Below are positions 1 to 64,000 of a stretch of 64,000 nt of DNA, one piece after another; within the stretch, counting starts at the first letter, position 1, and every line of letters begins with the position of its first letter. This DNA is from Amphibalanus amphitrite (Eukaryota; Arthropoda; Thecostraca; Balanomorpha; Balanidae). Under the pieces are notes generated by a model that was given only the letters and a program-made list of their open reading frames with translations, made no database searches and was not told where the DNA came from. The DNA lies in NCBI RefSeq assembly GCF_019059575.1, contig NW_024883462.1, positions 18,499 to 82,498 of the forward strand, given 5' to 3'. The translations under genes and the position numbers were made by a program.

Positions 1-165
1 CTCCATAGGAAGCGCGTGACGTCCCGCTCAGCTGGATGCAGTGCCACTTGCAGGAATGCCTTCTCGAGGTCAGCTACGAGACCCACTCGTCTGAACCGGA
101 AGCGAATGAGAAGGCCGGTGAGATCGGCTATCAGGTTGGGTCCAGCATTGATATGATCGTTCAGG
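1..165 (-). pseudogene. BEL/Pao reverse transcriptase, continuation after the hAT insertion
   Basis: From the duplicated 8-bp target (158-165) the minus strand is open to the window edge. It carries NAGPNLIADLTGLLIRF and VADLEKAFLQVALH, the BEL/Pao RT segment containing the first catalytic aspartate, then RDVTRFLW. The frame equals that of the segment ending at 4325, so both belong to one interrupted gene. Partial: the rest of RT, RNase H and integrase are outside the window. Confidence 0.85.
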
Positions 166-1503
166 CAGGGTTGGCATTTTTGCCGGCAAAAACTAGTTTA
201 TGCCATTTGCCGGTTTAAACCGGTTTTAACCGGCAAAAAGTGGCAAAAACTGGCAAAAACTAAAAACCAGCACAATGATATGCCTAGACATGGATTTAAA
301 GATGAAACATTTTTTAGGAGAATTCGGTGAAAGCTTTATGCTTTCAACCAGAAGTGACATTGACCGTTGAAGTGTTCTATAACTCAAAAACATTTTCATG
401 GGCTTTCCATAAGGCGCCTTTTGGGGGTGACAAATGAGCCAGTGCAAGAGTGAGTCCTGCACAATCAGAAGTGCGAAGGGGTATCTGCCACTGATATGCG
501 CACTGCACCCTACCGTGGCAGCTTTGCCCCACTCCCCTACATGGAAATACATTCTGTGGTGGATGCCTACTGACATGCATAGACATTTTAAGCAGGGATA
601 AGTACCTAATGAGGCAAACTTCAGAATGTTTGGTGCATCTCTATAACATCAAGAAATGCATTTGTACAGTATATCTAAAAAGTATGTCCCCTGGTTTGGC
701 TCTCCCACAGGAGGCGAATCGGTAACTTGGCTGAATCCCAGTTGCGGCATCCGGCCGCCAGGGTCGCTGCCGCGCGAGCGGCCTTGACCGCTCGCATGTC
801 ATTGGCAGTTCGGTCCCTCCCCATCTATACCGAGGTGGGGAGGGGAGAAGAGGGGAAGAGAGGGGAGGGAGCGGCATCCGCTCGGCACTTGGCGATACCT
901 GGCTGACCCCGCGCTCCCTCGCTGACCTTTGTCCTGCCCTCAGGCGAAGACCGACTTCCTGGCCTGTAGCGGCCCAGCGGAAAACCGAGCTCGCGGGGCG
1001 CGACTCCATTGGCCCAATCTTATAAATGGAATGCTGTCGTATTCACGGCATTAGATAATATTAATAGTGATACCAGCAGTGGATGTGGTAAAATACAGTC
1101 CAAAATAAACGAAAGCACTCGATTCGTGCATAATGCGCCCTCCCATTCAAATCAGCTCGCCCACTTCGATAGATGGTGTAGTTTCTTAGGGCGTAAAAGA
1201 TGCAAAACACTACCGATTTTTTTTTTTTAGCTCGGCCACTGGGACCGACAATATACAATGGACTGAAATGCATGAAAACCATTTTGCATTTAGGTAATAG
1301 CTCCGTTTTCTGCACCCAAACTTAAGCCAGTGACGCCCTGTCCATTCTAAAGCGTTTATAAGATTGGTCCCAGCACCCGATTTTATATGAGGAAGTCGTT
1401 TATAAAGCAACTTATTTCTAACGAATTTATTATTATGGCCACTTTTACAGGACGTCTATAGAGCTTTGACTTTTACATTTCTTCCTCGTTCAGGAGAAAC
1501 GTT

Positions 1504-1720
1504 TTAACCCTCACCGGACCTTCAGGTTTTCTGAATACCGAGGGACGTTGGGGGTTGGAAGTGAGGAAACAACCCCCTTCGCCGATTCGCCCCTAATTGA
1601 GCTAGAGCCTCACGAAAGAAACGATCGTGTGCGTCGTTACGAAATGCAGCGATTGTTCTCCGATTTAAGGACCAGGGTCAGCCGATGACTTCGGAGGTCA
1701 GGTCAAGTGGCCCAAGGCAC
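1504..1720 (+). repeat. Truncated copy of the TTAA-target MITE family
   Basis: It starts TTAACCCTCACCGG and then resembles the terminal ~200 bases of the 34338 element and of the right end of the 1842 element: a run of Cs, then GCCCCTRATTGAGCTAGAGC, CACGAAAGAA and a GATGACTTCGGAGGTCAGGT segment. The other end is missing. The downstream limit is approximate. Confidence 0.5.
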
Positions 1721-1841
1721 AGGTTCGGTTTTTGGTAAATAACTTCGCTAAAAATGATCGCAGATCCGCGATTTTAGCAGTATCGTGTTTGTCTAGCTCA
1801 GGCGTGTCGAATGGTATACTTTTTCTTCGGGTGAGATCAAC

Positions 1842-2729
1842 TTAACCCTCGCCCGTATAGAGGGGGGGGGGTCGAACGGACCCCCTCCCTCGGTTTTTCG
1901 CGAATAACTCGCGTAAAAAGCGGCCGATCGCGACGAAACTTTCGTTACCCTCGCGTTAATCAATTTTACACCCACCCTGAAATTGTCATGACCCTGACCT
2001 TAATGACCTTTGACCTGCGACCTACTTTTCGAGACCATGTTTGGTCGGAATCGCGATTCGGCGTATGTCGGCTCGCATTAGCGGCGCGTTTGCAGTCTTT
2101 TCGTGGTTTTAAGCGTTCAAACATGGGATATGATGTTGCTTCCATGCATTAGGGTGGGTGTCAAGGTCACCGGAAAGTCAGGTCAGGTCATTGACCTTTG
2201 ATGACCTCGGTTCACTTTTTCGAGTTTTACATGTTTCTAGGCCAGTTTTAGGAGCTGAATTCGAATTTAGCAGCCATATGAACATTTACGAAGTAGTTTT
2301 GGTGCCCTCGTAACATGTTGCGAAGCTGTCAGAGGCGGTTGCCACCTACTACGAATACCCTTACTGGTTGACCTGACCTGACCTGACCCGACCTGGCCTA
2401 AATGCATGAAGACATCATCTGTGATCAAAACTAACATGATATTCGTGATCAGCACCCCGAAAACCCCATAGCAGCCACGCTTTACGACTTTCTAACAGGC
2501 CCGATTTTCCCGACTTTTGGGTCATTGACCTGACCTGGAAAGTCAACCGATGACCTAGGACCTTAAAATTGGGTATCATCGACTTCCTCTCGTCACGGCC
2601 AACACGCTCGTTTTTTCCGTGAAGCTCTAGCTCGATCAGGGGCGAAACGGCAAGGGAGGGTCCAACGGACCCCCCCCCCCCCCCTTATACGTTTGCGGCT
2701 GGAAAAACACCAATATGGGCGAGAGTTAA
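1842..2729. mobile_element. TTAA-target (piggyBac-like) MITE, copy 1
   Basis: About 888 bp including TTAA at both ends. The termini are TTAA-CCCTCGCC and GGCGAGAG-TTAA. Its sequence is the reverse complement of 34338-35219 over nearly the whole length (shared GGCCGATCGCGACGAAACTT, ACCATGTTTGG and CGTGACGAGAGGAAG segments). The TTAA flanks suggest a piggyBac-type target. Interior has many AGGTCA hexamers and no transposase. Confidence 0.72.
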
Positions 2730-2739
2730 GGTGTTAACC

Positions 2740-4160
2740 TCGGGTCAAGGTCAGGTCACAGCCCGTCAGGTCACGAAGCTGGTCAAAGGAGGTCATATTG
2801 CATATCAATCGATTCGGCAGGTCTTTTCATGTCCATTAGTGGCTTTATCGACTCGGTAGCTTTAGTTGATCGGGAGTTATTGACGAAAAATTGATACCCT
2901 TGGTTACGTGATAAATGACGTCACGCAAGATCAACAAAGCAAAATTAAAGCATCAGACCTTGCAAGGAGCGCATGAAATCACGATTCCGTGTGCTTGAGA
3001 ATTTGAGATAGTTGTATATCATTTTCGGACCAAACTAGCAATTTCCATATTTCCCTGACTTTTAATGGTGAGAGACTGACCTGATCTCAGGCGACCCTTC
3101 AGAAAATCCGAGATATACATTTATACAAGTTGTGAGACTCTCGATCATACTATAAGATCCTGTAAGTTTCATCTCCCTATGAAAGCTCTGCACTGAGGGT
3201 GTAGCGAAGTTGAACATTTTAGGAGTGTGCATACAGTCCTAAAATGTTGAGGACAGTTTAGGACAGTTTCACACAGTTCATTTTAGGACTGCTCATTTAT
3301 GACGTCATAGATCAGTGACCTGACTTGACTTAAAAATGCGGTTGGCGTAAAAAAATCTGACATCAAATCCCGACTAAAAAAATCGACTTATAATCCGGTT
3401 AATCAAATCCCGACCATGTTTTTACCTGGCCATTAATGTTCTAGCCTTACAGGTGATTGTTTGAACGCGGAAGATGCTGAATCTTGGTTAACCCCATACT
3501 TATCGTATGATAAAGAACGTCAGTGTTAGAAAGTTAATTAACAATTTTATTTAGGATAGTTTAATTCAAGTGGGTATAATCCGACTTGACAATTTACTAG
3601 GAGGGTTTTGCAGCGCTATTAGTTCGGCATTTAATTATAAATCATTGCTAATTTCGATCCGGATATCGTTATTCAATGCTGGCCTTTGCGTCCTCAGAAA
3701 GTTGTTTAAAGTCATGAAGGCTTGCATTGACCCATACTTTCCATTTTTCAGCACTATTATTCGCCGTAGTTGACCAGGTGTTTTCTTCAGCTCTCCCCTG
3801 AATCCTTTGGCTTAGACCTGGCGTATCACCCGTGCATCGCAAGACGCACCTACCACACACAAGTTCATGATCCCCACGAACCCACATCAGCGTCCGTTCG
3901 CTTGGTGTGTGACCCCTTGACCTTTGGCCGCGACAACTGCCAGCTTGCTGGAGCACCCCTCCCTACACGCGCTGCCCCGCCCGCTCCCCTCCCTCCCCCC
4001 CCCCCGGGGTCGTGTCACGAAGGTTCGGGCTTACGCTACTACCGGCCGCTGCGCAGCTGTCACCTAGCGCCTGGGAATGTGTGGTCTGGTGCGGATTCAG
4101 CCAACTACCGGCTCGCGACACCAGCGCCACGTAGTGGCGACGGTACATTCTTTTTAGACA
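2740..4160. other. Interior of the hAT-like element, no gene recognised
   Basis: The first 100 bases continue AGGTCA-rich sequence. A small inverted pair (ATTTTAGGAG / CCTAAAATG) sits near 3215-3285. The rest, including the C-run at 3996-4006, shows no protein similarity that I recognise. Confidence 0.4.
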
Positions 4161-4324
4161 CACTGTACATTTCAGATCCATTCCTAACTAGAAAAGTTGT
4201 GGTTTGGCCCACCTGAGTTTTATCCAGTTTTTGCCAGTTTTTGCCACCGGGGTTTGTGCCAGCCGGTTTAAACCGGTTAAAACCACTGGCAAAAAACAGT
4301 TTTTGCCACCCCCTGCCAACCCTG

Positions 4325-6482
4325 CGTTCAGGGCACTTGGTTGTCCAGCTGCAGCATCGAAAACTACTCGCACTTTGCTCTTTTTGTAGACAGCTTGATG
4401 GGCCAAAATATGCACTGGCCCGTCGGGTACGGTTGGCGCCTTCTCCGCGTGATCGTCATCCAAGTAGTTTTGGATTGCGTTATCATACTCGTCCAGCCGT
4501 CCTTTCTTCTTAAGTGACCTTTCACAGGCATTTAGCCTCGTACTCGCGAGTATTTCATTCGTCGGGACGGAGGCTCTCATCCCTTCCTTCCAAGGCCAAC
4601 AGACTTGATACCTTCCGTTTGGTAGGCGCTCCAGCGTCTCTTCAAAAGAGCGTTTAACTTCATCGTCGCAGCGAATGCGGTCCTTTCCACCATCGGCTTC
4701 CTCGGTACTAATTCCTACCTTCTCCAGGCTCCAGAGGTCTTGTAAGAGGTCTTCGGCCTTCTCCGCTCTGATGAAGTTGGAAGTCGCTGCCTGAGTTGCT
4801 TTCCCAGAGCCGGAGGGACCGGAGATGATCCAGCCGAATCGCGAGCCCAGCGCGATGGGCCCGGCAGTTCCGATCTTCATGCGGCCGTCGATCACCTCCC
4901 GCATGTAGTCCTGTCCAATCAGTACGGAGATGGTGTGATCTTCGCCTTCCAGTGTCACCGGTTCAGCCAGCTGCAGTCCTTTCAAGTGAGCGTGACGTCT
5001 GATCGCCGGCTCCGCTCTCGGTGGTGAGCTGCAGATCGTCGGCACGACATAGGCTGTGATCGCCAGAGGTGGGGTTCCGTCACAGAGGCCTTTTAGTGAT
5101 ATCTGCACCTTCCTCATCTTTTGCTTCGTCTGCCCCCCTCCGAACGACTGCACGTTCATGTCGTCGAGGGCCAGCTGCTGGCAGTGAAGCTGGTCGGCCA
5201 CGGCGGATGTCACAAACGACTGGTTACTACCGGTGTCCAGCATCACCCTTACTACTTTTCGGTCCGCTTCGCCCATTGCATACACCCGCGCCGTCTGCAT
5301 TAGAATGACCCCATTGCCTCCAGCGCTCGCTCCGCTAGCGCTTGCGGCTATTACCGTCGGGTTCGAGGAGGGCTCCGTCGCTGATGTCTCGAGTTGTGCT
5401 GTGTTGACCGTCCGAGATGCGGATCGTTCGCACAACAACGAGTGGTGGGGGCCCGAGCACCGCTCGCACCTGGGTCTGTTGGCCGGGCATTCCGCTGCGC
5501 GGTGCCGGGGTTCTAAGCACCAAAAACATGCGCCGGCTCGAATCAGTCGATCTCGCCGGTCAGTTATGGTCATATGCTTAGCTTTCCGACACTTGCTCGT
5601 GGCATGTTGGTACTCGCAGAACAGGCATGTCTGACCAAGAGATCCAGAACTGGTCGCAAGGGCGGTGGCTGATGCTATATTTTTGCCGACTGATCGTCTT
5701 AACATAGACTCCAAGGTTTTACCGTGCGCGACTAAATATTGCGCCGCATGTTCGACTAAGTCAGCAGACACCTTGCATCCTTTCTCCTTGAGATAGACTT
5801 CCAAGGAGTCCGGGCAGCTTTCCAGGAACTGTTCAGTCACGATCAGATCGAAGAGACCTTCGTATGAAGCATCAGTTCCCGACAGCTCGATCCACCTGGC
5901 CAAGTATGACTCAAGACGAGACAAAAATTGACTTGGGCTCTCGTCTGTCTCTGGTAAGATATTTCTCAGTTTCAGGCGGTAACCCTCTGATGTTAGCCCA
6001 TACCGCTCGAGCAAGGCTGCCTTTAAATCCTCATACCACTCCGCTTGTTCTTCTGAAAGCCGGGAATATGTTTCTAGAGCCTTTCCTGTGAGGAGGGCAC
6101 TAAGGTGCCCTGCCCATTGGTGCTCCGGCCAATCATTGAGCCGGGCGTGGCGCTCGAATCTCTTGATGTAGGCATCCATTTTGTCTTTTTCTTCGTCGAA
6201 CGTGGGCATTTTGGGACCCGTAACAGTGCCTCGTCTCGGCCTCTCCGTGTCCGCCGAGGTTTCCGACGGGGCGCGTAATCTTGCTAGCTCCAGTTCATGT
6301 TTTCGTTCCTTTTCGCGTTCTTCCCTATCTCTTTCCTGGGCTTTTTCTTCTCTCTCTTCCTTTTCCTTTTCCCTCTCTCTTTCCAGTCTTCTCTCCTCTC
6401 TTTCTAGTTGTTTGCATGCGAAAGTCAACGCTGCTTCGCCTGTCAATCCATGTCTAGCTGCGACTTCAATGTAAGCTTCCAT
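4325..6482 (-). CDS. BEL/Pao gag-pol polyprotein, N-terminal part (disrupted)
   Basis: About 719 codons are open from the ATG at 6482 to the hAT insertion at 4325. In order: a highly charged Glu/Arg coiled-coil-like stretch (about residues 22-70), a retrotransposon gag domain (about 92-240), three Cys/His knuckles (first CLFC at about 286, then near 319 and 339), a retropepsin-like protease with DTGSNQSFV at about 416 followed by a LIGQDY segment typical of the BEL-associated DUF1758 region, the FGWIISG linker, and the first RT motif, VRVVFDA, at about 704. The product would assemble a capsid and process and copy element RNA. Translation beyond residue 719 runs into the inserted element and hits a stop at 4188; those residues are not part of the protein. 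A GTG at 6506 lies in the primer binding site and is rejected as start. Confidence 0.85.
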
Positions 6483-6496
6483 TTCGCTAGTCCTGA

Positions 6497-6514
6497 GTCC
6501 TGTCACGGTCGCCA
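6497..6514 (-). other. Probable primer binding site of the BEL/Pao element
   Basis: Two bases after the LTR end the minus strand reads TGGCGACCGTGACAGGAC. A stretch starting TGG at this position is where a tRNA 3' end primes minus-strand synthesis in LTR elements. The tRNA used was not identified. This position also explains why the reading frame should start at the ATG at 6482 and not at the GTG at 6506, which lies inside this site. Confidence 0.55.
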
Positions 6515-6516
6515 GA

Positions 6517-6755
6517 TGTTGTGATTGGATTCAAAACGTTTATAAATCGAAGTCTTGTTCTAATCTACCGTCCATAGTGTCTAACGTCTAACATCCATTA
6601 TCAGAATCGATTCATAAATCTAATCTAATCTAATTGTGATAAAACACTTGAGGTCTGGTGTCCAACCGTCCTGTATTTCCACATCCCGGTTAACCATCAA
6701 AACATCGGTATTGGTCGCGTGAGGATGATGCGAGGGAGCTCCGCATTTCACAACA
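6517..6755 (-). repeat. 5' LTR of the BEL/Pao element
   Basis: The 239-bp segment begins on the minus strand with TGTTGTGA (at 6755) and ends with TCACAACA (at 6517), the TG...CA inverted ends expected of an LTR. It lies just upstream of the primer-binding-site-like stretch and the gag start. The partner 3' LTR is off the window, so the limits rest on the inverted ends alone. Confidence 0.7.
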
Positions 6756-7091
6756 GGGCTAATGTTAAAATGCCAAAATCAAAGGGGGACACGGTGCCCT
6801 CCCCGTTCCGCCGCCTATGGCTCACACTAAGTAGAGCTTATTGAGCAATGACTAATGAGCAGGCCCTGACCCCTCCCTACCATCTGGCATCTTACTGAGC
6901 AATTCTGGACAGGTAACAGAAATTTGTATGTCAAAGTTCAGCATACCCTTTACATCAAAGCTGGCATGGTTTGCCCCAAGGCCCAAACAATACACTTAAA
7001 CTGGCTGTGGTGATTCCTATCAACCACGGACCATCCCTGATCGCTACAAAATAGAAATTATATTTCTACCTATGCTACTTAGTGTAAGCCG
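6756..7091. other. Unassigned spacer
   Basis: Sequence between the BEL LTR and a TTAA-target element. I see no long reading frame, RNA or repeat here. Confidence 0.4.
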
Positions 7092-7540
7092 TTAAAGGAA
7101 ATAGTTCACTTTTAACATGGGATTTTGAACTGGAATAGCAGTTTCGTAGCTTGAGCTGAGACTAGCACAAATCAGGAGCTTTTACGGCTCAACGATCACC
7201 CTAGACGAAGATATTCCATTTCTCGTTCCGAAAAGAGTGCCTTGCAGAGGAATGTGTGCCTTGCACAGGAATGCAGCCACGGCATCGTCAGCCAATCAGC
7301 ATGCTGCTTACAGCTAATGCAGCATGCGTAGGTTTCAACTACGCAATATGATTGGTCAACGCGTAATAAGCTTCCGCGTCAAACATTATTTTACATAGAA
7401 TATAGTTCGTCCTATATTAAAATATAGAAAATAATTGTTTTTACAAAAAGTTTTTATTTTATTTTCTGATCATTTTGAGCATAAATATCGGAAATCCATA
7501 GCAAAATACTAATTTCAGGAAAGTGAACTGTTTCCTTTAA
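7092..7540. mobile_element. TTAA-target MITE (AAGGAAATAGTTCAC family)
   Basis: 449 bp with TTAA at both ends and inverted termini TTAAAGGAAATAGTTCACTT / AAGTGAACTGTTTCCTTTAA. Bases just inside the left end (TTTTAACATGGGATTTTGAA) resemble the 14202 element, so the two belong to one superfamily. Confidence 0.75.
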
Positions 7541-8720
7541 GTAATTTCATGAAACTGAAATGGAATAATTAAAATGATATCAACACTAATGTAAAGACGG
7601 TGAAACAATTCATCTCGATTTCAGCAACAGCAAGCCACTGTCAGCGTTGGTGTCAGCTTACCTCTTCCTGATAGCTTTCATGGTCTCTCTTGATGAGGTT
7701 TTGTAGCTGAGGCAAATTATTAGGCAACTGGTTTCCAACTCTCGCGGTTCTATTCATGCTTGACGAAAAATAACAAAATTAAGGGCAAAGTGACATACCC
7801 TTCGACGTCACTTCTTGTTCTTGTTCTTGTTGGATTAGGGCGCGTAGCTGCCAGGGTACCTTCGACGTCACACACACGTGTGTATACCAAAACAGCAGAC
7901 ACGCATGTGTAAATGTCTTTTCTGCGCAATAAACGGAACATTTTTTTGTCGTTATTTCACTGCACTTTTCTTATTAGAAAACATGCATCAAAATTACAGC
8001 CAACGTTTTTAAACATGCAGCACTCTGCACTTGCCAGGTCGGCTGAAATTAATATTGCATTGAAGGAATTACATAGATATAGTTATCTATGAGGAATCGG
8101 GAATCTTATTGCATTATTCGAATCAACTAAAAAAATGGACAAAGTTGATGATGTGTTTTTGTCAGCCGTCTTATAATCGGTAACTGGTGAACTTTAAAGT
8201 TTGTAAGGGCATAATTCAGCGCGAAGCGTATGTACGTACCTACATCGACGAGGAGCGGCGGGCCGGAGTACCAGAGTGCGTGTAAGGCCAGTCCGCCGTA
8301 TGATAGCCTCCGGCGGGAAAGGCGTGCCCGCCGGGTGAAAGGCTGCGGCTGGCCGGGACCTGGGACTCGCGGGCCCGTCTCTCGGGGCATTTGCCAGGGC
8401 GGTGTCGTCGGGGCAACACCTTTCGGTAAGCGATCTTTTCCCTCCCGCAACGCCCAGGCGCTGCGGAAGTCCCCGACATATGTCCTGGATTTTAGTTGGC
8501 TTTCTGACCCGCTGCAAAGTGCAAATAGCGGTGGCTGGTGGGCACTCTCGTTTATATCCAGGACCGCCCCGTCTAAATTATATTTAATCGGCGCGGCGCG
8601 TAGTGCGGGTATGAGTGTGCAAATGTGTGTCGTGCGCGTGGATGTGAGTAAGTGAACGGGAGATGATTTGATCCGCAGTACCTACTAAAAATATAGAGTC
8701 GGGAATGTGAGCCAAATCTT
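7541..8720. other. Unassigned, no gene recognised
   Basis: Contains a (TTGTTC)n stretch near 7819 and the direct repeat CCTTCGACGTCAC at 7799 and 7859. Overlapping frames at 8127-8655 on both strands reflect high GC and show no known domain. Confidence 0.35.
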
Positions 8721-9104
8721 TGCATGGGTGTCGATTTGTATACTTTTGGGGGTGCTGCAGCACCCCCAATGCTCAAATGAGCACCCCCAATGGTTTTCCG
8801 GGCACCCCCAAATGTTCCAGTTAGCAACCCCAATCATTTTGTCCCTCAATAACTCCCACTAACTCTGCTTGAGGAAAATAATTCGTTCCGCAGCCTTTCA
8901 CTACTAAAAATAAAACAATTACGCAATTTACAATGCATGAAATAAGATGTAAAGAAAAGAAAAGTTAGAAGAAAAGTTAAAAGTTAAAAAGTTAAAAAAG
9001 AAAAGTTAGAAGGGCGAAAAAAGACGTTCAGTTGCAAAGACACTGGTGTGGGTCCGTCGTACACGAGTGTCTGATCCTTAAAGCTGATAACGCGTACCCT
9101 TTAC

Positions 9105-9840
9105 AAGCCGGCAGGGGGCTCCAGAGACCGGCGACGGGCCCTCAGAGGCCGGCAAAGGCCATCAGAGGCCGGTGGTACCTTCAGAAACCCTGTGGGGTCG
9201 TCTTTAGAGACCTGCACGGACTCGGACGCCGATGGGGCCCTCAGAGTCGCCGGTGTGGGGCCTTCAAATGTCACCGGTGGGTGGCCGTCATGTGCACTTG
9301 TGGGGCCCTCAGAAGCGACGGTGTTGGGCCCTCAGAGCCGCCGATATAGGGCCTTAAGAGGCACTAGTGCGGGGCCCTCAGATATGGCAATGTATGGCCC
9401 TCCGAGGCGCCGGTGTAGGGGCTTCACAGTTGCCGGTGATGGCCCTCACAGGCGCCGTTGTGGAGGCTCTCAGAGACACTGGTTTAGGGCCATCACAGGC
9501 GCGCGTGTGGCCCTCAGAACTGCTGTTACGGAACGGACCCTTCATAGGCCGACAAGAGATATCAAGAGGTCACCGGTGCCTTCAGGAGCCTTGTGGGGTT
9601 CTCAGAGACCGGCATGGTGCTCTCAGACGCCGCTGGGACCCTCCGAGCCACCTGTGTGGGACCGTCAGGGTCGCTGGTACCTGACGAGGGCCCTCAGAAC
9701 CGCCCACGTAGGGGTTTTAAAGGCATTGGTGTAGGGCCTCAGAGACGCCGGCGTGGCGCTCAGGGGCGTCGGTGAGGGCCCTCACAGTCGCCGTTATAGG
9801 GGCCCTCAGAGAAATGGGTGTGGGGCCATTACAGGCGGGT
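9105..9840. repeat. Degenerate GC-rich minisatellite (GGGCCCTCAGAG units)
   Basis: Roughly 30-bp units built on GGGCCCTCAGAGNCGCCGGTGT repeat imperfectly through this stretch, with further copies at 10360-10440. The long plus-strand frames here are by-products of the repeat and GC content. Confidence 0.7.
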
Positions 9841-9889
9841 GCGGAGCTCCTAGAGCTGGCGCCCTTACCCAGCCAGCAATTTGGTTCGG

Positions 9890-10260
9890 CGCAAGTCCGT
9901 TTTGCCCCGGCAACTGCGACATGCCAGACTTGGGCCGGTATAAACGGAACGCCGTCAAATCCGGGGTTTGGGTCGATACGACTCTATTCCGGCTAGCCAG
10001 TATTTGCTGTAGCGCTCCCGGGTTTGATATGGTTCCGGACCGCCAAGTCTGGCTCAAGTCAGGCTCCCTGCCATGGCTCAAGTCCGGCTCCCTACGACCA
10101 GGTCCGGCTGCACCCCATAGCTGCTCTGGCTTACTGTGGCTGAAGTACGGTGGAGGTACGGCGCGGCTGATGCGGCATAAGTCCGGCTGTGATGCGGGCG
10201 AGCTCCGGTATCGTGTGTCAGCTCCAGTAGAGCCCCAGACCTTGCCCGTACTTTAGCCGG
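9890..10260. repeat. Degenerate minisatellite (CAAGTCCGGCTC units)
   Basis: Imperfect short copies of CAAGTCYGGCTCC recur at irregular 20-35 base spacing. The type differs from the adjacent GGGCCCTCAGAG array. No gene is seen. Confidence 0.5.
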
Positions 10261-10444
10261 AGCAAATGGCGGAGCTAGCCAGAGTAAAACCAGCTACGGC
10301 CAAGACCAAATTAGCTGGCTGGGAATAAGCCGGTTAAGATCCCCAGAGTCCGACATGTGGCCCTCCGAAGCCGGTAAGGGGCCCTCAGAGGCCGCAAAGG
10401 GGCCCTCAGAGACTGGCTTGGGGCCCTTATGGAGATCTTAGTGT

Positions 10445-11060
10445 TGGTACTTGTGGGCCCATGAGGGTTTTTTTTACGAGCCCCGTGGATCCTTCTTTGT
10501 CCAAATATGGCCAACATTGACTCTTAGCGGCCAATGGCGCCTCAGGGCCCCTCAAGCCCGAATAACCCGAGGGGACCCTGGGCCCGAACCTGATGGGGGG
10601 GGGGGGGCACGTGCCTCACGGCCCACCTGGCTACGCCACTGAGGAAAATCGTAAACCCGTAAATATCCAAATGCGATCACCTGTCATTTTTCAGCGATCA
10701 TTATTGGGATCGTCTGATTACCGCCAGAGCCTCGTAGCCACCGTTGCCTCCGCGCAATGTCCGCCCCTGCGGACCGCAGCGGCTGCTGCACCGGTGCTAA
10801 TCGCCGTCATTGGTTTCTGTCACCTTATTACAGAGGTGTCGGGGCTGCTGCCATGCTGCCGGCAAATATACGACTTTTTTCGGAAAGATGTTTATGTAAT
10901 AAGGTAGCCAAGTACTAGGACGAGCAGAATGATTTTCAAGAAGAACGTTCTGCCCTTGGGAAATGTTAGTGGAAACCCCGGCATTATCAGTACCTTATGG
11001 GGATAACCAACCCTGCTTTGTACGGTTGTGCCCCATGGCAAAGCTGCAATCTTTCACCCG
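10445..11060. other. Unassigned
   Basis: Apart from a G-run at 10596-10607, I see no known element, RNA or conserved coding sequence. Confidence 0.35.
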
Positions 11061-11489
11061 GTGCAGGGGTTGAGCACCCCCAACCATTTTGAAAAATCGA
11101 CACCCCTGTAGATTAGTTGGGTAACGGCAGATGCCGGGCTGATACACGGTGAACGTGAACGAACAATCATACGGGCCGCTTAGTTTAATACACCCGGGTG
11201 GCAGGCGGGCATTGTAGAGTAACTTTATACGGCCGGGGAACCAATAAAAAGTTGCAGGTTCCGATGCTTGAATCCCCTACAAGTTATAGCATGACCTTGA
11301 TAAGGAAAGGTCAAAATTTGTCATTGCATTTTGCAACAAATACCATCCTAGGATGGCTGCAGCGCCAGCTTGCAAGTATGGCGGTTGAAAAGTCCTGTCC
11401 GCTCCGGGTGACAGCTTACTTATGCGGTATGCCGTATCCGATGTGGGTGTGGGTGGAGCAGGTATTGGCTATGTACTGTTATCTGTGGC

Positions 11490-11523
11490 ATGTCCATCAA
11501 GACAGCCCATATTCAGCCCATGC
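11490..11523 (+). repeat. Solo copy of the 478-bp satellite element terminus
   Basis: Reads ATGTCCATCAAGACAGCCCA and then TATTCAGCCCA, matching the outer end of the giant element at 41962 apart from one base in the first 16. It then diverges. It supports 41962 as the true element end and shows that the terminus is dispersed. Confidence 0.65.
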
Positions 11524-11721
11524 TATATTCAGCTGGTCAGCAGACTATTACCTACTTTTCCACTCAGGACTCAGGAGCAGAGCTGAACCAATGGTAGCGT
11601 TCTTTCAAGTTGGAACACCGCCATATCATTTTGACAGTCGGGGCTAGCTATTTTATCAAATCGATCAAATTGAACTAAATTAAATTTAAAACAAAATCGA
11701 CAGCACGGTTAAACATATGTA

Positions 11722-13594
11722 GGGTAACTGTGGGGAAAACGCACCCCTGGGTTAAACGCCTCCCCTAAAAAAAATCGTATTTCTTATCGACGGATAGGTG
11801 TTTTATCCTCACTCAATATACCCTGGTTTTATCCCGTCGGTTTTATCCCGTCTTTCAGAACAGTCAGCTGCTTGTTTACGTAGGTCTCTATTTCCGGTTC
11901 TGCGTCTTGAGGAGCAGCGTGGGTAGGTGCTGATGTTGGTTTTGGGTGTTGTTTTTGTTGTTTTTACAGAAGATTCCTAATATTTTGATGACCTCTTTAA
12001 ATCACAAAACTTGCTATTGTGCACACCACTCAAAACTGCGTTTTATTGTCATTCTGTTGAATGTATTATGCTGCGGCGTTAGTGGCGCGTTTTTTGTCAA
12101 TATTTTGTTGACCGGAAATGGAGTGGATGGGGAAAGACGCCTACTCGATGCATGGGGCAAGACGCCCCCAGTTTTCTGAAAGGGGGGGGGGGGCGTTTTG
12201 CACGGTGGTGAGAGTGCAGGGTAGCGCCCTGTAGGTCGGGGCCGAAAAGGCCTCTCCCTGTACTTTTTTACTGATATATCCTAAACGACTGCAGATATCG
12301 TCACCAAACTTTCAGGACTCCTCCGGGCATCCATTTTACACATTGCAACACAATTTTATTCCAAAGGCTATGATATGTTGACCACAACTGACGTCAGAAT
12401 GACGTCAAGTTCTGCCATGCTCATCATTTTCTGTTGATGGATGGGGTGGGGGCGCTTTGCACATGGGTGTGGGCGTATTACCCAGGGTATGGGGCAAAAC
12501 GCCATTTTGTAAGGGTATGCGAAAACCTTTTTGGGGGGGTTAAATACCACATGCAGGTGTCTTTTCTTGGTCTCAAAGCGTAGTAAAAAGAATGAGCTAC
12601 ATGATGGTGCCCAAAGGTTTAGGGGAGAGCGGGGCAATGGCGGACGGTGGGTAATGCCGGCCACCCATCTCTATTGAGTACTTTGTCCATCACTAATCAG
12701 CTGATGTTGTTTACATTTCAGTTGAGCGCCACTCTAGCACGTGGTGCGAGTTTGTCACGGTAGCTCCATTATTTTCATTTTTATAGCGTTAAATGTGTTT
12801 TTCGTATCTGATTTTTAATTTTTGTTGCATCTTTTTGCTGACTGTGAAATGTGTTAACGCATTTTCAGAAGTGCTGCTTTGCAATGACCTTCAATTAAGC
12901 CTTTCTTAGGCGACTGCTGGATGTAAGGCGTTTGCGGCGCAATGCCTTTGACTGCTGCCTGCTTTCTTAAAATAAAGCTGACCTCGGGGTAATACCGGAC
13001 ACGTGTCCGGAATGACTCCACGCGGTTTTGTTTGCGACTTCTGTCGTTAAAGCTCAACGTTTCGGGTTGCTGTGTTTACGGCTGTGTTAGTTTCCTTGCT
13101 GTGTTTACGGTTGTGTTAGTTTGCTGCTCTGTTGGCGCAGCGCTGTTGTGTTGCAGCGAGTGCAGTGTTGTGTTGCAGTGCAGTGTACTGTTAACTGCTG
13201 AATACAGTTGCGTTTCTCAATTCTCACTTAAATTTCCATCGAAAGAACGGTTTAAGGATAAATACCAGTGACGATATTTCGACTTTTTGTGCTATTGCAC
13301 TTAGTGGCCGGCATTACCCCTCGCTTTTTTGCACCTCCATTTTTCACCACATTTTCGCGTAGGCTCTGAATCTGTCATCAGTGATCTGAGATACTAAAAC
13401 TGGGTGTTATCCGAAAGCCTATTCCTTTGGCTATAACCACAGTCAAAATCACCATAAAATAGCTTCAAATAGCTAAGCTATTGAGCAAAATGCTTATGGT
13501 GTCGCCATTGCCCCACTCTCCCCTAAATAATCTGTGTTGGGTTGAGTGTCAGAAGGTTTCGCGCTTAAGGGGGGCGTTTTTGACCTATTCACCC
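11722..13594. mobile_element. TA-target inverted-repeat element, itself interrupted
   Basis: Ends are similar inverted repeats (GGGTAACTGTGGGGAAAACG at the left; reverse-complemented right end GGGTGAATAGGTCAAAAACG), with TA on both sides (11720-11721, 13595-13596). Motifs such as GGGGGCGTTTTGCAC recur inside. It is split by the 902-bp element at 12622-13523. No transposase is visible. Confidence 0.5.
12622..13523. mobile_element. 902-bp TA-target (mariner-like) MITE, copy 1
   Basis: Termini GGGGAGAGCGGGGCAATGGC / GCCATTGCCCCACTCTCCCC are inverted repeats with one mismatch, and TA flanks both ends (12620-12621, 13524-13525). The copy at 25624-26525 has exactly the same length and near-identical sequence. 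The TA duplication suggests the Tc1/mariner superfamily. It contains no transposase. Confidence 0.85.
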
Positions 13595-13596
13595 TA

Positions 13597-14201
13597 CTAT
13601 CATAGACCTCTGTATACCGACCTCTGGGCTCAGAGGTCTCAGGTACCTAGGCACTATGCAATATGCATGCAACTCAATTCCACTGACATCCCGGCCCATG
13701 AGCTGTGTGCATCATAATAAGGAATTTCATATTCGAATCATGTTTATCTTCCCTGTATTTCGTAAACGGACACACAGGACGGCTCTGTACCTACATGTGT
13801 GAAAATACAAACAAAAATACAGTTGCTGACAAGTGGCAAGTTGTCGGTATTCACAGATGAAGATTAGGTATGAGACTCAAACATGTTACCTAAAACGAAG
13901 TGAGACAAACTTCTGGGTGCGACTTTGACATGTTTTTACACCTTATTTTCACTTTTTTCAAGTGGGCAAATAAACCCACGCTTGCCATTCCCAGGCAAGC
14001 TCTATTCGTTCTATTCGTTCTCTATTCGTTCCGCGGCCCATATCACTGCTGTATGACAATCATTTTGATTTGTGACGGTCTGTGATAATGCGTTCAAGAG
14101 CATTCATTTGTTTGCGACATAAAGGTAGGTACAGTACACAAACATATACCTACAGGCTACGCCGTTTCGTTTAAATGCTAACACTGTCTGAGCTTTTTAT
14201 C
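13597..14201. other. Unassigned
   Basis: AT-rich spacer with a short CTATTCGTT triplication near 14001. No gene or element is recognised. Confidence 0.35.
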
Positions 14202-14715
14202 TTAAAGGAAAAGGGCCACCTTTAACATGGGGATTGAAACTGAGATAGCCATCTTGTAGCCCGTGTCCGAAAACCAATTTGTCTTCCTCCTTACGGCCGA
14301 TTTCGGCCTCCATTCGTAGTTATCGGCAATTTTAAAAGAAAATACGCCAGGAATGCGTCCTTATCCCAGGAATGCGTTCTTATCCGACAATACAGCCACC
14401 CGCGGCGAGGCTTTGGTTTTTTACCAATCAGCTCCAACCAGCTCAGCTTTAACCAATCAGCTTATCCATGACACAATCCGACGAGTCTGTCTTCTGAACG
14501 CTGATTGGCTTGAGTGTGACGTCATCGCTATGCCATCATACAGTAGGTGCCGTAGAGAGTATCAACATAGTACCAATATGTTAAATAGTTTTAAATACTT
14601 TTTCGCGAATTGTGCACTTCTGGCACCAGTTTTAAAAAGAAAATGAAAAATAATAATGTCAAAATGAAAAACAACGATATCTTCATATTTCACGAAGGTG
14701 GCCCTTTTCCTTTAA
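14202..14715. mobile_element. TTAA-target MITE (AGGAAAAGGGCCACC family)
   Basis: 514 bp with inverted ends TTAAAGGAAAAGGGCCACCT / AGGTGGCCCTTTTCCTTTAA. The right-hand TTAA (14712-14715) is also the left TTAA of the next element. Confidence 0.78.
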
Positions 14716-15186
14716 AGGGACCCTCCCACCTTCAAAAAAGTTAATGAATTGGCATGAAAGTGATGTCGCTCGGTTCAGAAAGAGCAAAAACGCATATCTA
14801 CCAAATTTCATCGAAAAATATTCACCGGTTTTCAAGATATTAGACTTATACTTTTGTTTACTTTTTGGGATCTCCGCTGTTCCTAGCGACTTTATTTGAA
14901 AGTGCGGCATTTGTTGCGCGCAAAGCAGCATATACCACCGCGTGCTACAAAACGTTTTAGTCAAACATTTAACGGACGTTCGAAAGCCTGATGACGTCAT
15001 CAGATTCCCGTAATGGTTAAGAGATAGGGACCACGCTGGTCCCACCCTGCAAGTAAAGGGAAGAAATTTCTTGAACACCATAAAGCTGCGGGGGTTGCGA
15101 CCAGGATAAATGGTGGTTTCTGAGCCTGGCCGCAAACTTGGCTATCTCAACTCAAAACTAATGTTAAGGTGGGAGGGTCCCTTTAA
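14712..15186. mobile_element. 475-bp TTAA-target MITE, copy 1
   Basis: Inverted ends TTAAAGGGACCCTCCCACCT / AGGTGGGAGGGTCCCTTTAA. The copy at 53493-53967 has the same 475-bp length; most of the first ~220 bases match it closely, while the middle differs. It has no coding capacity beyond a 150-codon chance frame. Confidence 0.82.
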
Positions 15187-15735
15187 GAAAATTTGTTCGT
15201 ACATTCGGATGATGCCGGTGCAGTCGCATTGATACCTACTCACTAGTCAGTAGTATCAAATCATTATTTCGTGGCACATCGCAATAAAATCTTGCAAGTT
15301 TGCTTGCGTAATCCAAAATGCATCGTCAAACACCGTTTTTTATCATTTAGATCAACCTGCGCTAACTTCAAAACAAAACTGAATAGGCCTCGCCCTGTTG
15401 TACAGTAAACACGTGATAAAATAAGATAGAGTCATTAAAAACACGCCTTATTGTCATTTTCCACCAAACCATTCCTACAAACAGTATGTAAAACGGTGAT
15501 AAACCTTAAAGATTTATATCAATCTTTACCAGTCCCTCCCCCCCCCCCCCCCCACGAGAATACACTGCTAATGTTACGACAGACATATGTTGTTCGCGGC
15601 GCTAGTTCTACAGTGAGGCACGGCGCTGCGGTCGCCGGTACCTTGTAGGCACGTGGTGGCTATACGGTTCTGCGATCACAGATTAGGGACGCGTCAGATC
15701 ACAGTCTGCCCTGCCGAATTTGACGGCAGGAGTCG
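15187..15735. other. Spacer downstream of the transporter gene
   Basis: Probably includes the 3' UTR of the minus-strand SLC45 gene, but no clear AATAAA is seen on that strand. A C-run lies at 15537-15553. Nothing else is recognised. Confidence 0.35.
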
Positions 15736-18700
15736 CTACACCAGCGCCTCGGAGGCTCGTATCGACGGAGCCGGCGGAGGCGAGCTCACGAGCTTCAGCG
15801 GCGTCGCCGTCATCTCCGGCAGAGGAGGAGGAGGAGGTTTTACCGCGGGCGGCATGTCCTCGGCCCTGTAGATCAGCGTGGTGGCCAGAGCAGCGGACAC
15901 GACTCCCAGCAGTCCGCCCAGCAGAAGATATAGTTGAGGCATGCTGAACGTGTCTACCAGGTACCCCAGCGTCACCGACGGCAGGATGGACGCCAAGCAG
16001 TACGACATGTCCAGGATGGCGAAATTCTCACCCAGACCCGCAGACTCGCTCGACGGCTTGTCCGCGAAGAAAATCTGAAGGAGAAGGCGAGGAAGAAGTT
16101 TTGTTAAAATCTAGTTATACGAATAAGTGTTAAGTGAATGAGTCATAAAAGAAGTCGAATTCGGAAGAAAACTGAACTTTTCTTACTTTAACGTCAGTAT
16201 ACAATTAAACGAATGGCTCACCTTGGGCTGATAGTGGTAGAGCGTCACCAGGCTATTGGGTATCGTGCCCAGGATGGCATACCCGCATCCCATCACCGTG
16301 CACAACAGGTATATCACGGGCACTGACGATGTCAGCGGTAACATCATCATGGACACGCTGAACAACGACAGGCAGAGGACGTAGGTGCCGCGCCGGCCCA
16401 GGCGCTGCGTCAGCAACGGTGCGCAGAACAGGCTGAACAGGCTCCCTGGAAGAGAAAGAACGAGAAAAGTCGGTCTCTGGTATCGGGAGGCAGGGCTTTC
16501 GAAAAGCAAAGGCATAATCATATATGTATGTGCCTCGCACCGTTTTCCCACGAATAAAGATGACACATTAATGACAATGTCTACATAAATTGCATTAAAT
16601 ACTTTATATATGTAGGAACAGAGATCACCAGCCTATGTTCCTCGCACGTAAGCACGGATTAGTTACTGGGTACGAATTGCAGGAGCAACCGTGTATTTGA
16701 GTCACCCTTCACGTAAACACTGTATCTGGTGCAGCGACAACCAGACAGCAACATGGCCCGGTCGGCTCTACAACGAATCGACATAAACAAACAACGAACA
16801 TGGGATGGATACAAACGTCTTACCGGCCACAGCGTCTATGAGAAGTCCTCGGGAGCCTATTCGGATACCCGCGTCAAACTTGGCCCGACCTTCAGAGCCC
16901 TCTGGGTCCTCTGCTCGACCCCCGAACGCCTGAGGGTGAGCCAGGTCAGGTGAGACCGAGACGCTTATTGGGAATGGGAAGTTAGGCCACGTAAACGCAC
17001 ATACCTACATGTACGGCCATATACATCTATGCGCAGGCTCATAATCCGACAACTAACGACAAAATCTTATATGATTCTGCTGGTGTCTTGATCGGCTTAT
17101 AATCAATCGTTTCTGCATCCTCGACCTGTATTGCAATGCAAATCTGCTTCATGAACTTACCTGTCCCATATAGTCGGCCAAGAACATGTAGAAGGACATG
17201 AGCGCAGTCCACGAGAGCACATCAACAATAAAGAGTCGGCGTAAAACCATCGGAGCGTCGTATACCTCCCGGAAGATCTGATAGGGCCACAGCAGGATCT
17301 GCGAAAATAGCCACGACATAACGTCAGACGAGCTTGGCGAAGATGAGTTCCACATAAATTCGACCCAATGATCCGGTGAACAATCAATACACGTGACGTA
17401 GGTCAGACATTTTCTTGCACATCAAGAGTCCAGAATGCTCCAAAAATAGTGCGTCATAGACACCGAGCTGAATCTATAAATTCCCACATATAGTCACCTG
17501 GCCTACGAGCCGCGCCGTGGTCTGAAGCGGGGTGATTAGCAGCCGACGCAGTATCCGCCGGCCGTCCAGACCGCTGCTGATGGTGCCCCCGATGCCGACA
17601 CCCCCGTGACGCAGCACCGCTAACCGGCGACCCCGCACCCGGATCAGCGGCGAGCCCTGCTCTGAGTCGCTGGCGTATCTGAAACCATGGCAGCACGGCG
17701 CAAACTGAGGCACATGTGTTCAACTATTTCTGTTCAGTGTTCACTTCACGTCATGCAAGCAGCTCTCACGGCCTACGGTTCTTCATATGTCATGTCACTG
17801 TCAGGTACTGAAATGTGAAAGTACAAGTACTTACGTAGCCGTCAAATCAGCGCTCAAGCTGGGTCATAACCAGCCTTTCGTCCATATACTCTATTATTTT
17901 TCTGATCTCGTTTTCCATTTGCGACGTCTATCCTCCCAATATCAGCGCCCTCTAGGCTCATGCTCTCATATACTGAATCCGAACACGAATACGTCACAAA
18001 GTATATGAACGTCCTGGGCTCTGTGTGCCTCACCCACCCCACGTCATCACTGTTGGTGCTGGCGGTGTCGCTGGCGGTCGGCGGCGCGAGCGGCGGCGGC
18101 AGTAGCGGCGGCTCGCGAACGCTGATGAGCGTCACTGCCGTCTGCAGCGTGATGAACACGGCTATCACCTTGAAGGTGATGTGCTGTGATGTTAATACCG
18201 TGTCTGCCGGTCGGAAACATTGCTCACGTCAGATTGCGCCAAGCGTCGCGACGTCTCTTCACGTCTCGTTACCACTTGGTACTTGATAGTAACCAGGTAG
18301 ACCATGGAGAACTATGGAGACAGCCTGGTATCAACGACTCCATGACTTTGCATCGAACATCGAGGCGTTCCATTATTTTGTTCAATTACTTTGAAGGCTT
18401 CATACTTTGCTGCACAATATTTTGCGATTTAATATTTTGCCTGAGGCCTAATAAAGAAGAGGCTCACCTGAGAACCAGTTCCATGAGAAGAGCAGGCTGC
18501 TGCCGATGGAGCCCAAGTTGACCAGCATGACGAACGCGGAGAAGCCGCGGCTGTTGGCCTCCTCCGATCGGCAGATGTCGGAGATGAGCGCCTGGTACGG
18601 GTTGAAGTACACCTGGGCGGTGAAGGTGCATACGACCACACTCAGCAGCAGGATCGTCCTGTCGGACACGGACCTCGTGTCAGTGGACGTCACTGCCGCG

Positions 18701-20131
18701 TCATCGCCGTCAGCGGGACGACAGTGACGCACGCACCAAGGTCACATCACAGGTTGATTACATCACATAGGGCTCGCGAGGTCAGCGAAGTGATTTTCCA
18801 TGTGCGCCTAAATGTTTACAAGAGTGAAGTTCCACGCTAATGTTTACCGGGATCGTTTGAGACGAGGGTAAATATTCAGCACGCGTCTGTATGATATCTG
18901 AACAGTATCTACCATGATGTAAATGGCAGCACCTCTGGTCCAAATATTTGGGAACGCATTGAGCCGCCCGACCACGGAGTCTGTATGTGTGCACGTCTGG
19001 TCTAGCCTATACACTACAGCTGTAGTCTCTTAAAAAGTCATGGCATGTAAAACGCATCTCCCATGAAAACGGATCACTCATCCACGCCACTGGGCCCCCC
19101 CAAAACGAGCAATTTTCCTGCGGAAGGTGCACTGCACACTCCGCTACACCGAGCACGGCTGCGCTGCCACCGCCTCCCCGGCCCGGTCCCGCATGCACAC
19201 CGTGGCTCTGTACTGACTCCGCCGAGAGGAGGCCGGCCGTGGCAGCCGACAGCTCAGCGGCGCCCGTCAGACAGCTGATGCCCAGCAGCAGCAGCGCGCT
19301 GTAGCCCAGCAGGAACGGCTTCCGGCGGCCCATCCGGCTGCTGCAGCGGTCCGACCAGCGGCCCAGCGTCGGCATGGCCAGCAGCGCCAGCAGCGGGCCT
19401 GGCGGCAAAGCAGAGAGGGTTATAGGCAAGGTTATAGGTAGAGATGTCAATCGGATACCAACTTTTTGGTACGCCGATACCAAACCAATACCAACTCGGC
19501 ATTTGGTATTTCAATCCTAATGTGTTTGGTATTTTGTTGGTATCATGAACCCTTGCTAATGTTCATTTATTATTGTTCAAGGGGCTAAGAAATCGGTAAA
19601 AAGTTGGTATTTTCCTCATGTTCCCAAGTTGGTTTGGTTTCGGTATTTCTCCACAGTTTTGGTTGATATTTGGTTTGGTATCGGTATTCCGATTTTCCGT
19701 AATTGACATCACATAGTTACCTATAGGCCACTGCGGGAACGCCGAACGGTATCTCCTAGCATGGTGGCCTGCTTACTTGGAAGTTGGAACGGGAACATGT
19801 TAATTAACAGGGCTGTTAATTCTCCCAAATAGCAGCGATGCGATTACAGAGGTGGCACCAGGTATTGTGTGTTACTTCTAAGCATATAAATGTTAACCCT
19901 GTCTCCTCTAACCTTCTAACTTTCTAAGTTTTAACCTTCTACCCAGAACCTCGGTCCCAACTTACCGATGCCCATGGTGAGGCTCATGGCCGTCTCACTG
20001 AAGTTGCTGCGTCTCAGCAGCGTGGGCGCAATGGTGGTAACAGAGGCGAACCCCAGCTCGCCGCCGCACGCCGCCATATTCAGCAGCAGCAGCCGGGGCA
20101 GCGAGGGCCCGCCCCCTGGTGACGTCACCAT
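15736..20131 (-). CDS. SLC45-family (SLC45A3-like) proton-coupled sugar transporter
   Basis: Plasma- or vesicle-membrane MFS transporter of the SLC45 family, whose members carry sugars with protons. Proposed exons, 5' to 3': 20131-19966, 19398-19201, 18692-18468, 18409-18390 (20-nt candidate), 18183-18038, 17678-17498, 17298-17161, 16929-16824, 16445-16222, 16074-15736; they total 1743 bases (581 codons including the stop) and every phase joins. Family marks: first helix RLLLLNMAACGGELGFASV; GRWSDRCSSRMGRRKPFL (the loop motif shared with plant sucrose transporters); QVYFNPYQALISDIC; LRRLFIVDVLSWTALMSF; GIRIGSRGLL; GLGENFAILDMSYCLASI near the C-terminus. The tail is Pro-rich. An in-frame stop lies upstream of the ATG at 20131 in the same exon, and an acceptor at 20179 implies a 5' UTR intron. 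The exon 2/exon 3 limits and the microexon are the least certain. Confidence 0.85.
19440..19712. mobile_element. Possible MITE in an SLC45 intron (GGTAT-rich)
   Basis: It begins GAGATGTCAATCGGATACC and ends GGTATTCCG...AATTGACATCAC, so the ends are partly inverted. The interior is filled with TTGGTAT/GGTATCGGTAT motifs. It looks like a hAT-type MITE but no 8-bp duplication is clear. Confidence 0.45.
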
Positions 20132-20178
20132 CCCCGCCGGCCGTGACCGGGCGCCGAGGTCGGCCGGAGGTCACCGCA

Positions 20179-22840
20179 CTGTGGGGCAGAAGGCGCTGCG
20201 TGAATCGTATGGCTGTCCAAAATATAGAAATAAGAATTGTAGCAATTGAACCAGTGAGCATATTTGAGCTCAGTGAACGGTGTGTGAATTTATGGTAACA
20301 GGGCGAAAGAGCGAACATTCAATTGCTAAGCGCAGAGCGCTAGAGTTCATGCAGTACGGGCGACATTCGACAGCATTAATGGTAAGCCTTCCGGTTGCCG
20401 CCTACGGGCAGACAGAGACCAGACATCTAAAAAACCATCATTTAACGCTGTTAAATAAGCGTTAGTTTTCGTCCACTCAAAATCATGATCGAATCGCTCT
20501 GAAAATGTCTGCCTAGTCGCATTTGAAACCCCGGTTCAATTTAAAAAGGATATCTTACATTTTATATCACGGACAACGATATAACCGTTGTAATATGCCA
20601 CTGTTGACCGAGCGGATGTGATGTGATAGGGCTTCGAACGAAACAAGGATACCTACAACAGAAATCCACGATTAGCCGTCGAAGAACTGTGCGGACTGCG
20701 CCGCAGTACATCGGTGTATTGCGGAACAGCATACCCCGCAGTTTCAAACGGAGTGAAGGAAAAGCGAGTATAAGTAGCGGCTGCAGGTCAGTCGAAGTGA
20801 ACAGAACGGTTTTGGTATAAGCTCACCTATCACGATGAGCCAAAATGAACAAAAAGAATATGAGCTCGGTGATAAACGCTTAGGCTAGCCTATAAGATGG
20901 ATGGCCGTGGCTTCGCTGTCACGCAACACTGGCACAAGCGGAAAAGATGGCACGGTGAATGGCTATAGTAGTACTTGAATTGTCAACCTGACAGCACTCG
21001 CTTTTTTCTCTTCATAACAATGCCTGTCTACGACGTATGATGTAAGCTGTGATGACAAAAATTTCCTGAAAAGACGGTGTTTCTAGATGTGTTGTTAAAT
21101 GACAGATTACATAATAAAATGGGACGCAGAACACTGATGCTTTTCTGTGAGACCATGTAAATGTTTTGGATGTCGGCACCGACAAACGCAGCCGTTGTCC
21201 TCTGATGTGGCGGCGCACATTTTGTGTCGTTAGCAGGCGGGTGGGTTGTTTTGTATCGTTAGTAGGCGGTTGCGTTCTGACGGCCACCAGACCACGTCCA
21301 CGACCACTTAACATTCTGGAGCGGAAGATCATTTTACCGTAAAGTAGGTCTTTTGCTATTCAAGTTATTTGAGCTAGAGATTATATTTTTAGCTATTAAA
21401 ATTATTTCGGCTTAACATTTAGATATGTACACTTACAGTATTAAAGTATTCAAATACTGTACATATTTACAGTAGGTATGTAAGTATTTATAAATTTAAC
21501 AACGTATTTAGGTTTATTCGCATAAAACTATAGTGTCACAGTGGCTCCCAAGCAAACTGACAATGCGTGGCTCTTATGCAAACACTCTAAACCTTTTATT
21601 CAGTTGCCTCGACTTGTTTAACATGCGACACACCTGTCCCTGACCCCACCTGATGACACACGCCGCGACGGAAGCGGAGGATAGCGTATCAGGTGATAAC
21701 GAAATCCGGGTGATAGTGGTCATATCAGTCACCGAAGGAGAGCAAAGCGATCGTTAAACTTCAGCGCATTGCTTGGGGTAGCAATATGATAGCGCAGCCG
21801 CACGCAATGACCATGCACTGTGGAACCTATGGTTATCAGATATATTCCGATAAATGATCTGAATGATGGCCCGGATGGGTAGCCAAATTATTAAGACAAA
21901 AATCGTTCATGCAATCTGCGTCCCTCGTTGTTGCTGCCATATACAGACATGCAAAAAAAAAATATGCAAAAATAGCTTTGGCGTATATGTCATAACTCAA
22001 TGACTCATGTCATGAAAGTACGCAATCACAGATAATGGTCCCGTTAAAGACATAAAGCCTGACAAGCACGAGTAGATTGGGTCAACCGTAAAGATACATC
22101 GACTCTCTATATACGGTATCCGCCCACATCAGTCCATGGATACGTAGCCAGTTGAATTTTATCACTCTAAAAGAAAACTTGCAGTGACGTCCCATTACCG
22201 TCTACCTATCAATGCATTAATATTTAATAACTTATTCACTTATTTATTCATACCATATCATCGACATAAATAAACATCGTAGCTTTCAGTTGAGGTGAAA
22301 GGCTATCAGTACATCAGTTCATCTCCAAGTGACGTGACATCACTTGTCTGTCTCTGACGTCATCGATAACGGAGCCGAGCTGTCAGCTGACTATTCGGCG
22401 AGCTGGCAGCTCGGTGTTTCAGCCTGCTGCCAGCCGTCTTATACCGCTGGCAGCGGGGCAGCTCGCTCGTCACTCCGTCCGAGCCTGTTTGCTGGTCGGA
22501 CTGGCCTCGGGCAGACGGATGGATCTCGTCAAGTCTGGTTAGTGAGACTGTGTGGCGTGTGCAGCTGTGTTGGCATGCGTATTTTCGACTGGAAACGTGA
22601 ATGTGGAACAGAATTCGGGCTTCCAACGGACAGGGATAATAGCGGCGTCATGCTAGAGGCCTAAAGCAGGCTGAGCTGGATGAATGAAACAGCGGAGATG
22701 GTGATAAGTCATAAGATGACGATGGATGGTGAGACACTGTGGGTATGCTATTAATTGAGTAATTAACTTTACAGTCCTCCTTACCTATGATATTTTGTAA
22801 ATTATGTTTGCAGTTAAGACAAAATTTCCTTATCCTCCAC
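20179..22840. other. Region upstream of the SLC45 gene, no gene recognised
   Basis: Likely holds the promoter and 5' UTR exon(s) of the minus-strand transporter gene. A GC-richer patch at 22340-22640 with short frames on both strands is the best place for a promoter, but no motif decides it. Confidence 0.35.
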
Positions 22841-22974
22841 GTCACTAACCCCTGATCCAGGCTGGCCGGTCACCTCCATCAGACGTGAGTAGCACCTCCT
22901 CAGGAGCAGGCTCACGTGCGGTGAACTGCACTGTCTGTAAGTGTCCGTTAGCGGAGCTGCACTGGTTGACCTGT

Positions 22975-23112
22975 TCACGGTGACGGCCTCAGCCCCGTCC
23001 CTGGCATCAGCGGGGCTGCCCAATCCCAGACAGATGTCTCCCCTTAATTCCTTTCATCCTTCCGGCTATGCAAAGGTCTCATTAGAACGAAAGGGCCTCG
23101 TTAGGAAGCAAA
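22975..23112 (+). repeat. A-tailed retroposon fragment, copy 1 (diverged)
   Basis: Shares the blocks CCTCAGCCCCG, CCCAGACAGATGTCTCCCC, TTCATCCTTCCGGCT and CGAAAGGGCC in the same order as copies at 57452 and 60166. It is the most diverged of the three. Confidence 0.6.
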
Positions 23113-23738
23113 AACCAAAGGAGTTCAATAGATGAACAGCTGGTGACCTATCTGCAGAGGACTAAAAATAATCCGACACCTGTGCACGAATTTCCACATC
23201 TTGCTTATTTATTTCCATTATAGTTCACCCTAAAAAACAAAAGTTCAAGCTAAGAACAGCTTCCGACTAATTTAAGAAGGCCGAAAGTACTTGTATTACA
23301 ACACACCGGTGTCCGAATTTCCACCTCTTACAATTTTGGCCTTCGAACTAATTAATTTAGAAACCATTCAGTACTAGATTTATGTAAACAATTTATAACT
23401 AGGTACTTACTTTAAAACAAGGATGTGTTTCACATTTTGAGCATCAATAAAGAACTCATGTCGTTTCATTATGCTGCCTTTCAGTCGCAGCTACTTAAAA
23501 ATATGCGCACATTAAAAAAAATCGATAAATCAATCCTTTGGATTTAATGTTATCAAAGGATTGTTTGATGTGGTTCGACACCGTTTTAGGCATGACTTTA
23601 TAGGGTGTGTAACACCATTGGCCTTTGTAACGTCTGACCTCTCTAGGTTCTCTGGTGTATGCAGAGGTTTATGGTTAGACATAAACGCTAATTTTCTTTT
23701 AACTTTCGAGACACATCACCAAAACGGTATCACTCAGC
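23113..23738. other. Unassigned flank of the first giant satellite element
   Basis: AT-rich sequence with no recognised gene. It ends at the 9-bp target duplication CTCATTTTA (23739-23747). Confidence 0.4.
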
Positions 23739-25623
23739 CTCATTTTAACGTGCGTGAAGTTAGCGTCGTATTCCGCGACGGATTCAGCGTCGAGTCCGAA
23801 TTTAAACTAAACCCAACCTATCCGATGCAGTTTGGGACGCTGATTCCGAATATCGTATTTATTTCAAATTTCAAGGTCATCTTCAAGGCCAAATCACGGA
23901 TTGAAATTGAGTCCCCGATTTTTCCTACACCGATCGTCCGATCCGATTTCTGAAGGTCGCATTCGATAGCTAGGGTCAGAATCTCGAATTCCCTAATATA
24001 TACCTTATTAAAAATATTTGACTTTAAAGGTCAAATCACGGATTGAAATTTTGAGTCCCCAATTTTTTCTACACCGATCGTCCGATCCGATTTCTGATGG
24101 TCGCATTCGATAGCTAGGGTCAGAATCTCGAGTTCCCTAATATATACCTTATTAAAAATATTTGACCTTAAAGGTCAAATCACGGATTGAAATTTTGAGT
24201 CCCCTATTTTTTCTACACCGATCGTCCGAACCAATTTCTGATGGTCGCATTCGATAGCTAGGGTCAGAATCTCGAGTTCCCTAATATATAACTTATTAAA
24301 AATATTTGACCTTAAAGTTCAAATCACGGATTGAAATTTTGAGTCCCCCTATTTTTTCTACAACGATCGTCCGAACCAATTTCTGATGGTCGCATTCGAT
24401 AGCTAGGGTCAGAATCTCGAGTTCCCTAATATATACCTTATTAAAAATATTTGACCTTAAAGGTCAAATCACGGATTGAAATTTTGAGTCCCCTATTTTT
24501 TCTACACCGATCGGCCGATCCGAATTCTGATGGTCGCATTCGATAGCTAGGGTCAAAATCTCGAGTTCCTTAATATATACCTCATTAAAAATATTTGACA
24601 TTAAAGGTCAAATCACGGATTGAAATTTTGAGTCCCCCTATTTTTTCTACACCGATCGTCTGATCCGATTTCTGATGGTCGCATTCGATAGCTAGGGTCA
24701 GAATCTCGAGTTTCCTAATATATACCTTATTAAAAATATTTGACCTTAAAGGTCAAATCACGGATATTTGACCTTAAAAGTCACATCACGGATTGAAATT
24801 TTGAGTCCCGCGATTTTTTCTACACCGATCGTCCGATCCGATTTCTGAAGGTCGCATTCGATAGCTAGGGTCAGAATCTCGAATTCCCTAATATATACCT
24901 TATTAAAAAATATTTGACCTTAAAGGTCAAATCACGGATTGAAATTTTGAGTCCCCCTATTTTTTCTACACCGATCGTCCGATCCAATTTCTGATGGTCG
25001 CATTCGATAGCTAGGGTCAGAATCTCGAGTTCCCGAATATATACCTTATTAAAAATATTTGACCTTAAAGGTCAAATCACGGATTGAAATTTTGAGTCCC
25101 CTATTTTTTCTACACCTATCGTCCGATCCGAATTCTGATGGTCGCATTCGATCGCTAGGGTCAGAATCTCGAGTTCCCTAATATATACTTTATTAAAAAT
25201 ATTTGACCTTAAAGGTCAAATCACGGATTGAAATTTTGAGTCCCCCTATTTTTTCTACACCGATCGTCCGATCCGAATTCTGATGGTCGCATTTGATAGC
25301 TAGGGACAGAATCTCGAGTTCCCTAATATATACCCTATTAAAAATATTTGACCTTAAAGGTCAAATCACGGATTGAAATTTTGAGTCCCCCTATTTTTTT
25401 CTACACCGATCGTCTGATCCAATTTCTGATGGTCGCATTCGATAGCTAGGGTCAGAATCTCGAGTTCCCTAATATATACCTTATTAAAAATATTTGACCT
25501 TAAAGGTCAAATCACGGATTGAAATTTTGAGTCCCCCTATTTTTTCTACACCGATCGTCCGATTCCATTTCTGATGGTCGCATTCGATAGCTAGGGTCAG
25601 AATCTCGAGTTCCCTAATATATA

Positions 25624-26525
25624 GGGGAGAGCGGGGCAATGGCGGACGGTGGGTAATGCCGGCCACCCATCTCTAGTGAGTCCTTTGTCCATCACTAATC
25701 AGCTGATGTTGTTTACATTTCAGTTGAGCGCCATTCTAGCACGTGGTGCAAGTTTGTCACGGTAGCTCCATTATTTTCATTTTTATAGCGTTAAATGTGT
25801 TTTTCGTATCTGATTTTTAATTTTTGTTGCATCTATTTGCTGACTGTGAGATGTGTTAACGCATTTTCAGAAGTGCTGCTTTGCAATGACCTTCAATTAA
25901 GCCTTTCTTAGGCGACTGCTGGATGTGAGGCGTCAGCGACGCAATGCCTTTGACTGCTGCCTGCTTTCTTAAAATAAAGCTGACCTCGGGGTAATACCGG
26001 ACACGTGTCCGGAATGACTCCACACGGTTTTGTTTGCGACTTCTGTCGTTAAAGCTCAACGTTTCGGGTTGCTGTGTTTACGGCTGTGTTAGTTTGCTTG
26101 CTGTTTACGGTTGTGTTAGTTTGCTGCTCTGTTGGCGCCGCGCTGTTGTGTTGCAGCGAGTGCAATGTTGTGTTGCAGTGCAGTGCACTGTTAACTTTTC
26201 AGTAACAGTTGTCGTTTCTTAATTCTCACTTAAATTTCCATCGAAAGAACGGTTTAAGGATGAATACCAGTGACGATATTTCGACTTTTTGTGCTATTAC
26301 ACTTAGTGGCCGGCATTACCCCTCGCTTTTTTGCACCTCCATTTTTCACCACATTTTCGCGTAGGCTCTGAATCTGTCATCAGTGATCTGAGATACTAAA
26401 ACTGGGTGCTATCTGAAAGCCTATTCCTTTGGCTATAAGCACAGTCAAAATCACCATAAAATAGCTTCAAATAGCTAAGCTATTGAGCAAAATGCTTATG
26501 GTGTCGCCATTGCCCCACTCTCCCC
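25624..26525. mobile_element. 902-bp TA-target MITE, copy 2, inside satellite A
   Basis: Same length, termini and near-identical sequence to 12622-13523, flanked by TA (25622-25623, 26526-26527). The paralogous satellite position near 30836-30850 shows the uninterrupted target, which proves the exact insertion limits. Confidence 0.92.
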
Positions 26526-28256
26526 TACTTATTAAAAAATATTTGACCTTAAAGGTCAAATCACGGATTGAAATTTTGAGTCCCCGATTGTTTTCTACAC
26601 CGATCGTCCGATCCGATTTCTGAAGGTCGCATTCGATAGCTAGGGTCAGCATCTCGAATTCCCTAGTATATACCTTATTAAAAATATTTGGCCTTAAAGG
26701 TCAAATCACGGATTGAAATTTTGAGTCCCCCTATTTTTTCTACACCGATCGTCCGATCCCATTTCTGATGGTCGCATTCGATAGCTAGGGTCAGAATCTC
26801 GAGTTCCCTAATATATACCTTATTAAAAATATTTGACCTTAAAGGTCAAATCACGGATTGAAATTTTGAGTCCCCTATTTTTTCTACACCGATCGTCCGA
26901 TCCAAATTCTGATGGTCGCATTCGATAGCTAGGGTCAGAATCTCGAGTTCCCTTATATATACCTTATTAAAAATATTTGACCTTAAAGGTCAAATCACGG
27001 ATATTTGACCTTAAAGGTCACATCACGGATTGAAATTTTGAGTCCCCAGATTTTTTCTACACCGATCGTCCGATCCGATTTCTGAAGGTCGCATTCGAAA
27101 GCTAGGGTCAGAATCTCGAATTCCCTATTATATACCTTATTAAAAATATTTGACCTTAAAGGTCAAATCACGGATCGAAATTTTGAGTCCCCCTATTTTT
27201 TCTACACCGATCGTCCGATCCAATTTCTGATGGTCGCATTCGATAGCCAGGGTCAGAATCTCGAGTTCCCTAATATATACCTTATTGTGAGATGATGTTT
27301 TTCGTACTCCAGCGTAGATGGGTAGCCATACGGCTTCCACGGTTGACAGTGATGACATCAAGGCTATAGAACTCCAGGTAAGGACACCAGCCGTTTGACC
27401 TTGATCGCCGCCGGCCGGCCGATGACGTCATTGGAGGCAAGCCGGCTCGGCGGACACACAAGGCGAATGCATAACGGAGGGGCGTTGGAACGTTGCGGGA
27501 GCCGGGGAGATATTTTAATGTGGTTGCATACCACCATTTTTATGTTGATTGATCTACAGACTGCATTCTTTTAAACCTCGATGCATCCTAGGCCTGGATG
27601 GTGCGTACATTCGTGGAACGATCACCCCGTCCGACGTCCGTGGTCGAAGATGTCATAGTATTAAAGACACTAAGACGGGTGCAATGACGGCGATCCGATC
27701 CCGTCTCTGGCGAATCTAGAAGGGTCGTAAGGACCCAGACCGAATCTGACCGTCTATTTTTAGGGAAACGGGGTGGGTGAATTGACAACCGATGGCTTAA
27801 GAGATGATAAGGGATCCTGTCGTCGATTGTTGTTTGACAGACAACACATGTTGTACTGGGCGTATGACCATCAGAGGTAATGCCTGAACGTAGGCAGGCA
27901 TAATTGTTCTGTCATACTGTTTAGGAATATAAAATGGTAATGGAGATCATTGAGGATATGATCTCTACATTACAAGAAGGAATTCACTAATTACTACGGC
28001 CCATAGGGGCACCGCCGGAGCTGTTGTTTTGCCATCGGTCCCAGGCAACTCCAGGGAGCTGCAGTACCCGGCGGCCAAAGCGGCCACCTCGTCGACTCGC
28101 AGGTCCTGTGGGATTCCGTGATGCTTTAGTGCTTCACCCACAGAAGCACGGGCATAGCAGTAGCATGTGGGGCTAGGTGTCTGTCCACCTCTTCATTGGA
28201 AGAACATACAGCGCCTGGTCCCGCCGAAGCTCGGTATCGACCGTGACTTATTCACA

Positions 28257-28494
28257 ACTGGCGGATCCAGGAAGCGGTCTTGGACACTGCGGGGGCTTAC
28301 CCCAAAAAGGTTTCTCGGAATTAATTTAAAAAAAACTCGGATTTCGATTCCTAGCGCACTGCTGTGCAGTGTGATTAACCAACATTTTCTCAGAAAAGTT
28401 GTGAAGTTTTCTTTTATTCTCGAAAAGCGATTTCGGGCGCTGCCAATGTGGGGAAAGACATTTGCCCCAAATGCCTTCCCCTGTATCCGCCAGT
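28257..28494. mobile_element. Short inverted-repeat element (ACTGGCGGATCCAGG ends)
   Basis: Left end ACTGGCGGATCCAGG; right end CCCTGTATCCGCCAGTG. These ends resemble widespread hAT-type MITEs, but the flanks show no clear 8-bp duplication. Confidence 0.5.
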
Positions 28495-28944
28495 GGGTTG
28501 CCCCACTCCGAGCTTGACTAAAAACGTCTTCAAACCCCACCAGAAACCGATGGTAAGGTGAATTTAAATCCAATAACTCGTCTCTGTCTGCCCGCCTGAA
28601 TATACAACACATGGTACGGCACCCGGCCCTGTCTGAGCTATGAGCCGATCGTGATATTTTCGGCTTTCCCCATCCCAAGCTCGATTAGAAACGTTCTCCT
28701 TCCCCACCCGATTGCTGATGTCAATTCAAATTCAATACCTCATCCCTGTCTGCCCGACCATAACCCATTCATTGCACACCGTCCAGCGCCCGGCCCCGCC
28801 AGAAGTATCCTAGCGCGCTGAGCAGTTGCCTCCAGCCGCGTCATCGCGAGGCCCCGCGCGGCCCATAAATTAATACATTGCGCGAATGGCCGTGTCGCCC
28901 CCCTGGATGACATCAGTCATCTTTTGCAAGCTCGTTAAAGATTT

Positions 28945-29016
28945 GGGCTGTACGGGGACTCGAACCCCGGGCCTTTGGATTAGCGCTCCAATGCTCTACC
29001 TCTGAGCTATACAGAC
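28945..29016 (-). tRNA. tRNA-like gene, copy 1 (anticodon position reads GCT)
   Basis: The minus strand folds as a cloverleaf: acceptor 7 bp (one T-C mismatch), D stem GCTC/GAGC with AGAGGTA loop, anticodon stem TTGGA/TCCAA, five-base variable loop and T arm CGGGG-TTCGAGT-CCCCG. The anticodon loop is GCGCTAA, giving GCT (serine) by position, but base 33 is C where U is universal and the long serine variable arm is absent. It may be a pseudo-tRNA or a tRNA-derived repeat. A 13-bp inverted repeat (28928-28940 / 29023-29035) encloses it. Confidence 0.62.
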
Positions 29017-29198
29017 CAAGTACTTTAACGAGCTTTCTGCCAAGTTTTATGCGGATCATTCTTAGGTGTTGTTTTTATCCGCTGGGACTGAGAGCGTGAG
29101 ATGATGTTTTTCGTACTCCAGCGTAGATGGGTAGCCATACGGCTTCCATGGTTGACAGTGATGACATCAGTCATCTTTTGCAAGCTCGTTAAAGCTTT

Positions 29199-29270
29199 GG
29201 GCTGTACGGGGACTCGAACCCCGGGCCTTTGGATTAGCGCTCCAATGCTCTACCTCTGAGCTATACAGAC
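29199..29270 (-). tRNA. tRNA-like gene, copy 2
   Basis: Identical in sequence to the copy at 28945-29016, 254 bases downstream, within a tandem duplication of the whole segment. The same enclosing inverted repeat is present (29182-29194 / 29277-29289). Confidence 0.62.
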
Positions 29271-29314
29271 CAAGTACTTTAACGAGCTTTCTGCCAAGTT
29301 TTATGCGGATCATT

Positions 29315-29503
29315 CTTAGGTGTTGTTTTTATCCGCTGGGACTGAGAGCGTGAGATGATGTTTTTCGTACTCCAGCGTAGATGGGTAGCCATACGGCTTC
29401 CATCACTGTCAACCGTGGAAGCCGTATGGCTACCCATCTACGCTGGAGTACGAAAAACATCATCTCACGCTCTCAGTCCCAGCGGATAAAAACAACACCT
29501 AAG
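29315..29503. repeat. Large palindrome, 88-bp arms, 13-base spacer
   Basis: Left arm 29315-29402 (starting CTTAGGTGTTG) and right arm 29416-29503 are reverse complements by eye over their full length, separated by TCACTGTCAACCG. Confidence 0.88.
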
Positions 29504-31830
29504 GATATACCTTATTAAAAATATTTGACCTTAAAGGTCAAATCACGGATTGAAATATTGAGTCCCGCGATTTTTTCTACACCGATCGTCCGATCCGATT
29601 TCTGAAGGTCGCATTCGATAGCTAGGGTCAGAATCTCGAATTCCCTAATATATACCTTAATAAAAAATATTTGACCTTAAAGGTCAAATCACGGATTGAA
29701 ATTTTGAGTCCCCCTAATTTTTCTACACCGATCGTCCGATCCAATTTCTGACGGTCGCATTCGATAGCTAGGGTCAGAATCTCGAGTTCCCTAATATATA
29801 CCTTATTAAAAATATTTGACCTTAAAGTTCAAATCACGGATTGAAATTTTGAGTCCCCCTATTTTTTCTACAACGATCGTCCGAACCAATTTCTGATGGT
29901 CGCATTCGATAGCTAGGGTCAGAATCTCGAGTTCCCTAATATATAACTTATTAAAAATATTTGACCTTAAAGGTCAAATCACGGATTGAAATTTTGAATC
30001 CCCCTATTTTTTCTACACCGATCGGCCGATCCGAATTCTGATGGTCGCATTCGATAGCTAGGGTCAAAATCTCGAGTTCCTTAATATATACCTCATTAAA
30101 AATATTTGACATTAAAGGTCAAATCACGGATTGAAATTTTGAGTCCCCTATTTTTTCTACACCGATCGTCTGATCCGATTTCTGATGGTCGCATTCGATA
30201 GCTAGGGTCAGAATCTCGAGTTTCCTAATATATACCTTATTAAAAATATTTGACCTTAAAGGTCAAATCACGGATATTTGACCTTAAAAGTCACATCACG
30301 GATTGAAATTTTGAGTCCCGCGATTTTTTCTACACCGATCGTCCGATCCGATTTCTGAAGGTCGCATTCAATAGCTAGGGTCAGAATCTCGAATTCCCTA
30401 ATATATACCTTATTAAAAAATATTTGACCTTAAAGGTCAAATCACGGATTGAAATTTTGAGTCCCCCTATTTTTTCTACACCGATCGTCCGATCCAATTT
30501 CTGATGGTCGCATTCGATAGCTAGGGTCAGAATCTCGAGTTCCCGAATATATACCTTATTAAAAATATTTGACCTTAAAGGTCAAATCACGGATTGAAAT
30601 TTTGAGTCCCCCTATTTTTTTCTACACCGATCGTCTGATCCAATTTCTGATGGTCGCATTCGATAGCTAGGGTCAGAATCTCGAGTTCCCTAATATATAC
30701 CTTATTAAAAATATTTGACCTTAAAGGTCAAATCACGGATTGAAATTTTGAGTCCCCCTATTTTTTCTACACCGATCGTCCGATTCCATTTCTGATGGTC
30801 GCATTCGATAGCTAGGGTCAGAATCTCGAGTTCCCTAATATATACTTATTAAAAAATATTTGACCTTAAAGGTCAAATCACGGATTGAAATTTTGAGTCC
30901 CCGATTTTTTTCTACACCGATCGTCCGATCCGATTTCTGAAGGTCGCATTCGATAGCTAGGGTCAGAATCTCGAATTCCCTAGTATATACCTTATTAAAA
31001 ATATTTGGCCTTAAAGGTCAAATCACGGATTGAAATTTTGAGTCCCCCTATTTTTTCTACACCGATCGTCCGATCCCATTTCTGATGGTCGCATTCGATA
31101 GCTAGGGTCAGAATCTCGAGTTCCCTAATATATACCTTATTAAAAATATTTGACCTTAAAGGTCAAATCACGGATTGAAATTTTGAGTCCCCTATTTTTT
31201 CTACACCGATCGTCCGATCCAAATTCTGATGGTCGCATTCGATAGCTAGGGTCAGAATCTCGAGTTCCCTTATATATACCTTATTAAAAATATTTGACCT
31301 TAAAGGTCAAATCACGGATATTTGACCTTAAAGGTCACATCACGGATTGAAATTTTGAGTCCCCCGATTTTTTCTACACCGATCGTCCGATCCGATTTCT
31401 GAAGGTCGCATTCGAAAGCTAGGGTCAGAATCTCGAATTCCCTATTATATACCTTATTAAAAATATTTGACCTTAAAGGTCAAATCACGGATCGAAATTT
31501 TGAGTCCCCCTATTTTTTCTACACCGATCGTCCGATCCAATTTCTGATGGTCGCATTCGATAGCCAGGGTCAGAATCTCGAGTTCCCTAATATATACCTT
31601 ATTAAAAATATTTGACCTTAAAGGTCAAATCACGGATTGAAATTTTGAGTACCCCTATTTTTTCTACACCGATCGTCCGATCCGATTTCTGATGGTCGCA
31701 TTCGATAGCTAGGGTCAGGATCTCGAGTTCCCTTATATATACCTTATTAAAAATATTTGACCTTAAAGGTCAAATCACGGATATTTGACCTTAAAGGTCA
31801 CATCACGGATTGAAATTTTGAGTCCCCCTA

Positions 31831-34080
31831 TAAAGGTCAAATATTTTTAATAAGGTATATATTAGGGAATTCGAGATTGTGACCCTAGCTATCGAATGCG
31901 ACCTTCAGAAATCGGATCAGACGATCGGTGTAGAAAAAATCGGGGGACTTAAAATTTCAATCCGTGATGTGACCTTTAAGGTCAAATATCCGTGATTTGA
32001 CCTTTAAGGTCAAATATTTTTAATAAGATATATATTAGGGAACTCGAGATTCTGACCCTAGCTATCGAATGCGACCATCACAATTCGGATCGGACGATCG
32101 GTGTAGAAAAAATAGGGGACTCAAAATTTCATTCCGTGATTTGACCTTTAGGGTCAAATATTTTTAATAAGGTATATATCAAGGAACTCGAGATTCTGAC
32201 CCTAGCTATCGAATGCGACCATCAGAATTCGGATCGGACGATCGGTGTAGAAAAAATTGGGGACTCAAAATTTCAATCCGTGATTTGACCTTTAGGTCAA
32301 ATATTTTTAATAAGGTATATATTATGGAATTCGAGATTCTGACCCTAGCTATCGAATGCGACCTTCAAAAATCGGATCGGACGACCCGTGTAGAAAAAAT
32401 AGGGGGGTTCAAAATTTCAATCCGTGATTTGACCTTTAAGGTCAAATATTTTTAATAAGGTATATATTAGGGAACTCGAGATTCTGACCCTAGCTATCGA
32501 ATGCGACCATCAGAATTCGGATCGGACGATCGGTGTAGAAAAAATAGGGGGACTCAAAATTTCAATCCGTGATTTGACCTTAAAGGTCAAATATTTTTAA
32601 TAAGGTATATATTAGGGAACTCGAGATTCTGACCCTAGCTATCGAATGCGACCATCAGAAATTGGTTCGGACGATCGGTGTAGAAAAAATATGGGGACTC
32701 AAAATTTCAATCCGTGATTTCACCTTTAAGGTCAAATATTTTTAATAAGGTATATATTAGGGAATCCGAGATTCTGACCCTAGCTATCGAATGCGACCTT
32801 CAGAAATCGGATCGGGCGATCGGTGTAGAAAAAAATCGGGGACTCAAAATTTCAATCCGTGATGTGACCTTTAAGGTCAAATATCCGTGATTTGACCTTT
32901 AAGGTCAAATATTTTTAATAAGATATATGTTAGGGAACTCGAGATTCTGACCCTAGCTATCGAATGCGACCATCACAATTCGGATCGGACGATCGGTGTA
33001 GAAAAAATAGGGGGACTCAAAATTTCAATCCGTGATTTGACCTTTAAGGTCAAATATTTTTAATAAGGTATATATTAGGGAACTCGAGATTCTGACCCTA
33101 GCTATCGAATGCGACCATCAGAAATGGGTTCGGACGATCGGTGTAGAAAAAATAGGGGGACTCAAAATTTCAATCCGTGATTTGACCTTTAAGGTCAAAT
33201 ATTTTTAATAAGATATATATTAGGGAATTCGAGATTCTGACCCTAGCTATCGAATGCGACCTTCAGAAATCGGATCAGACGATCGGTGTAGAAAAAATCG
33301 GGGGACTCAAAATTTCAATCCGTGATGTGACTTTTAAGGTCAAATATCCGTGATTTGACCTTTAAGGTCAAATATTTTTAATAAGATTTATATTAGGGAA
33401 CTCGAGATTCTGACCCTAGCTATCGAATGCGACCATCAGAAATGGGATCGGACGATCGGTGTAGAAAAAATAGGGGGACTCAAAATTTCAATCCGTGATT
33501 TGACCTTTAAGGTCAAATATTTTTAATGAGATATATATTAGGGAACTCGAGATTCTGACCCTAGCTATCGAATGCGACCATCAGAAATTGGATCAGACGA
33601 TCGGTGTAGAAAAAATAGGGGGACTCAAAATTTCAATCCGTGATTTGACCTTTAAGGTCAAATATTTTTAATAAGGTATATATAAGGGAACTCGAGATTC
33701 TGACCCTAGCTATCGAATGCGACCATCAGAATTCGGATCGGACGATCGGTGTAGAAAAAATAGGGGACTCAAAATTTTAATCCGTGATTTGACCTTTAAG
33801 GTCAAATATTTTTAATAAGGTATATATTAGGGAACTCGAGATTCTGACCCTAGCTATCGAATGCGACCATCAGAAATTGGATCGGACGATCGGTGTAGAA
33901 AAAATAGGGGACTCAAAATTTCAATCCGTGATTTGACCTTTAAGGTCAAATATTTTTAATAAGGTATATATGAGGGAATTCGAGATTCTGACCCTAGCTA
34001 TCGAATGCAACCTTCAGAAATCGGATCGGACGATCGGTGTAGGAAAAATCGGGGACTCAATTTCAATCCGTGATTTGACC
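31831..34080 (-). repeat. 144-bp satellite A, right (inverted) array
   Basis: About 15 units of the same monomer in the opposite orientation. The switch occurs inside a unit at about 31831 with no spacer. Confidence 0.92.
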
Positions 34081-34337
34081 TTGAAGATGACCTTGAAATT
34101 TGAAATGAAAACGATATTCGGAATCAGCGTCCCAAACTGCATCGGATAGGTTGGGATTAGTTCAAATTCGGACTCGACGCTGAATCCGTCGCGGAATACG
34201 ACGCTAACTTCACGCACGTCTCATTTTAAGACAAATATTTAAGCTTTTTATCTATGGCATATTAGATCTAGATTAATTCCTAAAGTCCATTAAGTTCTTT
34301 GAGCAAATGAGCGCATTATACATGTGCATCATTAATT

Positions 34338-35219
34338 TTAACCCTCGCCGGCCCAGGTCATTTTGGGTCCTTCGACGGCACAGGGGGTACGATCCTCCCC
34401 CCTCACGTTTGGCCCCTGATCGAGATTGACCTTCACGGAAAAAGGAGCGTGTTGCGCGTCACGAGAGGAAGCCAATGACACCCAATTTTAAGGTTCTAGG
34501 TCATCGGTTGACCTTGCAGGTCAGGTCAATGACCAAAAAGTCGGGAAAATCGGGACCTGTTAGAAAGTCGTAAAGTGTGGCTGCTGTGGGGCTTTTCGGG
34601 GTGCTGATCACGAATATCGTGTTAGTTTTGATCACAGATGATGTATTCAAGCATTTTGACCAGGTCGGGTCAAGTCAGGTCAGGTCAAACAGTAGGAGTA
34701 GTGACGGTCATTCGTAGTACGTGTCAACCGCCTCTGACAGCTTTGTAACATGTTACGAAGGCACCTAAACTACTTCGTAAATGTTCAAATGGTTGCTAAA
34801 TTCGAATTCAGCCCCAAAAACTAGCCTAGAAACATGTAAAACTCGAAAAAGAGAGGCGAGGTCACCAAAGGTCAATGACCTGACCTGACCTTCATGTGAC
34901 CTTGGCATCCACTCTCTAATGCATGGGAGCAACTTCATATCACATGTTTGAACGTTTGAAACCACGAAAAGCTTGCAAACACGCGGTTGATGCGAGACGA
35001 CATACGCGGAATCGCGATTCCGGCCAAACATGGTCTCGGAAAGAAGGTCACAGGTCAAAGGTCATTTGGGTCAGGGTCATGCAATTTTAAGGGTAGGTGT
35101 AAAATTGATCAGTGCGAGGGTACTTTAAGTTTCGTCGCGATCGGCCGCTCTTTCCGCGAATTATTCGCGAAAAAAAACCTTAGGGGGTTGCATCAACCCC
35201 CTGTGCCGGCGAGGGTTAA
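34338..35219. mobile_element. TTAA-target (piggyBac-like) MITE, copy 2
   Basis: 882 bp including TTAA at both ends (34338-34341, 35216-35219). Termini TTAACCCTCGCCGGC / GCCGGCGAGGGTTAA are exact inverted repeats. It is the inverted relative of 1842-2729. The interior has tandem AGGTCA hexamers and no transposase. Confidence 0.82.
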
Positions 35220-36386
35220 ACGACTGATTTGCCGGTAAAATGTTCCCCATGCATGAAACACTAGCATATTGCATTTTATACCGCGATAAAATAAGTTTGG
35301 TGTATGCCCGCATATTTCGAGTTAACTTATGTTTAATCCTTGAAACCATAAAACTGACTGCAGTACCGTGATTAATGATTATTGACTATCTTCCTAAAAC
35401 GAACGTTTAATGCTAATGTTCCGTATGCTCCGTTATCGACACTATGCAAATGTTGACAGATTTCCAAGGCAGCCGTATATCGTAATCAATAATCATGCAT
35501 TCCGAGACCCCATAAATGAGATGCATTCACCAATGCCGTATTAAATAGCTAATGGGCATGCATGCTCTTAAGTTTTATTTAAGTATCTTCCATTCCTTTG
35601 TGGTCCAGCCCAAATCAAAAAGCGCCCCAGTGGCGGCTGGAATGGTAACGGTTCTGGATCCCCTCCCCCTGCAGCGTACATCTGTTTCCCAGATCAGCAG
35701 TTCTGCAGCCGCCAGCTATGAGCCACGAGCAGCCTGTAAGTACCACCACAGAGCGTTCTGAGCTCGAACCAACTGCGGACGCAGCTCAAACCAAGTATCG
35801 TCGGCCACAGCCCGAGTCTTTGTCTCGCCTTGGGCGGCCACCCAGCTCAGATGCCGTGCAGGGCGGCTGTACGTCGACTCCAACACCGCCCCAGTCCCGC
35901 GCCGGCCCGGAGCGGCCGATCAATGCTGCCGATGCCGACAGGAAGCGGCGCATGGCCCGGCGATGAACATTTCCGGTCCGACGCCGACGGCGCAGCGTCG
36001 CAGATGCGCCGCGGCACGTCTCACTCACCTTCCAGCGCGCCGCTGCACCGCCCGCAGTCCGACGCAGCTTCACCACAGCACCGCCCGCGGGCCGGTCACC
36101 CGACACTCGCCCCGCCGCCGACTGACGACGGCGCGTCGGCGAGCGGCGCTGGGTGGGCCCACGCTGACCAGCTGGGCCGTGCAGAGCCGAGTAGAGCGGC
36201 CGGTTTATGGGACGGCGAACACGACTGGGATTCATCATTGAAAACATAACTAAAAATACCCCTCATGTGAGATACAGAGAACAGCGCTAAGGGTGATAAA
36301 GGTGGTAAAAAGGTGGCACGCCACTCTACATTTATAGTAGAAGTCTCAGCTAATGAACCATGGGTCTGTAAATACAGAATTTGTTT
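35220..36386. other. Spacer with CpG-rich stretch (about 35630-36240)
   Basis: The GC- and CpG-rich part has overlapping frames on both strands (for example 35718-35966 plus, 35786-36247 minus) with Ser/Pro/Arg-rich, low-complexity translations and no known domain. It could be a CpG-island promoter or an exon of an unrecognised gene. Confidence 0.35.
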
Positions 36387-36591
<205 letters not shown>

Positions 36592-37316
36592 AAAAGGCCA
36601 GATACGATTGTTTTACCCTTTTGAATTTGACAGGAATGACAATTAAGGGTTACTAAATATGTTTGTATTTCAAAAACTCTATTCCTTTTCCAATTATATT
36701 TCATGATTTTTTGCAGTCCGAGGTCAAAAACGGTATGATATGACCTTGACCTGACCTGTCACCAGCTTCAGAAAAATGTTATACTTCAATAAGATCCGTG
36801 TAGTTGAAAGCTTTTGACTGCTCTGTTTCTCGACTTACGACGACTCTCCGTTAGGAAGCTTGGCAAAAAGGGGCAAAATCTGTTTCCACCAACCAGCGCG
36901 ACGCTGCCAGCTACCGCTTAATGCCTTCAACGTCAGCTCGAGGTGCGTTCGGCTGAATACCCCCGCGGAGCGCGGGTTAGGCCGGACATGAAACTGGTTA
37001 TAAGCGTCGCCAACCCACCCGACCCCTGGCCGTCACCCGTGCTGTCCTTTCGCTGCTGATGTAGCCTGTAGGTACAGGGAAGAAGCATCGATAGAAGCTT
37101 AACCAGGCGTCCGAGCACGCAACGAGGCTGATATGGGGATGGAGGAAAATGAAGTCACTGATGGCCTTGAGACCACATTATGAAGCTTTGACAGATGAGT
37201 GGTGCCATCAGCGAGTTACCAAGCAGTAGCTGGCATTGAAGTGTCTTCAAAAATGGTACAAAACATTATAGACATTGCTGGACAATAGCTGAACTTACAT
37301 AAAACCAAAACCATTA
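36592..37316. other. Unassigned
   Basis: One AGGTCA-rich patch near 36720-36760. No gene is recognised. Confidence 0.35.
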
Positions 37317-37324
37317 CATAAAAC

Positions 37325-37625
37325 CAGGGCTGCGGAGTCGGAGTCGGAGTCGGAGTCGGAGTCGGTCGGAGTCGACAGTTGTGACCGGAGTTGGAGTCGG
37401 AGTCGGAGTCGATTTTAGAAACCCGAGCCGGAGTCGGAGTCGGAGTCACCGAAAATCTGTCGACTCCGCAGCCCTGCTAGGTCTGCGGAGTCAGAGTCGG
37501 GAGTTGGAGTCGGTCGGAGTCGACAATTCTGCCCGGAGTCGGAGTCGGAGTCGGAGCTGGTTTTTGAAAGCCTGAGTCGGAGTCGGAGTCGGAGTCGCCG
37601 AAAATCCATCGACTCCGCAGCCCTG
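37325..37625. mobile_element. hAT MITE with internal GGAGTC repeats (double unit)
   Basis: Ends CAGGGCTGCGGAGTCGGAG / GACTCCGCAGCCCTG and an exact 8-bp duplication CATAAAAC (37317-37324, 37626-37633) make it a hAT MITE. Inside, a full right end (CTCCGCAGCCCTG, 37464-37476) is followed by a second left end (TCTGCGGAGTCAG), so it is a head-to-tail dimer moved as one unit. Confidence 0.92.
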
Positions 37626-37633
37626 CATAAAAC

Positions 37634-38189
37634 CAAGAAAAATAGAAGCGAATGTCTGGAATGACTTAGGACAAATAATGCCTCACACTTCCTCATACCA
37701 TGCATACTATCATGAAATCAATTAAATGAATAAAAGATAAGTACAAGCTTTATAATGTTTCCCAATAAGAGGTAAAATAAGCGGGATTGCTTCCTAACCC
37801 CGTGTATACCTGTCCTATAGTTATGATTTATGCTTAAATCAAAATGTAACAGTGTTACAATTGGTACCTTAAGGACCGTTAAGGTCACTTTTGACAACTC
37901 ATAGAGCATATTTTTGTCTTAATGTTCCAAAGCTAATCCGTTGCAAGGTATATTGATCATTAAAAAGGTGCCATTACAGCCGCTTGTGGCGTAGCTCGTA
38001 ATGGCTGCAAAATACATGGCTGTATGGCTCGTAAATGGTTGTAACGGCACGACCATTCCATCTTCCGTGAAACATGTAGGTACTTTATGGAATAGATGCT
38101 TAGGTACAGACGTATAAAACCAGTGTGGATCTTGTGGAAGTCGCTGATGCTGGAAGAAAGACGACTTCAGTACCTTAGGTTGACATTTG
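37634..38189. other. Unassigned
   Basis: AT-rich spacer with no recognised gene or repeat. Confidence 0.35.
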
Positions 38190-38723
38190 TTAAAGTGACC
38201 ATCCCTGATCCCACCAACATAAGTTTTTGAGTTGAGATAGCCAAATTGGGGTCCCTGGCCTGCACTTACCGGTTTGGGCACTCACAGCATCGAGAAACTG
38301 ACCTTAATTCGGAGATATTTATAATTATACGTATATCTAAAATTTCAAAGTTGCAGCACTTTGGATTCAGAGGGGCTAATGCATTAGAATGCCCTCTAAA
38401 TTTGTGACGTCAGCGCAGATCTAGCGATTTTAAAATATTGCAATAAAATCTTTGCGAAGCAGTGGTGGTATATACTGTTTGCGCGCAACATCTGCCGCAC
38501 TTTTAACTTACCAAATTATTGCTTCCAAATGACGTCGTAGGAACAGCGAATGTTCCGAAAAGTAAACAAAAGTAATTGTCTAATATCTCAAAAACCAGTT
38601 ATATTATTCAAAGTTATATTTTTCAACGAAATTTCATAGACATTCTTTTTTGTTCACTATGAACCACGTGACACCACTTTTATGCCAATTCATAAACTTT
38701 TTTGAAGGCGGGAGGGTCCCTTT
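38190..38723 (-). repeat. Diverged copy of the 475-bp TTAA element family
   Basis: Reverse orientation: AGTTGAGATAGCCAAATTGG near the left end and AACTTTTTTGAAGGCGGGAG then GGTCCCTTTGA at the right match the 14712 and 53493 copies. The TTAA ends have decayed and the left limit is approximate. Confidence 0.65.
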
Positions 38724-41700
38724 GATTCATAGCCGTTTTCACGACTGCCATTCGGTACACATTTGGTGCAGCTTAGGTGCAGATCTGGTGCAGATTTGGT
38801 CAAATTAGGTTCAGTGTGTTTCTTAAAAGTTATTAGTTTGGGCTGCACCGCTGCTTATAGACCTTATTTTTCAAACTATATCAGACATTATTGTGGATTA
38901 AAACATTGAAATAAATTTATGATGCGAGGATATTTATTGCAAAAGAGACATGATGCAGATTTGGTCAAATTAGGTGCATTCGCCAGATAGACCGTCGTGA
39001 AAACGGCTATTATCGTCGTGCGGTATAAAACAAGTGCGTTTCTCACCTCATATGAAATAATAGTCCACCGAGGTAATTAAGAAAAGTTAACTACAGAACG
39101 GTGAATTTTATATCTATGTGCGTTTTATAGATCCTAGAAAGGAATATGCTAATTGGAAGCATTAAGTGTCTGCACCACTATGTTAAGCTGTAATTAGTTA
39201 TTCAATTAATTTTGCCGGCATCGTGCTCCTCTCGCCGACACGCGTCGAATGAATTTATTAGGTGCATACCTACCTATGTAGGCATCCGAGTATGTACGTT
39301 GACAAGTGTTGACCCTAAGATGTCAGCTTAGAAATTTGATCAAAGTATAAAATCATGTCCTGACGAGAAAATGTCATTGTTCGTATGAAATTCAAGAACC
39401 GCTCGTGGATTTAGCCCCATTCAAGACAGTCATGACGATACCGGCGCGGGTCTGCGGTCTGAAATTCGGCCGCTCTACTCGGAGCCGACGCGGCGGCGAT
39501 CGTCGGCGCAGACGCGCGCGCCGAGGCCACGTTGTCGGGAAGACGGTCGGCTGACGTCGGCGCAATGAGGGCCGGGGGAATGATCTGGGGGGGGGGGGGG
39601 GGCGGATGGACGCTGGTCCATACATCGTGAGGATGCGTTGTGAGTAACAATAAAATTAGTGAAAATACGGAAAGCGTAGGAAGACGGAAACATGGCAAAA
39701 TGCGAAACTGTTGCAGTTTAGGCAGTTAAACAAAGAACGCTTGACATCCGTTATCCTGCAATATAGGTACCTAGTCCTACATATGTAGGTACATGCATAG
39801 TACATACCTTACCTATACATATAATGCAAACCCGAAACGAGCCACGAGGCAATGCATGCATTCGTATTATGCGATTCGGCGCCGCAGCTTGCGGATGCAA
39901 AGGGTAATCGGTGACGGGTAAACGGACGAACATCCCCTGGTTGATTACCAACACTACTAACACGCCCGGCGGCGGTGGTATCGGATTCCGATGCGCTCGT
40001 TGATGACCGGCACACCCAATCAACTCGCCCAGGACTGGATGAGAACATTGGACATTTCTGTACATACAACCGACATTCCCAAGAGACGGACGTCCATGGC
40101 CCACGCTCAGTCAGGGCCTGCAGATGCACTGGATTGTCGCATGTTCTGTGTTCTGTGTTATCCATGAGTTCTCGGAGGTGTTTAACATCATCGATATATG
40201 GCTTCCGTCATAGCACCGTGGGACTTTTGTCGAGATAAATGTCTGGGACGCTGGCAACTCACACCATCGCGGTGTGTGTTGTGCGTGATAACTGATAACG
40301 CCATACGGCTTGCTGCTGAAGCTTTACGCATAGTGCGTAAACTCATAGGTAGCGTGATACGGTGAGCGACGACAAATCCACACATGAACATCGGCGTATT
40401 CGAGGATGCAGGACGCAGCTTCCGTAATTGAACGAAATGGGATTTAATTAGCACTCAATGTAGCCATTTTCTAAACGAAAAGGACGTCACGTAACTCATC
40501 TTATGTACATTTTTTACGAGGCATTACCGAGCACGTCAAAAGTCAATTTCACATTTTCTTCTATGCAAGCATAAAACTCATACCTATGAATAATGTTTCT
40601 CCTCATATGCAGTCTCTGTGCCTGTCCCACGCCACAAGTGCGACAAAACTACGATCCCCACATTTACAACACGTACAGAGACGTGACGGTTAGCTTACCC
40701 ATCACGGCCGTCACGTAGCGTTCTCCTCACAGCCGTCCCGGGACAGCGTCTAAATCGTGATATCACGGGCCTGGCAGCCAATTTGAGGACAATATCAGGG
40801 GCCACGGAGCACCGTCGTATGCAGAGAAAAGGAGCTGTGTGACCCCCTGCCCCGGGGTGTCAGTACTCAGTACGTCCTACGTCTTATACTGAGTGACTTT
40901 TGGTTACCTGAGACGGTTTTAGCACTGATACACCTATCCGAGAGCACCGCGGAGTCGGGGAGAGGTTCAGTCAAGACGCTGACTTGGCCAGGAGCAGGAG
41001 AGTCAGGTGCCGGGTGGGGGTCAGAAGCGGTCAACCCTCCCCCACTCGTCTACATCAGTGACGAGTGCGGGAGTGACACAGTGACGAGGGGACACTGCAC
41101 CTGCATTGCGCTGCACTAGGGATGTAAAAAAGACGATATAAGTGTTATGTGACGTGATGTGTTTCTCACCACGTAGATGTTCCTCGTCTCGTCAATCGTC
41201 ACCATGAAAGCGGTATAAGTATAATGGACGCTAATGCGCTCGCTCATAAAATTCATCATCTTCGTCGATATTTTTTTTTTTTTCAAACGATAGCTGGAAA
41301 AACAAAATGTTCGCCTTTTACAGAGCACACCAGCTGCTGAAAAGCTAGCATCTGCTGTACTGCAAAGCAATACTTATTCGACGATTCTGATTCAGTTTAT
41401 GGGGAGAGGCTCACGACTTGGCCTTAGGCTATACCCGACGAGGCGCACCCATGACCGATGTCCGATCAATACCGGCTCTATACCCCCGTGTTAGTCCTTC
41501 AGCGTCGTCCCATGGCCTCGCCGCAATGCCGCCGTTTCTATTAGCGGCACACCGGCTGCGATACAGTAGCGCTCCACAGCGACGTCCGCAGCTCTGTGTG
41601 CCCAGAACGGGCCTTATTGTCGAGTGGCGCGACACATGCAGTAGGTATTGACCTGTGTGCCCACACATCTACACTTTGGACACTGAATGAATGGTAACAC

Positions 41701-41951
41701 ACCGGTGATGGATGCATTCGAATACCATGGGCGCAAATTGATCTTTGTGGTCGACGCGCCCTAAAGCCCCAATAAACATCAGCATTCAAATAGCTTTCAA
41801 GCATTCAAACATCAGCATCATAAGGTCAGGCTTCACCGTAACACATTTCCTTTGGGGAGCATACGTATAGAATAGAGGCGTGAGAGGAGTAACATTCAGT
41901 TGCAAATAACGTTTAAGAGCCCTGTGCCATAAAGTCGCGCACAAATGCATT
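38724..41951. other. Unassigned 3.2-kb region
   Basis: GCAGATTTGGTCAAATTAGG repeats locally near 38780 and 38950. A G-run at 39588-39602 ends a CpG-rich patch (39440-39602). Short frames (e.g. 39411-39698 minus, 39751-40104 minus) show no known domains. No RNA gene is seen. Confidence 0.35.
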
Positions 41952-41989
41952 CAAGAGCATGATGTCCGTCAAGACAGCCCATATTCAGC

Positions 41990-44900
41990 CCAGATTCAGC
42001 CCGGATTCAGCCCAGATTCGGGACACCTCCGATCAAGCTGAAACTCACACACAATGTAGGCCATGACATGCCCGATCCAAAGTCCAAGTCATTCGGTGGC
42101 ACTCCCAGCCGTTTGACCTAGAGAGGTCAGCAAAGGTCACGTGGCCCAAATTTGCACAGCAGATTGTGGCCCACCCAGTAGAGCTAGAGCGCTAAAAATG
42201 GCACCAATCGACTCGCCAGCATCTAATCTTACTTTCCCAACACTCATTTGACCTCTCAAGGTCATGCGATGACCTAAGGTCATTTGTGGGCTATGTCGAA
42301 AATACACTTGCACAGCAGTTTTCGAGTAGATGGATTGACCGAATTCCAAATCAAAGCACATCATCGGGTAGCCCATAGGCCTTAGTAACTTTCCTTAAAA
42401 ACCGCTTTTCGATATGTGACCCCGTTTAACCTCTGCAGGTCAAAATGTGCAAATAAACGACACTCAATACGTCGCAGCCCGGATTCAGCCCAGATTCGGG
42501 ACACCTCCGATCAAGCTGAAACTCGCACACAATGTAGGCCATGACATGCCCAATCCACAGTCCAAGTCATTCGGTGGCACTCCTAGCCGTTTGACCTAGA
42601 GAGGTCAGCAAAGGTCACGTGGCCCAAATTTGCACAGCAGATTGTGGCCCACCCAGTAGAGCTAGAGCGCTAAAAATGGCACCAATCGACTCGCCAGCAT
42701 CTAATCTTACTTTCCCAACACTCATTTGACCTCTCAAGGTCATGCGATGACCTAAGGTCATTTGTGGGCTATGTCGAAAATACACTTGCACAGCAGTTTT
42801 CGAGTAGATGGATTGACCGAATTCCAAATCAAAGCACATCATCGGGTAGCCCATAGGCCGTAGTAACTTTCCTTAAAAAAGCTTTTCGATATGTGACCCC
42901 GTTTGACCTCTGCAGGTCAAAATGTGCAAATAAACGACACTCAATACGTCGCAGCCCGGATTCAGCCCAGATTCGGGACACCTCCGATCAAGCTGAAACT
43001 CGCACACAATGTAGGCCATGACATGCCCAATCCACAGTCCAAGTCATTCGGTGGCACTCCAAGCCGTTTCACCTAGAGAGGTCAGCAAAGGTCACGTGGC
43101 CAAAATTTGCACAGCAGATTGTGGCCCACTCAGTAGAGCTAGAGCGCTAAAAATGGCACCAATCGACTCGCCAGCATCTAATCTTACTTTCCCAACACTC
43201 ATTGGACCTCTCAAGGTCATGCGATGACCTAAGGTCATTTGTGGGCTATGTCGAAAATACACTTGCACAGCAGTTTTCGAGTAGATGGATTGACCGAATT
43301 CCAAATCAAAGCACATCATCAGGTAGCCCATAGGCCGTAGTAACTTTCCTTAAAAACCGCTTTTCGATATGTGATCCCGTTTAACCTCGGCAGGTCAAAA
43401 TGTGCAAATAAACGACACTCAATACGTCGCAGCCCGGATTCAGCCCAGATTCGGGACACCTCCGATCAAGCTGAAACTCGCACACAATGTAGGCCATAAC
43501 ATGCCCGATCCACAGTCCAAGTCATTCGGTGGCACTCCCAGCCGTTTGACCTAGAGAGGTCAGCAAAGGTCACGTGGCCCAAATTTGCACAGCAGATTGT
43601 GGCCCACCCAGTAGAGCTAGAGCGCTAAAAATGGCACCAATCGACTCGCCAGCATCTAATCTTACTTTCCCAACACTCATTTGACCTCTCAAGGTCATGC
43701 AATGACCTAAGGTCATTTGTGGGCTATGTCGAAAATACACTTGCACAGCAGTTTTCGAGTAGATGGATTGACCGAATTTCAAATCAAAGCACATTATCGG
43801 GTAGCCCATAGGCCGTAGTAACTTTTCCTAAAAACCGCTTTTCGATATGTGACCCCGTTTGACCTCGGCAGGTCAAAATGTGCAAATAAACGATACTCAA
43901 TACGTCGCAGCCCGGATTCAGCCCAGATTCGGGACACCTCCGATCAAGCTGAAACTCGCACACAATGTAGGCCATAACATGCCCAATCCACAGTCCAAGT
44001 CATTCGGTGGCACTCCCAGCCGTTTGACCTACATAGGTCAGCAAATGTCACGTGGCCCAAATTTGCACAGCAGATTGTGGCCCACCCAGTAGAGCTAGAG
44101 CACTAAAAATGGCACCAATCGACTCGCCAGCATCTAATTTTACTTTCCCAAGACTCATTTGACCTCTCAAGGTCATGCGATGACCTAAGGTCATTTGTGG
44201 GCTATGTCGAAAATACACTTGCACAGCAGTTTTCGAGTACATGGATTGACCGAATTCCAAATCAAAGCACATCATCGGGTAGCCCATAGGCCGTAGTAAC
44301 TTTGCTTAAAAACCGCTTTTCGATATGTGACCCCGTTTGACCTCTGCAGGTCAAAATGTGCAAATAAACGACACTCAATACGTCGCAGCCCGGATTCAGC
44401 CCAGATTCGGGACACCTCCGATCAAGCTGAAACTCGCACACAATGTAGGACATGACATGCCCAATCCACAGTTCAAGTCATTCGGTGGCACTCCTAGCCG
44501 TTTGACCTAGAGAGGTCAGCAAAGGTCACGTGGCCCAAATTTGCACAGCAGATTGTGGCCCACCCAGTAGAGCTAGAGCGCTAAAAGTGGCACCAATCGA
44601 CTCGCCAGCATCTAATCTTACTTTCCCAACACTCATTTAACCTCTCAAGGTCATGCGATGACCTAAGGTCATTTGTGGGCTATGTCGAAAATACACTTGC
44701 ACAGCAGTTTTCGAGTAGATGGATTGACCAAATTCCAAATCAAAGCACATCATCGGGTAGCCCATAGGCCGTAGTAACTTTCCTTAAAAACCGCTTTTCG
44801 ATATGTGACCCCGTTTGACCTCTGCAGGTCAAAATGTGCAAATAAACGACACTCAATACGTCGCAGCCCGGATTCAGCCCAGATTCGGGACACCTCCGAT

Positions 44901-45485
44901 CAAGCTGAAACTCGCACACAATGTAGGACATGACATGCCCAATCCACAGTGCAAGTCATTCGGTGGCACTCCCAGCCGTTTGACCTAGAAAGGTCAGCAA
45001 AGGTCACGTGGCCAAAATTTGCACAGCAGATTGTGGCCCACTCAGTAGAGCTAAAGCGCTAAAAATGGCACCAATCGACTCGCCAGCATCTAATCTTACT
45101 TTCCCAACACTCATTGGACCTCTCAAGGTCATGCGATGACCTAAGGTCATTTGTGGGCTATGTCGAAAATACACTTGCACAGCAGTTTTCGAGTAGATGG
45201 ATTGACCGAATTCCAAATCAAAGCACATCATCAGGTAGCCCATAGGCCGTAGTAACTTTGCTTAAAAACCGCTTTTCGATATGTGACCCCGTTTGACCTC
45301 TGCAGGTCAAAATGTGCAAATAAACGACACTCAATACGTCGCAGCCCGGATTCAGCCCAGATTCGGGACACCTCCGATCAAGCTGAAACTCGCACACAAT
45401 GTAGGCCATAACATGCCCGATCCACAGTCCAAGTCATTCGGTGGCACTCCCAGCCGTTTGACCTAGAGAGGTCAGCAAAGGTCAC
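41990..45485 (-). repeat. 478-bp satellite B, left array (about 7 units)
   Basis: Unit landmarks recur every 477-479 bases (e.g. GCACATCATCGGGTAGCCC near 42354, 42833, 43310, 43787). Units are 90-99% alike by eye. Each contains TGACCT/AGGTCA palindromes and a CACGTG hexamer. Confidence 0.95.
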
Positions 45486-48400
45486 GACATAGCCCACAAA
45501 TGACCTTAAGTCATCGCATGACCTTGAGAGGTCAAATGAGTGTTGGGAAAGTAAGATTAGATGCTGGCGAGTCGATTGGTGCCATTTTTAGCGCTCTAGC
45601 TCTACTGGGTGGGCCACAATCTGCTGTGCAAATTTGGGCGACGTGACCTTTGCTGACCTCTCTAGGTCAAACGGCTGGGAGTGCCACCGAATGACTTGGA
45701 CTGTGGATTGGGAATGTCATGGCCTACATTGTGTGCGAGTTTCAGCTTGATCGGAGGTGTCCCGAATCAGGGCTGAATCAGGGCTGAGACGTATTGAGTG
45801 TCGTTTATTTGCACATTTTGACCTGCCGAGGTCAAACGGGGTCACATATCGAAAAGCGGTTTTTAAGAAAAGTTACTACGGCCTATGGGCTACCCGATGA
45901 TGTGCTTTGATTTGGAATTCGGTCAATCCATCTACTCGAAAACTGCTGTGCAAGTGTATTTTCGACATAGCCTACAAATGACCTTAGGTCATCGCATGAC
46001 CTTGAGAGGTCAAATGAGTGTTGGGAAAGTAAGATTAGATGCTGGCGAGTCGATTGGTGCCATTTTTAGCGCTCTAGCTCTACTGGGTGGGCCACAATCT
46101 GCTGTGCAAATTTGGGCCACGTGACCTTTGCTGACCTCTGTAGGTCAAACGGCTGGGAGTGCCACCGAATGACTTGGACTGTGGATAGGGTATGTCATGG
46201 CCTACATTGTGTGCGAGTTTCAGCTTGATCAGAGGTGTCCCGAATCTGGGCTGAATCCGGGCTGCGACGTATTGAGTGTCGTTTATTTGCACATTTTGAC
46301 CTGCCGAGGTCAAACGGGGTCACATATCGAAAAGCGGTTTTTAAGGAAAGTTACTACGGCCTATGGGCTACCGGATGATGTGCTTTGATTTGGAATTCGG
46401 TCAATCCATCTACTCGAAAACTGCTGTGCAAGTGCATTTTCGACATAGCCCACAAATGACCTTAGGTCATCGCATGACCTTGAGAGGTCAAATGAGTGTT
46501 GGGAAAGTAAGATTAGATGCTGGCGAGTCGATTAGTGCCATTTTTAGCGCTCTAGCTCTACTGGGTGGGCCACAATCTGCTGTGCAAATTTGGGCCACGT
46601 GACCTTTGCTGACCTCTCTAGGTCAAACGGCTGGGAGTGCCACCGAATGACTTGGACTGTGGATTGGGCATGTCATGGCCTACATTGTGTGCGAGTTTCA
46701 GCTTGATCGGAGGTGTCCTGAATCAGGGCTGAATCCGGGCTGAGACGTATTGAGTGTCGTTTATTTGCACATTTTGACCTGCCAAGGTCAAACGGGGTGA
46801 CATATCGAAAAGCGGTTTTTAAGCAAAGTTACTACGGCCTATGGGCTACCCGATGATGTGCTTTGATTTGGAATTCGGTCAATCCATCTACTCGAAAACT
46901 GCTGTGCAAGTGTATTTTCGACATAGCCTACAAATGACCTTAGGTCATCGCATGACCTTGAGAGGTCAAATGAGTGTTGGGAAAGTAAGATTAGATGCTG
47001 GCGAGTCGATTGGTGCCATTTTTAGCGCTCTAGCTCTACTGGGTGGGCCACAATCTGCTGTGCAAATTTGGGCCACGTGACCTTTGCTGACCTCTGTAGG
47101 TCAAACGGCTGGGAGTGCCACCGAATGACTTGGACTGTGGATAGGGTATGTCATGGCCTACATTGTGTGCGAGTTTCAGCTTGATCAGAGGTGTCCCAAA
47201 TCTGGGCTGAATCCGGGCTGCGACGTATTGAGTGTCGTTTATTTGCACATTTTGACCTGCCGAGGTCAAACGGGGTCACATATCGAAAAGCGGTTTTTAA
47301 GCAAAGTTACTACGGCTTATGGGCTACCCGATGATGTGCTTTGATTTGGAATTCGGTCAATCCATCTACTCGAAAACTGCTGTGCAAGTGTATTTTCGAC
47401 ATAGCCTACAAATGACCTTAGGTCATCGTATGACCTTGAGAGGTCAAATGAGTGTTGGGAAAGTAAGATTAGATGCTGGCGAGTCGATTGGTGCCATTTT
47501 TAGCGCTCTAGCTCTACTGGGTGGGCCACAATCTGCTGTGCAAATTTGGGCCACGTGACCTTTTCTGACCTCTCTAGGTCAAACGGCTGGGAGTGCCACC
47601 GAATGACTTGGACTGTGGATCGGGCATGTCATGGCCTACATTGTGTGCGAGTTTCAGCTTGATCGGAGGTGTCCCGAATCTGGGCTGAATCCGGGCTGCG
47701 ACGTATTGAGTGTCGTTTATTTGCACATTTTGACCTGCCGAGGTCAAACGGGGTCACATATCGAAAAGCGGTTTTTAAGGAAAGTTACTACGGCCTATGG
47801 GCTACCGGATGATGTGCTTTGATTTGGAATTCGGTCAATCCATCTACTCGAAAACTGCTGTGCAAGTGCATTTTCGACATAGCCCACAAATGACCTTAGG
47901 TCATCGCATGACCTTGAGAGGTCAAATGAGTGTTGGGAAAGTAAGATTAGATGCTGGCGAGTCGATTGGTGCCACTTTTAGCGCTCTAGCTCTACTGGGT
48001 GGGCCACAATCTGCTGTGCAAATTTGGGCCACGTGACCTTTGCTGACCTCTCTAGGTCAAACGGCTGGGAGTGCCACCGAATGACTTGGACTGTGGATTG
48101 GGCATGTCATGGCCTACATTGTGTGCGAGTTTCAGCTTGATCGGAGGTGTCCTGAATCAGGGCTGAATCCGGGCTGAGACGTATTGAGTGTCGTTTATTT
48201 GCACATTTTGACCTGCCAAGGTCAAACGGGGTGACATATCGAAAAGCGGTTTTTCAGGAAAGTTACTACGGCCTATGGGCTACCCGATGATGTGCTTTGA
48301 TTTGGAATTCGGTCAATCCATCTACTCGAAAACTGCTGTGCAAGTGTATTTTTGACATAGCCTACAAATGACCTTAGGTCATCGCATGACCTTGAGAGGT

Positions 48401-51400
48401 CAAATGAGTGTTGGGAAAGTAAGATTAGATGCTGGCGAGTCGATTGGTGCCATTTTTAGCGCTCTAGCTCTACTGGGTGGGCCACAATCTGCTGTGCAAA
48501 TTTGGGCCACGTGACCTTTTCTGACCTCTCTAGGTCAAACGGCTGGGAGTGCCACCGAATGACTTGGACTGTGGATCGGGCATGTCATGGCCTACATTGT
48601 GTGCGAGTTTCAGCTTGATCGGAGGTGTCCCGAATCTGGGCTGAATCCGGGCTGCGACGTATTGAGTGTCGTTTATTTGCACATTTTGACCTGCCGAGGT
48701 CAAACGGGGTCACATATCGAAAAGCGGTTTTTAAGGAAAGTTACTACGGCCTATGGGCTACCGGATGATGTGCTTTGATTTGGAATTCGGTCAATCCATC
48801 TACTCGAAAACTGCTGTGCAAGTGCATTTTCGACATAGCCCACAAATGACCTTAGGTCATCGCATGACCTTGAGAGGTCAAATGAGTGTTGGGAAAGTAA
48901 GATTAGATGCTGGCGAGTCGATTAGTGCCATTTTTAGTGCTCTAGCTCTACTGGGTGGGCCACAATCTGCTGTGCAAATTTGGGCCACGTGACCTTTGCT
49001 GACCTCTCTAGGTCAAACGGCTGGGAGTGCCACCGAATGACTTGGACTGTGGATTGGGCATGTCATGGCCTACATTGTGTGCGAGTTTCAGCTTGATCGG
49101 AGGTGTCCTGAATCAGGGCTGAATCCGGGCTGAGACGTATTGAGTGTCGTTTATTTGCACATTTTGACCTGCCAAGGTCAAACGGGGTGACATATCGAAA
49201 AGCGGTTTTTAAGCAAAGTTACTACGGCCTATGGGCTACCCGATGATGTGCTTTGATTTGGAATTCGGTCAATCCATCTACTCGAAAACTGCTGTGCAAG
49301 TGTATTTTCGACATAGCCTACAAATGACCTTAGGTCATCGCATGACCTTGAGAGGTCAAATGAGTGTTGGGAAAGTAAGATTAGATGCTGGCGAGTCGAT
49401 TGGTGCCATTTTTAGCGCTCTAGCTCTACTGGGTGGGCCACAATCTGCTGTGCAAATTTGGGCCACGTGACCTTTGCTGACCTCTGTAGGTCAAACGGCT
49501 GGGAGTGCCACCGAATGACTTGGACTGTGGATTGGGCATGTCATGGCCTACATTGTGTGCGAGTTTCAGCTTGATCGGAGTTGTCCCGAATCAGGGCTGA
49601 ATCCGGGCTGAGACGTATTGAGTGTCGTTTATTTGCACATTTTGACCTGCCGAGGTCAAACGGGGTCACATATCGAAAAGCGGTTTTTAAGCGAATTTAC
49701 TACGGCTTATGGGCTATCCGATGATGTGCTTTGATTTGGAATTCGGTCAATCCATCTACTCGAAAACTGCTGTGCAAGTGTATTTTCGACATAGCCTACA
49801 AATGACCTTAGGTCATCGCATGACCTTGAGAGGTCAAATGAGTGTTGGGAAAGTAAGATTAGATTCTGGCGAGTCGATTGGTGCCATTTTTAGCGCTCTA
49901 GCTCTACTGGGTGGGCCACAATCTGCTGTGCAAATTTGGGCCACGTGACCTTTTCTGACCTCTCTAGGTCAAACGGCTGGGAGTGCCACCGAATGACTTG
50001 GACTGTGGATCGGGCATGTCATGGCCTACATTGTGTGCGAGTTTCAGCTTGATCGGAGGTGTCCCGAATCTGGGCTGAATCCGGGCTGCGACGTATTGAG
50101 TGTCGTTTATTTGCACATTTTGACCTGCCGAGGTCAAACGGGGTCACATATCGAAAAGCGGTTTTTAAGGAAAGTTACTACGGCCTATGGGCTACCGGAT
50201 GATGTGCTTTGATTTGGAATTCGGTCAATCCATCTACTCGAAAACTGCTGTGCAAGTGCATTTTCGACATAGCCCACAAATGACCTTAGGTCATCGCATG
50301 ACCTTGAGAGGTCAAATGAGTGTTGGGAAAGTAAGATTAGATGCTGGCGAGTCGATTGGTGCCATTTTTAGCGCTCTAGCTCTACTGGGTGGGCCACAAT
50401 CTGCTGTGCAATTTTGGGCCACGTGACCTTTGCTGACCTCTCTAGGTCAAACGGCTGGGAGTGCCACCGAATGACTTGGACTGTGGATTGGGCATGTCAT
50501 GGCCTACATTGTGTGCGAGTTTCAGCTTGATCGGAGGTGTCCTGAATCAGGGCTGAATCCGGGCTGAGACGTATTGAGTGTCGTTTATTTGCACATTTTG
50601 ACCTACCAAGGTCAAACGGGGTGACATATCGAAAAGCGGTTTTTCAGGAAAGTTACTACGGCCTATGGGCTACCCGATGAAATGCTTTGATTTGGAATTC
50701 GGTCAATCCATCTACTCGAAAACTGCTGTGCAAGTGTATTTTTGACATAGCCTACAAATGACCTTAGGTCATCGCATGACCTTGAGAGGTCAAATGAGTG
50801 TTGGGAAAGTAAGATTAGATGCTGGCGAGTCGATTGGTGCCATTTTTAGCGCTCTAGCTCTACTGGGTGGGCCACAATCTGCTGTGCAAATTTGGGCCAC
50901 GTGACCTTTGCTGACCTCTGTAGGTCAAACGGCTGGGTGTGCCACCGAATGACTTGGACTGTGGATTGGGCATGTCATGGCCTACATTGTGTGCGAGTTT
51001 CAGCTTGATCGGAGTTGTCCCGAATCAGGGCTGAATCCGGGCTGAGACGTATTGAGTGTCGTTTATTTGCACATTTTGACCTGCCGAGGTCAAACGGGGT
51101 GACATATCGAAAAGCGGTTTTTAAGGAAAGTTACTACGGCGTATGGGCTACCCGATGATGTGCTTTGATTTGGAATTCGGTCAATCCATCTACTCGAAAA
51201 CTGCTGTGCAAGTGTATTTTCGACATAGCCTACAAATGACCTTAGGTCATCGCATGACCTTGAGAGGTCAAATGAGTGTTGGGAAAGTAAGATTAGATTC
51301 TGGCGAGTCGATTGGTGCCATTTTTAGCGCTCTAGCTCTACTGGGTGGGCCACAATCTGCTGTGCAAATTTGGGCCACGTGACCTTTTCTGACCTCTCTA

Positions 51401-53430
51401 GGTCAAACGGCTGGGAGTGCCACCGAATGACTTGGACTGTGGATCGGGCATGTCATGGCCTACATTGTGTGCGAGTTTCAGCTTGATCGGAGGTGTCCCG
51501 AATCTGGGCTGAATCCGGGCTGCGACGTATTGAGTGTCGTTTATTTGCACATTTTGACCTGCCGAGGTCAAACGGGGTCACATATCGAAAAGCGGTTTTT
51601 GAGGAAAGTTACTACGGCCTATGGGCTACCGGATGATGTGCTTTGATTTGGAATTCGGTCAATCCATCTACTCGAAAACTGCTGTGCAAGTGCATTTTCG
51701 ACATAGCCCACAATTGACCTTAGGTCATCGCATGACCTTGAGAGGTCAAATGAGTGTTGGGAAAGTAAGATTAGATGCTGGCGAGTCGATTGGTGCCATT
51801 TTTAGCGCTCTAGCTCTACTGGGTGGGCCACAATCTGCTGTGCAATTTTGGGCCACGTGACCTTTGCTGACCTCTCTAGGTCAAACGGCTGGGAGTGCCA
51901 CCGAATGACTTGGACTGTGGATTGGGCATGTCATGGCCTACATTGTGTGCGAGTTTCAGCTTGATCGGAGGTGTCCTGAATCAGGGCTGAATCCGGGCTG
52001 AGACGTATTGAGTGTCGTTTATTTGCACATTTTGACCTGCCAAGGTCAAACGGGGTGACATATCGAAAAGCGGTTTTTCAGGAAAGTTACTACGGCCTAT
52101 GGGCTACCCGATGATGTGCTTTGATTTGGAATTCGGTCAATCCATCTACTCGAAAACTGCTGTGCAAGTGTATTTTTGACATAGCCTACAAATGACCTTA
52201 GGTCATCGCATGACCTTGAGAGGTCAAATGAGTGTTGGGAAAGTAAGATTAGATGCTGGCGAGTCGATTGGTGCCATTTTTAGCGCTCTAGCTCTACTGG
52301 GTGGGCCACAATCTGCTGTGCAAATTTGGGCCACGTGACCTTTGCTGACCTCTGTAGGTCAAACGGCTGGGTGTGCCACCGAATGACTTGGACTGTGGAT
52401 TGGGCATGTCATGGCCTACATTGTGTGCGAGTTTCAGCTTGATCGGAGTTGTCCCGAATCAGGGCTGAATCCGGGCTGAGACGTATTGAGTGTCGTTTAT
52501 TTGCACATTTTGACCTGCCGAGGTCAAACGGGGTGACATATCGAAAAGCGGTTTTTAAGGAAAGTTACTACGGCGTATGGGCTACCCGATGATGTGCTTT
52601 GATTTGGAATTCGGTCAATCCATCTACTCGAAAACTGCTGTGCAAGTGTATTTTCGACATAGCCTACAAATGACCTTAGGTCATCGCATGACCTTGAGAG
52701 GTCAAATGAGTGTTGGGAAAGTAAGATTAGATGCTGGCGAGTCGATTGGTGCCATTTTTAGCGCTCTAGCTCTACTGGGTGGGCCACAATCTGCTGTGCA
52801 AATTTGGGCCACGTGACCTTTGCTGACCTCTGTAGGTCAAACGGCTGGGAGTGCCACCGAATGACTTGGACTGTGGATTGGGCATGTCATGGCCTACATT
52901 GTGTGCGAGTTTCAGCTTGATCGGAGTTGTCCCGAATCAGGGCTGAATCCGGGCTGAGACGTATTGAGTGTCGTTTATTTGCACATTTTGACCTGCCTAG
53001 GTCAAACGGGGTCACATATCGAAAAGCGGTTTTTAAGCAAAGTTACTACGGCCTATGGGCTACCGGATGATGTGCTTTGATTTGGGATTCGGTCAATCCA
53101 TCTACTCGAAAACTGCTGTGCAAGTGTATTTTCGACATAGCCTACAAATGACCTTAGGTCATCGCATGACCTTGAGAGGTCAAATGAGTGTTGGGAAAGT
53201 AAGATTAGATGCTGGCGAGTCGATTGGTGCCATTTTTAGCGCTCTAGCTCTACTGGGTGGGCCACAATCTGCTGTGCAAATTTGGGCCACGTGACCTTTG
53301 CTGACCTCTCTAGGTAACGGCTGGGAGTGCCACCGAATGACTTGGACTGTGGATTACGCATGTCATGGCCTACATTGTGTGCGAGTTTCAGCTTGATCGG
53401 AGGTGTTCCGAATCTGGGCTGAATCCGGGC
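45486..53430 (+). repeat. 478-bp satellite B, right array (about 16-17 units)
   Basis: Same monomer, opposite orientation, beginning inside a unit at about 45486 with no spacer. Variants recur every third unit over much of the array (1434-bp higher-order repeat). Confidence 0.95.
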
Positions 53431-53492
53431 TGAATCTGGGCTGAATATGGGCTGTCTTGATCAACATCAAGAGCATGTAGGTACGGCCATAA

Positions 53493-53967
53493 TTAAAGGG
53501 ACCCTCCCACCTTCAAAAAAGTTAATGAATTGGCATGAAAGTGATGTCGCTCGGTTCAGAAAGAGCAAAAATGAATATCTACCAAATTTCATCGAAAAAT
53601 ATTCACCGATATTCAAGATATTAGACTTTTACTTTTGTTTACTTTTTGGGATCTCCGCTGTTCCTAGCGACTTTATTTGAAAGTGCGGCATTTGTTGCGC
53701 GCAAAGCAGCGTATACCACCGCGTGCTGCCAAACGTTTTAGTAAAAGATTTAAAAATCGTTAGATCTCCGCTGACGTCACAAATTCTAAGGGGGCATACC
53801 AATGCATTAGCCCCTTAGAATCCGAAAACTGCAAGTTTGAAATTCCATATCTCCGAATTAAAGCATTTTTCGATGTTGTGAATGCCCAAACCGGTATTTT
53901 CAGGCCATGGCCACCAATTTGGCTATCTCAACTCAAAACTAATGTTAAGGTGGGAGGGTCCCTTTAA
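53493..53967. mobile_element. 475-bp TTAA-target MITE, copy 2
   Basis: Inverted ends TTAAAGGGACCCTCCCACCT / AGGTGGGAGGGTCCCTTTAA with TTAA at 53493-53496 and 53964-53967. Same length as the 14712 copy. It sits only 15 bases from the target duplication of giant element B. Confidence 0.85.
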
Positions 53968-55397
53968 TGTAGGAGCGTATCCGCGGCTATGCATAGGTAC
54001 GCTTTATCTGTAACTACGTGCGCCGATCGACTCTGGAAACGATCCAAATCTTGATCATGCAGTGCGTCGACAGTTTCTAACATAGCTAGGCTTGGCATCT
54101 AGTCACTCATCCATACGGTCGTCGCCCATCCAACTACCACGCCGTCTAGCTCGTTGGAGTTTGGACGGAACTCTGCGACCGTGTCGGCGTCGGCGTCGGT
54201 GAGTCGACCCGAATAAACATCACTAGCACCGCGCTCCAGCAGCCTAAACACTCCCCTGAGCAGTGAGCTGAGGTGGCCGGCCCGACAACCGGCACTCTGT
54301 GCCACTGGGGGATACGCGACGAATGAGTCATGAGAAGTGGTCAAAATACTGAGGACTGGAGTGCAAAACACGCAGCTTAAATGGCCGAGTGCAGTGTGAC
54401 ACGTATAGTCACTCGTCACTCGTCAGTACGTAATGCGCCAGAAAAATACCATTGGCACTTGGCAGGTGGAACCAAGCACTTTTATTATATTTATAGGCAG
54501 TTCTAAGTATTATTCGTTGAGAATACGAAGTAGATGGTTGATTCACCTTAACTGTCCTAAAACCAGTCCGTAATTGTCAGGGCACTTGTCCATTTTCCAG
54601 GCACACGATTACGTGCTATGCGGGTTGCCTACCTTACAAACGTACCACAAAAGGAACGTCAGACCGGTAAATCATTCCAATTCTTCAGCTCTCACGACGA
54701 AAAAAGCAGCTCAAAACTCGTTTTCTTGGACGTCTTCGGGCCTTAGGTATCCATAACGCGTTCACTTGTTGGCTTGGTCCGTCCCATTTCAATACTTTCA
54801 CTCCCATTTAAAAAAGGGTGCATACAATGGTCAACTGTATTTGTATCTCAATACACGTTAACAGCGGCCCGTTATTTGCTGTTTATCGCTCGGCCGTGAC
54901 TCACGTTTCACGGCCTTCATCACGAGCAGGAACACGCACAAAACAATCTCATTCACTGGATCGGGACTGATAAATTAACGCACGTGTGTGTGCGTGCGGG
55001 GCACCGGAGCGTGAGTCGACCGACACTGACCACTGGCGGTGCCTCGAGCGACCTGACGCGACCACAAACCCTCTGCAGCGGATCAGACACACCCCAACCC
55101 ACCGCCAACCGACACCATACGGGCACCAGTCTCAACACGGATCCAACGCGAAAGCACGGAACATGAGTCACAGTCATCCCCTCTGGGTCGCGCAGGCGCC
55201 GTCTGGACATGCACTACCTTCAGGTGCAGCTCAAAAACACATCTGGAACATTCCCGAGCGGCGCCGGTGGAGCCGTTTGGCCGGCGCTCGGGCGCGCGTG
55301 AGCACTGCGCGCTGGTGCGACTAGGAAAGGCGGATCTGCGGCCGGACGCGGGTGTCGTGCCGGCCCTAGTTCGGCCGGCACGTTCGGTGGGCCTCGG
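53968..55397. other. Region downstream of GTF2H1, no second gene recognised
   Basis: Probably contains the GTF2H1 3' UTR. On the minus strand an AATAAA (plus-strand TTTATT) lies near 54480-54487, about 0.9 kb past the stop, and could be the poly(A) signal. Short frames elsewhere show no domains. Confidence 0.4.
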
Positions 55398-58300
55398 CTA
55401 CCGCTGCAGGGAGCGGCGCAGAGAGCGCCACGACTCGTACTTGGCGTAGGCCGCCGAGAGCATCTGGTTCAGATGGGCCGTGACCTCGGGGCCCAGGCCG
55501 GCCTGGCGGCACACCGTGTCCTGGGGAGGGGTGGAGGGGGTCAGACGCGGGCGGAGCGGGGGGCGTGTCCGAAGCGCAGGCCCTCCGAGGTCAGAGCGGA
55601 AAAGGCGCCGTGCGGTCATAATCTCGTAATGTGATGTAGTTAGTTTCAGCTGGGCACCATGAACACACGCCTGACAACGGATCCTGACCTCGAAAGAAAC
55701 ACACATGAGAACGTAAACATTTAGGAACGGCGTGTTCAGGATTCATTCCACAACCATCAAGATTTAGACGAGAAAAGCGTTCGTAAACGAAACTTTGCAG
55801 CTAGTTAAAATTAGCGCCGACGGAAAAGGAATGAAGCTGTGACTGTTAAGTTGAAACTGACTGCATTCGTCCGAAAAAATCAACCGATTCGTTTACTGGT
55901 GAAAAATATAGGGGAGAGTGGGGCACATTCGTGCATGGGGCACATTCGTTTTCAGCAGTTTATGGGAACACGAGTGACTGCACGAGCTCAAGGTAAATTA
56001 TGGAAATATGTCTATCATTGCCGCCCTTCGTTCCCCGTAGAAGACAACACTGTACCTGCTGTCATGCTTGATAAAAACGCAAATTTTTAATATTCGCGAG
56101 CTTTCCAAACTTTTCTCATATCATCCATTTTCGTGATCCTGACTCGGAAATGTGGTTCAGCTTTTCAAAATTGGGGGTGAAGAAGCCCACTCTATTCACG
56201 GAACTGCTGCAAACTTGTTTGTTGAAAAAGTGTCATTTTTTCAAAAATAAATTTTGAAATATATTACTAATAACGTTGTGGGGCAGGTTCGTGTACGCAC
56301 TGCCTGGGGGCACATTCGTGCATATTTTTTTAGTTTTTGCGATTTATGACTTTATCTGTAGTAGGTTTCTCTAATGACGCTCGCCTGACTCAGTCTCGAC
56401 TGCTTGCGACGTCGTGACGAGCAATTCACGCGAACTTGGCGAGGTCTTGGCCGGCAGTTGGCGAACTTGGCCGGCAGTTGGCACATTCTTGTTGGCCAGC
56501 CCATTCTTTCTACATTTGTTGTGCAATGCATTCTTGTCGAAAGGAATCAAGTGAAATGACCCCCTGCCAATTTCCTTTGGTAAATTTCTGGTAATGCCCG
56601 GTAATTTCTCGAATTTTGCCGGGTGAACGGAAGTGCCCCATCTCTTGAACGAATGTGCCCCATAGGTGGGGCAGTTTCGTGCAAATGTTCAGAGTTAATA
56701 AAAGTCATTTTTTCTAATGGAAGCAATAATTTTATAGGATAACTTTTAAAGAGGAAAACTATCTGCAATAGTTCCTGTCCATACTACAATCAACAATTTT
56801 GCCATTGCACTAACCAAAGAACAGATATATGGGTTTATCCATTTTTTGCACGAATGTGCCCCACTCTCCCCTATGCATTTAAATGGCAGAAACGATCAAA
56901 CCCAAAACATATCACATTGGCATGCTGCTTACGTCAATCAGAAATATCCAATAGCCCTCATCATTAACACCTTCACATTTAAGTTATTAGTAAAACATGC
57001 TGTTGTCCCATTATCTATGCAATTAGTATCGTATTACACGAGAGTTGGGAGCACTGCATGATGTTGATGAGCCGAGTTGCTTGGGTGGCCCACTCAGAGC
57101 CCTGTCCTTGGACCCAGAGGCCCGACTGGCTGGCACTGCTGCCGGCGTGTTCTGCCGTCAGCCGGAATGAAAAACTTCCGGGGTGAGTGGCCTGATTCAT
57201 TGAGATAACGAGCTGTTGCCGAGAGAGGCTGATGGGTGTGGATTTTCTGCTTACTGCATACTCTGAATGGTTTGTCATGTTGTAATAATGATGGGAAGAG
57301 CGGGAGCACCGTTCCGTGCTTCTATCCTCAGGAAACTGAAATCCTTCTCCTCCACGCCGCAACCCCCCTCCGGGCTGGACAGGCAACTTTATCTCATGCG
57401 GGCTGCTCCCTTGGAGCGGCACCGCTGCTCCCGAGGGAGCGCACCCCGTAGCCGGGTGCAGTGAGTGCCTTGGGGCTGGGTGGCCTGTCCTCTGGACGGG
57501 CTCAGCCCCGGCGACTCACTAGGGTGCCTGCCCAGACCAATGTCTCCCCCTATATCCTATCATCCTCCCGGCTCTGAAATGGTCTTAACCCGCGCGGGGC
57601 TGGGGTCTCCAGCCGAACGCGCGGGGCTGGGGGGGGGGGTAAATTTTACCCCCCTGTTATCTCCCGAACTAATGGTCCGATTTGGAAAATTCAAACGCCA
57701 ATCGAAAGCTCTCATCACGAACTACTAAAAACATGTACTTAATTTAAAGTTTGAGGTCAAGGTCAAGGTCAGGTCAAGGGTACAAATTGCAAGTTTCTAC
57801 AGTATCGGCCTTGCACCGTAGTTGCCGAAGAATGGAGTCATGGACTGAGACTGATCGCCCAAAACGTGTTCTTAGGCTACCAAGACAATATTCGTTGCAT
57901 ACAATATCATTCAGAGGTCAAGGTCAAGGTCAGGTCAGGTCAGGTCAGGTCACCAAAAAACAAAATATAGAAAAGGGCATGTGCGGCACATGTTTTATGG
58001 GTCATTTTACTCATAGAATTCAATAGGCACACTCAATAAGTGATATGGACCACCTCGGGATGAATTTCAGGTCGAGGTCAGGTCAAGGTCAGGTCAAGTG
58101 AGGTCAAATTTTGAAGTTGGTTGTTAAGGCCTAAAAAGGTGTCTATCTGATGCAGTTTTTCACGGCGAATCGAATGGTGCTATTTTTATTTCCGTACGAG
58201 GTCTAGAACTTCCAAAAAAGTCATTTTTCAAAAAATTTGTGTGTCGTGACGTCATAAAATTTTGAATAACTCCCACATTTTTGAACCGATTCTTCTAAAA

Positions 58301-61300
58301 TTTGGTATGTAGGTGCACATAGACCACTTCTCTGACATATATTCCGGTTTTCGATAGACTCAAAATTTTGGATTTTATAAAGATTTTCCCAAAAAAGTCA
58401 GTTTTTTGAAAAAATTTAGGCCAAAATCCAAAATTTTCAAAAAACCGAGATAGCCATTTGATAGACAAAGTAAAATTACGTATAACCTTTTTTGTTACGT
58501 CTTGATTCCTTTAAAAATGAAGATGTTAGCGGCGTTTGAACTTTTGCCGTTTTTGAGGCGAAAATGGCGAACATGACGTCACTAAAACGTCAATTTCTCA
58601 GAAAATTTCCGACGGATTTCGCTCAAATTTTCAGGGAACGTGTCAAATTGATGTCAGAAAAGGTACTGAAAGTTTGGCGGCGCTGCGCGCCGCCGTTTTT
58701 GAGATATCGCAAAAATTCGCGAGGGGGGTAAAATTTACCCCCCAGCCCCGCGCGGGGCTGGACCGAAAGGGCCTAACCAAAAAAAAAAAAAAAAGAGCGG
58801 GAGAAGCGAGCTTTAGACAAGAACGATCATAGCATTTTTAATCAACATAACGAATGGCTTCATGTATTGTATATCCATGTCGCACACAAGCTGATATCTA
58901 TAATATCTATATCTATATAGTATATTATATCTATAGAACCACTTTGATTCGCACTACAGTTGATTTACTTGCTAAGGAAATGTGTAAAGAAAACCTTATT
59001 AAACACTAACCTCAGGATAACAATTTCGCATAGATTTCTTCGACACATTTTAGTTAGCCGGTAAAAATAGCAGAAAATGAATTACATTTAAAGTAGCTAC
59101 AATTCATTTATTCCAGCTAAACCAGCGTCCACAAAATTACAACCCCGACCCGGGTCAGAATACGTACTCTTAGTATCAGTAGCACTAAGCCCTGCATGTT
59201 TCTTATCTGTCTTATGTAATACTGAGTCCGTGTTTATATTGCACCAGACGACGTATGTTTACGCTACATAACACATTTGATAAAAACGGTGAAATAAACA
59301 GGATGTGCCAGTCCGTGAAAGACGACCAGTTGTAAATGTTTATTACGGCAGCTCACCAGTGTCTACCTCGATCCAGCTAGTCTTTCAGTGGCTCACACAT
59401 TCTCACTTATCGCAAAAGCTATCAAAGATCCCTGTGATCTCATTTCCTTGCCATCCGGTGGCGCCATCAAGTCTTCTAGTTATGCATTGTTTATATGTGT
59501 ATATCGAATTGAACTTGCCTGTATAACACCCAATAAACCGCCGGTGGAAACCGGAAGCGAACGAACGAACGAAAGATCGCTGATCAATAAAATACCTTTA
59601 CAGAAATATTCGATTCGGGAAAGACTCGGGAAGGCTCGGTGAGACGAACTATTTCAACGATCAATTTGAATTAACACCTAATGCGCTTGGACGTGTCCTG
59701 GACAATCGGAAATAATACTATGTACTACATGTACTAGTACTCTATGTACTACTCATACGGATGAGTTTAATATTCACGGCAAATATGATAACAAACGGTA
59801 AATTCCTACGCACCGAACGATGCTGTTCGACGCATCTTTTCAATAAAAAACATGCCAAAGCTATGGCAAAATATTCCGTAACGCGGTACACGATCAACTT
59901 TTGTCGTCTCGTCAGAAAAGAAATAGAAATGCCAATACGATGCCCATAAACTTACACTTAACGAATTTGACCGGTATGTTGCATAATTACCAGCCGTTTC
60001 ATGAAAAATTATCTACCAAGAAACCAAACTTATGCCCACAGCGTCTTACCTTACAACCGTCATGCATACGTCACAGTTAACATTGATGAAAATGAACCCA
60101 TCCCTAAATCAAAAAAGGCCCATAGAGGTCTATTGCAACTACTTGGTAAACCACATCCTAATTGTTTGTTGGGTTAGCCCCACGTTAGCCCTTTCGGTCT
60201 GACAAGACAATTTCAGAGCCGGAAGGATGATAGGAATTAGGGGGAGACATTAGTTAGTCTGGGCAGGCATCCTAGCGAGTCATCGGGGCTGAGCCCGCCC
60301 CGAAGGACAGGCCGACCAGCCCCCCCCCCCCCCCTCCCCAAGTATTCGCTGCATCCGGTTAATCTATGCTCAGCAGATTATGAGCTGCAATAATTTCCAT
60401 GATATATCGAATAAGTCTATATACCTACCACCCATTTAGCGGTCTGCGGTTTACATACATGTGTATGGTCTAATTTCTACAATGTCTCATCTGCGTAACT
60501 TACCTCAAAGTTTTGTATTTTGAGCTGGTGGAATTTATGTAGTGTGTCCTCCATCTTCGCTACCTTCTCCTCCAGAGCAGGCGTCGAGACGGGAAAGCAC
60601 GCCCAGAAGTGCCGCAATAGTTCGCCCGCTGACCGGTAGATGGCAGCAAGCTCCGTCTTCACCTGATCGGGCAGGTCGGCTGCGAACAACGATGGCGTTT
60701 GAGGCGAAATATTTTGAGAAGAAGCAAAAGGCTTGCTCTGAGAAGCAAAAGGCTTGTGAAAGAACAAATACGGTTACTCATATGTGAAACAAAGTACAAA
60801 CCCTTCAAAACTTCCCTCACCGAGCAGCACAACGTTACCATCCCAACCACTCTGAACCCCTTCACTCTTATTCCCATCGCTCACAATCCCATCACCCCAT
60901 GTACTCACCGGAGGCGTTTCTATCTTTGTGCGACGTCTTCATCAATGCTCCTCCCGGGGACAGATCACCCAGGACGCTGACGGCCGTCTGAGGGTCTAAC
61001 ACCTGTCGGAATACACGGTCAGATCACAGTTGGCGCGCTAGGGAACGAACGAGAAAGGACAGCTACTACAGGGCATCCTAGTGCGGCGGAGCTGATGGTC
61101 AGTAGTGGGCTCAATCGATGGTAGACGGACCGTCGGCGGTACTAGTCAGAAAATAAGTGGGCACATTAGTATGGTGGAATTGTCTTACTCTAGCCATCAT
61201 GAAAACTGCATAAATGACTAGCAAGCTCGCGTAGTCACCTCCACAAAACGATAGAGAACATCCGAAATGCCCACGTCAATTCAACAGTAAGAAAAGAAGT

Positions 61301-63324
61301 CAGGGTTGTAATCCTATCACGTAATAGCCTAACGCATAACTAGCTCAACAATCTCACCCCCGTGGCCTGCTCCGTCCACCTCTTCCGTCCAGTCCCGAAG
61401 CCTCACCGACCTTATTGGTGAAGGGCCGCCAGTGGAGGACGTTTTCTCTGAGCCGGCGGGCGGCGCTGGCCGAGGGTGGCTCGCTGCCCAGCTGTGCCAG
61501 GTCCGGGGTGGGTCCGCTGAGGTACCGCTCCACCTTGGTGAGACTAAGCGGCTGGCCGGCGGACGGTGGCGCCGCCTCGAGGTCCTCGTAACAGGTGCGC
61601 TCCTCCAGACGAGCCTGGCCGAGGGACAGAGACGAGGGAATGAGAGATAGGGTTAGAGATGACGAGAAGAGATAGGAGGGTCAGAGATGGGGATATAAAT
61701 CGGAAAAGTTACCGAGTCTGGAGACGGACCACGCAGAATGCAAGAAAATATAAATGGATGTCAGACAAGAAGGGTAGAAACAGGTAGAAGTTAGATTAGA
61801 GCAAATATTTATGTATGAGAGACGAAAGGGAAGAAACGGAAAAGGACTGATGCACAAGCATAAAAACGGATGTGTCAGACTAACAGAGGGGTCAACAACG
61901 AAACCAGAGCTAGATCGCATTTCGTGCAACACAGTGGCAAATGACAACGGGCCGCTGCCTCGCAAATGACTAGCTCTAACGCACAAGAAAGCCTCAACAT
62001 TCAACCTAACGTTACCGATAGGTAGAGCTCACCCTCTTGGCGGCGGGGTCCCTCTCGGCCGGCGGTGCCGCTGAGCTGGCCTCTCCGTTCGACTGGCCGT
62101 TCTGCTGGGGTTTGGCCGGAGTCGCTGCCGCCGCCGCCACACCCTCTGGGGTCAAACTCGCCTTCAGAACGTTTATTGAGTGCTGGTTAAACCTGTCGGC
62201 AGGGGGGAATGAACAGCTGGTCAAATATGAGAGATTATGAAATGGATAACAATACCCGATCAGTGACCAGCGAATAAGCAATAGACTTTCACACCAAGGA
62301 GAAGTTATCTAGCACCCGACAGTCTTTCTCCCGATATCCACCCGGCCGCTGCTGTGGAGTCTCCTCGTGAAACGAAACGTCCTGCACTCCCGCCCTTTCT
62401 GTCTCATCATGCGAAAGAGAAGACACCTGCAAAAAATCAAACGACACCAGACCACTATGCTCACAGCCTGATAATGCTAACGACAAGACCGCTACTCCAG
62501 CTTCGCCAAGTACAAGGTCGCATCATGTCAGGGTCGCTTCCCTCCGCTCCCAGCCCGCTCACCATCTTATCACACTACCGGCAAGATCACTAAACTCTCA
62601 GCTACCGCCGCCCGCTCACCGTCTGATCATGCTGACGGTGGCCGTGTTGGTCTGGCCGACTCCGACCGCGCTGCTGTCGCTGCCGTAGCCATCGCCGACC
62701 GTCGAGTCGGTCATCCTCCGCAGGTCCAGCATCGGGTCGTCCAGCTCCTCCTGGAGCTCCTGCTGGATCACTGCCGCGTAGAAATGAGGCAGGATGGGGA
62801 GGTAAGTCAGTGACAGAATGTGGTAAAGTGTGTGAAGAAGCAGAATCGATCAGCGTTTAGTAAACGGCCCAGAGTGCCGTAGAGCGGCGTTACAGCCTTT
62901 AGCTCAAATTAATTCAAGTTGCGTTCTTGGAAGAAGAAGAATAAGAAGAAGAAGAAGAAGAAAAAAAAAACAATTAAATATTGAATCCAACGATTACTGG
63001 ACAACTGGGAAAAACCCAACATCCGCTCACCCGAGCCATCACAGTGTTCCCTTCATACTTCTCTCTCCCACCGCGGTTACCTTTCTCATCCTGTCGGGCG
63101 CAGTCGGTAAACAGGTCCTTGCTGCTCAAATTGATCCGATCCCTATGGAAATAGTGTGACTGGAAGAAGCGCGTCCAAAACTCGGACTCCGACATTCGGC
63201 CCGGCACGTACTCGAAGAACTTCCGCCGTACCGCCGGGTACGTCTTGTAGATGGAGTTGATGGTGTCTACGTTCAAATTGTACTTCAGCCCGTTACAGCC
63301 GTCCGTTTGTGGTTTTATGTCGGC
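55398..63324 (-). CDS. GTF2H1: General transcription factor IIH subunit 1 (TFIIH p62), 3' part of gene
   Basis: Core subunit of TFIIH, used in RNA polymerase II initiation and nucleotide-excision repair in the nucleus. Exons, 5' to 3': 63324-63081, 62770-62620, 62192-62033, 61614-61411, 61002-60909, 60679-60504, 55520-55398 (stop TAG at 55398). All have AG/GT borders and matching phases, together 1152 bases (383 residues). Marks: [17 protein letters not shown], then the BSD-domain motif [34 protein letters not shown] across an exon junction; [20 protein letters not shown]; and a C-terminal [18 protein letters not shown] helix. The family is about 550 residues, so the N-terminal PH domain and first BSD region lie beyond 64000. 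The Ala/Gln/Pro/Ser-rich linker in exon 62192-62033 is lineage-specific. The last intron is about 5 kb against 70-500 bases for the others and is full of repeats. Confidence 0.93.
55911..56871. mobile_element. 961-bp TA-target MITE in the last GTF2H1 intron
   Basis: Inverted ends GGGGAGAGTGGGGCACATTC / GAATGTGCCCCACTCTCCCC with TA on both sides (55909-55910, 56872-56873). The outer 14 bases match the 902-bp family. GGGGCACATTCGTGCA or close variants recur inside (55935, 56309, and inverted near 56640). Confidence 0.85.
57452..58795 (+). repeat. A-tailed retroposon, copy 2, split by an insertion
   Basis: 5' part 57452-57589 (CCGGGTGCAGTGAGTGCCTT; GGGCTCAGCCCCGGCGACTC; AATGTCTCCCCC; CGGCTCTGAAATGGTCTTA) and 3' part 58762-58777 (ACCGAAAGGGCCTAACC) ending in a run of about 16 As. 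The poly(A) tail marks it as a SINE or a LINE 3' end. The interruption is the element at 57590-58761. Confidence 0.75.
57590..58761. mobile_element. 1.17-kb inverted-repeat element inside the retroposon
   Basis: Both ends carry CGCGCGGGGCTGG followed by a G-run and GGTAAATTTTACC, in inverted orientation (left near 57619-57656, right near 58723-58761). The interior has AGGTCAAGGTCAAGGTCAGG arrays (57750, 57914, 58070) and no coding frame. Confidence 0.65.
58796..60165. other. Intronic sequence, nothing recognised
   Basis: Part of the long last GTF2H1 intron. It is AT-rich, with a TATCTATATAG patch near 58902-58935. No exon or RNA is seen. Confidence 0.4.
60166..60358 (-). repeat. A-tailed retroposon, copy 3 (intact body)
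   Basis: On the minus strand the copy runs from CCGGATGCAGC through GGGCTCAGCCCCGATGACTC, AATGTCTCCCCCTAATTCC and AGACCGAAAGGGCTAAC to CAACAAACAATTA. It shows the uninterrupted order for copy 2. Confidence 0.72.
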
Positions 63325-64000
63325 CTGTTGGAATACAAACAGTTAGAGGCTGTGGTTCGTCCGGGCTGATACGGTGCTGGGAAGGGAAAGACGGAATAAG
63401 TATCGGACGAAGAGCGACAACGAATTTGCTTACACCGTGCTTCTTTTACAAAAATAATGCACTAATAATAACATGGTGCGTAGTTGACATATTACGGACG
63501 AACCTACACGTTCGTAAGAGTAATGACTAAGGATATGTAAACCGTGGTCACGGCACGGCATTACGAAGCACAGGGTCAAGGCCGGGCAACGAAACTTCCA
63601 CGAACATTAAGCTCCATCATCTAAGCCACGATCATTCGCACGCTAACAACGCTCCATCTGCAGCCCATTTGGGTCAGATGTCGCACTGATTCTGCCACTC
63701 CCCGTCCACCAAACACGTCACGTTTGAGCGACCCAAGGTCGTTATCGAAGTCCCGGGTACGGTTCTACTGCCACCTGACCCGTAACACACGGGCCGCGGA
63801 CCGACCACCGGGCGGGGAAATACGCAGTAGCGACGGGAGTGAGGAGGTGTTGAAAAGGCATAGTACCGCCCCACGCTCTTAGAATTACTAGCCAACGGCT
63901 CATGGTGGGGTGTCATAAACAGAAATGTTACGGCGCCATTTAGACCCAATTACCGGTAGTTCAGCAAATGTTCTGCAGAAATACAAGACTAAAACTGCAA
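63325..64000. other. GTF2H1 intron or upstream sequence at window edge
   Basis: Upstream exons of GTF2H1 are expected further along. No exon similar to the family is recognised in this stretch. Confidence 0.4.

Follow-up and report, generated by a model that had tools for sequence, protein, structure and literature searches.

The window, by which is meant the whole 64,000-nucleotide stretch of DNA analysed, contains an 11,506 bp element (Table 1) between whose two ends lie 478-bp units alone, pointing inward from either side. The inverted termini that the initial annotation had put at about 50 bases were borne out, 57 of the first 60 bases being identical with the mismatches confined to positions 5–7. 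Beyond base 60 the ends differ at positions 61, 86, 111–113 and 119, the similarity running on past the heads because the arms are themselves inverted repeats. The 10-bp direct duplication reported just outside the termini proved to be exact on both sides, CAAGAGCATG occurring precisely twice in the window. Tandem Repeats Finder resolved 7.3 copies of the 478-bp unit in the left array and 16.6 in the right, each with 97% matches, in agreement with the earlier estimate of some 7 units one way and 16–17 the other; mapping onto the unit showed a single change of direction, with the left arm breaking off at unit position 134 and its counterpart on the right starting from 291. The 11-bp subrepeats of the head reappear at the boundaries of the 478-bp units, so that unit and head share an origin. 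No coding frame was found in this copy, the longest stop-free stretch being at most 85 codons, and an Rfam search of the whole window at gathering scores returned two tRNAs only, both outside the element.

Table 1. Positions of the element, its component parts and a related empty site, numbered from the first letter of the window.
Feature	Positions	Strand	Basis
Whole foldback element, 11,506 bp	41962..53467	.	borders from the end pattern common to 279 genome-wide ends, and from the empty site
Left target-site duplication, CAAGAGCATG	41952..41961	.	exact 10-bp match to 53468–53477; the empty site on contig C601 has one, with one substitution
Right target-site duplication, CAAGAGCATG	53468..53477	.	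exact 10-bp match to the left one
Left head: ATGTCCGTCAAGACAGCCCATATT, then 11-bp subrepeats (CAGCCCAGATT type)	41962..42007	+	
Right head, beginning ATGTTGATCAAGACAGCCCATATT on the minus strand	53422..53467	-	
Left arm: seven complete 478-bp units and some 134 bp of the next	41997..45486	+	
Right arm: 478-bp units, 16.6 copies	45485..53433	-	
Turning point, where unit positions 134 and 291 join with a two-base overlap	45485..45486	.	mapping onto the unit
CATTCCTGG, empty-site counterpart of copy C1092, lying in a further copy of the repeat into which C1092 inserted	14347..14355	-	

The search of the host assembly for the element's ends that had been suggested with the initial annotation was conducted with a 30-base pattern, and returned 279 exact matches (144 forward, 135 reverse) as against none for a reversed-pattern control, a result that excludes chance as the source of the ends. 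At least 72 pairs of ends face inward, spanning 1,223–26,843 bp with a median of 6,795 bp, which supplied the list of copies likewise called for. These pairs are a sample taken from listings of about 100 places each: the pairing left aside 26 of the ends listed (21 of the ATGTTGA type, four of the ATGTCCG type and one on C1), seven partner ends were added from other listings, and 42 ends stayed unpaired. The 478-bp unit gave 2,214 matches genome-wide. By an eye count of the 100 unit places listed from among these, 87 sit in clusters containing both directions, in each of which plus units come first and minus units after; the other 13 are single units or one-direction groups of two or three, several of them belonging to paired elements. 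Inward-pointing satellite arms were present in every copy mapped, namely the window copy and nine more (six whole and three in part), and in the copies read at the border the arms join the same heads. The arms meet without a core, no more than 14 bp being unassigned in the ten mapped copies, and their length varies both between copies (1.2–26.8 kb among the 72 pairs) and between the two arms of one copy (7.3 against 16.6 units in the window). The six copies mapped whole were picked for small size and are no basis for an age–length trend. This is a mobile family with many dispersed copies.

Both flanks were compared in 42 of the 72 pairs, C280 being left out of the tally, and an exact duplication of 9 or 10 bp was found to flank 35 of them. 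Of the 11 pairs exceeding 11 kb, 9 are among these 35; the longest copy so flanked measures 26.8 kb. As copies were located by exact ends, decayed ones are under-sampled and this rate holds for well-kept copies. Among the seven others, C19b has one mismatch in nine, the duplications of C36a, C367 and C1390 appear to have been shifted by small insertions, and the flanks of C5, C72 and C96 match only with three mismatches in nine or ten. Two empty sites were also identified: that of the window copy lies on contig C601, where CAAGAGCATG is single, and that of C1092 is an uninterrupted counterpart inside the window itself, near 14347. The CATTCCTGG word also stands 19 bp away, where it belongs to a 19-bp tandem repeat that is older and is found in both counterparts. 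On the strength of the duplications and the two empty sites the element is an insertion at the exact borders originally claimed, and the refuting observation named beforehand, other copies lacking such duplications at these borders, did not overturn that claim, 7 of the 42 being without an exact one.

The view that the borders or arms might be products of faulty assembly is hardly credible. Long inverted tandem arrays are difficult to assemble, so that unit counts may be wrong, and the assembly has apparent uncollapsed duplicate stretches (C8 and C391); however, borders, duplications and empty sites are independent of array length, and the same architecture is repeated across many contigs. It is also very improbable that an ordinary satellite array was captured between two transposon ends, or that a satellite is merely flanked by transposons. 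The body is a satellite by structure, and the 13 single or one-direction places described above would fit such a history, but one-direction groups of more than three units were absent from the 100 places listed of the 2,214. Against capture stand also the inward arms of every mapped copy, the same heads in the copies read at the border and the common origin of unit and head.

Turning points in the ten mapped copies were of nine kinds, that of the window copy (134/291) being the same in C1508 and different in the other eight. Since these two copies occupy different insertion sites, their common turning point shows that the two-armed structure was copied, which supports the earlier suggestion that the whole array was inserted as one element. 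The alternative offered with it, that the array grew inside an inserted element, is supported as well: near-identical blocks lie inside arms, as a three-unit block duplication in the right arm of C72 and a lag-6 block duplication within an arm of C1544, from which it follows that arrays grew within copies. Units are closer within elements than between them (distance 0.0229 vs 0.0357; 0 of 1000 permutations). Size modulo 478 was tried as a clock and rejected, the pair lengths having no one common remainder, as expected if turning points differ.

How far long arrays have themselves travelled is the one step contested by the rival explanation of growth in place, on which the original insertion was a short element with two arms of about one unit each, later expanded locally at each site; in all else the two accounts agree. 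We regard this as a substantial possibility, if somewhat the less probable course. A 1.2-kb copy on C2 with about one unit per arm provides a model for the starting form, the units of C72 are unusually alike (mean distance 0.008–0.015, as against 0.021–0.039 to other less diverged copies), the block duplications sit inside single arms, and the window copy and C1508 combine a common turning point with very different lengths. The order of units is not collinear between these two copies, and a copy as long as 27 kb may have travelled at that length or may have grown once landed. Weighing against growth in place, the window copy, C1508 and C1544 have segregating unit variants in common at 5, 5 and 3 sites, compared with 1.1, 1.2 and 0.6 expected for independent sites, together with private alleles (7 common to the window copy and C1508, 11 to C1508 and C1544, none to the window copy and C1544, and 0–2 in other pairs). 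This pattern points to arms already composed of several different units prior to dispersal, although later exchange between copies could give the same result.

The Mutator-like class proposed in the initial annotation stands as regards duplication length (of the 42 copies, 22 have a nine-bp duplication and 13 a ten-bp one); the search for an autonomous partner did not yield one. MULE target duplications are of 8–11 bp according to the relevant account (PMC6446971), a range into which those of 35 of the 42 copies fall, and the family is probably a member of this superfamily, duplication length being the one basis of the assignment. The host genome has 111 MULE-domain matches, none lying less than 30 kb from any of the 72 pairs, and the family ends were absent from six MULE loci, of which two were examined over longer flanks. 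At two MULE loci the gene is bordered by GGTCA-rich stretches; these were considered as foldback arms and rejected, several looking like other repeats with CCC.../...GGG ends. The WRKY-type zinc finger of MULE transposases binds TTGACC (the W-box). A W-box role in these families was unsupported: Pfam scans of two MULE open frames, which may be incomplete as they could continue in other exons, detected MULE and SWIM domains and neither WRKY nor FLYWCH, and the motif is enriched outside the foldback families too.

Assignment to another superfamily (hAT, P/Galileo-like or Helitron) is judged unlikely. In its favour, the foldback form arose elsewhere too, as with Galileo in the P superfamily according to the cited description (PMC3573991), and no MULE gene was tied to the family ends; the presence of MULE-domain genes in the genome argues the other way. 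Among further considerations, duplications are of 8 bp for hAT and 7–8 bp for the P superfamily, whereas none of the 35 exact duplications in the 42 copies scored is of 8 bp or less. Helitrons and Helentrons have no target duplication and asymmetric ends, and the duplications and inverted ends present here exclude a typical Helitron.

The explanation that we consider very probable is that of a non-autonomous foldback-type cut-and-paste DNA transposon, in an arthropod-like genome, whose satellite arms grow by block duplication, a Mutator-like transposase most likely acting in trans. The heads at the two ends are short, being made up of ATGTNNNTCAAGACAGCCC and 11-bp subrepeats, and internal to each lies an inverted arm of tandem 478-bp units. 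A transposase supplied in trans would bind the heads, and perhaps also repeated sites in the units, and so bound would move the whole element. Between or after moves, unequal exchange or slippage would make the arms longer or shorter, and repeated deletion and rejoining at the palindromic centre may have left every lineage with a turning point of its own. The foldback element is the closest known kind, a name that the initial annotation did not use.

Three features of foldback-type elements are present: long inverted repeats of tandem subrepeats in all ten mapped copies, a short duplication of fixed length at insertion in 35 of the 42 scored, and an arm length that differs among copies and between the arms of one copy. 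FB of Drosophila melanogaster has inverted arms of tandem subrepeats, variable in length, with 9-bp duplications; its subrepeats are tens of bases long, unlike the 478-bp units found here, to which the heads add an 11-bp layer. FB, Tetris and Tm1 are the closest precedents. Tetris of Drosophila virilis, as described in the sections available (PMC4079207), has a foldback form. Its terminal inverted repeats reach 1,735 bp, it possesses inner and middle domains, and three copies of complete structure were reported; its internal tandem repeats of about 220 bp share sequence with the outermost domain and vary in number. The same source records 8–10 bp duplications, no transposase, a suggested Mutator membership and an origin of satellite arrays from the element, and its authors raised the possibility of transposition having been disrupted by large arrays. 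Compared by description only, the present family resembles Tetris in its foldback form, variable unit number, tandem repeats sharing head sequence and lack of a detected transposase, and differs in having no middle domain, 478-bp units and an exact duplication around a copy of 26.8 kb.

Tm1, a Mutator/Foldback element of root-knot nematodes, is reported to have FB-like composite inverted repeats of variable length and 9-bp duplications, some members encoding a Phantom-type MULE transposase (PMC3169594); no transposase was found here, and the portion of that account available does not describe 478-bp satellite arms. Galileo, the P-superfamily element, resembles the present family in the unequal number of tandem repeats in the two arms of its inverted repeats, which reach about 1.26 kb. 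Transposase sequence survives in some of its copies, and in one subfamily the tandem repeats are described as containing secondary transposase-binding sites (PMC3573991, as far as available). The Phantom and Rehavkus MULE groups, again compared by description only, have duplications of 8–10 or 9 bp, arthropod hosts and, in some members, minisatellites, but unlike the present family carry transposase genes (PMC6446971, in part). New here are arms meeting without a core, lengths of up to 27 kb, and the presence within one window of a second family built in a similar way. The likeness to that second family amounts, by an eye count, to 12 of 17 end bases for the ATGTCCG end.

In this family the satellite DNA is the body of the transposon itself, spreading by transposition and changing length inside copies, and the dispersal and amplification of a satellite become testable, with hundreds of ends marking copies, empty sites in existence and turning points serving as lineage tags. 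One set of Pack-MULEs has a maximum of 7 kb in the part of a review consulted (PMC6431247), well below the 9 of 11 paired copies longer than 11 kb that have exact duplications; should long copies move whole, size limits for the Mutator-like transposase class would need rethinking.

Each 478-bp unit contains nine AGGTCA/TGACCT half-sites, of which eight are paired back to back, and the window copy carries 208. On this evidence from sequence it is conceivable, though rather doubtful, that the satellite arms act as amplifiers of putative protein-binding sites, and that arrays grow under selection for the binding of either a transposase or a host factor (e.g. a nuclear receptor), in which case each transposition would drop many putative binding sites at a new place, hundreds in the long copies. 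Motif columns vary less than others (0.0119 vs 0.0257), a difference that is not significant (p = 0.06), and a literature search on AGGTCA in transposons gave nothing comparable among the papers listed. AGGTCA/TGACCT also occurs in the second, separate foldback family of the window and in several other repeats.

The foldback element of the window was bounded by ends identical at 57 of their 60 outermost bases, the mismatches occupying positions 5-7, and by CAAGAGCATG on either side, a sequence with no further occurrence in the window. Between the heads, the short end sequences outside the arms, which comprised about four tandem 11-bp subrepeats, the body consisted of 478-bp units only. These were arranged as a left array of 7.3 units and a right array of 16.6 units (97% matches in each), forming inward-pointing arms with one meeting point, at 45485-45486, where left-arm unit position 134 was joined to right-arm position 291. 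Every unit boundary carried two of the heads' 11-bp subrepeats again, which suggests that the units are reiterations of the original arm. No coding frame was apparent in the element, its longest stop-free stretch being at most 85 codons.

Coordinates and principal characteristics of repeat features in the window
Feature	Position	Ends	Size or structure
Foldback element	41962-53467		11,506 bp
Second giant foldback element	23748-34219	ACGTGCGTGAAGTTAGCG	Inverted arms of 145-bp units
MITE-like repeat	53493-53967, 14712-15186, 38209-38736	AAAGGGACCCTCCCACCTT	Full length at 14712-15186

The evidence of empty sites established that the window element is an insertion, and excluded a captured or chance structure. 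On host-assembly contig C601 the left flank of the window element was present with no element sequence, a single CAAGAACATG leading directly into TACGGCC where the window reads CAAGAGCATG, followed by TAGGTACGGCC. Identity between C601 and the window was about 82% in the left flank and 94% in the right flank (from 53964), and the MITE-like repeat adjoining the window element was likewise missing from C601, which may represent the second haplotype or else a segment duplication. A further family copy, on contig C1092, has entered a repeat of which an uninterrupted version occurs on the minus strand of the window: CATTCCTGG was single at this insertion point (14347-14355) and present on either side of the C1092 element, a second CATTCCTGG 19 bp off being part of an older 19-bp tandem repeat common to both loci.

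The window element is a member of a mobile element family. Searches of the 807.6 Mb host assembly returned 279 exact matches to a 30-base end pattern (144 forward, 135 reverse; reversed-pattern control 0), 451 matches at up to two mismatches to a 23-base part of the end (control 0), and 2,214 places matching a 33-base unit probe at up to two mismatches (control 0), equivalent to about 1 Mb of units. A pairing set consisting of the ends among the matches listed, minus 26 and plus seven added partner ends, yielded at least 72 inward-facing pairs spanning 1,223-26,843 bp (median 6,795) and 42 ends without a partner; 55 of the 72 pairs were mixed, with ATGTCCG at one end and ATGTTGA at the other. 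Contigs C8 and C391 exhibited cuticle-domain matches with identical scores in identical order, which suggests that they are uncollapsed haplotypes and hence that family copy counts are possibly inflated; the cuticle-protein domain PF00379, a marker of arthropods, was matched in all 150 scored places of 705 candidates in the host assembly, which makes an arthropod host likely.

Left and right flanks were compared in two sets of 28 and 14 pairs, together 42 of the 72, copy C280 being left out of the duplication count. Exact target duplications were recorded in 35 (22 of nine bp, 13 of ten bp), a tally in which decayed copies are under-sampled because copies were picked by exact ends. Copy C19b had a nine-bp duplication with one mismatch, those of C36a, C367 and C1390 look, on a by-eye reading, to have been shifted through small insertions, and the best flank match in C5, C72 and C96 contained three mismatches in nine or ten bp. 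All 11 pairs longer than 11 kb were tested, and nine, including the 26.8-kb copy C1508, had exact duplications, the exceptions being C96 and C367.

Duplications of 8-11 bp are described as typical of Mutator-like elements (MULEs), with 8-10 or 9 bp in the Phantom and Rehavkus groups, which at times carry minisatellites (PMC6446971). The host assembly gave 111 MULE-domain matches, several within long open frames; since all of these lay more than 30 kb from any of the 72 pairs, and the family's ends were absent from the portions read of six MULE loci, membership of this class is no more than probable. The nearest known system is Tetris, a foldback element reported to have arms containing tandem repeats of 220 bp, to make 8-10 bp duplications and to expand into satellite arrays, its transposase not found (PMC4079207); the window family likewise has foldback arms holding tandem repeats, but with units of 478 bp. 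Other papers tie the foldback form and 9-bp duplications of Tm1 to a Phantom-type MULE transposase (PMC3169594), report convergent expansion of tandem repeats within the arms of Galileo (PMC3573991), and, in a 2025 review, list internal array growth in MITEs as one route to satellites (PMC12628747). A literature search of titles and abstract openings, partial in coverage, returned no description of a family that combines wholly satellite arms with the lack of a core and with copies of close to 27 kb, and the present family therefore appears new in these features, the foldback type itself being known.

The second giant foldback element has other sequence between its arms, and its window copy, the one checked, was flanked by the 9-bp duplication CTCATTTTA at 23739-23747 and 34220-34228. 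Its end region gave at least 40 scored genome matches, with at least nine inward pairs about 4-20 kb apart (by-eye count) among those listed. By eye, 12 of the first 17 bases of this end were identical to the ATGTCCG end and 10 to the ATGTTGA end; at the sequence level there are hints that the transposases of the two foldback families may be related. Inside the second element, a 254-bp tRNA-gene unit occurs in tandem duplicate at 28906-29403 (99% identical). Elsewhere in the window, an open frame of 772 codons (4188-6506, minus strand) resembles the gag-pol start of a BEL/Pao-type retroelement.

Comparison of 116 units from 13 copies gave a mean unit distance of 0.0229 within a copy versus 0.0357 between copies, a difference reached in none of 1000 label permutations (relatedness ignored), and the nearest-neighbour unit lay in the same copy for 67 units and in another for 49. 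Some arms bore marks of internal block duplication: a three-unit block was duplicated in the C72 right arm (differences 2, 0 and 0 per 1000), three consecutive units of C1544 returned six units on (4 differences per 1000 each), and the closest of lags 1-8 in the window right arm was 3 (15.3 per 1000 vs 26.6 at lag 1). Neither the window left arm nor the C103 right arm showed near-identical unit pairs of this kind. Growth of the arrays purely in place is, however, opposed by the segregating unit variants that the window copy, C1508 and C1544 have in common (5, 5 and 3 sites vs about one expected), and by private alleles linking the window copy with C1508 (7) and C1508 with C1544 (11), though not the window copy with C1544 (0). 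Collinear unit order was not found between the window copy and C1508, and unit order thus gives no support for the intact move of a long array.

Ten mapped copies exhibited nine kinds of turning point, the central junction of left and right unit positions, with at most 14 bp outside the unit sequence between the arms. The window copy and C1508 had 134/291 in common; the others were 453/203, 331/218, 262/297, 319/248, 338/291, 281/196, 284/167 and 389/72. The junctions of the former two align gap-free, their lengths are 11.5 kb and 26.8 kb respectively, and their insertion sites differ; the simplest reading is that both are descendants of one two-armed element, with arm length changed later. 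New turning points probably arise when the centre of the palindrome is deleted and the arms rejoin.

The 478-bp unit contained nine AGGTCA/TGACCT motifs and the whole window element 208; in 2,000 shuffles the count for the unit averaged 0.27 and never exceeded 3. Across 34 flanks taken from other copies, the motif count was 58 versus 11.5 per strand, a five-fold excess, with three or more in 13 flanks and none in 12. Motif columns varied less than other unit columns, a difference that was statistically not significant. The motif may serve as a site for a transposase or for a host factor, or may reflect shared ancestry of repeats. AGGTCA half-sites were also enriched and clustered in several repeats, located at 34338-35218 of the window and in flanks in L003, L006, L014, L018, L023 and L034; the AGGTCA-rich repeats include a TTAA-flanked element with ends AACCCTCGCCGGC.
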